From positions 1 to 64,000 of the forward strand of contig CACFPS010000003.1 in the NCBI GenBank assembly GCA_902568235.1: a stretch of 64,000 nucleotides of DNA. The letters are read 5' to 3'. Both the position numbers and the translations under genes were made by a program. Within the stretch, counting starts at the first letter, position 1. Each line of letters begins with the position of its first letter. The stretch is from an uncultured Pelagibacteraceae bacterium. GTDB lineage: Bacteria > Pseudomonadota > Alphaproteobacteria > Pelagibacterales > Pelagibacteraceae. Below, in pieces: positions 1-64,000 of the stretch. Below the pieces are notes generated by a model. It searched no databases. It was not told the origin of the DNA and saw nothing but the letters and a program-made list of their open reading frames with translations.

Positions 1-485
1 CAAACACTTTCGGTTTTAATTATAGGATTTAGAATATTTAAGAGTTCATTTTCACTTGCAAAATCCGAATTATAAAGTCCCTTTTTAAAGATAGTTAACT
101 CTTTGATTTCTTTATCTAACCTCACATCATTAATAATGATGTCAAAGAAACTATTAATCTCTTCTCTTGAACTAATTAATTCTTTATCTAACAAGAAGAA
201 AAAAGCTAAAGGTGAATATGTCTTATCTTTAGCTTTAATTATTTCTTTCATTGAAAGTACAACGTCATCCTTGCCATCAGTTTCAAACTTAATTGTTGCT
301 AAATTGTATTGATTTGCCAATTTATCCTTTTGTCCTGAATTATATTCTTGATAAAAGAAAAAACCAAATAAAATTAGAATTATTATTATTATTAATGAAA
401 TTAAAGATTTTTTATTCTTTACTAAAAAATTTTTAATTTTTTCGTTTCTTGTATTTGCTGTAATAATTTTTATATCTTCTTCCAT
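1..485 (-). CDS. Membrane-anchored protein of unknown function (YfgM/tetratricopeptide-like N-terminus), truncated at the window edge
   Basis: Minus-strand open frame from ATG (CAT at 483-485) runs off position 1: MEEDIKIITANTRNEKIKNFLVKNKKSLISLIIIIIILILFGFFFYQEY..., cytosolic N-terminus then one TM helix. The start overlaps the acnA stop by 1 nt. Absent from the ORF track because truncated. Confidence 0.6.
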   Translation of the reverse strand, partial: MEEDIKIITANTRNEKIKNFLVKNKKSLISLIIIIILILFGFFFYQEYNSGQKDKLANQYNLATIKFETDGKDDVVLSMKEIIKAKDKTYSPLAFFFLLDKELISSREEINSFFDIIINDVRLDKEIKELTIFKKGLYNSDFASENELLNILNPIIKTESV

Positions 486-3154
486 TATATCATATTTCTT
501 AACACATATTGGAGAATGCCTCCATTTTTAAAATATTCCAATTCATTCTTAGTGTCTATTCTGCATAGCATTTTAATTTTTTTTATTTCGCCTGAATTAT
601 ATTTTATTTCAACAGTTAAATGGTCGCCAGGGCTGATGCCCTTATCCATATCAATAATGCTTATTAATTCGGGGCCTGTTAAACTTAAATTTTTTCTATT
701 TACACCATCTATAAATTGTAATGGTAAAATGCCCATGCCAATTAAATTTGATCTATGTATTCTTTCAAAACTCTCTGCTATTACTGTTTTTACTCCTAAA
801 AGCTTTGTTCCTTTAGCTGCCCAATCCCTTGATGATCCGGTGCCATATTCTTTTCCACCGATAATAACTAAATCGGTTCCTCTTTTTTTATATTCAACAA
901 CAGCATCATAAACTGACATAATTTTTTCTTCAGGATAAAGTTTTGTAAAACCTCCTTCGGTGCCTGGTGCCATTTCATTTTTTATTCTAATATTAGCAAA
1001 TGTTCCTCTCTTCATTACTTCGTGATTTCCTCTTCTTGAGCCATAAGAATTATAATCTTTAGGTAAAATTTGATGATTCATAAAGTATTCTCCTGCTGGG
1101 CTGTCTTTTTGAATAGAGCCTGCTGGAGAAATATGATCTGTCGTTATCATATCCCCTAAAATTAATAATGGTCTAGCTTCTTTTATTTCTTTAAATCCCT
1201 CTGGTTCATCAGGCAAATTGTTAAAGAAAGGAGGTTTTTTTACATAAGTGGAAGTTTCATCCCAATTGTAGATGCTGCTTGGTTCAGTTTTAATTTTTTT
1301 CCATTGCTCTGGTCCTTCTAAAACATTTAAATATCTTTTTACAAACATTTCTGCGTTCAAAGAATTTTTTAATGTATCTTCTATTTCTGTATTACTTGGC
1401 CATATATCTTTCAAATAGACATCTTTTCCTTCAGAATCTTTTCCTAAAGAATCATTGTACAAATCAACCCTCATAGATCCAGCAATTGCGTATGCGACTA
1501 CTAGAGGTGGTGAAGCTAAGTAATTAGCTTTAATCAAAGGTGAAATTCTACCTTCAAAATTTCTATTTCCAGATAAAACTGAAACTGCATAAATATTATT
1601 TTTTTTAACTGCTTCTGAAATATTTTCGGTTAATGGTCCAGAATTACCAATGCAAGTTGTGCAACCATATCCAACAAGATTAAAACCTAATTGATCTAAA
1701 TAATAACTTAAGCCAGCTTTTTCTAAATAGTCAGTAACTACTTGCGATCCTGGCGCTAAAGAAGTTTTTACCCAAGGTTTTGATTTTAAGCCTTTTTTAA
1801 CTGCTTTTTTTGCAAGCAAGCCTGCTCCTATTAAAACATTTGGATTTGATGTATTGGTACAAGAAGTTATTGCTGCAATTAAAATATCCCCATCTTTAAT
1901 TGAAAACTTTTCATTTTCGACTTTCGAAACGGTTAGACTATTTTTTTTTGAAGATTCCTCAAATACTTTTTTAAAATTTTTTGCAGCCGCTGTTAGTAGA
2001 ACCTTATCTTGGGGTCTCTTAGGTCCAGATATTGTTGGGACAACTGTTGACATATCTAATGATAAACTATCAGTAAATATAATATCTCTACTTTCCCAAA
2101 GACCTTGCTCTTTTGCATAAGTTTCAACAATATCTATTATTTGGCTATCTCTTCCTGAGAACTTTAAATATTTTAAAGTTTCGTTATCGATTGGAAAAAA
2201 ACCACAAGTGGCGCCATATTCGGGAGCCATGTTGGCTATTGTTGCTCTATCTGCTAATGTTAAATTTTTTAAACCTTTCCCATAAAACTCTACAAATTTT
2301 CCAACAACTCCTTTATCTCTCAACATTTTCACAACTGTTAAAACTAAATCGGTAGCTGTAGTTCCTTCAGGAAGTTTATTTGTTATCTCAAATCCCATTA
2401 CTTCTGGAATTAACATTGAAATAGGTTGTCCCAACATTCCTGCTTCAGCTTCAATTCCACCAACTCCCCATCCCAAAACAGATAAACCGTTAACCATAGT
2501 AGTGTGGCTGTCTGTCCCAACTAGCGTATCTGGAAAAATATAATTTTCATTTTCATATTTTTCTGTCCAAACAACTTTTGACAAATATTCTAAATTTACT
2601 TGATGGCATATGCCTGTTCCAGGAGGCACAATCCTAAAATTGTCAAATGCTTGTTGTCCCCATTTTAAAAATGAATATCTTTCAGAATTTCTTTGAAATT
2701 CTATATCAACATTTTCTTTTAGAGAATTTTTGTTAGCATATTTATCTACTTGAACAGAATGGTCTATTACTAAATCAACTGGTGATAATGGATTTATAGT
2801 TGTTGGATCTTTATTTTTTTCTTTAACAGCCTCTCTCATTGCCGCTAAATCTGCAACGGCTGGAATTCCTGTATAATCTTGCAACAAAACTCTAGCTGGT
2901 CTATAGGCTATTTCAGTTTTTGATTTTTTATCTATTAACCATTCTTTGATTGCTGTAATTTGAGATTTGTTAACAGTTAGATCATCTTCATATCTTAAAA
3001 GGTTTTCTAATAAAATTTTTATTGATTTTGGAAGTTTTGATATTCCATCTAATCCGTTCTTTTCAGCTTCTTTTAATGAATAATATTTATAATCTTTATT
3101 GTTAATTGTAATCTTGCTTAGCGATTTAAAACTGTTTTTTGATCCTGGTTTCAT
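485..3154 (-). CDS. acnA: Aconitate hydratase A
   Basis: 889 aa; aconitase motifs VGTDSHTTMVNGLSVLGWGVGGIEAEAGMLGQP, AAITSCTNTSNPNVLIGAGLLAKKAV, GGKEYGTGSSRDWAAKGT. Confidence 0.97.
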   Translation of the reverse strand: MKPGSKNSFKSLSKITINNKDYKYYSLKEAEKNGLDGISKLPKSIKILLENLLRYEDDLTVNKSQITAIKEWLIDKKSKTEIAYRPARVLLQDYTGIPAVADLAAMREAVKEKNKDPTTINPLSPVDLVIDHSVQVDKYANKNSLKENVDIEFQRNSERYSFLKWGQQAFDNFRIVPPGTGICHQVNLEYLSKVVWTEKYENENYIFPDTLVGTDSHTTMVNGLSVLGWGVGGIEAEAGMLGQPISMLIPEVMGFEITNKLPEGTTATDLVLTVVKMLRDKGVVGKFVEFYGKGLKNLTLADRATIANMAPEYGATCGFFPIDNETLKYLKFSGRDSQIIDIVETYAKEQGLWESRDIIFTDSLSLDMSTVVPTISGPKRPQDKVLLTAAAKNFKKVFEESSKKNSLTVSKVENEKFSIKDGDILIAAITSCTNTSNPNVLIGAGLLAKKAVKKGLKSKPWVKTSLAPGSQVVTDYLEKAGLSYYLDQLGFNLVGYGCTTCIGNSGPLTENISEAVKKNNIYAVSVLSGNRNFEGRISPLIKANYLASPPLVVAYAIAGSMRVDLYNDSLGKDSEGKDVYLKDIWPSNTEIEDTLKNSLNAEMFVKRYLNVLEGPEQWKKIKTEPSSIYNWDETSTYVKKPPFFNNLPDEPEGFKEIKEARPLLILGDMITTDHISPAGSIQKDSPAGEYFMNHQILPKDYNSYGSRRGNHEVMKRGTFANIRIKNEMAPGTEGGFTKLYPEEKIMSVYDAVVEYKKRGTDLVIIGGKEYGTGSSRDWAAKGTKLLGVKTVIAESFERIHRSNLIGMGILPLQFIDGVNRKNLSLTGPELISIIDMDKGISPGDHLTVEIKYNSGEIKKIKMLCRIDTKNELEYFKNGGILQYVLRNMI

Positions 3155-3162
3155 AATTTAGT

Positions 3163-3795
3163 TTATAAATAAAGAATTATTATGGTTAAAATAAGCATGC
3201 CTGACATTAAATAATTAAAATTTTTTGCTATATGTTTTAACGGTACAGATAAAAAATTTGGTAAAGTTGACAACTTTTTTTCACTTTCTCCTATAGTCAT
3301 GTATTGACCCAATAAACTCCAAGTTACAATACTTAAAAAACTTATTATAATTGCTAATGTTATAACGATTATTGAGTCTTTAACAAAACTTTCCTGACTT
3401 ATAAATGTAGAAGTTATAAATGCTGCGCAAAGAACAGCTTTAGGATTAATAAACTGAAACAAGACTATATTAATAAAAGTTGCTGGATTTTTTACTTCGT
3501 TATTCTCTGAATTTCTAGTTGTTGCAATCTTATATGCCATATAAATAAGAAAAATTGTTCCAGCTATTGTAATTATCTTTTGAATGTCAGGATATTTTTT
3601 AAAAACAATTGATAAACCAAAATTAATACAAATTATTAATAATGGAAAACCGAAAGTCACACCATATATTATTGGTAAGGTTTTTTTTATACCAAAATTA
3701 AATGCAGAATATGAGGCCATAAAATTATTAGGCCCAGGAGAAAAGGCTGCTGCTGAGCAAAATAATACAAAAGCTATTAAATCTGAAAGTAACAT
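3163..3795 (-). CDS. LysE family translocator
   Basis: 210 aa membrane protein with N-terminal SPGPNNFMASYSAFNFGIKKTLP, typical of LysE/RhtB exporters. Confidence 0.85.
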   Translation of the reverse strand: MLLSDLIAFVLFCSAAAFSPGPNNFMASYSAFNFGIKKTLPIIYGVTFGFPLLIICINFGLSIVFKKYPDIQKIITIAGTIFLIYMAYKIATTRNSENNEVKNPATFINIVLFQFINPKAVLCAAFITSTFISQESFVKDSIIVITLAIIISFLSIVTWSLLGQYMTIGESEKKLSTLPNFLSVPLKHIAKNFNYLMSGMLILTIIILYL

Positions 3796-3801
3796 TTAGA
3801 G

Positions 3802-4143
3802 TTATGCAATTTTTAAACCATTTTTTGTTGGTTGCGAAGGATGTAACAAAACAACCTTACCGTCTTCTTCGATGGCACCTAGTACTAAAAATTGAGATTT
3901 AATTCCTGCTATATTTTTTTCTGGAAAATTACAAACTCCAATAACTTGTTTTCCTTTTAAATCATCTTCATTGTAATAATGGGTTATCTGTGCAGACGAT
4001 TGCTTAATTCCAATTTCTTTTCCAAAGTCTACTTCTATTACTAAAGAAGGTTTTCTTGCTTTTTCATTTTTTTTTACCGATATCACTGTTCCAATTCGAA
4101 TATCTATTTTATCAAATATGTCGTAGGTTATTTGTTCTTTCAT
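3802..4143 (-). CDS. csaA: tRNA-binding/CsaA-like protein
   Basis: 113 aa OB-fold tRNA-binding domain: DIRIGTVISVKKNEKARKPSLVIEVDFGKEIGIKQSSAQIT, VIGVCNFPEKNIAGIKSQFLVLG. Confidence 0.85.
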   Translation of the reverse strand: MKEQITYDIFDKIDIRIGTVISVKKNEKARKPSLVIEVDFGKEIGIKQSSAQITHYYNEDDLKGKQVIGVCNFPEKNIAGIKSQFLVLGAIEEDGKVVLLHPSQPTKNGLKIA

Positions 4144-4168
4144 GAAATTAATATATAATTAAATATAT

Positions 4169-5356
4169 ATGAGTACAGAAAATAATTTGCAAACAATATA
4201 TGAAAACTCAATCAAAATACTTACTGATTTAATTGCTTTCAAAACTATATCTGGTGAAAATAATTCACCCTTAATTGATTATTGTGACAATATATTAAAT
4301 TCTTTAGGAGCTGAATCTTTTAGAACATATGATGATGAAAAAAAAAGAGTGAATCTATTCTCAACTATAAAATCAAAAAATGAAAGTGAAAAAAAGCCAA
4401 TAATACTTTCTGGACATACAGATGTTGTGCCTGTTTCAAAAGGTTGGTCTTCAGATCCATTCACCGCAACAATTAAAAATGATAAACTATATGGTAGAGG
4501 ATCGTGTGATATGAAAGGATTCATTGCTTGTGCATTAGCATACGCACCAATTCTTTCAAATTCAAATTTAGATAGAGATATTCATTTTTCTTTTACATTT
4601 GATGAAGAAACTGCGTGTAAAGGAGCGCCTATTTTAATAAAAGAATTAAAAAAAAGGGGAATCATAAATGGTATTTGTGTCGTAGGAGAACCAACAAATA
4701 TGAAAATTATTGATTCTCACAAAGGTTGCTATGAATATACTACATATTTTGAAGGTTTGGCTGGACATAGTTCCCAACCTCATAAAGGTGTAAGTGCAGT
4801 TGAATATGCAGCAAGATATGTAAATAAACTTGTTGAGCTAAGACAAAAATTAAAAAAAAGACAACCTAAAAACTCTATATTTGATCCTCCTTATTCAACT
4901 CTTCAAGTGGGAGGTATATTTGGAGGCATAGCTCACAATGTAATAGCAGATAAATGTTATGTTAATTGGGAAACTCGACCAGTTGTTAAAGAAGATGCAA
5001 TTTTTTTAAATTCTGAAATAGATAAATTCACAAATGAAACTTTACTTCCAGAAATGAAAAAAATTCACCCATCCTCATCGATAAAAAAAGAAATAATTGG
5101 TGAAATTATAGGTTTTAACAGATTGGAAAAGTCAGAAGCTTGTGAGTTTGTTTCGAGTATTACAGGAGATAATTCGAGAGAAGTTGTTTCTTTTGGAACT
5201 GAAGCGGGTCTATTTCAAGAAATTGGAATTAGCACGGTAGTATGTGGACCTGGATCTATAGAACAAGCTCACAAAATAGACGAATTTATAAAATTAGATG
5301 AATTAAAAAAATGTCTGGAATTTTTAGAAGGAGTTAAAAATAAATCTATAAATTAA
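4169..5356 (+). CDS. argE: Acetylornithine deacetylase (M20 family)
   Basis: 395 aa; M20 motifs SGHTDVVP, GRGSCDMKGFIA, TFDEETACKGA, SFGTEAGLFQ. Confidence 0.85.
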   Translation: MSTENNLQTIYENSIKILTDLIAFKTISGENNSPLIDYCDNILNSLGAESFRTYDDEKKRVNLFSTIKSKNESEKKPIILSGHTDVVPVSKGWSSDPFTATIKNDKLYGRGSCDMKGFIACALAYAPILSNSNLDRDIHFSFTFDEETACKGAPILIKELKKRGIINGICVVGEPTNMKIIDSHKGCYEYTTYFEGLAGHSSQPHKGVSAVEYAARYVNKLVELRQKLKKRQPKNSIFDPPYSTLQVGGIFGGIAHNVIADKCYVNWETRPVVKEDAIFLNSEIDKFTNETLLPEMKKIHPSSSIKKEIIGEIIGFNRLEKSEACEFVSSITGDNSREVVSFGTEAGLFQEIGISTVVCGPGSIEQAHKIDEFIKLDELKKCLEFLEGVKNKSIN

Positions 5357-6786
5357 TTCCAACCACCAACTGATTTTACTTCTAAAAATTCAATTAAACC
5401 TTCTTTACCTGCTTCTCTACCAATTCCTGAATGTTTGTAGCCACCAAAAGGAGCATCCACTGCAATACCTGCACCATTAACATCAACCATTCCTGATCTT
5501 AATTTTCTTGCTACTCTTTGAACTTTTTCATTGTCCTGAGTTTGGATATAATTTGTTAAACCATAATCAGTATCATTTGCAATTTCAATTGCCTCTTCTT
5601 CTGTCTCAAAAGGAATTACCGATAAAACTGGTCCAAATATTTCTGTTCTAGCAATTTCCATATTATTATTTACATCTGCAAATACTGTCGGTTTTATATA
5701 ATAACCATCCTTAATCCCATCAGGCTTACCAGGACCTCCTGCAACTAATTTTGCACCTTCGTCAATTCCTTTTTGAATTAAATTTTGAATTTTATTAAAT
5801 TGTGTTTCAGAAATTACAGGACCAATATGATCTCCTTCTTTATTAGGATCATCAACTTTAAAATCGTTGGCATATTTTTTTAATCTTTCAACTGCTTCGT
5901 CATATATAGGTTTTTCAACTAACATTCTTGTTGGCGCATTACAAGATTGACCTGAATTTCTAAAACATCTTAAAGCACCTCTTTCGATTGCCTCAGCATC
6001 AGCATCTTTGAATATAATATTTGCGCCCTTTCCACCTAATTCTAAGCTTATTCTTTTAAAATCTTTTGCAGCATTTTGAGATATTAATGCTCCAGCTCTT
6101 GTAGAACCTGTAAATGAAATCATATTAACATCCGGATGGCTTGTTAAAGCTTCTCCCGTTGTTGCTCCATCACCATTAACTAGATTAAACACACCTTTTG
6201 GAAATTTAGCTTCATCAATTAGCTCTGCAAGAACCATTGATGAAAGTGGAGCTAATTCAGATGGTTTTAAAATCATAGTACATCCCGCAGCCAATGCTGG
6301 AATAACTTTTAAACAAACTTGATTCATTGGCCAGTTCCAAGGAGTAATTAATGCACAAACACCTTTTGGCTCATATAAAATTCTTTGATTTTTTTCATGA
6401 TCTCCAAGAGGTTTTTCAAACTCAAATTCTTTTAAATATCTTATAAAAGATTTTGTGTGACTTGCTCCAGTCCCTGTTTGAAGTTTTGAAGCAAAATCCT
6501 TCGGTGCGCCCATTTCTAAAATTATTGCGTCAGTTATATCATTCCATCTTTTTTTGTATAATTCGTAAAAATTTTCTAATAAAGCAATTCTCTCTTCTTT
6601 AGTTGAGAAACCCCAAGTTTTAAAAGCTTGTTTAGCGACTAAGACTGCATCGTTTATATCGTCTTTACCTCCTAAAGAAATAACTGCGCAGCTTTTCTCG
6701 GTAGCTGGATTTATAACTTCAATATCTTTTTGTTTTTTGGGTTTAACCCATGATCCATTAATATAAAAATTTCTTTTTTCTAACAT
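5353..6786 (-). CDS. NAD(P)-dependent aldehyde dehydrogenase family protein
   Basis: 477 aa; ITPWNWPMNQ, FTGSTRAG, LELGGKGANIIF, GQSCNAPTRM. Paralogous to 32949-34382. Confidence 0.93.
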   Translation of the reverse strand: MLEKRNFYINGSWVKPKKQKDIEVINPATEKSCAVISLGGKDDINDAVLVAKQAFKTWGFSTKEERIALLENFYELYKKRWNDITDAIILEMGAPKDFASKLQTGTGASHTKSFIRYLKEFEFEKPLGDHEKNQRILYEPKGVCALITPWNWPMNQVCLKVIPALAAGCTMILKPSELAPLSSMVLAELIDEAKFPKGVFNLVNGDGATTGEALTSHPDVNMISFTGSTRAGALISQNAAKDFKRISLELGGKGANIIFKDADAEAIERGALRCFRNSGQSCNAPTRMLVEKPIYDEAVERLKKYANDFKVDDPNKEGDHIGPVISETQFNKIQNLIQKGIDEGAKLVAGGPGKPDGIKDGYYIKPTVFADVNNNMEIARTEIFGPVLSVIPFETEEEAIEIANDTDYGLTNYIQTQDNEKVQRVARKLRSGMVDVNGAGIAVDAPFGGYKHSGIGREAGKEGLIEFLEVKSVGGWN

Positions 6787-6806
6787 TTTGGCAAAATATC
6801 CCTTCT

Positions 6807-7760
6807 TTATGATTTTGCAAATAAATTAGTTAATTCATAAACTATCGTTGCGGCTGCAAGAGAAGTGACTTCAGCATGATCATAGGCAGGAGCAACCTCT
6901 ACTACATCAGCTGAAATTAAATTTAATCCAGACAAACCTCTAATTACATTTACCATTTCTCTTGTGCTCATGCCTGCTATTTCTGGTGTTCCGGTTCCTG
7001 GAGCAAAAGCTGGATCTAGCACATCTATATCAATTGATAAGTATAGTGGATTGTCTCTTACTCTTTTTCTTATTCTTTCGGCTATTTTATCTGTACCTTC
7101 TGTTTGAAACTCATCACAATGAATGATTTTAAATCCAAAACTTTCATCATTTTTTATATCATCTCTACTGTATAAAGGTCCTCTTATTCCAACATGCATA
7201 GAAGCATCATCTAGAAATAAATTTTCCTCTCGTGCCCTTCTAAAAGGAGTTCCGTGTGTATAGGGTGCTCCAAAATACGTATCCCAAGTATCGAGATGAG
7301 CATCAAAATGAACTAGAGAAACTGGGCCATTATTTTTTTTGTTTATAGCTCTTAGTAACGGGACAGCTATTGTATGATCACCTCCTAAACTTATAATTCC
7401 TCCAACTTTCTTTAATAGATCTGTTGCTCCTACTTCAATTTGCTTGATCGCTTCATCAATATTAAATGGATTACAGGCAATATCACCAGCATCAGCCACT
7501 TGCTGAACTTTAAATGGTTCCACATCATAGTTGGGATGATAATTTGTTCTTAAATGTCTTGAGGCTTGTCTTATACTTTGAGGGCCAAATCTAGCACCTG
7601 GTCTATAACTGGTGCCAGAGTCAAATGGCACTCCAACAATTGCTACATCACATTGTTCAACATCTCTTAATTCTGGAAGTCTTGCAAAAGTATTGGGGCC
7701 CGCATATCTAGGTACTTTAGTTCCACTAACTGGTTGAATTGTATTTTTATTTTTTTTCAT
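6807..7760 (-). CDS. speB: Agmatinase/ureohydrolase family protein (guanidino substrate uncertain)
   Basis: Mn-binding motifs GGDHTI, HFDAHLDTW, SIDIDVLDPAFAPGTGTPE. The ORF opens at 7793; MKKNKNTIQ at 7760 is the likelier start. Confidence 0.85.
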   Translation of the reverse strand: MKKNKNTIQPVSGTKVPRYAGPNTFARLPELRDVEQCDVAIVGVPFDSGTSYRPGARFGPQSIRQASRHLRTNYHPNYDVEPFKVQQVADAGDIACNPFNIDEAIKQIEVGATDLLKKVGGIISLGGDHTIAVPLLRAINKKNNGPVSLVHFDAHLDTWDTYFGAPYTHGTPFRRAREENLFLDDASMHVGIRGPLYSRDDIKNDESFGFKIIHCDEFQTEGTDKIAERIRKRVRDNPLYLSIDIDVLDPAFAPGTGTPEIAGMSTREMVNVIRGLSGLNLISADVVEVAPAYDHAEVTSLAAATIVYELTNLFAKS

Positions 7761-7926
7761 TTTAAAATTAAGTAAATAATTAATAAGATCCAAAAAAAAG
7801 TATAATATAAGTATATATATTTTTTAGCAAACATGCTTGGAATAGTTTCTGTATTTTTTTTTTTCTTTTTCATTTTATAATAATCTAAGATAATATTATC
7901 TTAACCTATTAGTCTATATTTATTTA

Positions 7927-8655
7927 ATGAGATTATTATTAATTTTATTTTTTGTGCTGCATTTAACTTCATTAAAGGCAGATGAAATTTATAACTTATT
8001 GGGAATCCCCAACTTGGAAGTATATAAATTAAATAATTCTAATGGAATAAAGTATTTAAATGCAAAAAAAAATTTCAGAATAGGTATTAAAGACAACATA
8101 ACGTGCAATAAATCAAATAAAAAAAAATTAGATAATCAATTTTCCTTAGTTTCAAAAAACTTGGATAGATATAATGCTGAATTTTTAAAAAAAATAAATT
8201 TACGATTTATAGTTTTGTGTGAAAATCTATATATATCAAAAATAAATACAGCGGGAATACCTGATCATGAAAAAAGAATATTAATTTTAGATTTAAACTT
8301 TAATAAAATATATTTTGAAAGAGTTATACATCATGAAATATTTCATATAATTCATAATAGTTTTAAAGAAATTTTTGATGAATCTGTTTGGTCAAAATTC
8401 AATGATAAATCTTTTAAATATGCCGAATGTTCAACATGTTCTGACAGACTTAACTTGGATCTTTATGATAAAACAAATGGATTTCTTACTGAATATTCTA
8501 AATCTATAGCTTCAGAAGATATGGCGGAAGTCTACTCATTTTTAATTACTGATAAAACGATTATTGAAAAAAAAGCCACTGAGGATCCAATATTATTTAA
8601 TAAAATTGAATATATAAAATCTAGAATAAACAAAATCATAAAATTTAATGATTAA
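7927..8655 (+). CDS. Secreted putative zinc metallopeptidase (HExxH), unknown function
   Basis: 242 aa; signal peptide MRLLLILFFVLHLTSLKADE; VIHHEIFHIIHNSF contains HEIFH; downstream SEDMAEVYS could give the third ligand. Confidence 0.65.
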   Translation: MRLLLILFFVLHLTSLKADEIYNLLGIPNLEVYKLNNSNGIKYLNAKKNFRIGIKDNITCNKSNKKKLDNQFSLVSKNLDRYNAEFLKKINLRFIVLCENLYISKINTAGIPDHEKRILILDLNFNKIYFERVIHHEIFHIIHNSFKEIFDESVWSKFNDKSFKYAECSTCSDRLNLDLYDKTNGFLTEYSKSIASEDMAEVYSFLITDKTIIEKKATEDPILFNKIEYIKSRINKIIKFND

Positions 8656-9292
8656 TAAAATAAAAGCATCTCTGTCAGAAAAAATATTATTTATTTTCTT
8701 AATTTCTTTGGCAACTTTTAGTTTTAGTTTTTTTTTTATCACTAAAAATAAATGTTTTTTTATAAAAGAAATTAATCCTGAAAAAATTCAGTTTGATAAT
8801 CCAGAAAATATTGCAATCATGAATGTTGAATGTGGTAATGTCATAATTGAACTTTATCCAAATTTTTCACCAAAAGCAGTGGAAAGATTTAAATATCTAA
8901 TAAAAAAAGGATCTTATAACAAATCAAGTTTCTATAAAGTGATCAAAGATACATTGGTACAAGCTGGTGATTTAGAATTTGGAAATATTGATAATATCAA
9001 TTATTTTAAAGTTGGTAGCGGACAATCTGGTCTTGGTGCTTTAAATTCAGAATTAAATGATGTTTTTAAATTTGACGAAGGAAGTGTCGCTTTTGCAAGA
9101 GGGACTGAATTAAACACTGAAGATAGTGAATTCTTTATTATTTTAAAAAAAATTGATTTATATAATGGTGAATATACTCCTATAGGAAAAGTTATTCATG
9201 GTTTAGAAGCTCTAAAAAAAATCAAATCAGCAAGCAAATCAGCATATGTTTTGAGACCTGATTTTATAAACTACATTAAGTTACTTGATTAG
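8648..9292 (+). CDS. Membrane-anchored cyclophilin-type peptidyl-prolyl isomerase-like protein
   Basis: 214 aa; N-terminal TM helix, then IAIMNVECGNVIIELYPNFSPKAVERF ... SVAFARG ... EFFIILKK ... YTPIGKVIHGLEALKKI. Confidence 0.8.
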   Translation: MINKIKASLSEKILFIFLISLATFSFSFFFITKNKCFFIKEINPEKIQFDNPENIAIMNVECGNVIIELYPNFSPKAVERFKYLIKKGSYNKSSFYKVIKDTLVQAGDLEFGNIDNINYFKVGSGQSGLGALNSELNDVFKFDEGSVAFARGTELNTEDSEFFIILKKIDLYNGEYTPIGKVIHGLEALKKIKSASKSAYVLRPDFINYIKLLD

Positions 9293-9296
9293 GATT

Positions 9297-11519
9297 TTAA
9301 TTAACAAGTGGTTTTCCTGTTGCTAAGGTGTGTTTAATTCTATCTTGAGTTTTTTGTGTTTCAATTAACCTCATAAAAGCATCTAGTTCTAATTTATAAA
9401 CATCATCTTCGGTCAATTTAACTTCAGGAGTTGTGTCCCCGCCACTTAAAACATAAGCCAATTCTTTTCCTACCTGCATTCCATGGTCTAATATAATTTT
9501 ATCATTATATAATTTTTCTAACATTTTGATCATTTTTTCATAAACCGCTTTTCCTGATAATTTGAAATTAGCTTCTTCAGGAGGATTAAAATTATTATTA
9601 TTTTCAATAATTTCTTTTGATGCAGATAACAAGCTATTTCTACTCATGATTTTTTTATCTTCGGGTTTTAAATATTTTAATGGCTCAGCTTCTATTGGAG
9701 ATGTTGCGGTTTTAGCATACCCTATAATATCAAATACTTTTAATGGGGCATAATCAGGATCTTTTTTTGCTTCTTCGGTTTGTGACCATCTCCACAACAT
9801 TTCTTTGCAGCCACCTCCTGCTGGGATTAAGCCAACAATTGTTTCTACAAGCCCAACAACAATATTCGTATGTGATACAACAAAATTGCTTTGACAAAGA
9901 ACTTCAAAACCTCCTCCTAATGCTAATCCAGATGGAGCTGATACAACGGGGAATTTAGAATATTTTAAATGTTTGCAAGTTTCTTGAAAATATTTTACAA
10001 ATTTTTCTATTGATTTAAAATCTCCTTTATCGGCAAAATCCATTGTATAAGATAAATTCACACCCGCAGAAAATTGCATTGCTTCATTAATAATTATTAA
10101 AGGCTTATCAGTAGCATTTTTTAGGCTATCCATTGAGTCATAATCTAAAGCATTAGCTTTTGTTGTAAATTCAACGATATTGAAATCATTAAACCTATAA
10201 ATTTCAGCTGAATTATTCTTATCTAGCTTTTTTGCTTTTGGTTTAATTTTGCCCAAAGTTTCTAATTCGGTATATAATTGTCTTTCACCGTAAAAATTTT
10301 CATCTTTAGTTTTGGATAGATTTTCCAAAAATTTATTATTTTCAAAAGATTCAATTTTTTCAAAGAAATTTTTTACTCCTATTTCTTTTAACATTTCAAA
10401 AGGTCCTTTTGTCCAATTAAAGCCTAACCTCATCGCTTCATCGATATCATTAAATTTGTCAGTAATTTCTGGAACTAATGAAGACGCATACTTAATTATT
10501 TTAGATATAACAGACCACGCATATTCTCCATATTTATCTTTTCTATTTATTAAATTTACGATGTCCATTTTCTCTGAACCTAAATTAAATTTTTTTGATA
10601 TAGAATATTTTCCAGTTTCTAAATTAATTCCTTCTAAAATTTTTTTATTATCAGTTTTATTCATCCTATAAAAGCCACCCTTGCCTTTTCTTCCTGTGTA
10701 ACCAGTTTCTATAAGCTTTTTTACTAAAGGTATTTCTTTTGCAACTTCTTGAAATTGATCATTTTCTGGTAACTCTTTTATAAAACTTTTTAAAACATCA
10801 GCCATCAAATCTATTCCGATTAAGTCATATAAACCAAAAACTCCTGTTTTTGGTATTCCCATCGGTCTACCGAATACAGCATCTGCCTCTTCTATTGTAA
10901 GTTTCATTTTAAATGCTTCTGTCATCGCAACTTGCATTGCAAAAACACCTATTCTGTTTCCTAAAAAACCAGGTGTATCATTGCAAATAATTGTTCCTTT
11001 TCCTAAATCTTTCTCACAAAATTCTTTTAATGACTTTATTTTCTCTAGATCATTATTTTCACTTTTAACTATTTCTAAAAGATCCATGTATCTAACTGGA
11101 TTAAAAAAATGAGTAATACAAAAATCTTTTTTTTCTTCATCGCTTAAATTTTCTGACAATACTTTTATAGGAATTGATGAAGTATTAGATGAAACTATTG
11201 AACCATTTTTTCTTGTTTTAAATATTTTTTCATAAATATTATGTTTAATATCAATTCTTTCTACAACTGCTTCCACAATCCAATCTGCTTGGCTAACTAA
11301 ATTAAAATTATCATTGATATTGCCAATGCTTATGTTTTCAATTTTTGATTTATCAATTAATAATGGAGGTCTTGATTTATAAATTCTCTCTTTAGCTTTT
11401 TCTGTTATCTCTGTAGTTAAATCTAATAATGTTACTGAAATATTTGCATTACATAGTTGTGCGGCTATTCCACATCCCATTGTTCCCGACCCTATTACAA
11501 CTACTTTTTTAATTTTCAT
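9297..11519 (-). CDS. 3-hydroxyacyl-CoA dehydrogenase / enoyl-CoA hydratase fusion
   Basis: 740 aa; N-terminal VVIGSGTMGCGIAAQL, FFNPVRYMDLLEIV, TPGFLGNRIG; C-terminal crotonase-like SAPSGLALGGGFEVL. Confidence 0.92.
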   Translation of the reverse strand: MKIKKVVVIGSGTMGCGIAAQLCNANISVTLLDLTTEITEKAKERIYKSRPPLLIDKSKIENISIGNINDNFNLVSQADWIVEAVVERIDIKHNIYEKIFKTRKNGSIVSSNTSSIPIKVLSENLSDEEKKDFCITHFFNPVRYMDLLEIVKSENNDLEKIKSLKEFCEKDLGKGTIICNDTPGFLGNRIGVFAMQVAMTEAFKMKLTIEEADAVFGRPMGIPKTGVFGLYDLIGIDLMADVLKSFIKELPENDQFQEVAKEIPLVKKLIETGYTGRKGKGGFYRMNKTDNKKILEGINLETGKYSISKKFNLGSEKMDIVNLINRKDKYGEYAWSVISKIIKYASSLVPEITDKFNDIDEAMRLGFNWTKGPFEMLKEIGVKNFFEKIESFENNKFLENLSKTKDENFYGERQLYTELETLGKIKPKAKKLDKNNSAEIYRFNDFNIVEFTTKANALDYDSMDSLKNATDKPLIIINEAMQFSAGVNLSYTMDFADKGDFKSIEKFVKYFQETCKHLKYSKFPVVSAPSGLALGGGFEVLCQSNFVVSHTNIVVGLVETIVGLIPAGGGCKEMLWRWSQTEEAKKDPDYAPLKVFDIIGYAKTATSPIEAEPLKYLKPEDKKIMSRNSLLSASKEIIENNNNFNPPEEANFKLSGKAVYEKMIKMLEKLYNDKIILDHGMQVGKELAYVLSGGDTTPEVKLTEDDVYKLELDAFMRLIETQKTQDRIKHTLATGKPLVN

Positions 11520-13549
11520 TTTTTAATTTGGTTTTTTTTTAAATCTTCTACACTTATATGACATCTAATTGCATTGCCATCATCGCCAATTTGCCACGGT
11601 GGAGTTTCATTTTTGCATTTGTCTCCCAAAATTCTTGGGCAACGACCTTGAAAACAACAACCTTTTTCTGGTGGTTTTTCTTCTACTATATCTTTAGCAA
11701 CTAATTTTGGTTTAATATCTGGATCAGGTTCAAGAACTGCACCCAATAATACTTCGGTATATGGATGTGAAGGGAATTGATAAACATTTTTTGAAGGTCC
11801 AATCTCACACAATCTTCCTTGATATAAGACAGCAACCCTGTCACTTATCGCCCTAACAACAGCAAGATCATGAGAAACAAAAATATAAGTTGTTCCAAAG
11901 TCTTCTTTTAAAGTTTGCAATAAATTTAAAACTGCCGCTTGTACTGAAACATCTAATGCTGATGTAACCTCGTCACATAAAATTATATCAGGTTTTGCAG
12001 CAAAAGCTCTTGCAACAGCAACTCTTTGTTTTTCACCGCCAGAAAGTTGTCTCGGATATCTGGTCATATAAAATTCTCCAAGTCTTACTTTATTCAATAA
12101 TTCTGCAACTTTTTTTTTTAATTCATTTCCTGTAAGGCTAAAATATAATTTTAATGGCTGAGATAGTATTTGCTCAACTGTATGATTTGGATTTAGTGAC
12201 TCGTCTGGATTTTGAAAAATTAATTGTATAGCTCTTAAATCATTTGAATCTCTTTTCTTAAGATCGCTAGATAACACTCTATCATTTTCAAATTTAATCT
12301 TTCCATCTTTAATCTTTAACAATCCTGCTATTGATTTTAAAATTGTAGATTTTCCACTTCCAGACTCACCTACTAATGCAATTGTTTCTCCTTTTTTTAT
12401 TTCAATATTAATATCTTTTACTGTTGGATTGGTATCAGTAATTTTATTCAAAATTTGGTCTAAAATTTTTTGTTTAGCATAACTAATAGATACGTCTGTC
12501 AAATTTAATATTTCATTAACGCCTTTGCTAATATTTTTTTTTTGGGTTATTGAATTAATTTTATCATTAAACTTTTTTAAATTTTTATAATTAAAACATC
12601 TCACGCTAGTTTGTAATTCTAAAATATGCTCCAAACTTGGAGAATTTTTTTTGCACTTATCTTCTGCAATTTTACATCGATCATAAAAACTACAGCCTAT
12701 TCCTATATTTCCGGGTTGTGGTTGACTACCCGGCATAGAGTCAGGCAATCCTGATAGAGATAGTTTAGGAATAGATTTTAGCAAACCATAAGTATAAGGG
12801 TGAATAGGACTTTTTAATATACTTCTTGCTGGTCCTTCTAAAACAATTTCACCAGCATACATGACTATTATCCTATCACTTACTTGTGCTATTGCTCCTA
12901 GATCGTGACTTACATAAACCATGGATGTTCCTGTATCTTTGGCTATAAACTTTAAAAGTTCTAAAACATGAGCTTGAGTTGTTACATCTAGACCTGTAGT
13001 CGGTTCATCTAACAATAGTAAGTCTGGTTTTCCCGCAAGAGCCATTGCAACTGCCACTCTTTGTTGTTGTCCTCCCGAAAGTTCGTGTGGATATCTAAAA
13101 GCCATTGTTTCTGGCGAAGGTAATCTGACTTTATTAAGTAATTCTGATATTTTTTTATCTCTTTCATTTTTATTAAATTTTGTATGCAATCTTAGAGCTT
13201 CATCTATTTGATAACCTATTTTTAAATTTGGAGTTAAAGATTGGCCAGCATTCTGAGGGATCATGGCTATTTTTCTTCCCCTAATCTGTTCTAAATCTTT
13301 ATTCTTCATCTTTAAAAGGTTAGATGATTCAAACAAGCATTCACCTTCAATTGTATATAATCCTTGTTTAACATAACCCATCATCGCAAGTGCAAGAGTG
13401 CTTTTTCCAGACCCAGATTCTCCTACAATGCCGACAGTTTCACCTTTTTTTATATTAGTTGTTACATTTCTAAGAATTGATATTTCATCATTTTTTTTGC
13501 TTCTAAATCCAATTGAGAGGTTTTTTACTGAATGAATAATATTTTCCAT
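11516..13549 (-). CDS. Dipeptide/oligopeptide ABC transporter, fused DppD-DppF ATPase
   Basis: 677 aa; two Walker A (GESGSGKST), two signatures (LSGGQQQRVAVA; LSGGEKQRVAVA) and oligopeptide-type CxxxxxCP/RCP C-terminal regions. Confidence 0.94.
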   Translation of the reverse strand: MENIIHSVKNLSIGFRSKKNDEISILRNVTTNIKKGETVGIVGESGSGKSTLALAMMGYVKQGLYTIEGECLFESSNLLKMKNKDLEQIRGRKIAMIPQNAGQSLTPNLKIGYQIDEALRLHTKFNKNERDKKISELLNKVRLPSPETMAFRYPHELSGGQQQRVAVAMALAGKPDLLLLDEPTTGLDVTTQAHVLELLKFIAKDTGTSMVYVSHDLGAIAQVSDRIIVMYAGEIVLEGPARSILKSPIHPYTYGLLKSIPKLSLSGLPDSMPGSQPQPGNIGIGCSFYDRCKIAEDKCKKNSPSLEHILELQTSVRCFNYKNLKKFNDKINSITQKKNISKGVNEILNLTDVSISYAKQKILDQILNKITDTNPTVKDINIEIKKGETIALVGESGSGKSTILKSIAGLLKIKDGKIKFENDRVLSSDLKKRDSNDLRAIQLIFQNPDESLNPNHTVEQILSQPLKLYFSLTGNELKKKVAELLNKVRLGEFYMTRYPRQLSGGEKQRVAVARAFAAKPDIILCDEVTSALDVSVQAAVLNLLQTLKEDFGTTYIFVSHDLAVVRAISDRVAVLYQGRLCEIGPSKNVYQFPSHPYTEVLLGAVLEPDPDIKPKLVAKDIVEEKPPEKGCCFQGRCPRILGDKCKNETPPWQIGDDGNAIRCHISVEDLKKNQIKK

Positions 13550-13553
13550 AAAT

Positions 13554-14447
13554 TTAAACCGGCGCCTTTGTAGATCTATCTATGCCTAATGCTTTAGCAA
13601 ATGCATCTGCTGTCAAATTAATTCCAATTATCAAACTGCTCAATCCAACTATTGGTGCAATAACTGACCAATAAGCAAATGACATTAAACCTCTTGCATT
13701 TGAAATCATTAATCCCCAATCAGGAGTAGGCGGACTCACTCCAAATCCTAAAAACGACAATGAACTAAATCCTAACAACATCCATGACCATCTCATTGCC
13801 CCCTCAACCAATATAGCATCTCTTACATTTGGTATAATTTCATTCCATATAATTGAAAAGTTACTATGACCTCTTGCACGAGCTGAAACAATAAAATCTT
13901 TTGCAATTACATCGTGAGTAGCTGCTCTGGCAACTCTTACTATTCCCTTGCCATAGAAAAAACCAAGTGCTGGAATTAACACTTCTGTTGAAGTGCCTAA
14001 AAGAGAAACTATTAATAGCATTGCTAAGATCCAAGGTATGGATAAAAAAGCATCTACTATTCTCATGACTACATCATCAATTTTTCCTCCTACTAATCCA
14101 CAAAAAATTCCCAATAATCCTCCCCAAAGTAAAGCGATTATAGAACCAAAAAAAGTTATAGTAAGCGCAGTTCTTCCTCCCATAATTGTTCTTGTAAAAA
14201 CATCTCTACCTAAACTATCAGTTCCAAACCAATATTCAGATGATGGCGCTTGAAGCATGAGCGAAGGATCAATTGCCTTGTAATCATAAGGTGCTAAATA
14301 TGGACTCAAAAATGCTAAAAGAATATGAAAAGCCAAAATACTTAAACCAATAAAACCGGAAGGCCTGGAAGCCATTGTTTTTAATACCTCTAAAACTTTT
14401 GAAAGTAAATTTTTTTGTTTTTCTTCAGAAATTTTACTTATCTCCAT
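13554..14447 (-). CDS. Dipeptide-type ABC transporter permease (DppC-like)
   Basis: 297 aa; APSSEYWFGTDSLGRDVFTRTIMGGRTALTI and SARARGHSNFSIIWNEIIPNV. Confidence 0.93.
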   Translation of the reverse strand: MEISKISEEKQKNLLSKVLEVLKTMASRPSGFIGLSILAFHILLAFLSPYLAPYDYKAIDPSLMLQAPSSEYWFGTDSLGRDVFTRTIMGGRTALTITFFGSIIALLWGGLLGIFCGLVGGKIDDVVMRIVDAFLSIPWILAMLLIVSLLGTSTEVLIPALGFFYGKGIVRVARAATHDVIAKDFIVSARARGHSNFSIIWNEIIPNVRDAILVEGAMRWSWMLLGFSSLSFLGFGVSPPTPDWGLMISNARGLMSFAYWSVIAPIVGLSSLIIGINLTADAFAKALGIDRSTKAPV

Positions 14448-14448
14448 A

Positions 14449-15405
14449 TTATTTTCTTATTTGTAAACTTTTTAATCTTGGGTTTAACATTAAGGTCATT
14501 AAATCTGCTATTAGGTTGATACTCACATAAATTGAAGCAAGGATAATAGCTAAAGCTTGAACAGTTGGTAAATCTCTATTAGATATCGACTCAATTACTA
14601 AACGACCAAGACCTGGATAATTAAATACTACTTCTGTAACCACAACTCCTCCTAAAAGCCAGGCAATAGTTAAAGCTACAACGTTTATTGCTGGCAATAA
14701 AGCGTTTGGTAAAACGTGTTTAAATACCATTTGCCAATATGGCACTCCTTTTAAAATTGCCATTTGGACATAATCAGTTGCCATTACTTGGATAACACTT
14801 GAACGGACCATTCTAGCCATATGAGCAGTCATTATCATCGCAATTGCTATCACAGGTAAAATTATATTTGGAAGTAATTCAAAAAATGTAACATCTGTGG
14901 GCACTATTACAATGCCAGGTAGCCATTGGAGCCAAATAGCTACAATTAAAATTAACAAAGTAGCACTAATAAATTCAGGAATAGTCATTGCAAAAATTGT
15001 TATTGTTGAAATAGTTATGTCTGGCAGTTTATCTCTCCAAAGAGCAGTGATGATACCTAGTATTAAAGCTAAAGGAATACCAATAATTATAGCAGCAGAA
15101 GCTAAAACCATTGAATTTTTTATTCTTGGTCCTAAAACTTCATTAATTGGCATCTGGCCACTTAAAGAATATCCAAAATCTCCTTGAATAACATTATATG
15201 CCCAAGATAAATATCTTTCATAAGCAGGAATATCTAACCCTAATCTTTTATAACATGCTTCTAATGCTGCTCCATAAGCTTCTCTCTCAAGATAAGTTGT
15301 ACAAGCATCTCCCGGCAAAACCTCCGTTCCAATAAAAGTGATTAATGAAACAATGAATAAGGTTATTAAACCTAAAAAAATTCTTTTAATAATTAAAAAC
15401 AACAT
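14449..15405 (-). CDS. Dipeptide-type ABC transporter permease (DppB-like)
   Basis: 318 aa; N-terminal KRIFLGLITLFIVSLITF, VLPNALLPAINVVALTIAWLLGGVVVTEVVFNYPGLGRL. Confidence 0.93.
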   Translation of the reverse strand: MLFLIIKRIFLGLITLFIVSLITFIGTEVLPGDACTTYLEREAYGAALEACYKRLGLDIPAYERYLSWAYNVIQGDFGYSLSGQMPINEVLGPRIKNSMVLASAAIIIGIPLALILGIITALWRDKLPDITISTITIFAMTIPEFISATLLILIVAIWLQWLPGIVIVPTDVTFFELLPNIILPVIAIAMIMTAHMARMVRSSVIQVMATDYVQMAILKGVPYWQMVFKHVLPNALLPAINVVALTIAWLLGGVVVTEVVFNYPGLGRLVIESISNRDLPTVQALAIILASIYVSINLIADLMTLMLNPRLKSLQIRK

Positions 15406-15458
15406 AATTAAGATTACCGCTCTTGATTTTAAAATTAATTATTAATAAATGAAACAAA

Positions 15459-15488
15459 TTTTACAGGCCTAATTAAAGGCCTGTAAAA
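15459..15488 (-). terminator. Intercistronic hairpin after the peptide SBP gene
   Basis: Perfect 12-bp inverted repeat TTTTACAGGCCT-AATTAA-AGGCCTGTAAAA between the SBP stop (15501) and the DppB-like start (15405). Confidence 0.7.
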
Positions 15489-15500
15489 CAATATTTTATA

Positions 15501-16989
15501 TTAATCTACTGATAATGTGTGCCACCTAATTGAGAAAAACTCTATTTCATCAAGATTTTTCACTCTTGAAGAAGTTACAACTAGTTTGGATACATGGTAT
15601 GGAATCATAGTTCCAGCTTCTTCCCATAAAGTTTTTTGAGCATTTTGATAAGCTTTTTTTCGTTTATTAAAATTAAGCTCTCCTCTAGCATCAGCTAAAT
15701 TCTTGTCAAATGATGCACTTTTATAAAAAGACTCATTCCATTTTGCTCCACTATGATAAGCTTCATGTAAAATACTATCAGCTGGTCTTTCGTTCCAACG
15801 TGTCATTGATACTGCTTTTTTCATCCAAGTTTCTTTCCAGTAACTTTTTGATGGAGTCATTTTAACTTCAGCTTTAATTCCTGCTTTTGCTAATTGTTGT
15901 TGTAGCACTTCACCAATTGTTGGCCACGTAGGTTCTTTGGTTGAAACATGAATAACCATTTCTATTCCATTTGGATATCCAGCTTCTTTAAGAAGTTTTT
16001 TAGCTTTTTTAATATCCTGAGGACATTTCATATTTAGACGATATTGATCAGATGGTGCTACAGGTGTATCGCAAGCTACTGTTGCAGCTCCACCCATAAC
16101 AAGATCAACGAGTTCTTGCCTATCTACAGCTAAACGTACAGCTTTTCTAACTTTTGGATTGTCAAAAGGAGCAGTATCTGTTCTCATAACCATGCCTCTC
16201 CAATTTCCTGTAGGTATTACAGAAACATTAAATTTAGAATTGCCATCAAATATTTTTTTCTGGGCAAACGGAACATATCTATTCATGTCAATCTGGCCTG
16301 TAAGAAGAGCTTGTACTCTTGCTTCACCATCAGGTATAGCAATTACATGGACTTCAGCAACTTTTGGAGCACCTTCCCAGTAATTTGGATTTGCTTTAAG
16401 AATAGTTGTTCCTTCTGCATCAAATTTTTCAACTATAAAAGGACCAGTTCCAATTCCTGTTTTTCCAATAGTATCTCCGGATCCTGAAGGTATCATTCTT
16501 AATCTATAATCGGTTAATAGTAGCGGAAAGTCAGCAAATGAAGTATTTAACTTCATTTTAACAGTATGAGAGTCAACCACCTCTATATCTGTTACCGAAC
16601 TCATGCTTTTTTTTTGCTGGTGAACCAATGTCAGGATCTTTAACTCTCATTAAAGAATATTTTACATCTTCTGCGTCAAAATCAGATCCATCATGAAATT
16701 TAACTCCCTTACGAAGTTTAAAAGTCCACTCAGTTGCATCTGCATTTCCAGACCAATCCGTAGCCAATTCAGCTGAAGTAACGCCTTTTAAGTTCTTTCT
16801 TACTAAACGGTTTTGTGTCATTATTACAACTTGAAACAAACGTCCTTTAGTAATCGCGTCTAAGTTTGTATCTTTTCCAAATCCAAGATCATGTGATAAT
16901 TTAAAAACACCACTAGATGCATTGGCAGCAGAAAATGATACTATTACAGATATCAATGAAACTGATATCAATTTTATAATGTTTTTCAT
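15501..16989 (-). pseudogene. Peptide/dipeptide ABC transporter SBP, interrupted by a -/+1 frameshift at an A9 tract
   Basis: Two overlapping minus ORFs (16573-17049 and 15501-16628) are N- and C-terminal parts of one SBP_bac_5 protein. Likely start MKNIIKLISVSLISVIVSFSAANASS at 16989 after AGAGGGAAAAT. Removing one A gives ...DPDIGSPAKKSMSSVTDIEVVDSHTVKMKLN. Confidence 0.8.
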
Positions 16990-17109
16990 ATTTTCCCTCT
17001 CTTTAAAAAAAAGGAAGTTAACATTTAATAATGTTATAGCAACAGTCAAAATTGTTACGTTTTTATTGAATGTATTAAATAGTTAATTTAATTTACAAAA
17101 AATTATTAA

Positions 17110-18342
17110 ATGAGCAAAAATTTAAAAAATATTAGATTTTCAGTAAAACCAATCGCACCTGAAAACGATGAACGTCCACTAGAATTGGCAAGAACTATAG
17201 GTGTACATCCACTAACTTATCAAGAGTTACCTTTTGATCCAGAATATTCAATTTATGCTGGACGTCTTACTCCTGAAAAACTTACTAATGCAACTGCAGA
17301 AGAAATGTATTGGAAAATAAGAAAAGAATTAATTTTTCGACATACTGGGGAACATCCTTATGAAATATCAGGACCTGATGCTCTTAAACTTTTACAAAAG
17401 ATTTTTCCTAGAGACATTTCAAAAGTTAAGAAAGGAAGATGCTCTTATCAATTTGCTTGTTATCATGACGGTGGAATGATTACTGATGGATTGTTATTAA
17501 GAATAGATGATGATCGATATTGGTTTGCACAAGCAGAAGGAGATATGTTTTCATGGTACAAGGCTCAAGCGGAAGGTCTTAATGTAAAAATTACCGATCC
17601 TGATGTATGGATAAGTCAAATACAAGGACCTTTATCAATGCAACTTCTTGAAAACTTAATTGATTCAAAATTAGCTGAACAATGGAAATATTTTGATTGG
17701 AAAGAAGTTAATATAGTGGATGAAAAAGTTATAATTAGTCGGACAGGATTTAGCAATGAACTTGGTTGGGAAATATATTTTCGTCCGGAAAATAATATTA
17801 AAAAATTAGGAGATTTAATACTTAAAGAAGGCAGCAAATTAGGAATGATAATTACTGCTACCCCTGTTTTTAGATGTAGACGAATAGAGGCAGGACTTTT
17901 ATCAGCAGGACAAGATTTCACAAATCATACAACACCATTCTCTGTGGGATTGGGTAAATTTGTTGATCTTGAAAAAGATTTTATAGGACGAGATGCTTTA
18001 AAAAAAGCAAGTAAAGAAATTAGAACATGGGGTATTCGAATAGAAAATAGTGTTGGTATCAAAGGAAATACTATAAAGCTTGAAGGAAAAAATATTGGAC
18101 AATTAACTTCTAGCACATGGTCTCCATTTCAAGTTTGTGGAGTTGGCATTGTACATTTAATTAATTCTAGTATTGGCCCTGGTGCAGTAGTTGATGTTGA
18201 ATGCACAGATGGAAAAAGTCATAAAGGTGAGATTTGTAAATTACCAATGTATGATCCTAAAGGTGAAATTGTACGTGGAATAAATAAAACCATACCTTCG
18301 AAACCTGAGCCTTGGATTGGAATAAGTACGAAAAATAAATAA
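17110..18342 (+). CDS. GcvT/aminomethyltransferase-fold protein (folate-dependent demethylase-like)
   Basis: 410 aa; HPYEISGPDALKLLQKIFPRDISKVKKGRCSYQFACYHDGGMITDGLLLRI, SRTGFSNELGWEIYF, RCRRIEAGLLSAGQDF. Confidence 0.85.
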   Translation: MSKNLKNIRFSVKPIAPENDERPLELARTIGVHPLTYQELPFDPEYSIYAGRLTPEKLTNATAEEMYWKIRKELIFRHTGEHPYEISGPDALKLLQKIFPRDISKVKKGRCSYQFACYHDGGMITDGLLLRIDDDRYWFAQAEGDMFSWYKAQAEGLNVKITDPDVWISQIQGPLSMQLLENLIDSKLAEQWKYFDWKEVNIVDEKVIISRTGFSNELGWEIYFRPENNIKKLGDLILKEGSKLGMIITATPVFRCRRIEAGLLSAGQDFTNHTTPFSVGLGKFVDLEKDFIGRDALKKASKEIRTWGIRIENSVGIKGNTIKLEGKNIGQLTSSTWSPFQVCGVGIVHLINSSIGPGAVVDVECTDGKSHKGEICKLPMYDPKGEIVRGINKTIPSKPEPWIGISTKNK

Positions 18343-18361
18343 TAAAAGTATAACTTGTCTC

Positions 18362-19060
18362 GTGAATAAAATTCAAAAAAAAATCATTTCAATAGGGGGC
18401 GGAGGATTTACTCATCAGTCAGACAAAAATTTAGATGAATTTGTTTTAAGTCAATGTGAATCAAAAGATATTAAAATTGGTTTTTTAGCAACTGCAAGCA
18501 AAGATGATAAAAAAAAAATTAATTTTTTTTATAATAGATTTGAAAAATTAAATTTACAATTATCACACTATAATCTTTGTACAGAAGTTAAAAACTTCTC
18601 AGAATGGATATTAAATAAAGACATTATCTATATTGGTGGTGGAAATACATCTTACATGTTGAATGTATGGAGGGAAAATAATTTATCTAGATATTTTAAG
18701 AGAGCCTATGAAAAAGGTATTATTTTATCAGGAGTAAGTGCGGGGGCAGTATGTTGGTTTGATTGGATTTTGTCTGACTCTTTAGGTTCAATTTTAAAAC
18801 CAATTAAAGGTATAAATTTAATTTCAGGAAGCTGCACACCTCACTCTTCCATTGCTGAAAGAATAAATCAATTTGAATTAAATATTAAAAATAATAAATT
18901 GCCTCCTGGAATAGCTATTGATGATGGGGTTGCTGTCCTTTTTATTGACGGAAAACCCTCTCAGGTCTATTCTTCAAGAAAAAATCATGATGCTTATTTT
19001 ATTGATAAAAATAAAAAAATTAGTCTAAAAGAATATATTAAGAAAAAAGATTATGAGTAA
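18362..19060 (+). CDS. Peptidase E-like (S51 family)
   Basis: 232 aa, GTG start; SIGGGGFTHQSD, IYIGGGNTSYML, SGVSAGAVCWF nucleophile region. Confidence 0.82.
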   Translation: MNKIQKKIISIGGGGFTHQSDKNLDEFVLSQCESKDIKIGFLATASKDDKKKINFFYNRFEKLNLQLSHYNLCTEVKNFSEWILNKDIIYIGGGNTSYMLNVWRENNLSRYFKRAYEKGIILSGVSAGAVCWFDWILSDSLGSILKPIKGINLISGSCTPHSSIAERINQFELNIKNNKLPPGIAIDDGVAVLFIDGKPSQVYSSRKNHDAYFIDKNKKISLKEYIKKKDYE

Positions 19061-20213
19061 AAATATAACTCCAAGTAAAAAAATTCATAGTATTGAAGAT
19101 GCAAGAAAATTGGCAAAAAAAAGAGTTCCTAGATTAATGTTTGATTTTGTTGATGGTGCTTCTGGAGATGAAAGGCTTTGTGAAATAAATAGTACTGCTT
19201 TAGATCAAATAAGATTAGAACCCAAAGTTCTTAGAAATATAGAAAAGAGAAATTTAAAAAAAAACTTTCTTGGTAATGATTTTAACTATCCTTTTGGTTT
19301 TGCTCCTATGGGAATGTGTAATTTAACATGGCCTGGAGCAGATAAAATGTTAGCTGAAGAGAGTATTGAAAATAATATTCCTATTTGTGTATCAATGGCA
19401 TCCTCCACTTCTTTGGAAAAAATGTATAAATTGTCCCAAGGTCATTCTTGGCTTCAATTGTATATATATCAGGACGAAAGTTTTGTGATGGAGCTTTTAG
19501 AAAGAGCGCAAAATACTGGTTACAAAGTAGCAATACTTACGGTAGATGTTCCAATACAGTTTAGGAGAGCAAAAGATGAAAAAAATGGTTTCACTGTTCC
19601 TTTTAAAATTGGCCCAAAACAATTTTTTGACTTTGCAACTCATCCTAGATGGTCTTTAACAACTTTATTAAATGGTATTCCAAAACCAATGAATTTTATA
19701 ACTTCAAAAAGGGGAAATAAATTTGTAAGAAGTGAAAGTAGAGGTGCTACAGATTGGGAAACTTTAAAAAGAGTTAGAGATGCTTGGAAAGGTAAATTAA
19801 TTGTAAAAGGAGTTATGTCACCAGAGGATGCTGTTAAAATCAAAGATACAGGCGCTGATGCAATTCAAGTTTCTAATCATGGTGGTAGACAACTGGAAAG
19901 TGCCACTTCTTCTATTAATGCCCTACCTTTAATAAGAAAAATTTTAGGAAAAGAATTTCCAATAATTTTTGACAGTGGTATTAGAAGTGGAAGTGATATC
20001 GTTAGATCGCTTGCATTCGGTGCAGATTATGCCATGATTGGTAGACCTTTGATGTATGGTATGGGCGCTGATGGGGCAAAAGGATTAAGGAGAGTTTTAA
20101 ATATAATTAAAGAAGAATTAAGTACAACTTTGGGATTAGTTGGTTTAAATGATATAAACGATATTTCTTCGGAAATTATTGCAGAAAAGTTTTTTAAGGA
20201 TATGAAATATTAA
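19053..20213 (+). CDS. FMN-dependent alpha-hydroxy acid oxidase/dehydrogenase (LldD-like)
   Basis: 386 aa; FAPMGMCNLTWPGAD, QVSNHGGRQLESATSSINALP, IIFDSGIRSGSDIVRSLAFGADYAMIGRPLMYG. Confidence 0.92.
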   Translation: MSKNITPSKKIHSIEDARKLAKKRVPRLMFDFVDGASGDERLCEINSTALDQIRLEPKVLRNIEKRNLKKNFLGNDFNYPFGFAPMGMCNLTWPGADKMLAEESIENNIPICVSMASSTSLEKMYKLSQGHSWLQLYIYQDESFVMELLERAQNTGYKVAILTVDVPIQFRRAKDEKNGFTVPFKIGPKQFFDFATHPRWSLTTLLNGIPKPMNFITSKRGNKFVRSESRGATDWETLKRVRDAWKGKLIVKGVMSPEDAVKIKDTGADAIQVSNHGGRQLESATSSINALPLIRKILGKEFPIIFDSGIRSGSDIVRSLAFGADYAMIGRPLMYGMGADGAKGLRRVLNIIKEELSTTLGLVGLNDINDISSEIIAEKFFKDMKY

Positions 20214-20216
20214 TTT

Positions 20217-21959
20217 ATGGCAAACAAAAAAATTAGAGGCGGTTCATTAATAGCTAGAGCAATTCGAGATAAAGGAATTGAAAAAGTATTTACTTTATCT
20301 GGAGGTTTTTGCAACCCAGCTTTAGAAGGTTTTATGGAATGTCAAATGGAAGTAATAAATTGTCCTCATGAGCAGATAGCAGGGCATTTAGCTGACGGTC
20401 ATACTAGAATTACTCGTAAACCTTCTGTTTGTTTGGTTGGTCCTGAAGGTTTTGCTAATGCGGTGCCTTCTATGATGGAAGCATGGGGTGAAAGATCGCC
20501 AGTTATTTTTATAACAGGCTCCAGTAGTTTAAAAAGACAAGGATCAGGAGGTTTTAAAGAAATTGATGATGTTTCAATAGCCGCGCCATTAACAAAATAT
20601 AGTGCAAGTATAACCGATGGAACGCGTATTAGAGAATTTGTAGACAAAGCATATAGAATTGCAACCAATGGATACCCTGGGGCTGTTCACTTAAGTGTCC
20701 CTGTTGATATTATGTTTTCTTCATTTGCTGAAGATGCAGGACTTGAGGAAAGGCCTTTTTCTCATCAAAAAAAACCAATAGCAAAAGCATGGCCAGACCC
20801 AAATCATATTACAGAAATATTAGAACTAAGTTGTAATTCAAAAAAACCAGTTTTAATTGGTGGACATGGAATATGGTGGTCAGGATCTGAAAAAAAATTA
20901 GAAGAAGCTGGTAACAGTTTAAATATTCCAATTTTTAATATTCCTTATCATCAAAAATTACTTGGCGAAGAAGCAGAAGCTTATATGGGACTGGCTGATA
21001 TCCATCAATATCCTCCATCTAAATTTGCAATTGATGAGTCTGATTTAATTTTAATGGTAGGGGCAAGATTAGATAATCAAATGAATTTTGGTAATCCTCC
21101 TCTTTTTCCAAAAAGTACTAAACTTGTTTGTATTAATGGTTCACATGAAGAAATTGAGCTTAATAGAGCAGCAGATATAAATCTTTTATGTGACACTGGT
21201 GTTTTCTTAGATACTTTATCAAAACTTAAAAAAAATAATAAATGGAACTTAGATAGAAAATGGTTTGATCAAAATAAAACTAAAAAGAAAGAATGGGTTG
21301 ATAAATCATTGAAAGACTTAAGCATTGAGACAAAAGAAGCAGAAATAAATGGAGGTAAAATTCATCCTCTTCAATTAGCTCTGGATGTTCAAGATGCGAT
21401 GGGAGAAAAAGATTGGTTGGTTATAGATGGTGGCAATACTCATTTTTGGTCAGAGATAGCTATTAATATTGCCGGAGCTAATGGAAAAAAACTTGGAGGA
21501 ATATTGCACCCCGGAACCTTTAGTATGTTAGGAGTTGGTGTTCCTTTCGCTATATCTGCAAAAAATGTTCATCCAAAATCAAATGTTGTCCTGATAAGTG
21601 GTGATGGAGCTTTTCTTTCTGGCGGTTTATCAATAGAGGCGGCTTTTCAAGAAAAAAAACCAATTGTTGTTGTCATAGATAACAATGGTGGTTTGGATTG
21701 TATATCTCAACAACAAGAACGTTTGTTTGAAAGTGGAAAACATTTTGCAACAGACTTTAGAGATATACCATTTCATAAAATCTTTGAAGGATTTGGAGGT
21801 CATGGAGAACTTGTTACAAAAAGAGAACAGCTTGCCCCTGCACTAAAAAGAGCTATAGAGAGTGGTAAAACAGCGTGTGTAAATGTAAAAGCAAAAGGAG
21901 TAATTAGCCCTATAGTTGCTGCAGTGAGCGATAAAAGAGATAAGGCTTCAATAGAATAA
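20217..21959 (+). CDS. Thiamine pyrophosphate-dependent enzyme, acetolactate synthase-like family
   Basis: 580 aa; CPHEQIAGHLADGHTRITRKPSVCLVGPEG, ISGDGAFLSGGLSIEAAFQEKKPIVVVIDNNG (TPP-binding GDG...NN). Confidence 0.92.
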   Translation: MANKKIRGGSLIARAIRDKGIEKVFTLSGGFCNPALEGFMECQMEVINCPHEQIAGHLADGHTRITRKPSVCLVGPEGFANAVPSMMEAWGERSPVIFITGSSSLKRQGSGGFKEIDDVSIAAPLTKYSASITDGTRIREFVDKAYRIATNGYPGAVHLSVPVDIMFSSFAEDAGLEERPFSHQKKPIAKAWPDPNHITEILELSCNSKKPVLIGGHGIWWSGSEKKLEEAGNSLNIPIFNIPYHQKLLGEEAEAYMGLADIHQYPPSKFAIDESDLILMVGARLDNQMNFGNPPLFPKSTKLVCINGSHEEIELNRAADINLLCDTGVFLDTLSKLKKNNKWNLDRKWFDQNKTKKKEWVDKSLKDLSIETKEAEINGGKIHPLQLALDVQDAMGEKDWLVIDGGNTHFWSEIAINIAGANGKKLGGILHPGTFSMLGVGVPFAISAKNVHPKSNVVLISGDGAFLSGGLSIEAAFQEKKPIVVVIDNNGGLDCISQQQERLFESGKHFATDFRDIPFHKIFEGFGGHGELVTKREQLAPALKRAIESGKTACVNVKAKGVISPIVAAVSDKRDKASIE

Positions 21960-21962
21960 TTT

Positions 21963-22298
21963 ATGGTAACTTTTTCATCACATCTTTTAAATTCAATAAA
22001 TGGAACTCATGCAAGTGGTGTAAAAGTAATAATTTATCAAATAAATGCAAATGGAGATAAAAAAAAATATTTTGAATCAGAAACTGATGATGGTGGTAGA
22101 ATTTTTCAAGAATTTAATCTTACTAAAGAAGACTGTCTTTGTAATTACGAAATGTTATGCAAAACAGGAAATTATTTTTTAGAAGAAAGAATTGTTTCTG
22201 AAATTGTAGTAAAATTTAAAATGTCAGATCCTAATAAAAAATATCATTTGCCAATTATAATTTCCCCGAACGGTTATTCTATTTGGTGGTCAAAATAA
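21963..22298 (+). CDS. Transthyretin/hydroxyisourate hydrolase-like protein with non-canonical C-terminus
   Basis: 111 aa; FSSHLLNSINGTHASGVKVIIYQ, TDDGGRIFQEF, VVKFKMSDPNKKYHLPIIISPNGYSIWWSK matches the TTR/HIUase fold but lacks terminal YRGS. Confidence 0.78.
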   Translation: MVTFSSHLLNSINGTHASGVKVIIYQINANGDKKKYFESETDDGGRIFQEFNLTKEDCLCNYEMLCKTGNYFLEERIVSEIVVKFKMSDPNKKYHLPIIISPNGYSIWWSK

Positions 22299-22308
22299 GA
22301 TTAGAATA

Positions 22309-23427
22309 ATGAGCTCTCACGATTTGAGCTTGTCTAGACGAATTAGACAAACTCCTTTTACAAATAAAGCAGAAGAACATGGTGTTTCTGGTTTTACCGT
22401 TGTAAATCGAATGCTTTTACCCAAGGCTTTTAAAAAATCAATTGAAGAAGATTATTGGCACCTTAATTCTAATGTTCAAATATGGGATGTGTCTTGTCAA
22501 AGACAAGTCCAAATTACAGGGCCAGATGCTGAAAAATTAGTTCAATTAATGACACCTCGTTCAATTAAAAATATGAAAGTGGGTAAATGTCTATATGTTC
22601 CATTAATAGATGAAAACGCAGGTATGATTAACGATCCTGTTTTACTTAAAATTGAAAATAATAAATTTTGGATATCTATTGCAGATTCAGATGTTCTGTT
22701 GTGGACTAAAGGAGTTGCAATTAGTTACAATTTTAAAGTTAATATAATTGAACCTGAAGTTTACCCATTGGCAGTTCAAGGACCTAAATCAGAAGAATTA
22801 ATGGTATCAATTTTTGGAGAAAAAATTAGATCTATTAAATTTTTTAACTTTGGTTTATTTAATTTTCTAGAAAAAAAACAAGTTATTGCTCGATCAGGTT
22901 ATAGTAAGCAAGATGGTTTTGAAATTTATTTTGAAGGATATGAAGCGGGAGAAAAACTTTGGGATACAATTTGGAAAGCTGGAAAAAAATTTAATATTTC
23001 TGCAGGTTGTCCTAATTTAATTGATAGAATAGAAGCAGGATTAATGTCGTATGGAAACGACTTTACTATAGAAAATAATCCGTATGAATGTAATTTAGGA
23101 AAATATCTTAACGAAACATCTCATAATTTTATAGGAAAGTCTGCACTAGAAAAAATCAAAATAGACAATATTAATAAACAAATGAGAGGTATTATTTTTG
23201 ATGAGAATCCTTGCCCCACATGTTCCCATCCTTTTCCAGTTTATTCGGAAAATAATGAAAAAATAGGACAAGTTACTTCAGCTATTTATTCGCCTAGAAT
23301 AAAGAAAAACATAGGTCTTTCAATGATTTCAAAAAAATACTGGAATAAAGGAAATAAATTAATAATTGAAACTCCTGAAGGGAAAAGAAGAAATGGCGTT
23401 ATAACATCTTTACCATTTCCAGAATAA
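22309..23427 (+). CDS. dmdA: Dimethylsulfoniopropionate demethylase-like protein (DmdA family)
   Basis: 372 aa; LSRRIRQTPFTNKAEEHGVSGFTVVNRMLLPKAFKKSIEEDYWHLNSNVQIWDVSCQRQVQITGPDAEKLVQLMTPR ... SYGNDFTIENNPYECNLGKYL resembles remembered SAR11 DmdA. Assignment versus paralog needs phylogeny. Confidence 0.72.
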   Translation: MSSHDLSLSRRIRQTPFTNKAEEHGVSGFTVVNRMLLPKAFKKSIEEDYWHLNSNVQIWDVSCQRQVQITGPDAEKLVQLMTPRSIKNMKVGKCLYVPLIDENAGMINDPVLLKIENNKFWISIADSDVLLWTKGVAISYNFKVNIIEPEVYPLAVQGPKSEELMVSIFGEKIRSIKFFNFGLFNFLEKKQVIARSGYSKQDGFEIYFEGYEAGEKLWDTIWKAGKKFNISAGCPNLIDRIEAGLMSYGNDFTIENNPYECNLGKYLNETSHNFIGKSALEKIKIDNINKQMRGIIFDENPCPTCSHPFPVYSENNEKIGQVTSAIYSPRIKKNIGLSMISKKYWNKGNKLIIETPEGKRRNGVITSLPFPE

Positions 23428-23460
23428 ACATATATAAAGAATAAAATTATAAATTAAAAA

Positions 23461-24585
23461 ATGTATAAAGCAGTTATAGCAGGGTATGCAAGATCTCCAT
23501 TTACTATGGCCAAAAAAGGAGAGTTAATTGATATTAAGCCAGTTAACTTATTATCAGAGGTTATCAAAAACCTAGTTTCAAAATCAAAAGTTAACTCAAA
23601 AGATATTGAAGACATTATTATTGGATGCGCATTTCAAGTAGGTGAACAATGTTTTAATATTGGCAAACTAGTTTCTTTTTTATCTGAAATGGACATTAAA
23701 ACTTCAGGTATGACAGTAGATAGATGGTGCGGATCTTCAATGGAAGCTATTCATATTGCTGGTGGAAAAATTGCAATGGGATCAGGTAAAGTTTTTGTTT
23801 GCGGAGGAGTAGAAAGCATGACTCGTGTAACAACAGGATTTGAGCCTATGCCTTATCCTTATACAGAAACAGAAAATCCTAACGTTTATTTTTCAATGGG
23901 CATAACAGCTGAAAATGTTGCAAAAAAGTATGGCATAACAAGAAAAGAGCAGCAGGGATTTGCAATATCTAGTCATCAAAAAGCTTCAGAAGCTCAGTCA
24001 AAAGGAAATTTTAGTGATGAAATTACTATTGTAGGTAATTGTTCTAAAGATGGAAATATTAGACCAAATAGTAACCAAGAAGTTTTAGATGGTTTAAAAT
24101 TAGCTTTTGATCAAAACGGTACTGTTACTGCTGCTACCTCATCTCCTTTAACCGATGGTGCTGCTGCAACATTAATATGTGAAGAACAATATGCTAAAGA
24201 TAATAACTTAGAAATTTTAGGAAGAATTGTTTCTACTTCTGTACAAGGTTGTGCTCCTGAATTAATGGGATTAGGCCCTATTGGAGCATCAATAAAAGCA
24301 TTAAAAAGAGCTAAACTATCTATTAAAGATATGGATATAGTTGAAATTAATGAAGCTTTTGCTTCTCAATCTTTGGCTTGTATTAAAGATTTAGAAATAG
24401 ACAATAAAAGAGTTAATTTAGATGGTGGAGCGTTAGCTCTAGGACACCCTCTTGGAGCTACAGGAGCAAGAATAACAGGAAAAGCTGCAGCTTTATTAAA
24501 AAGAGAAAATAAAAAATATGCTTTAGCAACTCAATGTATAGGTTTGGGAATGGGTATTGCTACTATAATAGAGTCAGTAAATTAA
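23461..24585 (+). CDS. Thiolase family protein (acetyl-CoA acyltransferase)
   Basis: 374 aa; TVDRWCGSSMEAIHIAGGKI, NEAFASQSLACI, GGALALGHPLGATGARI, ATQCIGLGMGIATI. Confidence 0.92.
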   Translation: MYKAVIAGYARSPFTMAKKGELIDIKPVNLLSEVIKNLVSKSKVNSKDIEDIIIGCAFQVGEQCFNIGKLVSFLSEMDIKTSGMTVDRWCGSSMEAIHIAGGKIAMGSGKVFVCGGVESMTRVTTGFEPMPYPYTETENPNVYFSMGITAENVAKKYGITRKEQQGFAISSHQKASEAQSKGNFSDEITIVGNCSKDGNIRPNSNQEVLDGLKLAFDQNGTVTAATSSPLTDGAAATLICEEQYAKDNNLEILGRIVSTSVQGCAPELMGLGPIGASIKALKRAKLSIKDMDIVEINEAFASQSLACIKDLEIDNKRVNLDGGALALGHPLGATGARITGKAAALLKRENKKYALATQCIGLGMGIATIIESVN

Positions 24586-25440
24586 CTATCTATTAATTCC
24601 TCTTAGTCTTTCTGATCGTCTTCTAATAAGTTCTGCGGTGACAAGAATTAATACTGATAAAACTATTAAACATGTTGCAACAGCTAAAATTGTTGGACTT
24701 AATTGTTCTCTTAAACCGGTCCACATTTGAATAGGGATAGTTGTATTTTCTAATCCTGCTAAAAACAAAACAACCACCACTTCATCAAAAGATGTAACAA
24801 ATGCAAATAATCCTCCGGATATTACGCCAGGCAAAATAAGTGGAAGAGTTATTTTCATGAATGTGTTAACTGGATTACTTCCTAAACTTGCTGCTGCTCT
24901 AGTAACACTGTGATCAAAACCTGATAAAGTAGCAGTTACAGTAATTACAACAAATGGAGTTCCAAGAATAATATGTGCAAGTATAATTCCTAAATGAGTT
25001 GCGGCCAAACCTACTTTTGCCATAAAAAAGAAAATAGCAACACCAGAAATAATTAATGGAACAATCATTGGAGAAATTAAAGTTGCCATTATTAAACCTT
25101 TGTAAGGCATGTGCCTACTGCTTAAACCTAACGCAGCAACTGTACCAAGAACAATAGAACCAAGTGTTGCAAAAATAGCAATAATAAAACTATTTTTTGC
25201 TGCTGCACCCCAAGGGTTTTTTGTTCCATAGATCATATCTTCATACCATCTTAAAGAAAATGCATCTGGATCAAGTCTTTTCATTCCTTCAGAAAAAACT
25301 AAAAATTCTTCTGCATTAAATGATAATGGAAATATTACAAATAATGGAGCTATCAAAAAGAAAAATACACTTCCACAAATAAATAGATAAGTATAATGCC
25401 AAACTCTATAATGTGGTTCTGTATATTTTGGTAAAGCCAT
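24586..25440 (-). CDS. Spermidine/putrescine-type ABC transporter permease (PotC-like)
   Basis: 284 aa; AASLGSNPVNTFMKITLPLILPGVISGGLFAFVTSFDEVVVVLFLAG. Confidence 0.92.
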   Translation of the reverse strand: MALPKYTEPHYRVWHYTYLFICGSVFFFLIAPLFVIFPLSFNAEEFLVFSEGMKRLDPDAFSLRWYEDMIYGTKNPWGAAAKNSFIIAIFATLGSIVLGTVAALGLSSRHMPYKGLIMATLISPMIVPLIISGVAIFFFMAKVGLAATHLGIILAHIILGTPFVVITVTATLSGFDHSVTRAAASLGSNPVNTFMKITLPLILPGVISGGLFAFVTSFDEVVVVLFLAGLENTTIPIQMWTGLREQLSPTILAVATCLIVLSVLILVTAELIRRRSERLRGINR

Positions 25441-25445
25441 AATAT

Positions 25446-26699
25446 TTATCCTAATTTAATATTATCAATTCCTACAAGCTTATTATAAATCCAGTAAACA
25501 ACTAAAACTCCTGTTAACAACATTAGCCCCATAGCTGAAGCAAAGCTCCAATCTAAAGTAGCTTTCATATGGTAGGCTATTTGATTACTAATTAGTGTAC
25601 CGGATGCTCCTCCAACTAACGCTGGTGTAATATAATATCCAATTGCAAGTATAAAAACTAACAAGCATCCCGCTCCAATTCCAGGTATTGTTAATGGAAA
25701 ATAAATTTTCCAAAAAGTAACAAATGGTGTGCCACCTAAAGATTTTCCAGCTCTCATTAGACTTGGGGAAATAGTTTTCATAACACTATAAAGAGGTAGA
25801 ACCATAAAAGGTAATAAAATTTGAGTCATAGCAACATAGGTACCAGTTTTGTTGTACATCATTTCTGGTCTATTATCGTCTGCTACCAAACCTATAAAGA
25901 CAAAAAAGTCATTCACAATTCCTTGCTGCTGCAACAAAATCATCCAACTTGCGGTTCTTACTAATAATGAAGTCCAAAAGGGTAATAAAACACAAATCAT
26001 AAGTAAATTACTGTATTTCATTGGTAAAGTCGCAAGCAAATGTGCAATGGGATAACCCATTAAAAAACAAAAAAGTGTAACAAAAAATGCAACTTCTAAA
26101 GTTCTCAACCAAAGAATTCTATGTATTCTTCTATCTTCTTCTACTTGTACAACATTACCATCTTCATCATAATACATGTCCATTCCTTTTAGATATTTTG
26201 CCATTGTATATGGAGGAGCTGTTCTTTTTATTGCTTGCCAATATTTTACATCTCTAAATCTTTTATGAATTTCCATTATTTGTTCTTTGGCGTTGCCTTC
26301 CTCGAACTTTTTCATTTTTCTCCATAACTTTTTGAGAATTGTATTAAACCCATTTTTTTCTTTATTTAATCTCTGGCCTAATTTTCCATGCTCTTTATTT
26401 TCTGCAAGAACTCTAAAATCTGCTAAAAAGCTTGCAAAAACTTCTTCCGGAGGTAACTCTTTTCCGTCCCAAGTTTCCATTGCCTTAAAAGTTTTAGGCA
26501 ACATGTTTGTAATCATTCTATCATCTATACTTCTTGAAAACATTTCTCCTATTGGAAAAATATAAGTAATAATAATAAAAAGTAATAATGGACAAACTAA
26601 AAGAAAAGCTTTGATTTTATTCTTTTTCTCAGCTTTTTTTAGACTTACCTCTAGAGGAATGCCATCTGTTGTTAAAATTTTTTGTGTTTCACTGCTCAT
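25446..26699 (-). CDS. Spermidine/putrescine-type ABC transporter permease (PotB-like) with long loop after TM1
   Basis: 417 aa; AGKSLGGTPFVTFWKIYFPLTIPGIGAGCLLVFILAIGYYITPALVGG; about 130-aa charged segment between the first and second TM helices. Confidence 0.9.
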   Translation of the reverse strand: MSSETQKILTTDGIPLEVSLKKAEKKNKIKAFLLVCPLLLFIIITYIFPIGEMFSRSIDDRMITNMLPKTFKAMETWDGKELPPEEVFASFLADFRVLAENKEHGKLGQRLNKEKNGFNTILKKLWRKMKKFEEGNAKEQIMEIHKRFRDVKYWQAIKRTAPPYTMAKYLKGMDMYYDEDGNVVQVEEDRRIHRILWLRTLEVAFFVTLFCFLMGYPIAHLLATLPMKYSNLLMICVLLPFWTSLLVRTASWMILLQQQGIVNDFFVFIGLVADDNRPEMMYNKTGTYVAMTQILLPFMVLPLYSVMKTISPSLMRAGKSLGGTPFVTFWKIYFPLTIPGIGAGCLLVFILAIGYYITPALVGGASGTLISNQIAYHMKATLDWSFASAMGLMLLTGVLVVYWIYNKLVGIDNIKLG

Positions 26700-26707
26700 A
26701 AATAAAA

Positions 26708-26732
26708 AGGGCGGTTATTAAATAACCGCCCT
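26708..26732 (-). terminator. Intercistronic hairpin after the Pot-type SBP gene
   Basis: AGGGCGGTTA-TTAAA-TAACCGCCCT between the SBP stop (26769) and permease start (26699), minus-strand operon. Confidence 0.72.
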
Positions 26733-26768
26733 AAATATAATATATAATTATAGTCTTTAAAACTTAAA

Positions 26769-27884
26769 TTATAGACCAGCTTTCATTGCTTCCCATTTTT
26801 CACCAAGTTCAGTGCCGTTATCAGCCCAAAACCAAGGATCAACTAGGAAATAATTTTTAGTGTTTTGCGGTGCAGTTGGCATGTGTGGTACCATGTTAGT
26901 CTTACCATCTTTATACCAAGGCTCACCTGCTTCCATAACTGCTATAGAAGATTTTCTCCAAGGAGCGTAAGCAATATACTTGGCGCTTCCAGCTAGCATC
27001 TCTGTGTTAGTCATCATTGCTAGAGCTTTTTTAGCATTTGCTTCATCTGGACCACCTTTAACTAGTGCAAAATATTCATAGTCAAGACCTTGTCCGTCCC
27101 ATACTTGAACGATCGGAGCACCTTCTCCAACTGTAGCGTTAAAGAATCTGCCATTCCAACCAGTTGCCATAACTACTTCTCCACTCATTAACAATTCTGG
27201 TGGTTGAGCACCTGCAGACCAAAATACACATCCGCCTTTAGGATCTGTACAAAGTTTTTTGATCTTATCCATAGCTCTTTGAACACCTTTTTCAGTATTT
27301 AAAGCTTCGTAGATATTTGCTCCACCTTGTTTAGGTTTGATTCCATCTGCTGCCAAAGCCATTTCCAAGTTTGTTAGAGCAGACTTATAGATTGCTCTTT
27401 TTCCAGGAAATTTCTTAGTGTTAAAAAAATCTTTTATAGTTTTTGGAGTACCTTTAACATTTTCACTGTTATAAGCGTAGTTCCAAGAATATAAAATATT
27501 TCCTACTGCACATTTGCTAGGCATTGCAGTGAAGAAATCTTCACTAGCAGGCGTTCCATCTGGAGCTGGTGGGAAGTCTTTGTCAAAATCAAATTCAACA
27601 AATATACCTTCATCACATCCATTGATAGTATCAAAAGCAAATACGTCGATTATATCCCAAGTAATTGCTCCTGCTTCTTTTTGTGCTTTAATTTCAGATA
27701 ATCCACCTGAGTAATCTACCCAGTTAATCTCTATGCCTAATGCTTTGGCAGTTGGATCACCATAACCTAACTTTTGTGACTCTGTATAAGCCCCACCCCA
27801 AGATGCAACAGTAACTGCAAATGAAGATGTTGTTATACTAAGAGCAAAAGTAAGGGCTAAAAATAATTTAGCTAATTTTCTCAT
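26769..27884 (-). CDS. Spermidine/putrescine-type ABC transporter SBP (PotD-like)
   Basis: 371 aa; signal peptide; VTVASWGGAYTESQKLGYGDPTAKALGIEINWVDYSGG, VMATGWNGRFFNATVGEGAPI. Confidence 0.92.
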   Translation of the reverse strand: MRKLAKLFLALTFALSITTSSFAVTVASWGGAYTESQKLGYGDPTAKALGIEINWVDYSGGLSEIKAQKEAGAITWDIIDVFAFDTINGCDEGIFVEFDFDKDFPPAPDGTPASEDFFTAMPSKCAVGNILYSWNYAYNSENVKGTPKTIKDFFNTKKFPGKRAIYKSALTNLEMALAADGIKPKQGGANIYEALNTEKGVQRAMDKIKKLCTDPKGGCVFWSAGAQPPELLMSGEVVMATGWNGRFFNATVGEGAPIVQVWDGQGLDYEYFALVKGGPDEANAKKALAMMTNTEMLAGSAKYIAYAPWRKSSIAVMEAGEPWYKDGKTNMVPHMPTAPQNTKNYFLVDPWFWADNGTELGEKWEAMKAGL

Positions 27885-28003
27885 TTATCCTCCGTTTAAA
27901 CGTTTTTTTAAAAAACGGATTACAACAATAACGGTATTGAGAGTCAACTGCTCAATTCCTCTAATTAAGCTTTATTTTGCTATATAATTTAATGAAGAAT
28001 TAA

Positions 28004-29092
28004 TTATTTAGGATCTAACGCCCTAGCGTCAAAACTGTTCCAGCCTATTTTAATTTCATTACCCAGCTTTATATCCATTCTTGCTGAACTATTGGGTACT
28101 TTTAATATAAATTCCTTGTTTCCTAACAAGTCTAATCTTACCCTTGTATGGTCACCATGGTAAATTACTTCTTCTATTTTGCCTTTAAATTTATTGTCCA
28201 TTTTTTCATCAGGATCAATGATTGCTCTTTCTGGTCTTAACGAAACAATACTTTTTTCACCTTTTGATTTTACTCTTATAGGATTTGCTAATATTTCATT
28301 TCCAGAATCTAATTTAATTTTGCATTTATCTTGCGAAATATCTACTACTTCACCTTGGAAAGTATTATTTTCACCAATAAATTCTGCAACAAAAGAATTT
28401 ACTGGTTCTTCATAAAGTTTATCAGGGCTAGATAATTGTTGTACTTTTCCATCATTAAAAACTGCAATTCTATTTGACATTGTTAAAGCTTCACTTTGAT
28501 CATGAGTAACATAAACAACGGTAACACCAATGCTTTCGTGAATATGTTTAATTTCATATTGCATGCTTTCTCTTAAATTTTTATCTAACGCACCCAGAGG
28601 TTCATCCATTAAAACTACTGCAGGATCAAATACCAAGGCTCTTGCCACAGCAACTCTTTGTTGTTGACCTCCTGATAATTGAGCTGGCATTCGGCTTCCA
28701 AAATCTGACAAAGAAACCATCGATAAAGCTTTTTCAACTTTTTTATCTGTTTCGTCTTTTGAAAATTTTCTAACTTTTAAAGGAAATGCCAAATTTTCAT
28801 AAACTGTCATGTGAGGAAACAATGCATAGTTTTGAAAAACCATTCCAATACCTCTTTTATGAGGAGGTATATTTGAAATTGGATTTCCATCTAAATAAAT
28901 TTCTCCATTAGTTGGAGTTTCAAATCCTGCCAACATCATTAAGCATGTAGTTTTTCCCGAACCAGATGGTCCCAACATAGTTATGAATTCACCTTCAGCG
29001 ATATCTAAATTAAGATCTTTAACAACCAAGACTTTTCCATCATAACTTTTGTCAACTTTATCAAATTTTACAAATTCGTTATTTTTTGCCAT
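28004..29092 (-). CDS. Spermidine/putrescine-type ABC transporter ATPase (PotA-like)
   Basis: 362 aa; GPSGSGKTT, LSGGQQQRVAVARAL, VLMDEPLGALD, C-terminal TOBE region. Confidence 0.94.
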   Translation of the reverse strand: MAKNNEFVKFDKVDKSYDGKVLVVKDLNLDIAEGEFITMLGPSGSGKTTCLMMLAGFETPTNGEIYLDGNPISNIPPHKRGIGMVFQNYALFPHMTVYENLAFPLKVRKFSKDETDKKVEKALSMVSLSDFGSRMPAQLSGGQQQRVAVARALVFDPAVVLMDEPLGALDKNLRESMQYEIKHIHESIGVTVVYVTHDQSEALTMSNRIAVFNDGKVQQLSSPDKLYEEPVNSFVAEFIGENNTFQGEVVDISQDKCKIKLDSGNEILANPIRVKSKGEKSIVSLRPERAIIDPDEKMDNKFKGKIEEVIYHGDHTRVRLDLLGNKEFILKVPNSSARMDIKLGNEIKIGWNSFDARALDPK

Positions 29093-29137
29093 AGAGAAGT
29101 TTATAAAACATTTGTTTAAAATTTTTGCAATAGTTAA

Positions 29138-30307
29138 TTAGCTTTTAATATGCAGTTCTTTTGAGAAATCACAAAATAATTCACTTCCATTCTCAGTAAC
29201 TCTAATTGCTTCTGAAGCTTCAACGCCCCAATCACCAAATTGCATTACTGCAATCATGTGAAAACATACATTTTTCTCAAGAACTGTCATATCTCCTTTA
29301 TATATATTTAAAGTATGCTCTCCCCAATCTGGAGGATAACCAATACCAATAGAATAGCCAGTTCTAGATTTTTTTTCTATTCCATATTTGTCTAAAACTT
29401 TCCAAAAAGCTTGCGCAACATCATCGGCTGTATTGCCGGGTTTAGTTTGGTCAATACCTGCTTGTAATGCTTCGATAGTTTTATTCATTGTATCTATTTT
29501 TAATTGATCTGGTTTTCCAAGTAGAACTGTACGAGCCATTGGAGCATGATATCTATTATAAACTCCTGACAATTCAATAATTGTAGCTTCACCGGTTACA
29601 AATTTATCTTGTGTTGCTGTTAAATGAGAAGCTGAAGTTCCTTTTCCTGTTGGTAACAATGTAGCTATACTTGAATATTCTCCTCCAAATTCAGGAGTTC
29701 CATAAAATAATGATTTTTGTATTTCTCCAACAGCATCACATTGTCTAACTCCAGGATTGATAACTTCCATTGCAGTTTTCATTCCTTTTTGAGAAATGAT
29801 AGCTGCAGATTTCATAAAACCTATTTCAACATCTGATTTTACTAAACGTGCCCAGTTAACTAATCTTTCTGAGTCTTTAATTTTTGCATTAGGTAAACCT
29901 TTTTTTATTTTTTCATAACAAAATGCAGTGAAGTAATGCGCATCCATTTCAAGTCCAATAGATAATTTATCCCATTTTCTTTCTTTAATAATTTCAACAA
30001 GATAATCATAAGGATGTTTTGGCCATGTATGTATATAATTTTCATCATATACAATTACATTTTCATTTTTTAAATAAGTTTTAATATAAGCTCCGCCAGC
30101 ATCCTGAGCTCTAACAAAACATAAAGGTTCCTCGGCGTTAACATGTACTATTGCGCATTGAGCATAATAAAATGACCAAGCATCATATCCTGTTAAATAA
30201 TTCATATTATTTGTGTCATGAGAAATTAAAAGTTCAATGCCTTTTTCTTGCATTGAAGTTTGAACTTTTTTTAATCTTTGTTTGTATTCTTCTTTAGTAA
30301 AAAGCAT
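29138..30307 (-). CDS. M24/creatinase-fold hydrolase, ectoine hydrolase-like (DoeA/EutD)
   Basis: 389 aa; ISHDTNNMNYLTGYDAWSFYYAQCAIVHVNAEEPLCFVRAQDAGGA, NRYHAPMARTVLLG, GIGYPPDWGEHTLNIYKGD, GVEASEAIRVTENGSELF; adjacent to an EutA-like gene. Confidence 0.78.
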   Translation of the reverse strand: MLFTKEEYKQRLKKVQTSMQEKGIELLISHDTNNMNYLTGYDAWSFYYAQCAIVHVNAEEPLCFVRAQDAGGAYIKTYLKNENVIVYDENYIHTWPKHPYDYLVEIIKERKWDKLSIGLEMDAHYFTAFCYEKIKKGLPNAKIKDSERLVNWARLVKSDVEIGFMKSAAIISQKGMKTAMEVINPGVRQCDAVGEIQKSLFYGTPEFGGEYSSIATLLPTGKGTSASHLTATQDKFVTGEATIIELSGVYNRYHAPMARTVLLGKPDQLKIDTMNKTIEALQAGIDQTKPGNTADDVAQAFWKVLDKYGIEKKSRTGYSIGIGYPPDWGEHTLNIYKGDMTVLEKNVCFHMIAVMQFGDWGVEASEAIRVTENGSELFCDFSKELHIKS

Positions 30308-31054
30308 TTAGTTTTCTTGGAATAATTTCCCAAATCCTTCTACTGAATTATTTTTATTTATTTTTACAAGGGTATCCCAAATTAATGCCTGATTACTAGA
30401 CAAAACTACTGTATTTAATTTTTTTTCTAGTTTATCTATAATTGGCAATACTGGTAAAGCAGTACAAGAAACAAATAATGCTTCAGCTCCATTTAAATCA
30501 ATCTTTGATAGAACGTCATACAAATAATTTTGATCAACTTTTCCAATATCGTAATCTGCTTCAATATCAAAATAAGAATTTGAAGTAATTTCAAAACCTT
30601 CGTTTTTAAAATAATCTAACACTTCATCATTCAATTTTTTACTATAAGGCGTAAATAAATATATTTTTTTAATATTTAATTTTTTTAAAGCTTTTATTGC
30701 AGCACTACTTGGTGTGGTAACATCTGCCATAGGCTTTGCTGCTTTTACTTTCTGTTCGATTGAATTATATCCAGCAGCAATTGTTCCAGATGTACAGCCA
30801 TAAACAACGCAATCAATATCTTGATCAGGCAAAATATCTTTTGTAACCTCGGTTACTTTATTAGACATTTTAATTAGATTTTCTTTTGTTAGAGGGTTGT
30901 AGCATTCTATTCTATTAACAAAGAAATCAATATCTTTATCTTTGATCACATTTATAAAGTCTTTTTCAATCATAAAGTCACTTGCCAAAGCAATTAGGCC
31001 AACTCTAGGATTTGATTTACTGATATATTTGGGTTCTATTTTTGTTGAATTCAT
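30308..31054 (-). CDS. Asp/Glu racemase-maleate isomerase superfamily, EutA-like
   Basis: 248 aa; PRVGLIALASDFMIEKDFINVI, FVNRIECYNPLTKENL, VVYGCTSGTIAAG, LFVSCTALPVLPIIDKLEKKLNTVVLSSNQALIWDTL, with two active-site-type Cys contexts (GCTSG, SCTAL). Confidence 0.78.
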   Translation of the reverse strand: MNSTKIEPKYISKSNPRVGLIALASDFMIEKDFINVIKDKDIDFFVNRIECYNPLTKENLIKMSNKVTEVTKDILPDQDIDCVVYGCTSGTIAAGYNSIEQKVKAAKPMADVTTPSSAAIKALKKLNIKKIYLFTPYSKKLNDEVLDYFKNEGFEITSNSYFDIEADYDIGKVDQNYLYDVLSKIDLNGAEALFVSCTALPVLPIIDKLEKKLNTVVLSSNQALIWDTLVKINKNNSVEGFGKLFQEN

Positions 31055-31114
31055 ATTTTAAAAAGTGAATATATCACAAGTTCTTTAATAATCATTAATA
31101 TTAAAAATAACTTT

Positions 31115-31987
31115 ATGAATATAAAAGATACCTTAATAGCTTCTCTGGTTCCTATCTTTTTAGGTTTTGGTTTTGTTATTGCAAAACCTGCATTTGAATC
31201 TTTTCCACCAATACTTTTAATGGGCATAAGGTTTACTTTTGCAGCATCAATTTTGATTTGGTGGTTTCCAATACCAAAAGGATATTTAAAAAAAATATTT
31301 ATTGCCTCGTTTATAGCTAATACTTTGCAGTACAGTATCACTTATACAGGTTTAAATTATATAGACGCTTCAGCTGCTGTATTGCTAGTGCAAACAGAAG
31401 TTCCTTTTGGAGTCATTTTTGCTTACTTTATGCTTAAAGAAAAACCAACTATAAGATCATTAATAGGTATCACTGTTGCCTTTATTGGAGTTTATATTTT
31501 AACCGGATCTCCTAACTTAGATGGAAAATTTTTTGGTATAGCTTTAACTATTTTAGGATCTGCTATTTGGGCTCTTGGACAAGTTATTGTTAAGCCTCTA
31601 AGTAAAGAAATAAATCCAATAGCACTTGTAGCTTGGTTAGCATTATTTTCTGGCCCAATATTAATTTGTTTATCTGCAGTAATAGATGGAAACACTATAA
31701 ATTATTTAACAGAAGCAAGTTTTGATCATTGGATAATTGCAATTTATATTGGGTTTATTATGCAACCTATAACATACGGTTGTTTCTATTATGTTTTAAA
31801 AAATAATCCGTTATATAAAGTACTGCCCATAGTTACTATGGGCATTCCTCCAACGGGTTTATTAGCCGCGATATTTCTTTTGGGAGAAAAACCTACTCAA
31901 GAGTTATTTTTAGGTGGATTTATAATTATTGTTGGAGTGATTATGATAATATTTAAAAATACAAAAAAAGAAGAGGTTGTAAAATGA
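31115..31987 (+). CDS. EamA/DMT family transporter
   Basis: 290 aa, multiple TM helices, two EamA-like halves. Confidence 0.88.
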   Translation: MNIKDTLIASLVPIFLGFGFVIAKPAFESFPPILLMGIRFTFAASILIWWFPIPKGYLKKIFIASFIANTLQYSITYTGLNYIDASAAVLLVQTEVPFGVIFAYFMLKEKPTIRSLIGITVAFIGVYILTGSPNLDGKFFGIALTILGSAIWALGQVIVKPLSKEINPIALVAWLALFSGPILICLSAVIDGNTINYLTEASFDHWIIAIYIGFIMQPITYGCFYYVLKNNPLYKVLPIVTMGIPPTGLLAAIFLLGEKPTQELFLGGFIIIVGVIMIIFKNTKKEEVVK

Positions 31988-32925
31988 AAATAGGTTTTAT
32001 TGGTTTGGGTAATGTTGGCGGCAAGCTTGCAAAAAGTTTGTTAAGAAATAATTTTGAACTGACTGTAAGAGATTTAGATCAAAATTTGACAGAAAATTTT
32101 AGAGATTTGGGAGCTAAAGTTGCAAATTCTCCAAAAGAATTAACTGAACAAGCAGAACTAATAATAACTTGTCTTCCTTCACCAGATATTTGTGCAGAAG
32201 TAATGGAAGGTGATCAAGGAGTGTTAAAAGGACTTTCTGAAAATAAAATTTGGTTAGAAATGAGCACAACAGATGAAGCGGAAGTGAAAAGAATTGGTCA
32301 AAAGGTTATTTCTAAAAAGGCTACACCTTTAGATGGTCCCGTAAGCGGTGGTTGTCACAGAGCCACAACAGGTAATATCGCAATTTTTGTTGGTGGTGAA
32401 AGAAAAGCATTTGATAAGATTTTGCCAGCTTTAACTGTAATGGGAAGAAAAGTATTGCATACTGGTGGGTTAGGAACCGCATCAGTATTAAAAGTAATTA
32501 CTAATTATCTCGCTTCAGTTCATTTGGTTGCTCTTGGTGAAGCTTGGACGATTGCAAAAAAATCTAAACTTGATCTTGCCAAAACCTATAAAGGTATTGC
32601 AGTTTCTTCTGGAAATTCTTTTGTTCACGAAACAGAAAGCCAAGTAATTTTAAACGGCTCATATAATATAAATTTTACAATGGATTTAGTATTAAAAGAT
32701 ACAGGTCTTTTTGATGATCTTGCAAATAAATTAAACGCGCCTTTAGAAATTTCTCCTAAAATTGTTGAAATATTTAAAGATGCTGAAAAAAAATTTGGTT
32801 CTAGAGCTTGGTCTTCTATGGTTGTCAAAAGAATGGAAGATTTAAATAATATTAATTTTAGATCGAATGGTTTTCCAGAAGAACTTGTGGACAGTGAACC
32901 AGAACAAAGAGGTTATGAAATTTAA
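31984..32925 (+). CDS. NAD(P)-dependent beta-hydroxyacid dehydrogenase (3-hydroxyisobutyrate dehydrogenase family)
   Basis: 313 aa; IGFIGLGNVGGKLAKSLLRN, PLDGPVSGGCHRATTGNIAIFVGG, GTASVLKVITNYL. Confidence 0.9.
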   Translation: MKIGFIGLGNVGGKLAKSLLRNNFELTVRDLDQNLTENFRDLGAKVANSPKELTEQAELIITCLPSPDICAEVMEGDQGVLKGLSENKIWLEMSTTDEAEVKRIGQKVISKKATPLDGPVSGGCHRATTGNIAIFVGGERKAFDKILPALTVMGRKVLHTGGLGTASVLKVITNYLASVHLVALGEAWTIAKKSKLDLAKTYKGIAVSSGNSFVHETESQVILNGSYNINFTMDLVLKDTGLFDDLANKLNAPLEISPKIVEIFKDAEKKFGSRAWSSMVVKRMEDLNNINFRSNGFPEELVDSEPEQRGYEI

Positions 32926-32948
32926 ATATTGTGATACAATAATATATA

Positions 32949-34382
32949 ATGATTGAGAAAAAAAATTTTTATATAAATGGTAAGTGGGTTTCTCCTTCAA
33001 AGCCAAACGATTTTGAAGTTATCGATCCATCAACCGAAGAACCTTTTGCAATAATTTCATTGGGATCCACGCAGGACACGGATGATGCAATTGATGCTGC
33101 TAAAATAGCTTTTGAGACTTGGAAAGAAACTACAAAAGAAGAAAGGTTAAAACTATTACAAAAATTTGATGAAATTTATAATAGAAGATGGGATGAAATG
33201 GTTAAAGCACAGTCTACTGAAATGGGGGCTCCATTGGACTTTGCGTCAGAAACTCACACAAAAATGGGTGCTGATATTTCAAAAAATACAATAGAAATTT
33301 TAAAAGATTTTAATTTTGAGCATCAATTTGATCCTAGTTCTAATAATTACATTAGATATGAGCCTATAGGAGTATGTGGATTAATAACTCCTTGGAATTT
33401 TCCAATGAACCAAATTGTATTAAAAGTTATTCCTGCTTTAGCCGCTGGCTGCACAATGATATTAAAGCCTTCTGAGATTGCTCCAATATCAGGAATTTTA
33501 TTTGCAGAAATGATTGACGAGGCTGGTTTTCCTCCGGGTGTTTTTAACTTAGTGAATGGCAACGGAGAAGTTGTAGGAAATCATATTTCTGGTCACCCTG
33601 ACATAGATATGGTTTCGTTTACTGGTTCAACAAGGGCTGGAAAATTAATTCAAAAAAATGCAGCTGACACAATAAAAAAAGTTACTCTTGAATTAGGTGG
33701 CAAAGGTGGGAATATCGTTTTTGCAGATTCATATCCTAATGCAGTAAGAGATGGAGTAAGAAATATAATGAGTAATTCAGGACAGTCTTGTGATGCTCCT
33801 ACAAGAATGCTGGTTCAAAAACCGATTTACGAAAGAGCAGTTAAGGAAGCTGTAGACGAAGCAAATAAAATTAAAGTAGATTTAGCGTCAAAAAAAGGTG
33901 ATCACATAGGACCACTAGTTTCAAAAGTTCAGTATGACAAAGTAATAAATCTTATAAATGCTGGAATAAAAGAAGGTGCAACATTAGCTGCGGGTGGACC
34001 TGATCTGCCTAATGGTCTTAATAAAGGATATTTTGTAAAACCAACAATTTTCACTGATGTAAATAATGACATGAGAATTGCAAGAGAAGAAATATTTGGA
34101 CCTGTGCTTTCTATTATTCCATTTGAAACTGAGGAAGAAGCTATTGCTATAGTAAATGACACTTCTTATGGATTGGGAAATTATTTACAAACTGAAGATA
34201 AAGAAAAAGCTCAAAGAGTTGCAAGAAAAGTTAGGGCTGGAACAGTTTATATCAATGGTCAAGGAACAGATGTTGGGGCTCCGTTTGGAGGTTATAAACA
34301 ATCAGGAAACGGTCGAGAAGGTGGTGTTTGGGGTTTTAATGAATTTTTAGAAATAAAAGCTATTACTGGTTGGAAGCATTAA
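32949..34382 (+). CDS. Aldehyde dehydrogenase family protein
   Basis: 477 aa; ITPWNFPMNQ, FTGSTRAG, LELGGKGGNIVF, GQSCDAPTRM. Confidence 0.93.
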   Translation: MIEKKNFYINGKWVSPSKPNDFEVIDPSTEEPFAIISLGSTQDTDDAIDAAKIAFETWKETTKEERLKLLQKFDEIYNRRWDEMVKAQSTEMGAPLDFASETHTKMGADISKNTIEILKDFNFEHQFDPSSNNYIRYEPIGVCGLITPWNFPMNQIVLKVIPALAAGCTMILKPSEIAPISGILFAEMIDEAGFPPGVFNLVNGNGEVVGNHISGHPDIDMVSFTGSTRAGKLIQKNAADTIKKVTLELGGKGGNIVFADSYPNAVRDGVRNIMSNSGQSCDAPTRMLVQKPIYERAVKEAVDEANKIKVDLASKKGDHIGPLVSKVQYDKVINLINAGIKEGATLAAGGPDLPNGLNKGYFVKPTIFTDVNNDMRIAREEIFGPVLSIIPFETEEEAIAIVNDTSYGLGNYLQTEDKEKAQRVARKVRAGTVYINGQGTDVGAPFGGYKQSGNGREGGVWGFNEFLEIKAITGWKH

Positions 34383-35082
34383 TACTTTTAAATTCAAGCA
34401 TATTTTCAAAAGTAGACATTTCTGGTTTGCTTAAAATAATTTTAGGAAATTTTTTGTTAAATTCTAAAAATAATTCTTTATTAAATTCCAATAACTTTTT
34501 AATTTCATATTGCTCAAGTTCCCTTAAAATGTATGCCAATGTAATGTGGAAGGTATATCTTTGATGATTTTCAAATTTTATTTTCAATAATTTACTTAAT
34601 TCATTTCTGCAATCTCTAAGAATTAATTCATCTTTGTCAGAAAAAGGTTCTAAAACAATACTATAACCACCATAAAACATTTTTAATTTCATATTTAATT
34701 CTGAAGGAAAAACAAAATTTTCAAGTCTTTTATTTAGTTCAATGGCTATTTGATTATAATTTAAATTTTGATCGATATTTTTTGGCCAATAGTTAGTATT
34801 TTCTGTGTTTACATTGCAACAGTCAAACAAAGTCATATGAAAACTTGATGGAGGTAAATAAAAATAAGTTTCTTTAGGATTAAAATTTTTTATTTTTTTT
34901 TGGAAATTGCTTATTTCATTTGACAAATCAGTATTTAAAGAAATATTAGAAATAATAGTACATCCTGGAAAAGGTAATGGTTTTCCTTTGTTGTCAAATT
35001 TATTTTCTTCACCTTTTAAAGAGTATCCGTCCAATTTACCTGCTAAAAATTCTTTTTCATTATTAATTATATTTATATCCAT
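34363..35082 (-). CDS. DUF1868-like 2H-phosphoesterase superfamily protein
   Basis: 239 aa; KFDNKGKPLPFPGCTII, LPPSSFHMTLFDC and HQRYTFHITLAYIL (two HxT-type motifs). Confidence 0.72.
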   Translation of the reverse strand: MDINIINNEKEFLAGKLDGYSLKGEENKFDNKGKPLPFPGCTIISNISLNTDLSNEISNFQKKIKNFNPKETYFYLPPSSFHMTLFDCCNVNTENTNYWPKNIDQNLNYNQIAIELNKRLENFVFPSELNMKLKMFYGGYSIVLEPFSDKDELILRDCRNELSKLLKIKFENHQRYTFHITLAYILRELEQYEIKKLLEFNKELFLEFNKKFPKIILSKPEMSTFENMLEFKSINASNQ

Positions 35083-35092
35083 TTAAACTTAA

Positions 35093-36016
35093 CTAAAACC
35101 AGTTTATATTCTTTTTCTCACAAAGCTCTTTCAACCTCAAAGGATAGTCTGTAATTATACCATCTACTCCATATTCAATCATCCGCATCATGTCACTTTC
35201 TTTATTTACAGTCCAAACATTTGCTACCAAACCTTTAATGTGTGCTTCTTCAATATCTTTTTTTTGAATATCTCTATAAAAAGGACACCAAACTTTACCA
35301 CCAAGTTTTTTAATTAATCCTGGAAGATCATATTCATCAAATTCAAGTGTCAAGTTCATCCAGGGTGAATTTTTATAAATTGTTTTCTCTATTTTGACTC
35401 CAGTTTTTTGTTGAAATGATAAATATCCCCTCGATATATTTGGCATTTGTAAACTGAATTCTTTTAATACTCTCCAATCAAATGATGAAATTAAAATTTT
35501 TTCTTCTAATTTTGATTTTTCAATTACTTTCTTAACAATCCTAACAATTTCTTTTGGAGGTGGTGTTAAATTATCTTCAACTGGTGTTGATTTTATTTCT
35601 AAATTTAAAACCACATTTTTAATGTCATTTAAATTAATTAATTCAAAAATATCACTCAATTTAGGTATTTTTTGATTGGGCAAACTTTTTTGATTTAAAA
35701 ATCTCCTTCCATATCTAGATAGCTTATTTATAGAACCAACATCATAATTTAGTATTTCTTTATATGTTAAATCGTAAATTTTAATGTTTTCGTTTTTTAT
35801 CCAATTTCCTTCCAAATCTTTTGTCATATTTATATCAAGACGGAAATCATGCGTAATTACAGGTATTAAGTCTTTTGAAATTAATATATCTGTTTCAAAT
35901 GCATTGATTTTGTTTTCAAAAAGAAAACTGAAACTTTGTAGAGTGTTTTCAGGCAAATTACCTCTAGCGCCTCTATGCCCATATATTTTTATATGATTAG
36001 GTTTAGATAATATCAA
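35093..36016 (-). CDS. ugpQ: Glycerophosphodiester phosphodiesterase family protein
   Basis: 307 aa; KIYGHRGARGNLPENTLQSFSFLFENKINAFETDILISKDLIPVITHD, GVDGIITDYPLRL. Confidence 0.9.
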   Translation of the reverse strand: MILSKPNHIKIYGHRGARGNLPENTLQSFSFLFENKINAFETDILISKDLIPVITHDFRLDINMTKDLEGNWIKNENIKIYDLTYKEILNYDVGSINKLSRYGRRFLNQKSLPNQKIPKLSDIFELINLNDIKNVVLNLEIKSTPVEDNLTPPPKEIVRIVKKVIEKSKLEEKILISSFDWRVLKEFSLQMPNISRGYLSFQQKTGVKIEKTIYKNSPWMNLTLEFDEYDLPGLIKKLGGKVWCPFYRDIQKKDIEEAHIKGLVANVWTVNKESDMMRMIEYGVDGIITDYPLRLKELCEKKNINWF

Positions 36017-36018
36017 AT

Positions 36019-37074
36019 TTAAATTATTCTTTTGCCAGTTTTTTTATTAAATATATATAATTTATTTTCTTGAATATTTAATGCCAATTTAGAACCTGAA
36101 TTTATTTTCTCATTTCCTGGTGTTCGATAGCATAATAAATCTTTTTTACCCTTAATTTCTCCATATACAAGATTATCAGAACCTAGCTTTTCAACTAAAT
36201 CAACATTAAATTTAATTAAACCATTGTAGGCTTGCACTAAATGTTCAGGTCTAATTCCCAAAATAACTTTACCGTTAAAATCACTTTTAATGCCGGCAAT
36301 TTCAAATGCTTGGGTTTTTAATTTTTTATTTTTTAGTTCACCTTCAACAAAATTCATTTGAGGCGATCCTATAAATCCAGCTACAAAAACAGATGTTGGA
36401 TTATTATAGATTTCTATTGGTGTTCCTAATTGCTCAATTATTCCATCATTAATTACCGCCAGTCTATCTGCTAATGTCATTGCTTCTACTTGATCGTGAG
36501 TCACAAAAATACTTGTTACTCCAACTTTTCTTTGAAGTTTTTTAATCTCTAACCTCATTTGAATACGTAGTTTTGCATCTAAGTTAGATAATGGTTCATC
36601 AAATAAAAAAATTTTAGGACTCCTTACGATTGCTCTACCCATTGCCACTCTCTGTCTTTGACCTCCTGATAGCAATGATGGTTTTCTCTCTAAATAATCT
36701 GATATCTGCAATAGTTTTGCTGCAGCCTTTACTTTTTTTTCTATTAGATCTTTTGCTAATCCTCTATTTTTTAATCCATAAGCTAAATTATTATAAACAT
36801 TCATATGCGGATATAATGCGTAGTTTTGAAATACCATCGCCACATCTCTTTCTGATGGATCAATTTTATTTATAATTTTTTTATCAAGTTTAATATCTCC
36901 TGTTGTTATATCTTCAAGTCCAGCTACCATTCTTAACAAGGTGGATTTTCCACAACCTGATGGTCCAACAAAAACCATAAATTCTCCCTTTTCTATTTTA
37001 AGAGACGTTGGTTGCACAGCTTTTGTGCCGTTTGGATAAACTTTTGTAACTTTTTTTAATTCTAAAAAACTCAT
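36019..37074 (-). CDS. ugpC: sn-glycerol-3-phosphate-type ABC transporter ATPase
   Basis: 351 aa; GPSGCGKST, LSGGQRQRVAMGRAIVRSPKIFLFDEPLSNLDAKLR; next to ugpQ/E/A/B-like genes. Confidence 0.88.
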   Translation of the reverse strand: MSFLELKKVTKVYPNGTKAVQPTSLKIEKGEFMVFVGPSGCGKSTLLRMVAGLEDITTGDIKLDKKIINKIDPSERDVAMVFQNYALYPHMNVYNNLAYGLKNRGLAKDLIEKKVKAAAKLLQISDYLERKPSLLSGGQRQRVAMGRAIVRSPKIFLFDEPLSNLDAKLRIQMRLEIKKLQRKVGVTSIFVTHDQVEAMTLADRLAVINDGIIEQLGTPIEIYNNPTSVFVAGFIGSPQMNFVEGELKNKKLKTQAFEIAGIKSDFNGKVILGIRPEHLVQAYNGLIKFNVDLVEKLGSDNLVYGEIKGKKDLLCYRTPGNEKINSGSKLALNIQENKLYIFNKKTGKRII

Positions 37075-37926
37075 TTATTTTTCCGTTTGAATTAATCCTT
37101 TTATGAACCATTTTTGTAAAAATACCACCACTAAAACAGGAGGTATCATTGATAAAATAATATAAGCAAATCTTTCTGCAGTTCTTGGAAGAGCAACACC
37201 TTCGTAGCTCTCTGTGTATATAATTTTCATCCCCATAACAACAGTCCAGTATTCCTCAGCAGTAGTCATGATTAATGGCCATAAATATTGACTATATCCA
37301 TAAACAAACATGAATATAAACATAGCAGCAATCATAGTTTTAGATAACGGAATTAAAAAATCAATAAAAAATCTCCAAGTACTTGCACCATCTAGTTTTG
37401 CTGACTCCAAAAGTTCATCTGGGATTGTCTTATAAAATTGTCTGAAGAAAAATGTTGCAGTTGCAGAAGCAACTAATGGAAGAATAAGACCTGTGTAAGA
37501 ATTTGTTAAACCTAAATCTGATACAACTTTATAACTAGGGAAAATTCTTACCTCTAGCGGCACAAGCAAAGTAATAAAAATTAACCAAAAAATAGGCACA
37601 GCTAATTTAAATCTATAATAAACTAAAGCATATGCAGACATTGCGGAAATAACCACTTTAAGAGTTGCAATTCCTAATGCCATTATAAAACTATTTATAA
37701 ACATTTTAGCTGCTGTAACTTCTTCTGACCAACCACCTTTCTCATTTAGAACTTCGTTATAATTTCTTGCAAGTTGATCACCTAAATGAAATTTCATACC
37801 TTCGGTAAGTATCGTTACCGATTCATGTGAAGAACTAGCAAAAGATATCCAGATAGGAACAACCATTAACAAGACTCCTAGTATAAGAATTATGTGAGCT
37901 ATTATTTGAAGTGGTTTAATTTTCAT
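37075..37926 (-). CDS. ugpE: UgpE-like ABC transporter permease, copy 1
   Basis: 283 aa; FRQFYKTIPDELLESAKLDGASTWRFFIDFLIPLSKTMIAAMFIFMFVYGYSQYLWPL. Confidence 0.88.
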   Translation of the reverse strand: MKIKPLQIIAHIILILGVLLMVVPIWISFASSSHESVTILTEGMKFHLGDQLARNYNEVLNEKGGWSEEVTAAKMFINSFIMALGIATLKVVISAMSAYALVYYRFKLAVPIFWLIFITLLVPLEVRIFPSYKVVSDLGLTNSYTGLILPLVASATATFFFRQFYKTIPDELLESAKLDGASTWRFFIDFLIPLSKTMIAAMFIFMFVYGYSQYLWPLIMTTAEEYWTVVMGMKIIYTESYEGVALPRTAERFAYIILSMIPPVLVVVFLQKWFIKGLIQTEK

Positions 37927-38744
37927 TTATCTTGAAAAACTCCTTTAATAAAATGTTTTTGTAAAAGAATTATAATTAAAATTGGCGGCACCATAGACAT
38001 CATTACAAAAGCAAATCGATGTACAATTGATCCTGACATCATCTTTAATCCCATAACTACTGTCCAATATTGTTCAGAGGATGTCACTAATAATGGCCAT
38101 AGATATTGGTTATAACCAAATACAAACATAAATATTAGCATAGCTACAATCATTGTTTTTGATAGAGGAATTAAAAAATCAATAAAAAATCTCCAAGTAT
38201 TTGCGCCATCAAGTTTTGCAGACTCAAGCAATTCATCTGGAATAGTTTTATAAAATTGTCTAAAAAATAAAGTTGCTATAGCTGAAGCTGAAATGGGAAC
38301 TATTAATCCAAAATAGGAATTTACTAAATTAAGTTCAGCCATAACTGAATATGTAGGAAAAATTCTTAATTCTAATGGAACCAAAATAGTAATAAAGATT
38401 ATCCAAAACAATAATGTTGCATGTTTTATTCTATAATAAACTAAAGCATATGCAGCCATAAGAGAAGTTACAACTGATAATAAAGCTACTCCTGTTGCCA
38501 TTATGAAACTGTTAAAAAACATTTTTAAAGCAGTTATTTCTTTAAAAAAACCTCCCTTATATAATAAAACTCTATTGTAGTTTTCATAAAAACTATCGCC
38601 TAAAAATAACTGCAGACCATGCATATTGATAATTGAACTTGTATGCGTTGAGCTTGCAAAAATCATCCACACAGGAGCTATCATGATAAATATTCCTATG
38701 AATAAAATTAAATGTGAAAAACTTGATGTAAAAAATCTAGTCAT
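37923..38744 (-). CDS. ugpE: UgpE-like ABC transporter permease, copy 2
   Basis: 273 aa; FRQFYKTIPDELLESAKLDGANTWRFFIDFLIPLSKTMIVAMLIFMFVFGYNQYLWPL; overlaps copy 1 by 4 nt. Confidence 0.88.
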   Translation of the reverse strand: MTRFFTSSFSHLILFIGIFIMIAPVWMIFASSTHTSSIINMHGLQLFLGDSFYENYNRVLLYKGGFFKEITALKMFFNSFIMATGVALLSVVTSLMAAYALVYYRIKHATLLFWIIFITILVPLELRIFPTYSVMAELNLVNSYFGLIVPISASAIATLFFRQFYKTIPDELLESAKLDGANTWRFFIDFLIPLSKTMIVAMLIFMFVFGYNQYLWPLLVTSSEQYWTVVMGLKMMSGSIVHRFAFVMMSMVPPILIIILLQKHFIKGVFQDK

Positions 38745-39622
38745 TAATTATAATGTATTTTCCCTTCAATGTATCTAAATTGAAAAATTGTAATTACTAA
38801 AACAATCAACATCATCATTATTGATTGGGCGCCAGCACTTCCTAAATCTAATCCTCTAAATCCATCCATGTAAGCTTTATAAACAAGGGTTCTTGTTTCA
38901 CCTGATGGAGCGCCTATTGTTGTAGTATCAATAATTCCAAATGTGTCAAAAAAAGCATAAGTTATATTAATTATAATTAAGAAAAATGTAGTGGGCATTA
39001 ATAAAGGAAATGTAATAGTCCAAAATCTTCTAAAACTATTTTTGCAGTCAATCATGGATGCCTCTATTACAGATTTTTGTATTGCCTGAAGTCCAGCTAA
39101 GAAAAAAATAAAATTAGCACTTATCTGTTTCCAGGCACCTGCTATAATCACATAAATATAAGCGTCAAAAACACTTTCGTACCAATTAAAGCCCCATAAA
39201 TTATTAAATAAATGATAGAGAAGTCCAAATCTTTCGCTAAAAAAGTAATTTGCCATAACTCCCACTACAGCAGGTGCAATAGCATAAGGCCAAATTAGAA
39301 GTGTTTTATATGAACTTTTGCCATGCATTACGTTATTTGCTTGAACAGCAAGCAACAAACCAATAGATCCAGTAATAAGTGTTATTACAAAGCTATAAAT
39401 AATAGTAAATTTCAAAGCTATGAAATAAGCTGGATCATCAAAAATAAATAAAAAATTATCAAATCCTGCAAACTGAACACTAATTCCAAATGCATCTTGC
39501 ATTGTAAATGCATCTTTAAAAGTTTGTATTATTGGCCAATATAAAAATACTAATAAAATTGCTAGCTGTGGTGCTAAAAATAAATATTGCGAATAACTAG
39601 ATTTAAATTGAACTTTTTTCAT
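38744..39622 (-). CDS. ugpA: UgpA-like ABC transporter permease
   Basis: 292 aa; YLFLAPQLAILLVFLYWPIIQTFKDAFT, ASMIDCKNSFRRFWTITFPLLMPTTFFL. Confidence 0.88.
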   Translation of the reverse strand: MKKVQFKSSYSQYLFLAPQLAILLVFLYWPIIQTFKDAFTMQDAFGISVQFAGFDNFLFIFDDPAYFIALKFTIIYSFVITLITGSIGLLLAVQANNVMHGKSSYKTLLIWPYAIAPAVVGVMANYFFSERFGLLYHLFNNLWGFNWYESVFDAYIYVIIAGAWKQISANFIFFLAGLQAIQKSVIEASMIDCKNSFRRFWTITFPLLMPTTFFLIIINITYAFFDTFGIIDTTTIGAPSGETRTLVYKAYMDGFRGLDLGSAGAQSIMMMLIVLVITIFQFRYIEGKIHYN

Positions 39623-39631
39623 ACATATAAA

Positions 39632-39663
39632 AATAAGGAGGGTACTTTAATACCCTCCTTATT
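39632..39663 (-). terminator. Intercistronic hairpin after ugpB
   Basis: Perfect 13-bp stem AATAAGGAGGGTA-CTTTAA-TACCCTCCTTATT between the ugpB stop (39675) and ugpA start (39622). Confidence 0.75.
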
Positions 39664-39674
39664 AAAATTGTTCT

Positions 39675-40982
39675 TTATAGAGTTTTAGCAAATTGTTTTA
39701 ATAATTTAGCCGCACCCTTATCCATGTTCTGCAGTCCTTTTTCGATAGATATCTTGCCGTTTAACATAGGCTCAACATTTTCATAAATTACTTCACGAAT
39801 TTGTGGCCAGTTACCAGCTCTATATCCACCAGGGATAGTCGATCCTTCTAAGCTTAGTTGTTCACCAACAGCTTTGTGGTAGGGAGAAGCTCTGTAAAAG
39901 TTAATAGTTTCAGCTAAAGCTATACCACCTTTAGTAACAGCAGAATAACCTGTCATGTTGTGATAATACAGATCCATTTCTGGAGAACCCATAAATGCGA
40001 TAAATTTAGCAAGTCCTTTGTATTCTTCTTCTGTATGACCATTTAAGATCCAGTTAGCAGCACCACCAATAAATGTTGGATATTCTTTACCGTTAGTAAC
40101 AGAATCCCAATAAGGAATATGATTAACTGTAAAGTTAGGCACTACACCTTTCATTCCACCAAATGATGCAGCAGAACCAAACCAAAAAGCAGCTTCGCCA
40201 GCTATAAAAGGAGCTTGATTATCTCCCCATGCTCTACCCTTATAACCATATAAACCTTTTTCATACCATTCTTTAACTTTTTTCCAATGCATTACAAATG
40301 CATCTGTTTCAGCAAATAAAGTTTTAGTAGGAACAGCGTCGTAACCATTATTTCCATCAGTCATTAGTAAGTTGTGTCTTGAAAAGAAATTTTCTGTCCA
40401 AATCCATGGGAAGTGACTTTGAACCAAAGGAATGTATCCAGCAGCTTTAATTTTTGGAGCCATTGCCTCAAATTCTTCATAAGTTTTTGGAACAGATTCA
40501 ATTCCTACTTTTTTTAAGATGTCCATGTTAGCATACATTAAACATGTCGAACTATTGAAAGGTACACCAATCATTTTTCCATCAGAATCTGCATAGAAAT
40601 TTTTAATACCTGGAATATAGTTATCGGCATCTACTTTAATTCCATATTTTGCTGCCATATCTTCAAAACCGATAACAACACCATTTTTTACTTGTGCTAC
40701 CATAATTGCAGCTCCGGCATCATAAACTTGTGAATAGTGTGGCTGGTCTCCTGCTCTAAAAGCAGCAATTGTTGCGGCCATGTTATCTTCGTAACTTCCT
40801 TTACCTGTAGGTATTACTGTATATTCGTCTTGAGAAGCATTAAATCTATTTGCAATTTCAATAATAACATCACCTAGGAAACCACTGTTACCGTACCACC
40901 AGTGAATTTCAGTTTTTGAGTAACTAGTTGATGAGAATGAAAAAGAAAACAACAATGCTAAAATAGTAATTATTTTTTTCAT
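39675..40982 (-). CDS. ugpB: sn-glycerol-3-phosphate-type ABC transporter SBP
   Basis: 435 aa; signal peptide; EIHWWYGNSGFLGDVIIEIANRFNASQDEYTVIPTGKGSYEDNMAATIAAFRAG, PFNSSTCLMYANMDILKK. Confidence 0.9.
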   Translation of the reverse strand: MKKIITILALLFSFSFSSTSYSKTEIHWWYGNSGFLGDVIIEIANRFNASQDEYTVIPTGKGSYEDNMAATIAAFRAGDQPHYSQVYDAGAAIMVAQVKNGVVIGFEDMAAKYGIKVDADNYIPGIKNFYADSDGKMIGVPFNSSTCLMYANMDILKKVGIESVPKTYEEFEAMAPKIKAAGYIPLVQSHFPWIWTENFFSRHNLLMTDGNNGYDAVPTKTLFAETDAFVMHWKKVKEWYEKGLYGYKGRAWGDNQAPFIAGEAAFWFGSAASFGGMKGVVPNFTVNHIPYWDSVTNGKEYPTFIGGAANWILNGHTEEEYKGLAKFIAFMGSPEMDLYYHNMTGYSAVTKGGIALAETINFYRASPYHKAVGEQLSLEGSTIPGGYRAGNWPQIREVIYENVEPMLNGKISIEKGLQNMDKGAAKLLKQFAKTL

Positions 40983-41127
40983 TATTTCTCCCTTAATTTA
41001 TTTTTTTAAAAAATGTAGCTTATAAAATTAAGATTAAATTTAAATTAAAAATAAATTTATAAATGGATAAATATTATATAAATTTTTAAAAAAAAAATAA
41101 AATTTCAATTTACGGTTGAAAGAAAAA

Positions 41128-42255
41128 TTATTTTTTTAAGTAATTTAATCTACCTATAATTTCATCTCTATCCATATAATAACCTTGCAAATGTCTATGA
41201 CCTGAACTTGGATCAAATGCGGTTCTCCCGTGTAAAAGTCTTCTGTTATTAAATGAAAATATATCACCAGGTTCTAATCGAAATTTAACTACAAATTTAT
41301 CATCGTGTAAAAGATTCCCAAATCTATGATGTGCTTTATAAACCTTTTCCATAACATCTGGATGACAATCTAATGCGTCCATTGTGGCAACGCTAAATCT
41401 TATATCATTATAGTCTCCATCTTTAGTTAAACTGATTGCTGGAGCGTGAAAACTCCTGTGAGACTCTTGAGTATAATCTTTATCTCTAAATTTAAGAGGT
41501 ATGTTTACTAAAGTTTCAAAAATTTCTTTTTCATTATTTTTTAAATAATCAGCTACTGCAAATCCATCTACTGTAGAAGAGTCTCCTCCTTTTGCTGCAT
41601 TAATTAAACAATGAAGAAACTGATAACCAGGTGGTAACTCAAACCAAGGTAAATCCATGTGATTTCTTAGACCATGTGCTGTATAAGCAGAATTATTTGG
41701 TTTTGGTATATTTACAACTTCAAAAGGAGTTTTGAAAAAAGTTTCTCTAGTATGGCTTATTCTATTTAATACTGGAAATGCTGAATTCTTTTCTATAGGT
41801 GCATTTTTTACTATTGCAATTCCTTTGTTATGTAAAAGATCTAACCATTTTATTAATCCTTCATCGGAAGAAATAATTTCATCATGTTCTATATGAATTG
41901 ATTTAATGCTATTTTGTAAGGAGCTATCCCATAGATGGTAAGGTGAAATATATTTATTTTTATTTTTTATTGTGTAGCAATTTTCTCTCAACCATTTGGG
42001 GTCGTAATAACTTGTATGATTACCTTCGCTCCACTCTATTTCTAGTTTACCCTCTTTATTAACATTATAATTTTTAGGATTAATATCTTGAGAAAATTCT
42101 AAAATATTAAACATTCTATGCCTTGAATCTTTATCGTGTGCAGTTGGGCAGTTATCTCTTAACCACATATAGTTAAAACTACTAATCTCTCCATCACTCC
42201 ATTCAACATTCAATGATGAGCCATTTTTCGAAACTTTAGAAATTGCTATTGTCAT
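41128..42255 (-). CDS. Gamma-butyrobetaine dioxygenase-like Fe(II)/2OG oxygenase
   Basis: 375 aa; N-terminal WSDGEISSFNYMWLRDNCPT domain, HGLRNHMDLPWFELPPGYQFLHCL, FRLEPGDIFSFNNRRLLHGRTAFD. TmpA-like homologs share this architecture. Confidence 0.85.
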   Translation of the reverse strand: MTIAISKVSKNGSSLNVEWSDGEISSFNYMWLRDNCPTAHDKDSRHRMFNILEFSQDINPKNYNVNKEGKLEIEWSEGNHTSYYDPKWLRENCYTIKNKNKYISPYHLWDSSLQNSIKSIHIEHDEIISSDEGLIKWLDLLHNKGIAIVKNAPIEKNSAFPVLNRISHTRETFFKTPFEVVNIPKPNNSAYTAHGLRNHMDLPWFELPPGYQFLHCLINAAKGGDSSTVDGFAVADYLKNNEKEIFETLVNIPLKFRDKDYTQESHRSFHAPAISLTKDGDYNDIRFSVATMDALDCHPDVMEKVYKAHHRFGNLLHDDKFVVKFRLEPGDIFSFNNRRLLHGRTAFDPSSGHRHLQGYYMDRDEIIGRLNYLKK

Positions 42256-42340
42256 AAAACAATTGTTATTTTATTTCATTTTATTTTCAATTCAATTTAT
42301 AATTGAATTTAAATATTTTACTTCGCTTTTTCTTGATTTT

Positions 42341-42356
42341 ATTGATCTAGATCAAT
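42341..42356. promoter_or_regulatory. Perfect palindrome matching the FNR/FixK (Crp-Fnr) consensus TTGATN4ATCAA
   Basis: ATTGATCTAGATCAAT in the divergent intergenic region, about 80 bp upstream of the ProX-like ATG (42435). Confidence 0.5.
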
Positions 42357-42434
42357 TTTATTAAAGGTTGTTTTTTTTTCCTTATCAAGTTTTAATGCAC
42401 ACAGTTTAAACTAAAAATAACGGAGGGAAATTTG

Positions 42435-43457
42435 ATGAAATTTCTAAGAAACTTAATTCTTTCTTTTGTATTTGCTGGAGCAGTGTCTATGACTACAAGT
42501 GCTAATGCTGCATGCAAAGTACATTTGGGAGATTTTGACTGGGATAGTGCTAACGTTCATACTGCAATCGTTGGTTATATTCTTGAAAAAGGATATGGAT
42601 GCAATGTTGAGGTAACTAAAGGAAGTACTTCTCCAATAATGGCTGCTCACTATGATCAACAGCTTGATATTATAACTGAGGTTTGGAGAGATAATATTGT
42701 TCAAATGCATGAAGAAGCTGTTTCAAAAGGACAAATAGTCGAACTAGGAGTTAATACTCCTTCTTCTACTCAAGGTTTTTATGTAGATAAACCAACGGCA
42801 GACAAATATGGTTTGGTATCTGTTGAAGATATGATGAAGCCTGAAATTGCAAAACTTTTTGCTGATCCAGAATCTCCTGGAAAAGGAAGAATGACAAGCT
42901 GTATCTCGGGATGGACTTGTTACACTATTAACTTAGTGAAACACAAAGTTTATGGTCTAGACAAATATTACACCAATTTTGATCCCGGCTCTGGTGGAGC
43001 ATTAGATGCTGCTATTGCTGGAGCTTTTAAAAAAGGTAAACCAGTATTTTCATATTATTGGACACCTACAGGTTTAATGGGAAAAGTTGATCTAGTTCAG
43101 CTTAAAGAGCCAGCGTACGATAATGCTTGTTGGACAAAAATGATGAAAGTTGTAGAAAAAATTAAAGCTGACGGTCCTGATGCTTACACAGATACATGTG
43201 CAAGTGCTTATGTGGATATGGCTTTAACAAAATCTGCATCAACTACTTTTGCTAATAAACCAGAAAACAAACCTATTATTGACTTTGTAAAAGCATATAC
43301 TTTGCCTACTGCTGAAGTAAATAAATCACTTGCTTTTTACATGGATGAATCAGGTGGAGATATGGAAGCAACTGCTATTAACTTTTTAAAAGGATCTGAC
43401 ACTTGGACTAAATGGGTTCCTGCAGATGTTGCTAAAAAAGTTAAAGCATCGCTTTAA
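42435..43457 (+). CDS. Glycine betaine/carnitine-type ABC transporter SBP (ProX/OpuAC family)
   Basis: ATG at 42435 after GGAGGGAAATTTG (ORF-track TTG at 42432); signal peptide; KVHLGDFDWDSANVHTAIVGYILEKGYGCNVEVTKGSTSPIMAAHYDQQLDIITEVWRDN. Confidence 0.9.
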   Translation: MKFLRNLILSFVFAGAVSMTTSANAACKVHLGDFDWDSANVHTAIVGYILEKGYGCNVEVTKGSTSPIMAAHYDQQLDIITEVWRDNIVQMHEEAVSKGQIVELGVNTPSSTQGFYVDKPTADKYGLVSVEDMMKPEIAKLFADPESPGKGRMTSCISGWTCYTINLVKHKVYGLDKYYTNFDPGSGGALDAAIAGAFKKGKPVFSYYWTPTGLMGKVDLVQLKEPAYDNACWTKMMKVVEKIKADGPDAYTDTCASAYVDMALTKSASTTFANKPENKPIIDFVKAYTLPTAEVNKSLAFYMDESGGDMEATAINFLKGSDTWTKWVPADVAKKVKASL

Positions 43458-43477
43458 TTTTTAAAACTGTTCTTAAT

Positions 43478-43509
43478 ACTAAGAGCCCATAAGGGCTCTT
43501 AGTTTTTTT
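43478..43509 (+). terminator. Intrinsic terminator/attenuator after the ProX-like gene
   Basis: ACTAAGAGCCC-ATAA-GGGCTCTTAGT followed by a T7 run, before the permease start (43523). Confidence 0.88.
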
Positions 43510-43522
43510 GAAGAAAGTATAG

Positions 43523-44542
43523 ATGGGAAAATATAAGAAACACATTTTATATTCATTATATTTGATTGCTTTTGTTGCAATGGTAGTTGTTGCATACACG
43601 AGTTCAAAGTATAGACCAGAGAGCATTTCAGTATTATTTACAGATCTTTCTTGGTTAGGGAATTGGCCTAAATGGTTAGATCTTCCTTTAATGCCATTCT
43701 TGAACGAAGGGTTTGATAAACTTATAAAAGAATATGGAATGTTTTTTGAAGGAATTAATAATTTTCTTCTTGGTCTTTATACGCAGATGAAAAATTTTAT
43801 GGTTGGTCTTCCTTGGCCATTATTAATGATTGGAGTGATTGCACTTTGTTATTTCGCCAGTGGAAGAAATATGGGAACAACCATTATGGTTGCTTTTTGT
43901 GTTTTTTTTCTCGGTTTCCTTAGCCCTAGATATTGGGATAAATGTATTATGACAACATGTATAGTTGTCATTGGAATGTTGCTTTGTTTAATAATTGGTA
44001 TTCCAGTAGGAATAATGATGGCAAGAAACAAAAAAGTAAGAAATGCACTATTGCCTATTTTAGATTTAATGCAGACTATTCCAAGCTTTTGTTACTTAAT
44101 CCCAGGAATATTATTATTTGGTCTAGGAGCTGTACCTGCAATATTTGCAATTTTTGTTTATGCTGTACCTCCTTTAATAAGATTAACAGATCTTGGAATT
44201 AGATTAGTTGATAAAGAAGTAGTTGAAGCTGCAGAAGCATTTGGTGCAAATAAAAAACAAAAACTATTAGGTGTTCAATTACCTTTGGCTTTGCCCAATA
44301 TAATGCAAGGTATAAACCAATGTACTATGATGGCACTGGCAATGGTGGTAATAGCATCAATGATAGGAACTAGAGGAATTGGTGATGAAGTATTACTTGG
44401 ATTACAACAATTAAATGTTGGTATGGCTACAGAAGCAGGTATTGCAATTGTATTGCTAGCAATTATATTCGATCGAATTACACAATCTTATGGAGAAAAA
44501 ATTCAAGAAAGAACACATCATAAAAAAAAATTAAAAATTTAA
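43523..44542 (+). CDS. Glycine betaine/carnitine-type ABC permease (ProW-like)
   Basis: 339 aa; MARNKKVRNALLPILDLMQTIPSFCYLIPGILLFGLGAVPAIFAIFVYAVPPLIRLTDLGIR. Confidence 0.93.
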   Translation: MGKYKKHILYSLYLIAFVAMVVVAYTSSKYRPESISVLFTDLSWLGNWPKWLDLPLMPFLNEGFDKLIKEYGMFFEGINNFLLGLYTQMKNFMVGLPWPLLMIGVIALCYFASGRNMGTTIMVAFCVFFLGFLSPRYWDKCIMTTCIVVIGMLLCLIIGIPVGIMMARNKKVRNALLPILDLMQTIPSFCYLIPGILLFGLGAVPAIFAIFVYAVPPLIRLTDLGIRLVDKEVVEAAEAFGANKKQKLLGVQLPLALPNIMQGINQCTMMALAMVVIASMIGTRGIGDEVLLGLQQLNVGMATEAGIAIVLLAIIFDRITQSYGEKIQERTHHKKKLKI

Positions 44543-44546
44543 AGAT

Positions 44547-45572
44547 ATGAGCAAAATTGAAATTAGAAATGTATATAAAATATTTGGAGATAGTCCTTCC
44601 AAGGTTCTTCCAATGGTTCAGGAAGGAGCAAGCAAAGAAGAAGTTTTAGAAAAAACTGGACATACGGTTGGTCTTGATAATGTCTCATTATCTATTGAAG
44701 AAGGAGAAACTTTTGTATGCATGGGTTTATCGGGTTCAGGAAAATCTACTTTAATTAGACATATTAATCGTCTAATCGATCCAACTTCAGGGGAAGTGCT
44801 GGTTGAAGGTACAAATGTAATGGATTTAGATCAAAAAAGCTTAATTGAATTTAGAAGACACAAGATGAGCATGGTTTTTCAAAGATTTGGTTTATTCCCA
44901 CATAAGACTGTAATTGAAAATGTGGGCTATGGTCTAGAAGTTCAAGGAAAAACACTTGAAGAAAGAAATAAAATTGCAATGGAAAAAATTGAATCAGTTG
45001 GTCTTAATGGATTTGAACACCAATATCCAAATCAACTATCTGGAGGAATGCAACAAAGGGTGGGTCTTGCAAGAGCTTTAGCTACAAATACAAATGTAAT
45101 GTTAATGGATGAAGCTTTCTCAGCATTAGATCCTTTAATTAGAAGTGACATGCAAAAACAACTACTAGATTTACAAAGTGAATTAAAAAAGACAATCGTA
45201 TTCATTACGCATGATCTTGATGAGTCATTAAAATTAGGCGATCATATCGGAATATTAAATGGTGGAAGACTAGTGCAAGTTGGAACTCCAGTTGAAATTA
45301 TAATGAGTCCAGCAGATGATTATGTGAAAGCATTTGTTAAAGATGTAAACAGAGCAAAAGTACTTAAAGCTAAAGTTATTATGAGTTCAGCAAACGAAGC
45401 TAATGGAATTGATAAAAGCAATTTAATAAAAGTTAACGAAGATCAATTTATTGAAGAGTTTTTACCACAGGTGGTTTGCACAAATGCAAATTGTGAAGTA
45501 GTTGACAAAGAAGGAAACACAAAAGGATATATAACAAATAAAGAATTACAAAAATCTTTATCAAAATCATAA
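44547..45572 (+). CDS. Glycine betaine/carnitine-type ABC ATPase (ProV-like)
   Basis: 341 aa; SKVLPMVQEGASKEEVLEKTGHTVGLDNVSLSIEEGETFVCMGLSGSGKSTLIRHINRLIDPT, LSGGMQQRVGLARAL. Confidence 0.94.
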   Translation: MSKIEIRNVYKIFGDSPSKVLPMVQEGASKEEVLEKTGHTVGLDNVSLSIEEGETFVCMGLSGSGKSTLIRHINRLIDPTSGEVLVEGTNVMDLDQKSLIEFRRHKMSMVFQRFGLFPHKTVIENVGYGLEVQGKTLEERNKIAMEKIESVGLNGFEHQYPNQLSGGMQQRVGLARALATNTNVMLMDEAFSALDPLIRSDMQKQLLDLQSELKKTIVFITHDLDESLKLGDHIGILNGGRLVQVGTPVEIIMSPADDYVKAFVKDVNRAKVLKAKVIMSSANEANGIDKSNLIKVNEDQFIEEFLPQVVCTNANCEVVDKEGNTKGYITNKELQKSLSKS

Positions 45573-45587
45573 TTACATCCAATAATT

Positions 45588-46439
45588 ATGGAAAAAAATT
45601 TACGGAATATTGTAGATATTGAAAAATACCCTATTAACGATTTAAACTCTCCAAAAATAAAAGATCTAATAAAAAAATGCAAAGAAGATTTAGATCAATA
45701 TAGCTGTTCTACTATTCCTAACTTCATTCTACCAAAATCATTAAAAATCATGAATGAAGAGTTAGAAAAACAACTTGATGATGTTTATATGTCAAAAGAA
45801 AGCATAAATGCATACTTATATTCTAAAGATGACCCAACTCTTCCAAAAGATCATCCCAAAAGATTGTTTATGAAACGGTACAATGGTTATTTAAATTCAG
45901 ATTGTTTTCCTAGAGACTCTGAAATGAAATTTTTATATGAAACACAAGAACTTTTAAATTTTGTTTCAGCTTGTTTGGGAATATCTCCAATTTATAGGTG
46001 GGCCGATCCATTGGCATGTCACGCTTATAATGTTATGAAGCCTGAAGGTATTCTTCCTTGGCATTTCGATAGTTGTGAATTTACTTTAAGTTTAATGATA
46101 CAAAAACCAGATAAGGGTGGAATATTTGAATATTGTCCAAATATCAGAAGTCCAGGAAATGAAAATTTTGAAGAAGTTAAAAAAGTACTTAATGGAGACC
46201 GTACAAGAGTTCGACAATTAAAATTAGAACCAGGTGATTTACAAATATTTAAAGGGCGTTTTACACTTCATCGTGTAACTAAAATAGAAGGAAACCGTTC
46301 AAGATATCTATGTATACCGGCTTATGTTCTAGACCCTTGGAGAGTAAATACCCCTGAACATTCAAAGGCAATATATGGAAAAGTATTGCCTATTCATATA
46401 GAGAGAAATAAAGCTAGATCAGATGGTTTGGCTGATTAA
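45588..46439 (+). CDS. Fe(II)/2OG-type oxygenase (ArpA/HDSFEF-like family), substrate unknown
   Basis: 283 aa; LPWHFDSCEFTLSLMIQKPDKGGIFEYCPNIR (HxD) and LEPGDLQIFKGRFTLHRVTKIEGNRSRYLCIPAYV (distal H and R). Confidence 0.75.
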   Translation: MEKNLRNIVDIEKYPINDLNSPKIKDLIKKCKEDLDQYSCSTIPNFILPKSLKIMNEELEKQLDDVYMSKESINAYLYSKDDPTLPKDHPKRLFMKRYNGYLNSDCFPRDSEMKFLYETQELLNFVSACLGISPIYRWADPLACHAYNVMKPEGILPWHFDSCEFTLSLMIQKPDKGGIFEYCPNIRSPGNENFEEVKKVLNGDRTRVRQLKLEPGDLQIFKGRFTLHRVTKIEGNRSRYLCIPAYVLDPWRVNTPEHSKAIYGKVLPIHIERNKARSDGLAD

Positions 46440-47378
46440 ATGATTAAAAAAATTGCCGTAATAGGAACGGGAGTTATTGGCGTTGGTTGGATTGTGAGAT
46501 TTTTAGCTCATAATATGAAAGTAATAGCTTACGACAAAAATTTAAAATTAAAAAAAAAAATAATAAAAGAAATAAAAAAATCTCTTCCACATATTAAAAA
46601 ACTGTTTAATAAAAAAAAAATTAATCTAAGTAACTTTGAATACGTCACATCAATAAAAGAAGCAGTTAAATCAGCAGATTTTATTCAAGAAAATGTAATA
46701 GAAAATTATAAAATAAAAACTCAATTAATGAACACAATTGGAAAATATTCAAAACCTAACGCTATTATTTCATCAAGTTCATCTGGTTTGCTTCCAACAA
46801 AAATATATTCTAAATGTAAATTCCCAGGTCGAACAATGATTGGACATCCATTTAATCCTGTTTATTTGTGTCCTGGAGTAGAGATTGTTCCTGGAAAAAA
46901 ATCTCATAAAAAATTTCTCAATAAAGCTAACAAATTTTATAAATCAATCTCAATGAGTCCAATCATGGTTAAAAAAGAATTACCTGGTTATTTAGCGGAT
47001 AGATTGCAAGAAGCTTTATGGAGAGAAGCTCTACATATAATTAATGAAGGGTATGCATCAACTAAAGATTTGGATAGAGCAATAGAAGGTGGACCGGGAT
47101 TAAGATGGTCGCTAATGGGAACATTTTTAACATTTCATTTAGCCGGAGGTAAAGAAGGAATGAGACATATGTTAAAACAATTTGGTCCTGCTCTTAAATT
47201 GCCATGGACAAAATTAAAAGCACCTAAACTTTCTAAAAGATTATCATCAAAAGTTATAGAAGGAACTAAACAGCAAGCAAAAGGCAAATCGGTTAAAAAG
47301 ATATCTAGTATAAGAGACGAATATTTAGTCAAACTTCTAAAACTAAGAAAAAAATATGAGAATAAATTAAAAAAATAA
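46440..47378 (+). CDS. L-carnitine 3-dehydrogenase
   Basis: 312 aa; GTGVIGVGWIVRFLAHNMKVIAYD, IGHPFNPVYLCPGVEIVPG, GLRWSLMGTFLTFHLAGGKEGMRHMLKQFGPALKLPWTKLKAP. Confidence 0.88.
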   Translation: MIKKIAVIGTGVIGVGWIVRFLAHNMKVIAYDKNLKLKKKIIKEIKKSLPHIKKLFNKKKINLSNFEYVTSIKEAVKSADFIQENVIENYKIKTQLMNTIGKYSKPNAIISSSSSGLLPTKIYSKCKFPGRTMIGHPFNPVYLCPGVEIVPGKKSHKKFLNKANKFYKSISMSPIMVKKELPGYLADRLQEALWREALHIINEGYASTKDLDRAIEGGPGLRWSLMGTFLTFHLAGGKEGMRHMLKQFGPALKLPWTKLKAPKLSKRLSSKVIEGTKQQAKGKSVKKISSIRDEYLVKLLKLRKKYENKLKK

Positions 47379-47402
47379 AATAAAGTAGTATTAAAAAATT
47401 AA

Positions 47403-48188
47403 ATGTTTGGCATTTTAAAAAATAAAAAAATTATTATTTCTGCAGGAGCTTCGGGTATTGGCTGGGCTACAGCTAAAGTGTGTCTTTCTAAAGGAGCAAC
47501 GGTTTTTATAAGCGATATAGACAAAAAATTTCTAAAAAAAGTTAAAAAAAATCCTTTAAATAATAAAAGACTATTTTCATATGAGTGTGATGCTTCAAAT
47601 GAAAATGATGTAAAAAATTTATTTAAACAAATATCAAAAAAAACTAAAAAAATAGACGCATTAATTAACAACGTTGGTATCGCAGGCCCTACAGGTACAA
47701 TTGAAAAACTTAAATCAAAAGATTGGGAAGAAACATTAAAAGTAAATGTAATTAGTCATTTTTATTACTCAAAACTTGCGATTCCTATGCTTAAAAAAAA
47801 TAAAGGCGGTTCAATAATAAATTTATCTTCCGGAGCGGGTATTATGGGATTCCCTTTAAGATCGCCCTATGCTGCTAGTAAATGGGCTGTAGTTGGAGTA
47901 ACAAAAACTTTGGCTCTTGAATTAGGTAAGTTTAAAATTCGAGTCAATGCTATATGTCCAGGAACAATTAAAGGCGACAGAATGGTAAGAGTTATAAGAG
48001 ATAAGGCAAAGTTCTTAAAAATTTCAAAAAAAACAATAGAAAAAGAATTTTTATCAATGGCTTCTATGGGTAATTGGATATACGAAGATGATATTGGAAA
48101 GATGTGTAGCTTTTTGATTTCAGATGATAGCGCAAGAATATCTGGTCAAATTATTGGAGTAGATGGGAACGCAATCAGACTAGATTAA
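47403..48188 (+). CDS. SDR family oxidoreductase
   Basis: 261 aa; ISAGASGIGWATAKVCLSKGA, NNVGIAGP, YAASKWAVVGVTKTLALELG. Confidence 0.92.
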   Translation: MFGILKNKKIIISAGASGIGWATAKVCLSKGATVFISDIDKKFLKKVKKNPLNNKRLFSYECDASNENDVKNLFKQISKKTKKIDALINNVGIAGPTGTIEKLKSKDWEETLKVNVISHFYYSKLAIPMLKKNKGGSIINLSSGAGIMGFPLRSPYAASKWAVVGVTKTLALELGKFKIRVNAICPGTIKGDRMVRVIRDKAKFLKISKKTIEKEFLSMASMGNWIYEDDIGKMCSFLISDDSARISGQIIGVDGNAIRLD

Positions 48189-48197
48189 ATCATTGTT

Positions 48198-48971
48198 TTA
48201 ATTATTTATGAAATTAATTATATTATCTATGATTTGATCAGGACCTTCTATTAAAAAAGAATGTTTTAGTTTTGGTAATATTACTAGTTTTGAATTTTTA
48301 ATTTCATTGGCCATTTTTTCATTATGTTTAGGAGTGCATCCTCCATCATTTTCACCTGTCATTAATAGGCAAGGTTTTGTTAATTCTTTTAGCCAAGAAA
48401 TCATTTCTGTTTTTGCATAAATTCTAAATACATTTAAAAAAACATCTGGATCAGTATCAACTACTTGTTTTAATCTTCTTTTTACTAATTCAGATTTGTT
48501 TGTAATAAATTCATCAGTAAACCATCTGGTTGTCAATTTTTCCAAAGTTTTTTCTACACCATTTTCTTCCATTTCTTTAATTACACTCCAAACTTTTTTC
48601 GCGTCATCTTCAGATCTGCCTGCTACAGTTGATAACATTCCTACAGATAAAACTTTATCAGAATATTTTTTTGCGTAAGCGGGTGCAATCATTCCTCCTA
48701 GTGAGTGTCCAATAAAATGTCCTTTATCAATATTTGTTTTTTCCCTTATTCTCTCCAAGTCTAAAACTAATTCTTCTAAACCAAAATTTTTGTGAGTAAC
48801 GGGTGATTTTCCATGTCCACGCAAATCATATGTTATTACTGTAAAATTTTCTGATAGTTTTGGAGTTATAAACCTCCAAGCATCTTCTGCTGCACCTATG
48901 CCATGTGTTAAAAAAATTGCAGGTCCTGATCCAGTAATTGAATAATGACAATCTACTGCTTCGATTGACAT
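48198..48971 (-). CDS. Alpha/beta hydrolase
   Basis: 257 aa; FLTHGIGAAEDAWRFI, YDLRGHGKSP, FIGHSLGGMIAPAYA, MTGENDGGCTP. Confidence 0.9.
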   Translation of the reverse strand: MSIEAVDCHYSITGSGPAIFLTHGIGAAEDAWRFITPKLSENFTVITYDLRGHGKSPVTHKNFGLEELVLDLERIREKTNIDKGHFIGHSLGGMIAPAYAKKYSDKVLSVGMLSTVAGRSEDDAKKVWSVIKEMEENGVEKTLEKLTTRWFTDEFITNKSELVKRRLKQVVDTDPDVFLNVFRIYAKTEMISWLKELTKPCLLMTGENDGGCTPKHNEKMANEIKNSKLVILPKLKHSFLIEGPDQIIDNIINFINN

Positions 48972-48974
48972 TTT

Positions 48975-50009
48975 TTAAGCGACTTGTACGTTGGTTTTTT
49001 TAAAGTAAGGTATTATTTCTTCGCTTATCCTGTGCATAGAATCGATTAAATCTTTTTGGTTTTGCCCAAAGCTAGAGCTAACAATTATTTCATCAACACC
49101 TGCTTCTGCATAAACACTAAGTTTGTCTATCATTTCATTTAAAGGGCATATTAATAAGTTTTTCTTCATTTCCTCATATGTTTGATTTCTAGGTAAAGGT
49201 TCAACCTCCCCCTTTTTAACTTTTCCAGGTCCAGTAAACATATTATCAAATCTCTTATAATATTCGTATGCCAATTTATTTTTTTCTTCTGCGTCTTTTT
49301 CATCTTTTGCTAAGTAAGCCATTCTTTGCATAGATAATTTAAGCAATTTTCCTTGCTCTCCTAAAATGTCACAACCTTCTTTAAATGCATTTACTCTTTG
49401 TATTAAAAGATCTTTTGATCCAGACAAGACTGTGGATTGTACATGAAATCCTCTAGAGGCTGCATCCTTAATGCTATTTAAATCCATCGCAGCAATCATC
49501 ATTTGAATAGGATTGCTAATTGGTCTTGGCATTATAGTAATAGATTCAAAGTTATAAAATTTTCCTTTATAAGATACTTCTTTGTCTTTTAATAATAATT
49601 GCAAAACTTCTAAGGACTCTACAAATTTTTCTTTTGATGTTTCTATAGGGGTTCCTAAACTTTTCATTTCCCATGCAAAAGCACCTCGGCCAACTCCTAA
49701 AATTAATCTGCCTTCAGTTAAAATATCGGCTGTTACAACTTCACCTGCATAAGTTCTCATATCATGCAAAGGAAGTACTGAGATCCCAGTGGTTATTTTT
49801 ATTTCTTTTGTTAATGAAGCTATTTTAACTGCCATCTGTAATGGCGAAGGCATCATTAAAATATTTACTAAATGATGTTCAGGTATTGAAATAGTTGAGT
49901 ACCCAAGTTCTTCTGCCAAAATTGCCTGATCTAACATATTATCAAAATGCGTTTTTGATCCAATTTTAGGATCAGGCATATAACTGGTTAAAAAATGATT
50001 AAAATCCAT
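48975..50009 (-). CDS. LLM class flavin-dependent oxidoreductase
   Basis: 344 aa; AEELGYSTISIPEHHLVNILMMPSPLQMAVKIASLTKEIKITTGISVLPLHDM, GRLILGVGRGAF. Confidence 0.9.
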   Translation of the reverse strand: MDFNHFLTSYMPDPKIGSKTHFDNMLDQAILAEELGYSTISIPEHHLVNILMMPSPLQMAVKIASLTKEIKITTGISVLPLHDMRTYAGEVVTADILTEGRLILGVGRGAFAWEMKSLGTPIETSKEKFVESLEVLQLLLKDKEVSYKGKFYNFESITIMPRPISNPIQMMIAAMDLNSIKDAASRGFHVQSTVLSGSKDLLIQRVNAFKEGCDILGEQGKLLKLSMQRMAYLAKDEKDAEEKNKLAYEYYKRFDNMFTGPGKVKKGEVEPLPRNQTYEEMKKNLLICPLNEMIDKLSVYAEAGVDEIIVSSSFGQNQKDLIDSMHRISEEIIPYFKKTNVQVA

Positions 50010-50064
50010 ATTCCATTTTTAACATTTGAGATTTTTATTTTATTATTAGCTTTAATATTTGTCA

Positions 50065-50949
50065 TTACTTGTGTTTAACAAGTTTAAGCTTTTCTCTTGT
50101 TTCCGCAGGTGTCATTGTTGAAACACCAAGATCATTAACTATCCTTATTGCCTTTTCAACTAACTGTGCATTCGTTGCAAGTTTTCCTTTGGACAAATAT
50201 AAGTTATCTTCTAATCCTACTCTTGGATTTCCTCCCATGATTACTGTTTGAGCAACAAAAGGCATTTCATTTCTTGAAATTGCAAAACCAGACCAAACTC
50301 CTTCTTTAGGCATAATATCTTTCATTGCTTGCATTGCTAAAGGAGTTGCTGGAGCGCCCCATGGAATTCCTAAACACATTTGAAACATAGGAGGATCATC
50401 AAGCAATCCCTCTTTATATAATTGTGCGCCAAACCACATATTTCCTAAATCAAAAGCTTCTATTTCTGGTTTAACTTTAATTTCTTGTAATCTTTTTGCA
50501 GCTTTTCTTAAATCATTTGGTGTGTTTACTGTAATTACAGAACTGTCACCAAAGTTTAAAGTTCCACAATCTAGTGTACAAATTTCAGGTAAAAATTGTT
50601 CTGCATTTGCAATTCTTTCCATTACATTCGCCATGTCGGTCATAGGACCAAATTCAAGTGGATTCTTACCTTGTCCAATATCCAAATCTCCCCCCATGCC
50701 TGTTGTTAAATTTAAAATTACATCTGTTTCACTAGATCTAACTTTATCAACAACTTCTTTGTATAACTCAAGTCTTCTACTAGGTGTTCCGTCTTCTTCT
50801 CTAACATGAATATGGGCTATTGCCGCTCCTGCTTTAGCCGCTTCTATAGCCGCTGTTGCAATTTGTTCTGGCGTTTTAGGTAAATCTGGATGCTTCCCAG
50901 CTGTATCACCCGATCCAGTAACTGCACACGATATAAAAACTTTGCTCAT
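50065..50949 (-). CDS. BKACE family beta-keto acid cleavage enzyme; probable 3-dehydrocarnitine cleavage
   Basis: 294 aa; FISCAVTGSGDTAGKHPDLPKTPEQIATAAIEAAKAGAAIAHIHVREEDGTPSRRLELY; carnitine cluster context. Confidence 0.88.
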   Translation of the reverse strand: MSKVFISCAVTGSGDTAGKHPDLPKTPEQIATAAIEAAKAGAAIAHIHVREEDGTPSRRLELYKEVVDKVRSSETDVILNLTTGMGGDLDIGQGKNPLEFGPMTDMANVMERIANAEQFLPEICTLDCGTLNFGDSSVITVNTPNDLRKAAKRLQEIKVKPEIEAFDLGNMWFGAQLYKEGLLDDPPMFQMCLGIPWGAPATPLAMQAMKDIMPKEGVWSGFAISRNEMPFVAQTVIMGGNPRVGLEDNLYLSKGKLATNAQLVEKAIRIVNDLGVSTMTPAETREKLKLVKHK

Positions 50950-50984
50950 TTATTTTTAAATTAAAGTATATTATCTTAATAAAT

Positions 50985-51713
50985 ATGGAAAGATCAGAAA
51001 TATTAAATGATTTAGCTGCTGTTTTTAGATGGACGGCTAAATTGAATATGCATGAAGGAATAGCTAACCATTTCAGCGTATGTCTACCAGATAGCGATGG
51101 GAGCTTTTATGTCAATGGTACCGGTACGCATTTTAGCAATATTAAAGCTAGTGATTTGGTATTGATTGAGAATAAAAATTTTGAAGAAATGAAAAAAAAA
51201 CCTGAAATTGTTGATCCTACGGCAATAAATATTCATGGAGCCATTCATAAAAAAGTTCCAAATGCAAAATGCATACTTCATGTACACTCAAAATATGCAA
51301 CAGCATTATCATGTTTGAAAGACCCCACTCTTCCTCCTATAGATCAAAACACTATGAGATTCTATAGCCGTGTAGCAGTTTATGGAGATTTTGGAGGATT
51401 AGGTTTTGAAGAAGAATCAGAAAAAATGGCTAACAGTATTGGGAATCGTAATATTCTTTTGCTAGCCAATCATGGAATTTTAACAGCCGGCCCTACAATT
51501 GCTCGGGCATTTGATGATTTATTTTATTTTGAAAAAGCGTGTGAAACGTACATAACCGCATTATCTACTGGAAAAGAATTAAATATAGCAAGTCCAGAAG
51601 TTGCAGAAAAAACTGCTCAAGACTGGGAAAATTATTCTACGGATATGGCAGAACTTCACTTGAAAGCTATAAGATCAATCTTGGATTCTGAAGATCCAAG
51701 TTATAAGAATTAA
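50985..51713 (+). CDS. Class II aldolase/adducin family protein
   Basis: 242 aa; HEGIANHFSVCLPDSDGSFYVNGTGTHFSNIKASDLVLIE, CILHVHSKYATALS, LLLANHGILTAGPTIARAFDDLFYFEKACE. Confidence 0.9.
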   Translation: MERSEILNDLAAVFRWTAKLNMHEGIANHFSVCLPDSDGSFYVNGTGTHFSNIKASDLVLIENKNFEEMKKKPEIVDPTAINIHGAIHKKVPNAKCILHVHSKYATALSCLKDPTLPPIDQNTMRFYSRVAVYGDFGGLGFEEESEKMANSIGNRNILLLANHGILTAGPTIARAFDDLFYFEKACETYITALSTGKELNIASPEVAEKTAQDWENYSTDMAELHLKAIRSILDSEDPSYKN

Positions 51714-51717
51714 ATTT

Positions 51718-52185
51718 ATGTCAGTCCATCTTGCTACAAGAAAAATAAAAAAAGAATGGACAGATTATAATGAACATATGAACATGGCTTACTATGTGTT
51801 AATTTTTGATGAAGCATGGGAGATAATTTTAAACAAATTCAAAATGGGTGGTTCAAATGCACAAATTACAAAAAGAAGTACTATGGTTGTAGAGACTCGA
51901 ACAACATATAATAATGAAGTTAAAGAAAATGATGAAGTAGAGGTTATTTTAACTCACTTTGATCATGACAAAAAAAGATTGCACTTAAAATGTGAAATGT
52001 ATGAAAAAAAAACAAATACATTGGCAGCAACCTTGGAAAGTATATCTCTGTATATTGATCTAAATAAAAGAAAAGTAACAGAATTTGAAAAAGATAAATT
52101 AAAAATTATGGATGAATTTATAAATAATCATAGAAATAATTTTAATTCAGAAAACTTGATTTTATCTGGTAAATTAAAAAAATAA
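51718..52185 (+). CDS. Acyl-CoA thioesterase, probable betainyl-CoA thioesterase
   Basis: 155 aa hotdog-fold; KIKKEWTDYNEHMNMAYYVLIFDEAWEIIL; carnitine cluster context. Confidence 0.78.
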   Translation: MSVHLATRKIKKEWTDYNEHMNMAYYVLIFDEAWEIILNKFKMGGSNAQITKRSTMVVETRTTYNNEVKENDEVEVILTHFDHDKKRLHLKCEMYEKKTNTLAATLESISLYIDLNKRKVTEFEKDKLKIMDEFINNHRNNFNSENLILSGKLKK

Positions 52186-52188
52186 ATT

Positions 52189-53022
52189 ATGGAAATAAAG
52201 TTATTATCAGGAGCTCTTGGAGCTGAAATAAAAGGAATAGATCTTACTGATATTTCTGATGAAAATTTTAAAAAAATTAATGATTTATTATTAGAACATA
52301 AAGTTATTTTTTTTAGAGATCAACTATTAACAGAAGAGCAACATATTGCTCTAGCAGAAAAGTTTGGGCCTTTAGAAACTCATGCATATGTAAAAGGTTT
52401 AGAAAATTATCCTGAAATTGTAAGAATTATAAAAGCTGAAGATGAAAAAAACCAGTGGGGTGAAAACTGGCACAGTGATGTAAGTTATAATTTTAAACCA
52501 ACTAAAGCTGTAATTTTAAAATCTATAAAAATTCCACCTGTTGGAGGTGACACATGTTTTTCTAACATGGAGCTTGCTTGGGAAACTTTAGATAAAAAAA
52601 TAAAGGATAAAATAAAAGATAAAAAAGCAGTACATAGTTCTTTAGGTGCTGAGTTTTTCTTAGAAAATTATAAGAAAATGGAAGGAAACAATAAAAAAAA
52701 CTATGATGAATATTCCAATGATCACCCAATAGTCAGAACTCACCCTGAAACAGGAAAAAAAATACTATTTGTGAATTGGACTTACACGAAAAAAATAATT
52801 GGTCTAGATCAAAATGAAAGTGATGAGATATTAAAAAAAATATTTGAACATCAAGCTAGGCTGGAATTAACCTGTAGATTTTCTTGGACAGAAAATACTG
52901 TTTGTATTTGGGACAATAGAAGCGTTATTCATTTTGCAATAGCAGATTTTTACCCTGGAAAAGGTCTGGGTTTTGAAAGAATAATGGATAGGATAGCTAT
53001 TGAAGGAGATCATCCACAATAA
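52189..53022 (+). CDS. TauD/TfdA family Fe(II)/2OG dioxygenase
   Basis: 277 aa; GAEIKGIDLTDISDENFKKINDLLLEHKVIFFRDQLLTEEQHIALAEKFGP, NWHSDVSY, WDNRSVIHFAIADFYPGKGLGFERIMDRIAIEGD. Confidence 0.9.
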   Translation: MEIKLLSGALGAEIKGIDLTDISDENFKKINDLLLEHKVIFFRDQLLTEEQHIALAEKFGPLETHAYVKGLENYPEIVRIIKAEDEKNQWGENWHSDVSYNFKPTKAVILKSIKIPPVGGDTCFSNMELAWETLDKKIKDKIKDKKAVHSSLGAEFFLENYKKMEGNNKKNYDEYSNDHPIVRTHPETGKKILFVNWTYTKKIIGLDQNESDEILKKIFEHQARLELTCRFSWTENTVCIWDNRSVIHFAIADFYPGKGLGFERIMDRIAIEGDHPQ

Positions 53023-53025
53023 ACA

Positions 53026-53562
53026 ATGCACATATTAGACAAAATTATTTCTAACTTTAAAAATAACAAATCTCTCTATATTGGTGAAAAAATAACAATG
53101 GCAGAACATATGATCCAATCTGCAATGTTGGCTGAAAAAGCAAAATCAAATAATGACATTGTTTGCTCCTGTTTACTTCATGATTATGGTCATTTTATTA
53201 TTGAAGACCCAGATAAGTTAGTAAAAAATAAAAAAGATGGTGAACATGAAAGAATCGGCTACGAATATCTTAAAAAATTTTTCAATAAAGAAATTGTTGA
53301 GCCAATAAAATATCACGTAATAGCAAAAAGATATTTGGCCAGAGAGATAAAATATTTTAACTTTTTATCTGAAGCATCAAAAACAAGTTTAAAACTGCAA
53401 GGTGGGCCGCTAAATAATAAAAAAAGTAAAGAATTTGAAAAAAAAGACTATTTTAATAACTCTATTTTAGTTCGAAAATTTGATGAAGCTGCAAAAAAAA
53501 CAGATATGAAAATGAAATCAATAGATGATTATAAATCTTTATTAAAATCAAAATTAATATGA
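53026..53562 (+). CDS. HD-domain protein, PhnZ/TmpB-like (putative mixed-valent diiron oxygenase)
   Basis: 178 aa; LYIGEKITMAEHMIQSAMLAEKAKSNNDIVCSCLLHDYGHF, YxxE followed by H..Q and HD; downstream EHERIGYEYL and KYHVIAKRYL. Confidence 0.72.
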   Translation: MHILDKIISNFKNNKSLYIGEKITMAEHMIQSAMLAEKAKSNNDIVCSCLLHDYGHFIIEDPDKLVKNKKDGEHERIGYEYLKKFFNKEIVEPIKYHVIAKRYLAREIKYFNFLSEASKTSLKLQGGPLNNKKSKEFEKKDYFNNSILVRKFDEAAKKTDMKMKSIDDYKSLLKSKLI

Positions 53563-55139
53563 AATTTGACTACATAATTATTGGAGCAGGAACTGCCGGC
53601 TGCGTTCTTGCTAATAGATTAACTGAAAATGGTCAAAACAATGTGGCAATTTTTGAAGCTGGTAAACCAAGTGATATATGGAAAGTAAACATGCCACTTG
53701 CAATATTATATACAATGCATGATCCGAAATATAATTATAAATATTATTCTGAACCAGAGCCTCATTTACAAAATAGAAAATTATTCTGTCCGAGAGGTAA
53801 AATGATTGGCGGATGTTCGGCTCACAATGGAATGGTGTTTGTAAGAGGGAACCCTAATGATTATGAAAGATGGGCTTCTTTTGGATTAAAAGATTGGTCT
53901 TATGAAAAAGTTTTACCTTATTTTAAAAAAATAGAAACATGGTCAGAAGGAGAAAATGAATATAGAGGCGGCAATGGAATACTTCCAGTTAATCAATCAA
54001 AAAATGACAATCCCTTATTCAAAGCTTTCATAGACTCAGCTGGAGAAGCTGGATACAAAATTAATAACGATATGAATGGTAAAGAACAAGAAGGATTTGG
54101 AATGTATGATGTAACTATTCATAAAGGAGAAAGAGCTAGTGTTTCTAGATATTATTTAAATCCAGCTAAAAAAAGAAAAAATTTAAAAGTATTTAGTGAG
54201 TCTTATGTGGAAAGAATAATTTTCGATGGAAAAAAAGCTATTGGAATTGAAGTTAAAATTAAAAACAAAGTAGAAAAAATTTATTCAAATAAAGAAGTAA
54301 TATTAAGTGGAGGTTCAATTAATTCTCCACAATTACTTATGCTTTCAGGTGTTGGACCAGTAGAGCATTTAAAAGAAAAAGGAATAAAGATAGTGCACGC
54401 TTTAGAGGGAGTTGGTAAAAATTTACAAGATCATTTGGAAACTTATGTTCAACAAGAATGTAAAACATCTGATACTTTGTATTCTTATATTAACAAATTG
54501 AATATGTTGAGGGTTGGAATTCAATGGTTTTTAACAAAAAGAGGGCCCTGCTCTGCTTCATTTTTAGAGGCAGGGGGTTTTTGTAAATCTTCTGCTGAAA
54601 GAGAATATCCAAATATTCAATTTCATTTTTTTCCAGCATTTGTAATTGATCATGGATTGGTTGATCCTGATAGACACGGATACCAACTGCATGCAAGTCC
54701 TAATCATCCTAAAAGTAGAGGTTATGTTGCGTTAAATAGTTCAAATCCATATGATTATCCCAAAATTCAATTTAATTATTTAGAGCATGAGGATGATCTT
54801 AAACAAACAATTGAATGCATTCATGTTGCAAGAAAAATACTAAGTCAAAATTCATTAAAACCTTATGCGGGAAAAGAAATTGGACCAGGAGAGGATGTGC
54901 AAACTAATGAATTATTTGAAGAATACATTAGATCAAAAGCAGAAACTGCTTACCATCCTTCTTGTACTTTAAAAATGGGAGTAGATGAAATGGCAGTAGT
55001 AGATGAAAAATTAAATATACATGGGTTACAAAATATTAGGATAGTTGATGCCTCTGTCATGCCTGAAATTACAAGTGGAAATTTAAATGCTCCAACTTTG
55101 ATGATTGCAGAAAGAGCTGCTGATTTTATTTTAAATTAA
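53559..55139 (+). CDS. GMC family oxidoreductase (choline dehydrogenase-like)
   Basis: 526 aa; DYIIIGAGTAGCVLANRLTE, PRGKMIGGCSAHNGMVFVRGNPNDYERW, AYHPSCTLKMG, IRIVDASVMPEITSGNLNAPTLMIAERAAD. Confidence 0.92.
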   Translation: MKFDYIIIGAGTAGCVLANRLTENGQNNVAIFEAGKPSDIWKVNMPLAILYTMHDPKYNYKYYSEPEPHLQNRKLFCPRGKMIGGCSAHNGMVFVRGNPNDYERWASFGLKDWSYEKVLPYFKKIETWSEGENEYRGGNGILPVNQSKNDNPLFKAFIDSAGEAGYKINNDMNGKEQEGFGMYDVTIHKGERASVSRYYLNPAKKRKNLKVFSESYVERIIFDGKKAIGIEVKIKNKVEKIYSNKEVILSGGSINSPQLLMLSGVGPVEHLKEKGIKIVHALEGVGKNLQDHLETYVQQECKTSDTLYSYINKLNMLRVGIQWFLTKRGPCSASFLEAGGFCKSSAEREYPNIQFHFFPAFVIDHGLVDPDRHGYQLHASPNHPKSRGYVALNSSNPYDYPKIQFNYLEHEDDLKQTIECIHVARKILSQNSLKPYAGKEIGPGEDVQTNELFEEYIRSKAETAYHPSCTLKMGVDEMAVVDEKLNIHGLQNIRIVDASVMPEITSGNLNAPTLMIAERAADFILN

Positions 55140-55200
55140 AATTAAAACTAAATTATAATTATTGAAAATATATATTAATTAAATTATTTATTTTGAATAT

Positions 55201-56310
55201 ATGAAAAAAACCATTGTTAGCAGTTGGAATGAGTGGGACCCTCTAAAACATGTAATTGTTGGTAGAGCGGATAATTGCTGTATACCGGCACCAGAGCCTG
55301 CAGTAGATGTAAAAATTCCCCCTGACTCTGTCATGAAAGGGAAACACGGAAGAAGAACTCAAGACTCTATAGATAGAGCAAACGAACTTTTAGATAAATT
55401 TGTAAAAACTTTAGAAAATAGAGGGATAAGAGTTGATAGACCAACTCCTTTAAAATTTGATGAAAAAATTGCTACACCAGATTGGAAAGCGGAACACATG
55501 TTTGGATGTATGCCTTCCAGAGATGTAATTATTACTGTTGGAAAAGAAATGCTGGAAGCAACTATGAGCTTTCGATGTCGATGGTTTGAATATTTAGCTT
55601 ATAGACCATTGATACAAAAATACTTTATGGAAGATCCAGGCATGAAACATGAGTCTGCTCCAAAACCAAGATTAACAGATAAAGATTATCATAAAAATTA
55701 TTTGTCCGATGAAGTAAGCATTGAACAAAGACTAGAGTGGGCTGAAAAAAAATATTTTGTTACAACTGAAGAAGAGCCTCTTTTTGATGCTGCGGATATT
55801 TTAAGATTTGGTAAAGACTTAATTGTACAACATGGTTTTACAACAAATTTAAAAGGTATAGACTGGTTGAAAAGACATTTTCCCGATCATCGAGTTCATA
55901 CTGTAAATTTTCCTGGAGACCCTTACCCTATTCATATAGATGCAACTTTTACCCCCATCAAACCTGGTCTAATATTAAATAACCCTGTAAGAAAACTTCC
56001 TAAAGAGCAAAGAAAAATTTTTGAGAATAACGGGTGGGAAATTATTGAAGCAGCACAACCAGCACATAACTCTCCCCCTCCTCTAACTTATTATTCAATA
56101 TGGTTATCAATGAATATTTTGGTTTTAGATCCAAAAACAGTATGTGTAGAAAAAAGTGAAGTATATCAAGCTGAACAACTGGATAAACTAGGCATGGAAG
56201 TTTTACCTATAGATTTTAGAGAAGCTTATGGCTTTGGTGGAAGTTTACATTGCAGCACAACAGATGTTTACAGAGAAGGAGACTTGCAAGATTATTTTCC
56301 TAAACAATAG
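55201..56310 (+). CDS. AGAT-like (glycine) amidinotransferase
   Basis: 369 aa; SWNEWDPLKHVIVGRADNCCIPAPEP, DAADILRFGKDLIVQHGFTTNLKGIDWLKRHF, PIHIDATFTPIKPGLILNNP, GFGGSLHCSTTDVYREGDLQDYF (catalytic Cys context). Confidence 0.85.
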   Translation: MKKTIVSSWNEWDPLKHVIVGRADNCCIPAPEPAVDVKIPPDSVMKGKHGRRTQDSIDRANELLDKFVKTLENRGIRVDRPTPLKFDEKIATPDWKAEHMFGCMPSRDVIITVGKEMLEATMSFRCRWFEYLAYRPLIQKYFMEDPGMKHESAPKPRLTDKDYHKNYLSDEVSIEQRLEWAEKKYFVTTEEEPLFDAADILRFGKDLIVQHGFTTNLKGIDWLKRHFPDHRVHTVNFPGDPYPIHIDATFTPIKPGLILNNPVRKLPKEQRKIFENNGWEIIEAAQPAHNSPPPLTYYSIWLSMNILVLDPKTVCVEKSEVYQAEQLDKLGMEVLPIDFREAYGFGGSLHCSTTDVYREGDLQDYFPKQ

Positions 56311-56331
56311 AGTTTGTGATATTAGGAGCAA

Positions 56332-57282
56332 GTGTCTAAAAAAAATAATAATCCCAAAGGAATAATCCTTATTCTGATAGCAATGATGGTTTTTTCGGTA
56401 CAGGACGGGATTATGAAACACATTTTTAATTTTGTTTCACTTTATGAAGTATACTTAATAAGAACCGTAGTAAGTTTTATTCTTATTTTAATATTTTTAA
56501 TTTTAACCAAAAAACCAATTGTATTTAAAAGCCAATATCCAATTTTAACACTTTTTCGTGTAATACTTTTTTTCTTTGGTTTTAGTTCGTTTTATATATC
56601 GCTAACAGTATTACCTTTGGGAACGGCTACAGCTTTATTTTTCGTTACTCCCTTTTTAATTACAATATTTGCTTATTTTTTTTTAAAAGAAGAAATAGGT
56701 CCAAGAAGATGGTCTGCCATAGCTGTAGGATTTGTTGGGGTATACATAACCCTAAATCCAGATTTTAGTAATTTTAATTATTTAAGTTTATTGCCGATTT
56801 TATGTGCCTTTTGTTATTCATTATCAATGATAATCATAAAAAAAACTTCAGACAAAGATAGTGTTTATACTCAGACTTTTACTTTTTATATTGGTGCAAT
56901 AATTTTTAGTATAATTTTCTATTTTGTTATTGGAGATGGTAAATTTAATACAACTGAACACCCTGCTGCTCAATTTATATTCAGAGAATGGTTTGTAGAT
57001 ATAGAAAATAGTATTTTATTTATGGTTGCCACTGGTGTTACAGCGACTGTTGCATTTCTTCTATTGTTTTCAGCTTATAGCATAGCGTCACCTGCTGTGG
57101 TTTCGCCTTTTGAATATTCAATTTTATTATGGTCACCTTTGATAGGCTGGATATACTTTAATGAAGTGCCAAGTTTAAGTACAATTATTGGAATACTAAT
57201 AATTGTAAGTAGCGGTGTATATATTTTTTTACGTGAAAAAGCTCAAGATCAATCTATTGTTACCGATAAACCTTTAAGATAA
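56332..57282 (+). CDS. EamA/DMT family transporter
   Basis: 316 aa, GTG start after AGGAGCAA; multi-TM EamA pattern. Confidence 0.88.
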   Translation: MSKKNNNPKGIILILIAMMVFSVQDGIMKHIFNFVSLYEVYLIRTVVSFILILIFLILTKKPIVFKSQYPILTLFRVILFFFGFSSFYISLTVLPLGTATALFFVTPFLITIFAYFFLKEEIGPRRWSAIAVGFVGVYITLNPDFSNFNYLSLLPILCAFCYSLSMIIIKKTSDKDSVYTQTFTFYIGAIIFSIIFYFVIGDGKFNTTEHPAAQFIFREWFVDIENSILFMVATGVTATVAFLLLFSAYSIASPAVVSPFEYSILLWSPLIGWIYFNEVPSLSTIIGILIIVSSGVYIFLREKAQDQSIVTDKPLR

Positions 57283-58248
57283 ATGGAAAATTTAATTCCT
57301 ACCATTAATATTACTTCAATTTTAAAAGAAGGTTTTCATTCTAAAAAATCAATTCAAACTATTAATAAAATTAAAAAAGCTTGTATGAATATAGGTTTTT
57401 TTCAAATTACAGGTCATGGAATAAGTCAAAAAAATATTAAAAATACTTGTGAAGTTGGTAACAAATTTTTTAATTCATCTGAAAAAAATAAAAAAAAGCT
57501 CTCACCTAAAAAATGGAATTCTAAAAATAAAAATATTTATAGAGGATATTTTCCTAATGATGTGAATGGAAAAGAAGGATTAGACATCGGAGATTTAAAA
57601 GTTTCTCAAAAATACGCTCAAAAAATAAGAAGCCAATATATTGAGTATTTGGATTTAAATAAATCTATAGATAAAAAATCAATTAAAATTTTGTCAGATT
57701 ATTTTGATAATATTTTTATTTTAGGAGAGTTTCTTTTTAAAAGTATAATTAAACTCTATAAAAATGATACCAGTATTTCAAAAAAAATATTTTCTAGATT
57801 AAAAACTCTTAGCACTCTAAGATTTAATTATTATCGCAATCAATCAAAGCCTGTTGAAATTTCAAAACAAGACGGGATAGCTCTAGGATGTGAAACGCAC
57901 GTTGATAGTGGAATATTTACAATTCTCTATCAGGACCAAAAAGGAGGCTTGCAAGTTCAAAATAGAAAAACAAAAAAATGGCTCAATGTTCCTTTTAATA
58001 AAAATGCATTAGTTGTTAATACAGGTAGAGCGCTTGAATTTTTAAGCAATGGTAAATTCAAAGCAACAAACCATAGAGTTCTGTGGAATAAAAAAAATAG
58101 GATGTCTATTCCATTCTTTTTTGAACCTTCTTACGATTTTAAAATGAATAAGTATTTTTTAAATAGATCCAAAATAAATAATAGTGGGTTAATTTACGAA
58201 AAATTTCTTAAACGATCTTTAAAAAAATTCGTTGAATATCAAAGATAA
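57283..58248 (+). CDS. Isopenicillin N synthase/EFE-like Fe(II)/2OG oxygenase
   Basis: 321 aa; IPTINITSI, IGFFQITGHGIS, LGCETHVDSGIFTILYQDQKGGLQVQNRKTKKWLNV, KATNHRVLWNKKNRMSIPFFFEPS (HxD...H...RxS). Confidence 0.87.
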   Translation: MENLIPTINITSILKEGFHSKKSIQTINKIKKACMNIGFFQITGHGISQKNIKNTCEVGNKFFNSSEKNKKKLSPKKWNSKNKNIYRGYFPNDVNGKEGLDIGDLKVSQKYAQKIRSQYIEYLDLNKSIDKKSIKILSDYFDNIFILGEFLFKSIIKLYKNDTSISKKIFSRLKTLSTLRFNYYRNQSKPVEISKQDGIALGCETHVDSGIFTILYQDQKGGLQVQNRKTKKWLNVPFNKNALVVNTGRALEFLSNGKFKATNHRVLWNKKNRMSIPFFFEPSYDFKMNKYFLNRSKINNSGLIYEKFLKRSLKKFVEYQR

Positions 58249-58270
58249 GAATAATAGTATTAAGCTATAA

Positions 58271-58320
58271 AGCGATACATAACTCGTCGTTATTTCTGAT
58301 ACGAAAGTGGGATAGGTCCT
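58271..58320 (+). promoter_or_regulatory. Candidate structured leader upstream of the LLM monooxygenase operon
   Basis: Locally GC-richer non-coding patch (roughly 40-45% GC by eye) with small hairpin ATAAC-TCGTC-GTTAT, in the longest non-coding gap of this part of the plus-strand run. Confidence 0.25.
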
Positions 58321-58347
58321 TTTAAATTTTGTTATTAAGGAGCGTGT

Positions 58348-59514
58348 GTGAAATTTGGATACTTTTGTAATACAACGAACTGGAATAAAAAATCTTATTC
58401 AAAAATTTTAGAAGAGGCTAGAGAAATAACAGTTTATTGTGACCATCATAATTGGAATTCTATTTGGTATACTGAACACCATTTTAACCATGAGGGAATG
58501 GAATCTTGTCCAAATCCATTATTAATGTGTACTGATGCTGCTGCAAGAACAAAACAAATAAGAATTGGTCAAGCTTGTAATGTTATAACTTTTCACAATC
58601 CAATAAAACTAGCTGAAGATGTTGCTATGTTAGATCAAATGTCCAAAGGAAGAGTTGAGTTTGGAATTGGTAGAGGTGTGTATGGTAGAGAGGCCATAAA
58701 CATGAATATAGAAGCTGACCTAAAAGACCAAGCAAAAAATTTTAGATTATTTGAAGAAACATTAACAATAATAAAAAAAGCTTGGACTAAAGATTTTTTT
58801 AATCATACTGGAGAATTCTATACTTATCCAACACCAAATTTTATTTGGCAACATGATATGAGCCCACCAAATGAAAATTTTTTGGATTTAAAAACAAATG
58901 AAATAAAAAAAATTAGCGTTATTCCAAAACCTTTTCAAAAACCTCATCCTCCAATTTGGCAAGTTGTTGATGGAGAAAGGTCTATACAGTGGGCAGCAAC
59001 AAATGGATTAAATACTATAATGTGGATTCCTACGGTTAAAGCTTTAAAAAAACGTTTTGACATTTATAAAGACGCAAAATCAAAAGCCGAAGATAGAGAT
59101 GTTCCGTTAGGTGAAGGAATTTCTCTTGTTAGAGATATGTTTGTTGCAGAAACTATGAAAGATGCTGAAAAACTTGCAGGAGATCACATTATAAATTACA
59201 TGAGATGGGTTTGTCATTGGAGAGGTTTGGGTAATCATATGGATCCAGGTGAAGATTTGCCAGAAACCAAAAGTAAATTAGATCTTTTAAATTATGATTT
59301 TTTACACAAAAGAAATTTACTTTTTGGTACTCCTGATTATGTTGTAGAAAAAATAAAAGAACTTCAGTCAGAATTAAATCTACAAAATCTTCAAGTTTGG
59401 TCAAACTTTCCGGGTATTGATCACGAAGCTTGTATGAGAAGTATTAAATTATTTAATGATGAAGTAATTCCAAAAATTAATAATAAAAAATCAAATATTC
59501 AGAAAGCAAGCTAA
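58348..59514 (+). CDS. LLM class flavin-dependent monooxygenase
   Basis: 388 aa, GTG start after AAGGAG; SIWYTEHHFNHEGMESCPNPLLMCTDAAARTKQIRIGQACNVITFHNPIKLAEDVAMLDQMSKGRVEFGIGRGVYGRE. Confidence 0.92.
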   Translation: MKFGYFCNTTNWNKKSYSKILEEAREITVYCDHHNWNSIWYTEHHFNHEGMESCPNPLLMCTDAAARTKQIRIGQACNVITFHNPIKLAEDVAMLDQMSKGRVEFGIGRGVYGREAINMNIEADLKDQAKNFRLFEETLTIIKKAWTKDFFNHTGEFYTYPTPNFIWQHDMSPPNENFLDLKTNEIKKISVIPKPFQKPHPPIWQVVDGERSIQWAATNGLNTIMWIPTVKALKKRFDIYKDAKSKAEDRDVPLGEGISLVRDMFVAETMKDAEKLAGDHIINYMRWVCHWRGLGNHMDPGEDLPETKSKLDLLNYDFLHKRNLLFGTPDYVVEKIKELQSELNLQNLQVWSNFPGIDHEACMRSIKLFNDEVIPKINNKKSNIQKAS

Positions 59515-60101
59515 TGGAATTAAAATTAAGAAAATTTGTTAAATTTGTAGATAAAACTTTTATTGAAGGAGGAAAAAAAGCAAAGGAACCTGTTTTATTA
59601 GTTTCTGTTGCCGCGGTAATTCAAAATCCTTGGACAGGAAAAGGTTTTGTTGAAGATTTAAAACCGGAAATATTAGATTTAGCTCCGAAACTTGGAGACA
59701 TTTTAGTTCCGGAACTTATAAAAGAAATTGGATCAGGTGATAAAATTTTAGCTTACGGAAAAGCTGCCATGGTAGGTCTAAATGGAGAAATAGAGCATGC
59801 GTCAGCTTTTATACACACTTTAAGATTTGGTAATAAATTTAGAGATGCAGTTGGTGGAACTGCTTATCTAAGCTTTACAAATACTAGAGGTCCAGCGGGT
59901 TCGAAGATTTCGCTACCAATGATGCATAAAACTGATGCAGGACTTAGACCTTATTATCTAACTCATGAATTTACAATTCAAGATGCGCCTAACGAAGATG
60001 AAATAGTTGTTGCTATAGGTGGTGCTCCGGCAGGAAGAGCCCATGCTAGAACGGGTGACAGATATCAAGACATGAAAGAGATGGGTATTGAGCCTAAATA
60101 A
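59514..60101 (+). CDS. AA_synth (PF06684/DUF1185) family protein
   Basis: 195 aa; RKFVKFVDKTFIEGGKKAKEPVLLVSVAAVIQNPWTGKGFVEDL, YGKAAMVGLNGEIEHASAFIHTLRFGNKFRDA, GGAPAGRAHARTGDRYQDMKEMG. Confidence 0.85.
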   Translation: MELKLRKFVKFVDKTFIEGGKKAKEPVLLVSVAAVIQNPWTGKGFVEDLKPEILDLAPKLGDILVPELIKEIGSGDKILAYGKAAMVGLNGEIEHASAFIHTLRFGNKFRDAVGGTAYLSFTNTRGPAGSKISLPMMHKTDAGLRPYYLTHEFTIQDAPNEDEIVVAIGGAPAGRAHARTGDRYQDMKEMGIEPK

Positions 60102-60864
60102 TAAAACTTACTATAATTATATTGATAAAAAAACTATACCAATAGTTTTTATTCATGGAGTTGGTTTAGATCACAAAATGTGGTCTCCGCAGATAAATTA
60201 TTTTAAAAACTTTTCTACTATAACTTATGATCTTCTTGGACACGGAAGAACTCCTTTAAAAAAAGAAGAAATTAAATTCAATGACTATGTGGAGCAATTA
60301 TTAGCTATAATTGAATTTTTAAAATTAGAAAAAATTAATTTAGTAGGTTTTTCTATTGGATCTTTAATTGCTTTAAATTTTGCATCAGATTTTCAAAACA
60401 AATTAAATTCTTTAACTTTAATAGCAACAACTTACAAAAGAACTTCTGAACAAAGGCAAGCAGTTATTGATAGAGTAAATTTAGCAAAATTAAATAAACC
60501 AATTTCTCAACTAGCTATGAAAAGATGGTTTACAGATGAATATCTAAAAAAAAATCCAATTATTTATGAAGAATTCACAAAAATTTTAACTAAGGATGGC
60601 GAGGATCAAAAAAATTTTATTAAAGCTTATGAATTATTTGCCCATTATAAAGATGATTTAGAAAAAATTAAAAAAATAAATACAAAAACTCTTGTTATGA
60701 CCGGATCTAATGATCCAGGATCTACCCCTGAAATGTCGAAAAAACTATCAAATGATTTGAATAATTCTTTATACACTGAAATAAATAATGGCAAACATCT
60801 CTGTAGTATTGAATGCGCAGATGATGTTAATATTAATATTAAAAAATTTATAGAAAATGGCTGA
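60088..60864 (+). CDS. Alpha/beta hydrolase
   Basis: 258 aa, TTG start inside the previous gene; VFIHGVGLDHKMWSPQ, YDLLGHGRTPLKK, LVGFSIGSLIALNFA, MTGSNDPGSTPEMSK. Confidence 0.88.
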   Translation: MSLNNKTYYNYIDKKTIPIVFIHGVGLDHKMWSPQINYFKNFSTITYDLLGHGRTPLKKEEIKFNDYVEQLLAIIEFLKLEKINLVGFSIGSLIALNFASDFQNKLNSLTLIATTYKRTSEQRQAVIDRVNLAKLNKPISQLAMKRWFTDEYLKKNPIIYEEFTKILTKDGEDQKNFIKAYELFAHYKDDLEKIKKINTKTLVMTGSNDPGSTPEMSKKLSNDLNNSLYTEINNGKHLCSIECADDVNINIKKFIENG

Positions 60865-62338
60865 AATAAAAAAATATAAAATGTTTATAGACGGTGAATG
60901 GGCAGACTCTGAAAGTAAAAAAACTTTTCAATCCTTAAATCCAGAAAATAATGAACCTTGGGTAGAAGTTCCTGAGGCTAGTGAAAAGGATGTGGATAGA
61001 GCCGTAAATGCTGCACAAAAAGCTTTTGAAGGAACATGGTCAAAATTATTTCCAAGAGAAAGAGCTAAATACTTAAAATTCATTGCAGAAGAACTTAGAC
61101 AAAATGCTGAACTTCTGGGAAAAATCGAAACTATTGATACTGGAAAACTATTTAAAGAAACAAAAACTCAAGCAAATTATATTGCTGAATATTATGATTA
61201 CTACGCAGGCCTTGCTGATAAAGTAGAAGGAACTGTTTTACCAATTGATAAACCTAATATGCAAGTAATAACTACTAGAGTACCAATTGGAGTTGTTGCA
61301 GCAATTATCCCTTGGAACTCTCAAATGCTACTAACAGCAGTAAAGTTAGCTCCTGCGCTTGCAATGGGAAATGCAGTAGTTATTAAATCTTCTGAGCTTG
61401 CACCTGCAACACTATTTGAATTTGCAAAATTAATTGAAAAAGTTGGAATACCAAGAGGAGTCGTAAATATAATTTCTGGTTTTGGAGAACCATGTGGAAG
61501 AGCTTTAACGTCTCACAAATTAGTAGAAAGAGTTGCTTTCACTGGAGGACCTGAAACAGCGAGACATATAATAAGAAATTCAGCTGATAATTTATCTCAA
61601 GTAAGTCTTGAGCTAGGAGGCAAGAGTCCTGTTGCTGTATTTGAAGATGCTGATCAAGAAAATGCTTTAAATGGAATTACTGCTGGTATTTTTGGTGCAA
61701 GTGGACAAAGTTGTATAGCTGGATCAAGACTTTATATACAAAATAGCATTTATGATAATTTTTTAGAAAAAATTGTAAATAAAGCAAACAAAATAAAATT
61801 GGGCTCCCCAATGGACTCTGAAACTCAAATGGGACCTTTAAGTAGCTTGAAACAATTAGAGATTATTGAAAAAAATATTAAACTTACTTTAGACCAAGGC
61901 GGAAAGCTTAGATGTGGAGGCAAAAGACATGCTATGTCAAATAAAGGATATTATTTTCCTCCTACAGTAATTGAATGTGATAATCATAATTTACCAACAG
62001 CTGAAAATGAATTATTTGGACCTGTTCTATCTGTGATGAAGTTTAATGATGAAAACGAAGTAATCAGTAAAATGAATGATAATCAGTATGGTTTATCATC
62101 TGGAATTTATACTAAAGATATAAATAGAGGGTTAAGAGTATCAAATGCAATACGTGCAGGAATTACATTTGTAAATACTTATAGATTAATTTCTCCTTCT
62201 GCTCCTTTTGGTGGAATGAAAGATAGTGGTTATGGAAAAGAAGCAGGAATTGAATCAATTAAAGACTATACAAGAATTAAAACAACTTGGTTTAATACAT
62301 CTGACAAACCTATGGATGACCCATTCACAATGGGATAA
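60857..62338 (+). CDS. Aldehyde dehydrogenase family protein
   Basis: 493 aa; IIPWNSQMLL, FTGGPETARHI, LELGGKSPVAVF, GQSCIAGSRL. Confidence 0.93.
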   Translation: MAEIKKYKMFIDGEWADSESKKTFQSLNPENNEPWVEVPEASEKDVDRAVNAAQKAFEGTWSKLFPRERAKYLKFIAEELRQNAELLGKIETIDTGKLFKETKTQANYIAEYYDYYAGLADKVEGTVLPIDKPNMQVITTRVPIGVVAAIIPWNSQMLLTAVKLAPALAMGNAVVIKSSELAPATLFEFAKLIEKVGIPRGVVNIISGFGEPCGRALTSHKLVERVAFTGGPETARHIIRNSADNLSQVSLELGGKSPVAVFEDADQENALNGITAGIFGASGQSCIAGSRLYIQNSIYDNFLEKIVNKANKIKLGSPMDSETQMGPLSSLKQLEIIEKNIKLTLDQGGKLRCGGKRHAMSNKGYYFPPTVIECDNHNLPTAENELFGPVLSVMKFNDENEVISKMNDNQYGLSSGIYTKDINRGLRVSNAIRAGITFVNTYRLISPSAPFGGMKDSGYGKEAGIESIKDYTRIKTTWFNTSDKPMDDPFTMG

Positions 62339-62346
62339 ATAAATAA

Positions 62347-63204
62347 TTGACTAAAAATCATACATTATTAATTTTATTTGTTATGTTTTTGCTTGGGAGT
62401 GCTTATCCTACAGGAAAACTTGGTGTTAATGCATCAGTACCACCAATTTTGTTTGGTGCTTTAAGAATGGGAATTGTTTTTATTTGTTTAATTCCTTTTT
62501 GCAAATTTATCATACCAAATAAAAAGTATATTTTGCCTTTAATCGCTTTTTCATTGTCGATGGGTGTAGGTGTAAACTTATTTTTATATTTAGGAATAAA
62601 TGCTTCTAGTATAATGTCGCCACTAGTTATAGCTGCCCAACTATCAATTCCTATTGCAATTATTTTAAGTTCCATATTTATTGGTGAGTCAATAAATTAC
62701 AAACAATGGATTTTAATAATTACAGCTTTTTTTGGAATTGTATTAATAGGATTTGATCCAAAAATTGCAGATGAAATAATAGGATTTCTACTGATATGTG
62801 GTATGGCTTTTTTTTATGGATCTTCACAAGTTTTTTCAAGATATCTTAAAGATTTAGACATTAAATTTACAAATGCTGCAATGGGTTTTATTGCGTTTGT
62901 TATTTTATTAATTGCTTCTATCTTTTTTGAAGGAAATACAATTTCTAATCTGAAAAATTTAAATCTTCAAGCATGGGTAATGGTATTCCATGCTGGAATT
63001 CTTTGTTCTTTATTTGGACATATGTTGATGTTTTATCTTTATAAATTTTATCCAGTAGGACAAGTTCTTCCCTTTTATGCTTTGTTTCCCGTATTTGGAA
63101 TGTCATTAAGTTTTTTCATATTTGGTGAAATTCCAACACTCATTATGGTAATTGGTGGAGTTATAGTGATAACTTCAGTCTATTTACTCCAAAAAACTAG
63201 GTAA
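62347..63204 (+). CDS. EamA/DMT family transporter
   Basis: 285 aa, TTG start; multi-TM EamA pattern. Confidence 0.87.
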   Translation: MTKNHTLLILFVMFLLGSAYPTGKLGVNASVPPILFGALRMGIVFICLIPFCKFIIPNKKYILPLIAFSLSMGVGVNLFLYLGINASSIMSPLVIAAQLSIPIAIILSSIFIGESINYKQWILIITAFFGIVLIGFDPKIADEIIGFLLICGMAFFYGSSQVFSRYLKDLDIKFTNAAMGFIAFVILLIASIFFEGNTISNLKNLNLQAWVMVFHAGILCSLFGHMLMFYLYKFYPVGQVLPFYALFPVFGMSLSFFIFGEIPTLIMVIGGVIVITSVYLLQKTR

Positions 63205-63278
63205 TTTTCTCATTGAAAAAATATTCCAATAAGATTTAATTTTGTTTTTATAAATTGTTAACAATTAAAGGGAATAAT

Positions 63279-64000
63279 ATGAAAAAATTAGTTTTAGCTG
63301 CTTTTATATTTGTATCGACAATTTCAACAAATGTATTAGCAGATATTAAAATGGGAGTCATTTTAGGATTTACAGGTCCTATTGAATCTCTAACTCCTGC
63401 AATGGCTGCATCTGCGGAACTTGCTTTTAAAGAAGCTTCAGATTCAGGTTCGTTGTTAGGAGGACAAAAAATATCAGTGGAAAGAGCTGACTCAACTTGT
63501 GTGGACTCTGCTGCTGCAACTGCAGCTGCCGAAGGTTTAGTTTCGGGCGGTGTTGTAGCAATCATGGGTGCTGACTGTTCTGGTGTTACTGGTGCGATAG
63601 CAACTAACGTTGCTGTTCCAAATGGAGTAGTAATGATATCTCCATCTGCAACTTCTCCAGGATTAACAGATTTGAATGATAATGGTTACTTCTTCAGAAC
63701 CGCTCCATCAGATGCTAGAGGTGGTCAAATTTTAGCAGATATTACAAAAGACAGAAAAGTTAAATCACTTGCTGTGACTCATACAAACAATGACTACGGA
63801 AAAGGATTGGCTGATGTTTATGTTGCCGCTGTAAAAGCTCATGGTATTAATGTAACTGTAGTAACTGCTCACGAAGAAGGTAAAGGTGATTATGGTGCTG
63901 AAGTTGCAACTTTAGCTGCTGCTGGCGGAGATGCTTTGGCAGTTTTAGGTTACTTAGACCAAGCAGGTGGAAGTATAATCCAAGGATCATTGGACTCGGG
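63279..64000 (+). CDS. Branched-chain amino acid-type (Liv) ABC transporter SBP, truncated at window edge
   Basis: ATG 63279 after AAAGGGAAT; MKKLVLAAFIFVSTISTNVLADIKMGVILGFTGPIESLTPAMAASAELAFKEAS ... VVAIMGADCSGVTGAIATNVAVPNGVVMISPSATSPGLTD. Missing from the ORF track because it runs off the end. Confidence 0.9.
   Translation, partial: MKKLVLAAFIFVSTISTNVLADIKMGVILGFTGPIESLTPAMAASAELAFKEASDSGSLLGGQKISVERADSTCVDSAAATAAAEGLVSGGVVAIMGADCSGVTGAIATNVAVPNGVVMISPSATSPGLTDLNDNGYFFRTAPSDARGGQILADITKDRKVKSLAVTHTNNDYGKGLADVYVAAVKAHGINVTVVTAHEEGKGDYGAEVATLAAAGGDALAVLGYLDQAGGSIIQGSLDS

Follow-up and report, generated by a model that had tools for sequence, protein, structure and literature searches.

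The trigonelline (tgn) operon of Acinetobacter baylyi, tgnABCDEF, encodes a flavin reductase (TgnA), a luciferase-like (LLM) oxygenase (TgnB), an aldehyde dehydrogenase (TgnC), a hydrolase (TgnD), a succinate-semialdehyde dehydrogenase (SSADH; TgnE) and TgnF, a PF06684 protein that is reported to stimulate TgnE (PMC7913881). Two structures of PF06684 proteins, 2QTP (SPO0826) and 3BYQ (BB2672), have a Bacillus chorismate-mutase-like fold (PMC2954203). The back-end genes of the cassette described below recur in the annotated tgn operon of Acinetobacter sp. PK01 and in named operons from Rhizobium, Sinorhizobium, Leisingera, Ruegeria, Klebsiella and other bacteria. TgnAB have been argued to be sterically unfit for homarine, a betaine of marine plankton (PMC8269262), and a homarine (hom) pathway involving N-methylglutamate dehydrogenase is reported (Ferrer-Gonzalez et al. 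2026, as it is cited in PMC13390433). Here we describe a four-gene cassette from an uncultured member of the Pelagibacteraceae (SAR11), located in a stretch of 64,000 nucleotides (the window), whose nearest characterised relative, judged from the encoded proteins, is the tgn operon. As in that operon, represented in our comparisons by an annotated plasmid locus of strain PK01 (L225), a PF06684 gene is followed by an alpha/beta hydrolase gene and accompanied by genes for an LLM oxygenase and a TgnC-type aldehyde dehydrogenase (ALDH). The SAR11 cassette differs in that its LLM gene comes first and belongs to another clade, and in that it has neither a flavin reductase nor an SSADH.

Table 1. Genes of the SAR11 cassette and its 3′ flank, in window coordinates
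Feature	Position	Strand	Profile match and motifs
LLM (luciferase-like) oxygenase, 388 aa	58348..59514	+	Bac_luciferase, E 1e-44
PF06684 (AA_synth, DUF1185) protein, 195 aa	59514..60101	+	AA_synth, E 8e-65, profile positions 1-175 of 175 (full length)
Alpha/beta hydrolase, 258 aa	60088..60864	+	Abhydrolase_1, E 6e-25; GxSxG nucleophile motif
Aldehyde dehydrogenase (ALDH), TgnC type, 493 aa	60857..62338	+	Aldedh, E 6e-161; Cys and Glu motifs
EamA/DMT transporter (flank, outside the unit)	62347..63204	+	EamA, E 8e-28
Liv-type binding protein (flank, outside the unit)	63255..64000, on to about 64460	+	Peripla_BP_6, E 1e-26

Open reading frame and profile checks recovered the six plus-strand genes of an earlier, sequence-only reading of this DNA at the same positions, with the same overlaps and families, and none of the frames contains an internal stop. 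The LLM and PF06684 frames meet in the sequence TAATG and share one base (59514), the PF06684 and hydrolase frames overlap at 60088-60101, and those of the hydrolase and the ALDH at 60857-60864. All four genes were present in the same order in 69 of 69 SAR11 loci for which the sequence was long enough, so the arrangement is far from chance; LLM–PF06684–hydrolase–ALDH is a conserved catabolic unit to which PF06684 belongs, and the synteny that the sequence-only reading had proposed as a check holds. Its distribution is patchy (26 of the 61 genomes sampled from the window's SAR11 genus carry it, as do 12 of 40 from a sister family), and this LLM type is rare outside the Pelagibacterales among the sampled genomes. 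A search of 399 Pseudomonadota genomes returned just one weak relative of the LLM outside SAR11, a search of the small family of genome G311 for this type was unproductive, and none was found in the viral contigs searched. LLM matches on Peribacillus plasmids (32% identity) were set aside; they sit in clusters of a different sort that contain RibB along with acyl-CoA genes. One distant alphaproteobacterium (L197) carries flavin reductase, LLM, PF06684, hydrolase and ALDH genes in that order; its LLM is 56% identical to that of the window, and Rieske oxygenase and DAO genes adjoin the cassette.

The two genes that follow the ALDH had also been counted as members of the cassette, and we rejected both, a DMT exporter and a Liv-type binding protein, on locus counts and genome co-occurrence. 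The DMT gene lies directly 3′ of the ALDH gene in only 12 of 61 SAR11 loci. In 12 of 61 loci no binding-protein gene lies next to the cassette, and across genomes the protein is equally common where the cassette is present (21/26) and where it is absent (28/35). The sequence-only reading had suggested looking past position 64000 for further liv genes; livM, livH, livF and livG do occupy about 65048-68927, where they are encoded on the minus strand and are convergent with the binding-protein gene.

Relationships to the Tgn proteins were closest for the ALDH and the PF06684 protein. The ALDH shares 51% of its residues with TgnC as opposed to 33% with the SSADH TgnE, and it groups with TgnC in one clade (100/98) that leaves the SSADHs outside; we therefore rejected its identification as an SSADH. 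The PF06684 protein shares 55% identity with the protein in the TgnF position of L225, falls with TgnF in a clade of cassette-type proteins (100/100), and has many polar residues that are invariant. We infer that it is a TgnF-like accessory enzyme or isomerase. The sequence-only reading had treated it as an unassigned missing enzyme, a description that no longer holds because its relative TgnF is part of the trigonelline operon (PMC7913881). The hydrolase is more distant: it occupies a TgnD-like position but is only 29% identical to the TgnD-position hydrolase, no closer than the Rhizobium etli type, and is predicted to act as a deformylase or amidohydrolase.

The first protein of the cassette, a member of the luciferase family, is predicted to open the ring as one of the two components of an FMNH2-dependent monooxygenase. 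It is 25% identical to TgnB, the two lie in separate clades, and a single clade for both was rejected (AU p = 0.0044); on these grounds it was not accepted as a TgnB orthologue, and its placement fits a different ring. The cluster of R. etli and Mesorhizobium ciceri (L032, L033), which likewise unites PF06684, hydrolase, LLM and ALDH genes, has an LLM of the Tgn side, 41% identical to TgnB and 28% to the SAR11 LLM; the cluster also includes genes for a flavin reductase and for a protein resembling carboxymuconolactone decarboxylase, and its PF06684 protein is divergent. A flavin reductase gene also adjoins the homologous LLM gene in L197. No PF01613 flavin reductase was found within the SAR11 cassette or in any of the 61 genomes sampled from this genus, and proteins of the PF03358 family could be the partner of the SAR11 LLM. 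From the resemblance to tgn, set against the different oxygenase and the lack of a flavin reductase of its own, it follows that the cassette probably degrades a related nitrogen-ring compound from plankton.

Could that compound be trigonelline itself, with the LLM as a non-orthologous replacement of TgnB and with flavin reductase and SSADH drawn from elsewhere in the genome? The TgnC-like ALDH and TgnF-like protein are what such a route would use, and trigonelline has been found in seawater particles, although in the study concerned it was far scarcer than homarine (PMC8269262; a later correction, PMC10134881, lowered the homarine values). The oxygenase, however, lies in a clade other than that of TgnB, and a true TgnB type, 55% identical to TgnB, occurs in another streamlined alphaproteobacterium (L208). 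The cassette also has no TgnE-type SSADH, and in the genome, which is 79.7% complete, the top SSADH match stands at 37%. We regard trigonelline as an improbable substrate. A type II Baeyer-Villiger reaction, in which the LLM would convert a ketone to an ester or lactone, a PcaD-like hydrolase would open it and the ALDH would oxidise the product, would involve no nitrogen ring at all. The LLM does match 3,6-diketocamphane monooxygenase (4uwm) weakly, and the best profile matches of the hydrolase are PcaD models, far below the cut-off, but the hydrolases of tgn-type operons match PcaD best too, an alcohol dehydrogenase is found in none of the cassettes, and the ALDH and PF06684 protein are of the tgn type. 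A lactone route is thus unlikely, and we assign the scheme very little probability.

We consider it reasonably probable that the SAR11 cassette is a tgn-like catabolic ring-opening module with a replaced oxygenase. The low identities of the hydrolase (29%) and the LLM (25%) to the Tgn proteins count against this assignment, as does the missing PF01613 flavin reductase. From gene content, conserved order and protein relationships we infer the following chemistry, substrate and role for the PF06684 protein. With FMNH2 supplied by a reductase encoded elsewhere, the LLM would act on an N-substituted pyridinium-type ring, adding O2 across one of its C-C bonds, with an N-formyl amide and an aldehyde as products. 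This aldehyde would be oxidised by the TgnC-like ALDH, and formate would be removed by the hydrolase, aided by the PF06684 protein, whose gene directly precedes that of the hydrolase; the enamine left after deformylation would break down or be reduced. TgnC is said, in work by Perchat in 2018, to act ahead of the hydrolase TgnD. Given a TgnC-type ALDH, the SAR11 steps probably run from ring opening through aldehyde oxidation to hydrolysis. The opening of a nitrogen ring by the LLM, proposed in the sequence-only reading, remains very likely, as does the participation of the hydrolase and ALDH; its sequence of hydrolysis before semialdehyde oxidation is probably to be reversed.

The substrate is probably an N-methylpyridinium carboxylate. 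Our first candidate is homarine (N-methylpicolinate), which agrees with the proposed chemistry and is abundant in the sea; it is the likeliest substrate but unproven, and we hold it at somewhat less than even odds. Opening at C5-C6, oxidation and deformylation would yield N-methyl-iminoglutarate, equivalent to 2-oxoglutarate and methylamine, or to N-methylglutamate after reduction. Such a route needs one ALDH and no succinate-semialdehyde dehydrogenase, in agreement with the content of the cassette, and would end at N-methylglutamate or its oxo acid, matching the role of N-methylglutamate dehydrogenase in the hom pathway as far as that pathway is described where it is cited. Against homarine, genes resembling N-methylglutamate synthase showed no association with the cassette (16/26 genomes with it, 17/35 without), and the rarity of this LLM type outside the Pelagibacterales in our sample would be odd for a widely distributed homarine operon.

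Related cassettes contain one further gene. In nine loci of the sister family, as well as in one SAR11 subclade, a gene for a 565-aa ThDP enzyme separates LLM from PF06684, and the enzyme also occurs in the PF06684 cassettes L209 and L216. It has no role in the scheme proposed above. Since neither trigonelline nor homarine chemistry needs this enzyme, the same module logic might serve another N-heterocycle, such as another pyridinium betaine or an unsubstituted pyridine carboxylate, the ThDP enzyme being an extra step lost in the window's lineage. This is unlikely: the enzyme is absent from the window and from most SAR11 cassettes and hence not essential, and no single candidate ring stands out. 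A broader reading, which we hold to be doubtful, is that PF06684, hydrolase and TgnC-type ALDH form a back end of general use in opening N-heterocycles, on which different LLMs are swapped, the SAR11 ring lying outside trigonelline and homarine, with an electron donor other than a PF01613 reductase and a ThDP step in related forms that is absent from the window's lineage.

No heterotroph of the surface ocean is as abundant as SAR11, and homarine and other nitrogen-containing betaines form sizeable, fast-turning plankton pools. If the cassette opens such rings, its presence would mark SAR11 strains able to use these betaines, and PF06684, with structures solved and its activity unsettled, would be tied to one type of pathway. 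The exchange of oxygenases on a constant back end would also offer a direct route to predicting the substrates of many related operons. The 2026 homarine-pathway paper may already cover this cassette, in which case the elements still new would be the link to tgn, the lack of a flavin reductase and the variant with a ThDP enzyme. The solved structures 2QTP and 3BYQ are of the same family as the window's protein; SPO0826 belongs to a tandem-gene PF06684 subfamily (74-85% identity to members) in a clade apart from the cassette-type proteins.

The positions and families that the sequence-only reading had given for the six ORFs were both checked and confirmed, as was the overlap of the first four. 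The window has a GC content of ~30% and belongs to an assembly of 1,119,665 bases (completeness 79.7%); the closest relatives of its LLM (luciferase-like oxygenase) gene, at identities of at most 96%, come from single-cell genomes named uncultured Pelagibacteraceae, which places the window in an uncultured SAR11 bacterium. The order LLM-PF06684-hydrolase-ALDH, on one strand, was kept in 69/69 SAR11 loci with enough room, drawn from 80 found to carry the LLM, which bears out the proposed synteny; LLM and PF06684 abut in all SAR11 loci but one. The surroundings are variable: a Liv binding protein follows the cassette in 49 of 61 SAR11 loci and not in 12, a DMT gene directly follows in only 12/61, and in L098 and L100, for example, the four genes are flanked by ectoine-type genes (EutA-like, DoeA-like) and by genes whose likeness to panB and guaA was judged by sight. 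The binding protein occurs in 28 of 35 SAR11 genomes without the cassette (five of these matches at only 41-45% identity) versus 21 of 26 with it. Because the surroundings vary and the binding protein is equally common without the cassette, the latter is a four-gene accessory unit, present (counted by PF06684) in 26/61 genomes of the genus and 12/40 of the second family of the order, and the DMT and Liv genes previously placed inside it are mere neighbours. The livHMGF genes sought after 64000 were found downstream as livMHFG, on the opposite strand. Overall, the earlier observation stands, and its interpretation as a catabolic cassette opening a nitrogen compound is partly supported.

Perchat et al. 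are said to have described in 2018 that trigonelline is opened at C5-C6 by TgnAB, that the product is oxidised by TgnC and hydrolysed by TgnD to succinate semialdehyde, CO2, methylamine and formate, and that the semialdehyde is oxidised by TgnE with TgnF. TgnF, for which stimulation of the TgnE-dependent oxidation of succinic semialdehyde has been reported in Acinetobacter baylyi (PMC7913881), belongs to PF06684. The Acinetobacter plasmid operon runs PF06684, hydrolase, tgnA, tgnB, tgnC, permease, SSADH; its record names tgnA, tgnB and tgnC, and by position we equated the PF06684 protein with TgnF, the hydrolase with TgnD and the SSADH with TgnE. The same five-gene core, PF06684-hydrolase-flavin reductase-LLM-ALDH, with LLMs 59-73% identical to TgnB, was found in Rhizobium phaseoli, Sinorhizobium meliloti pSymA, Leisingera, Ruegeria, Thioclava, Klebsiella, Chimaeribacter and Aquabacterium. 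Beside the tgn-type operon of Aquabacterium olei, genes annotated as type III glutamate-ammonia ligase, class II amidotransferase, GlxC and glutamate synthase-like (L222:4226-9585) look like methylamine/N-methylglutamate genes (GMAS/N-methylglutamate synthase-like), in keeping with methylamine release.

The window ALDH is 51% identical to TgnC and 33% to TgnE, and groups with TgnC (support 100/98), SSADHs falling outside. Similarly, the PF06684 protein is 55% identical to TgnF (by position) and shares its clade (100/100); a second subfamily, frequently present as a pair of tandem genes, occurs widely in Alphaproteobacteria (same-class genomes, L037-L066) and forms its own clade, including the SPO0826 type. 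Identity is 29% between the hydrolase and TgnD (by position) and 25% between the LLM and TgnB. One clade unites the LLMs of SAR11, of the sister family and of a single alphaproteobacterium (G311), a second holds those of the Tgn and R. etli types, and other LLM families lie between the two; forcing both cassette types together was 35 log units worse (AU p = 0.0044). Given this identity, separate clade and test, a TgnB-type assignment of the window LLM was rejected. By sequence, the SAR11 cassette and the tgn operon appear to share a back end, the oxygenase having been exchanged. The cassette probably works like the trigonelline operon yet is not a member, because it has no TgnB-type oxygenase, operon flavin reductase or SSADH.

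In G311 the order is flavin reductase-LLM-PF06684-hydrolase-ALDH; since a reductase heads this cassette, the window LLM is best read as the oxygenase partner in a putative two-component FMNH2 monooxygenase. PF01613 flavin reductases were found in 0/61 same-genus genomes, including the complete G012, and somewhere in the genome in 29/40 of the sister family; PF03358 FMN reductase-like proteins, one or two per SAR11 genome, are the remaining candidates. We predict that the LLM would open the ring to an N-formyl amide and an aldehyde, that the TgnC-like ALDH would oxidise the aldehyde, and that the hydrolase, with the PF06684 protein, would deformylate. The invariant polar residues of PF06684 include H95, H101, R110, R125, K139, R145, R179 and R183, and in most of the cassettes observed, though not in the R. 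etli type, its gene lies directly 5' of the hydrolase gene; on both grounds the substrate or the product of the hydrolase is the expected target of the protein. A ThDP enzyme of ~565 residues, closest to sulfoacetaldehyde acetyltransferase models but below their cut-off, lies between LLM and PF06684 in 9 of the 10 loci examined from the sister family and in a single SAR11 subclade (LLM support 99/94), and also occurs in PF06684 cassettes of other alphaproteobacteria (L209, L216); the window cassette is without it.

Homarine is the leading candidate substrate of the SAR11 cassette, favoured by the marine setting, by the need for an oxygenase other than TgnAB, argued to be sterically unfit for homarine (PMC8269262), and by a chemistry that needs no SSADH. 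If N-methylpicolinate were cleaved at C5-C6, then oxidised once and deformylated once, the product would be N-methyl-iminoglutarate, which could yield 2-oxoglutarate and methylamine, or N-methylglutamate. The abstract of a 2026 homarine paper reportedly names a hom operon, also occurring in SAR11. In PMC13390433 the same 2026 paper is cited for a conserved homarine pathway involving N-methylglutamate dehydrogenase. Against homarine, the cassette shows no co-occurrence with N-methylglutamate genes, and the SAR11-type LLM is rare outside Pelagibacterales among the genomes sampled. Since a carnitine and choline catabolism region lies upstream in the window, the genomic setting would suit a betaine-like substrate.

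The second window LLM (344 aa, 28% to Tgn-type LLMs) sits on a long branch beside the Tgn/R. etli clade, and no relative was found among neighbouring SAR11 loci keeping BKACE. The gene with the weak halogenase match is flanked by the betaine ABC transporter and the carnitine dehydrogenase-like gene. Other SAR11 genomes, L098 among them, have the ectoine-type set right beside the LLM cassette, divergently transcribed. Downstream of the Liv transporter genes is a CsiD-family gene, usually a glutarate hydroxylase.

Features in the window and in compared loci (L numbers)
Feature	Location	Strand	Remarks
Ectoine-type set homologues (EutA-like, DoeA-like, polyamine/betaine-type ABC transporter)	window 24589-31054	-	62-93%
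Carnitine/betaine/choline catabolism region	window 42432-55139		includes ProXWV-like ABC transporter
Weak match to 2-oxoglutarate-dependent halogenases HalD, WelO5	window 45588-46439	+	E 1.6e-11, 3e-5
Carnitine 3-dehydrogenase-like 3HCDH	window 46440		carnitine region
Second LLM and PcaD-like hydrolase	window 48198-50949	-	adjoins BKACE gene, inside carnitine region
BKACE	window 50065		carnitine region
Thioesterase resembling carnitine dehydrogenase C-terminus	window 51718		carnitine region
TauD-like oxygenase	window 52189		carnitine region
Choline dehydrogenase-like GMC protein	window 53559		carnitine region
CsiD-family protein	L002:7722-8645 (~window 69722-70645)	-	PF08943, E 1.5e-135
ThDP enzyme (examples)	L082:5835-7532; L073:5128-6834; L216:10967-12667		inside PF06684 cassettes
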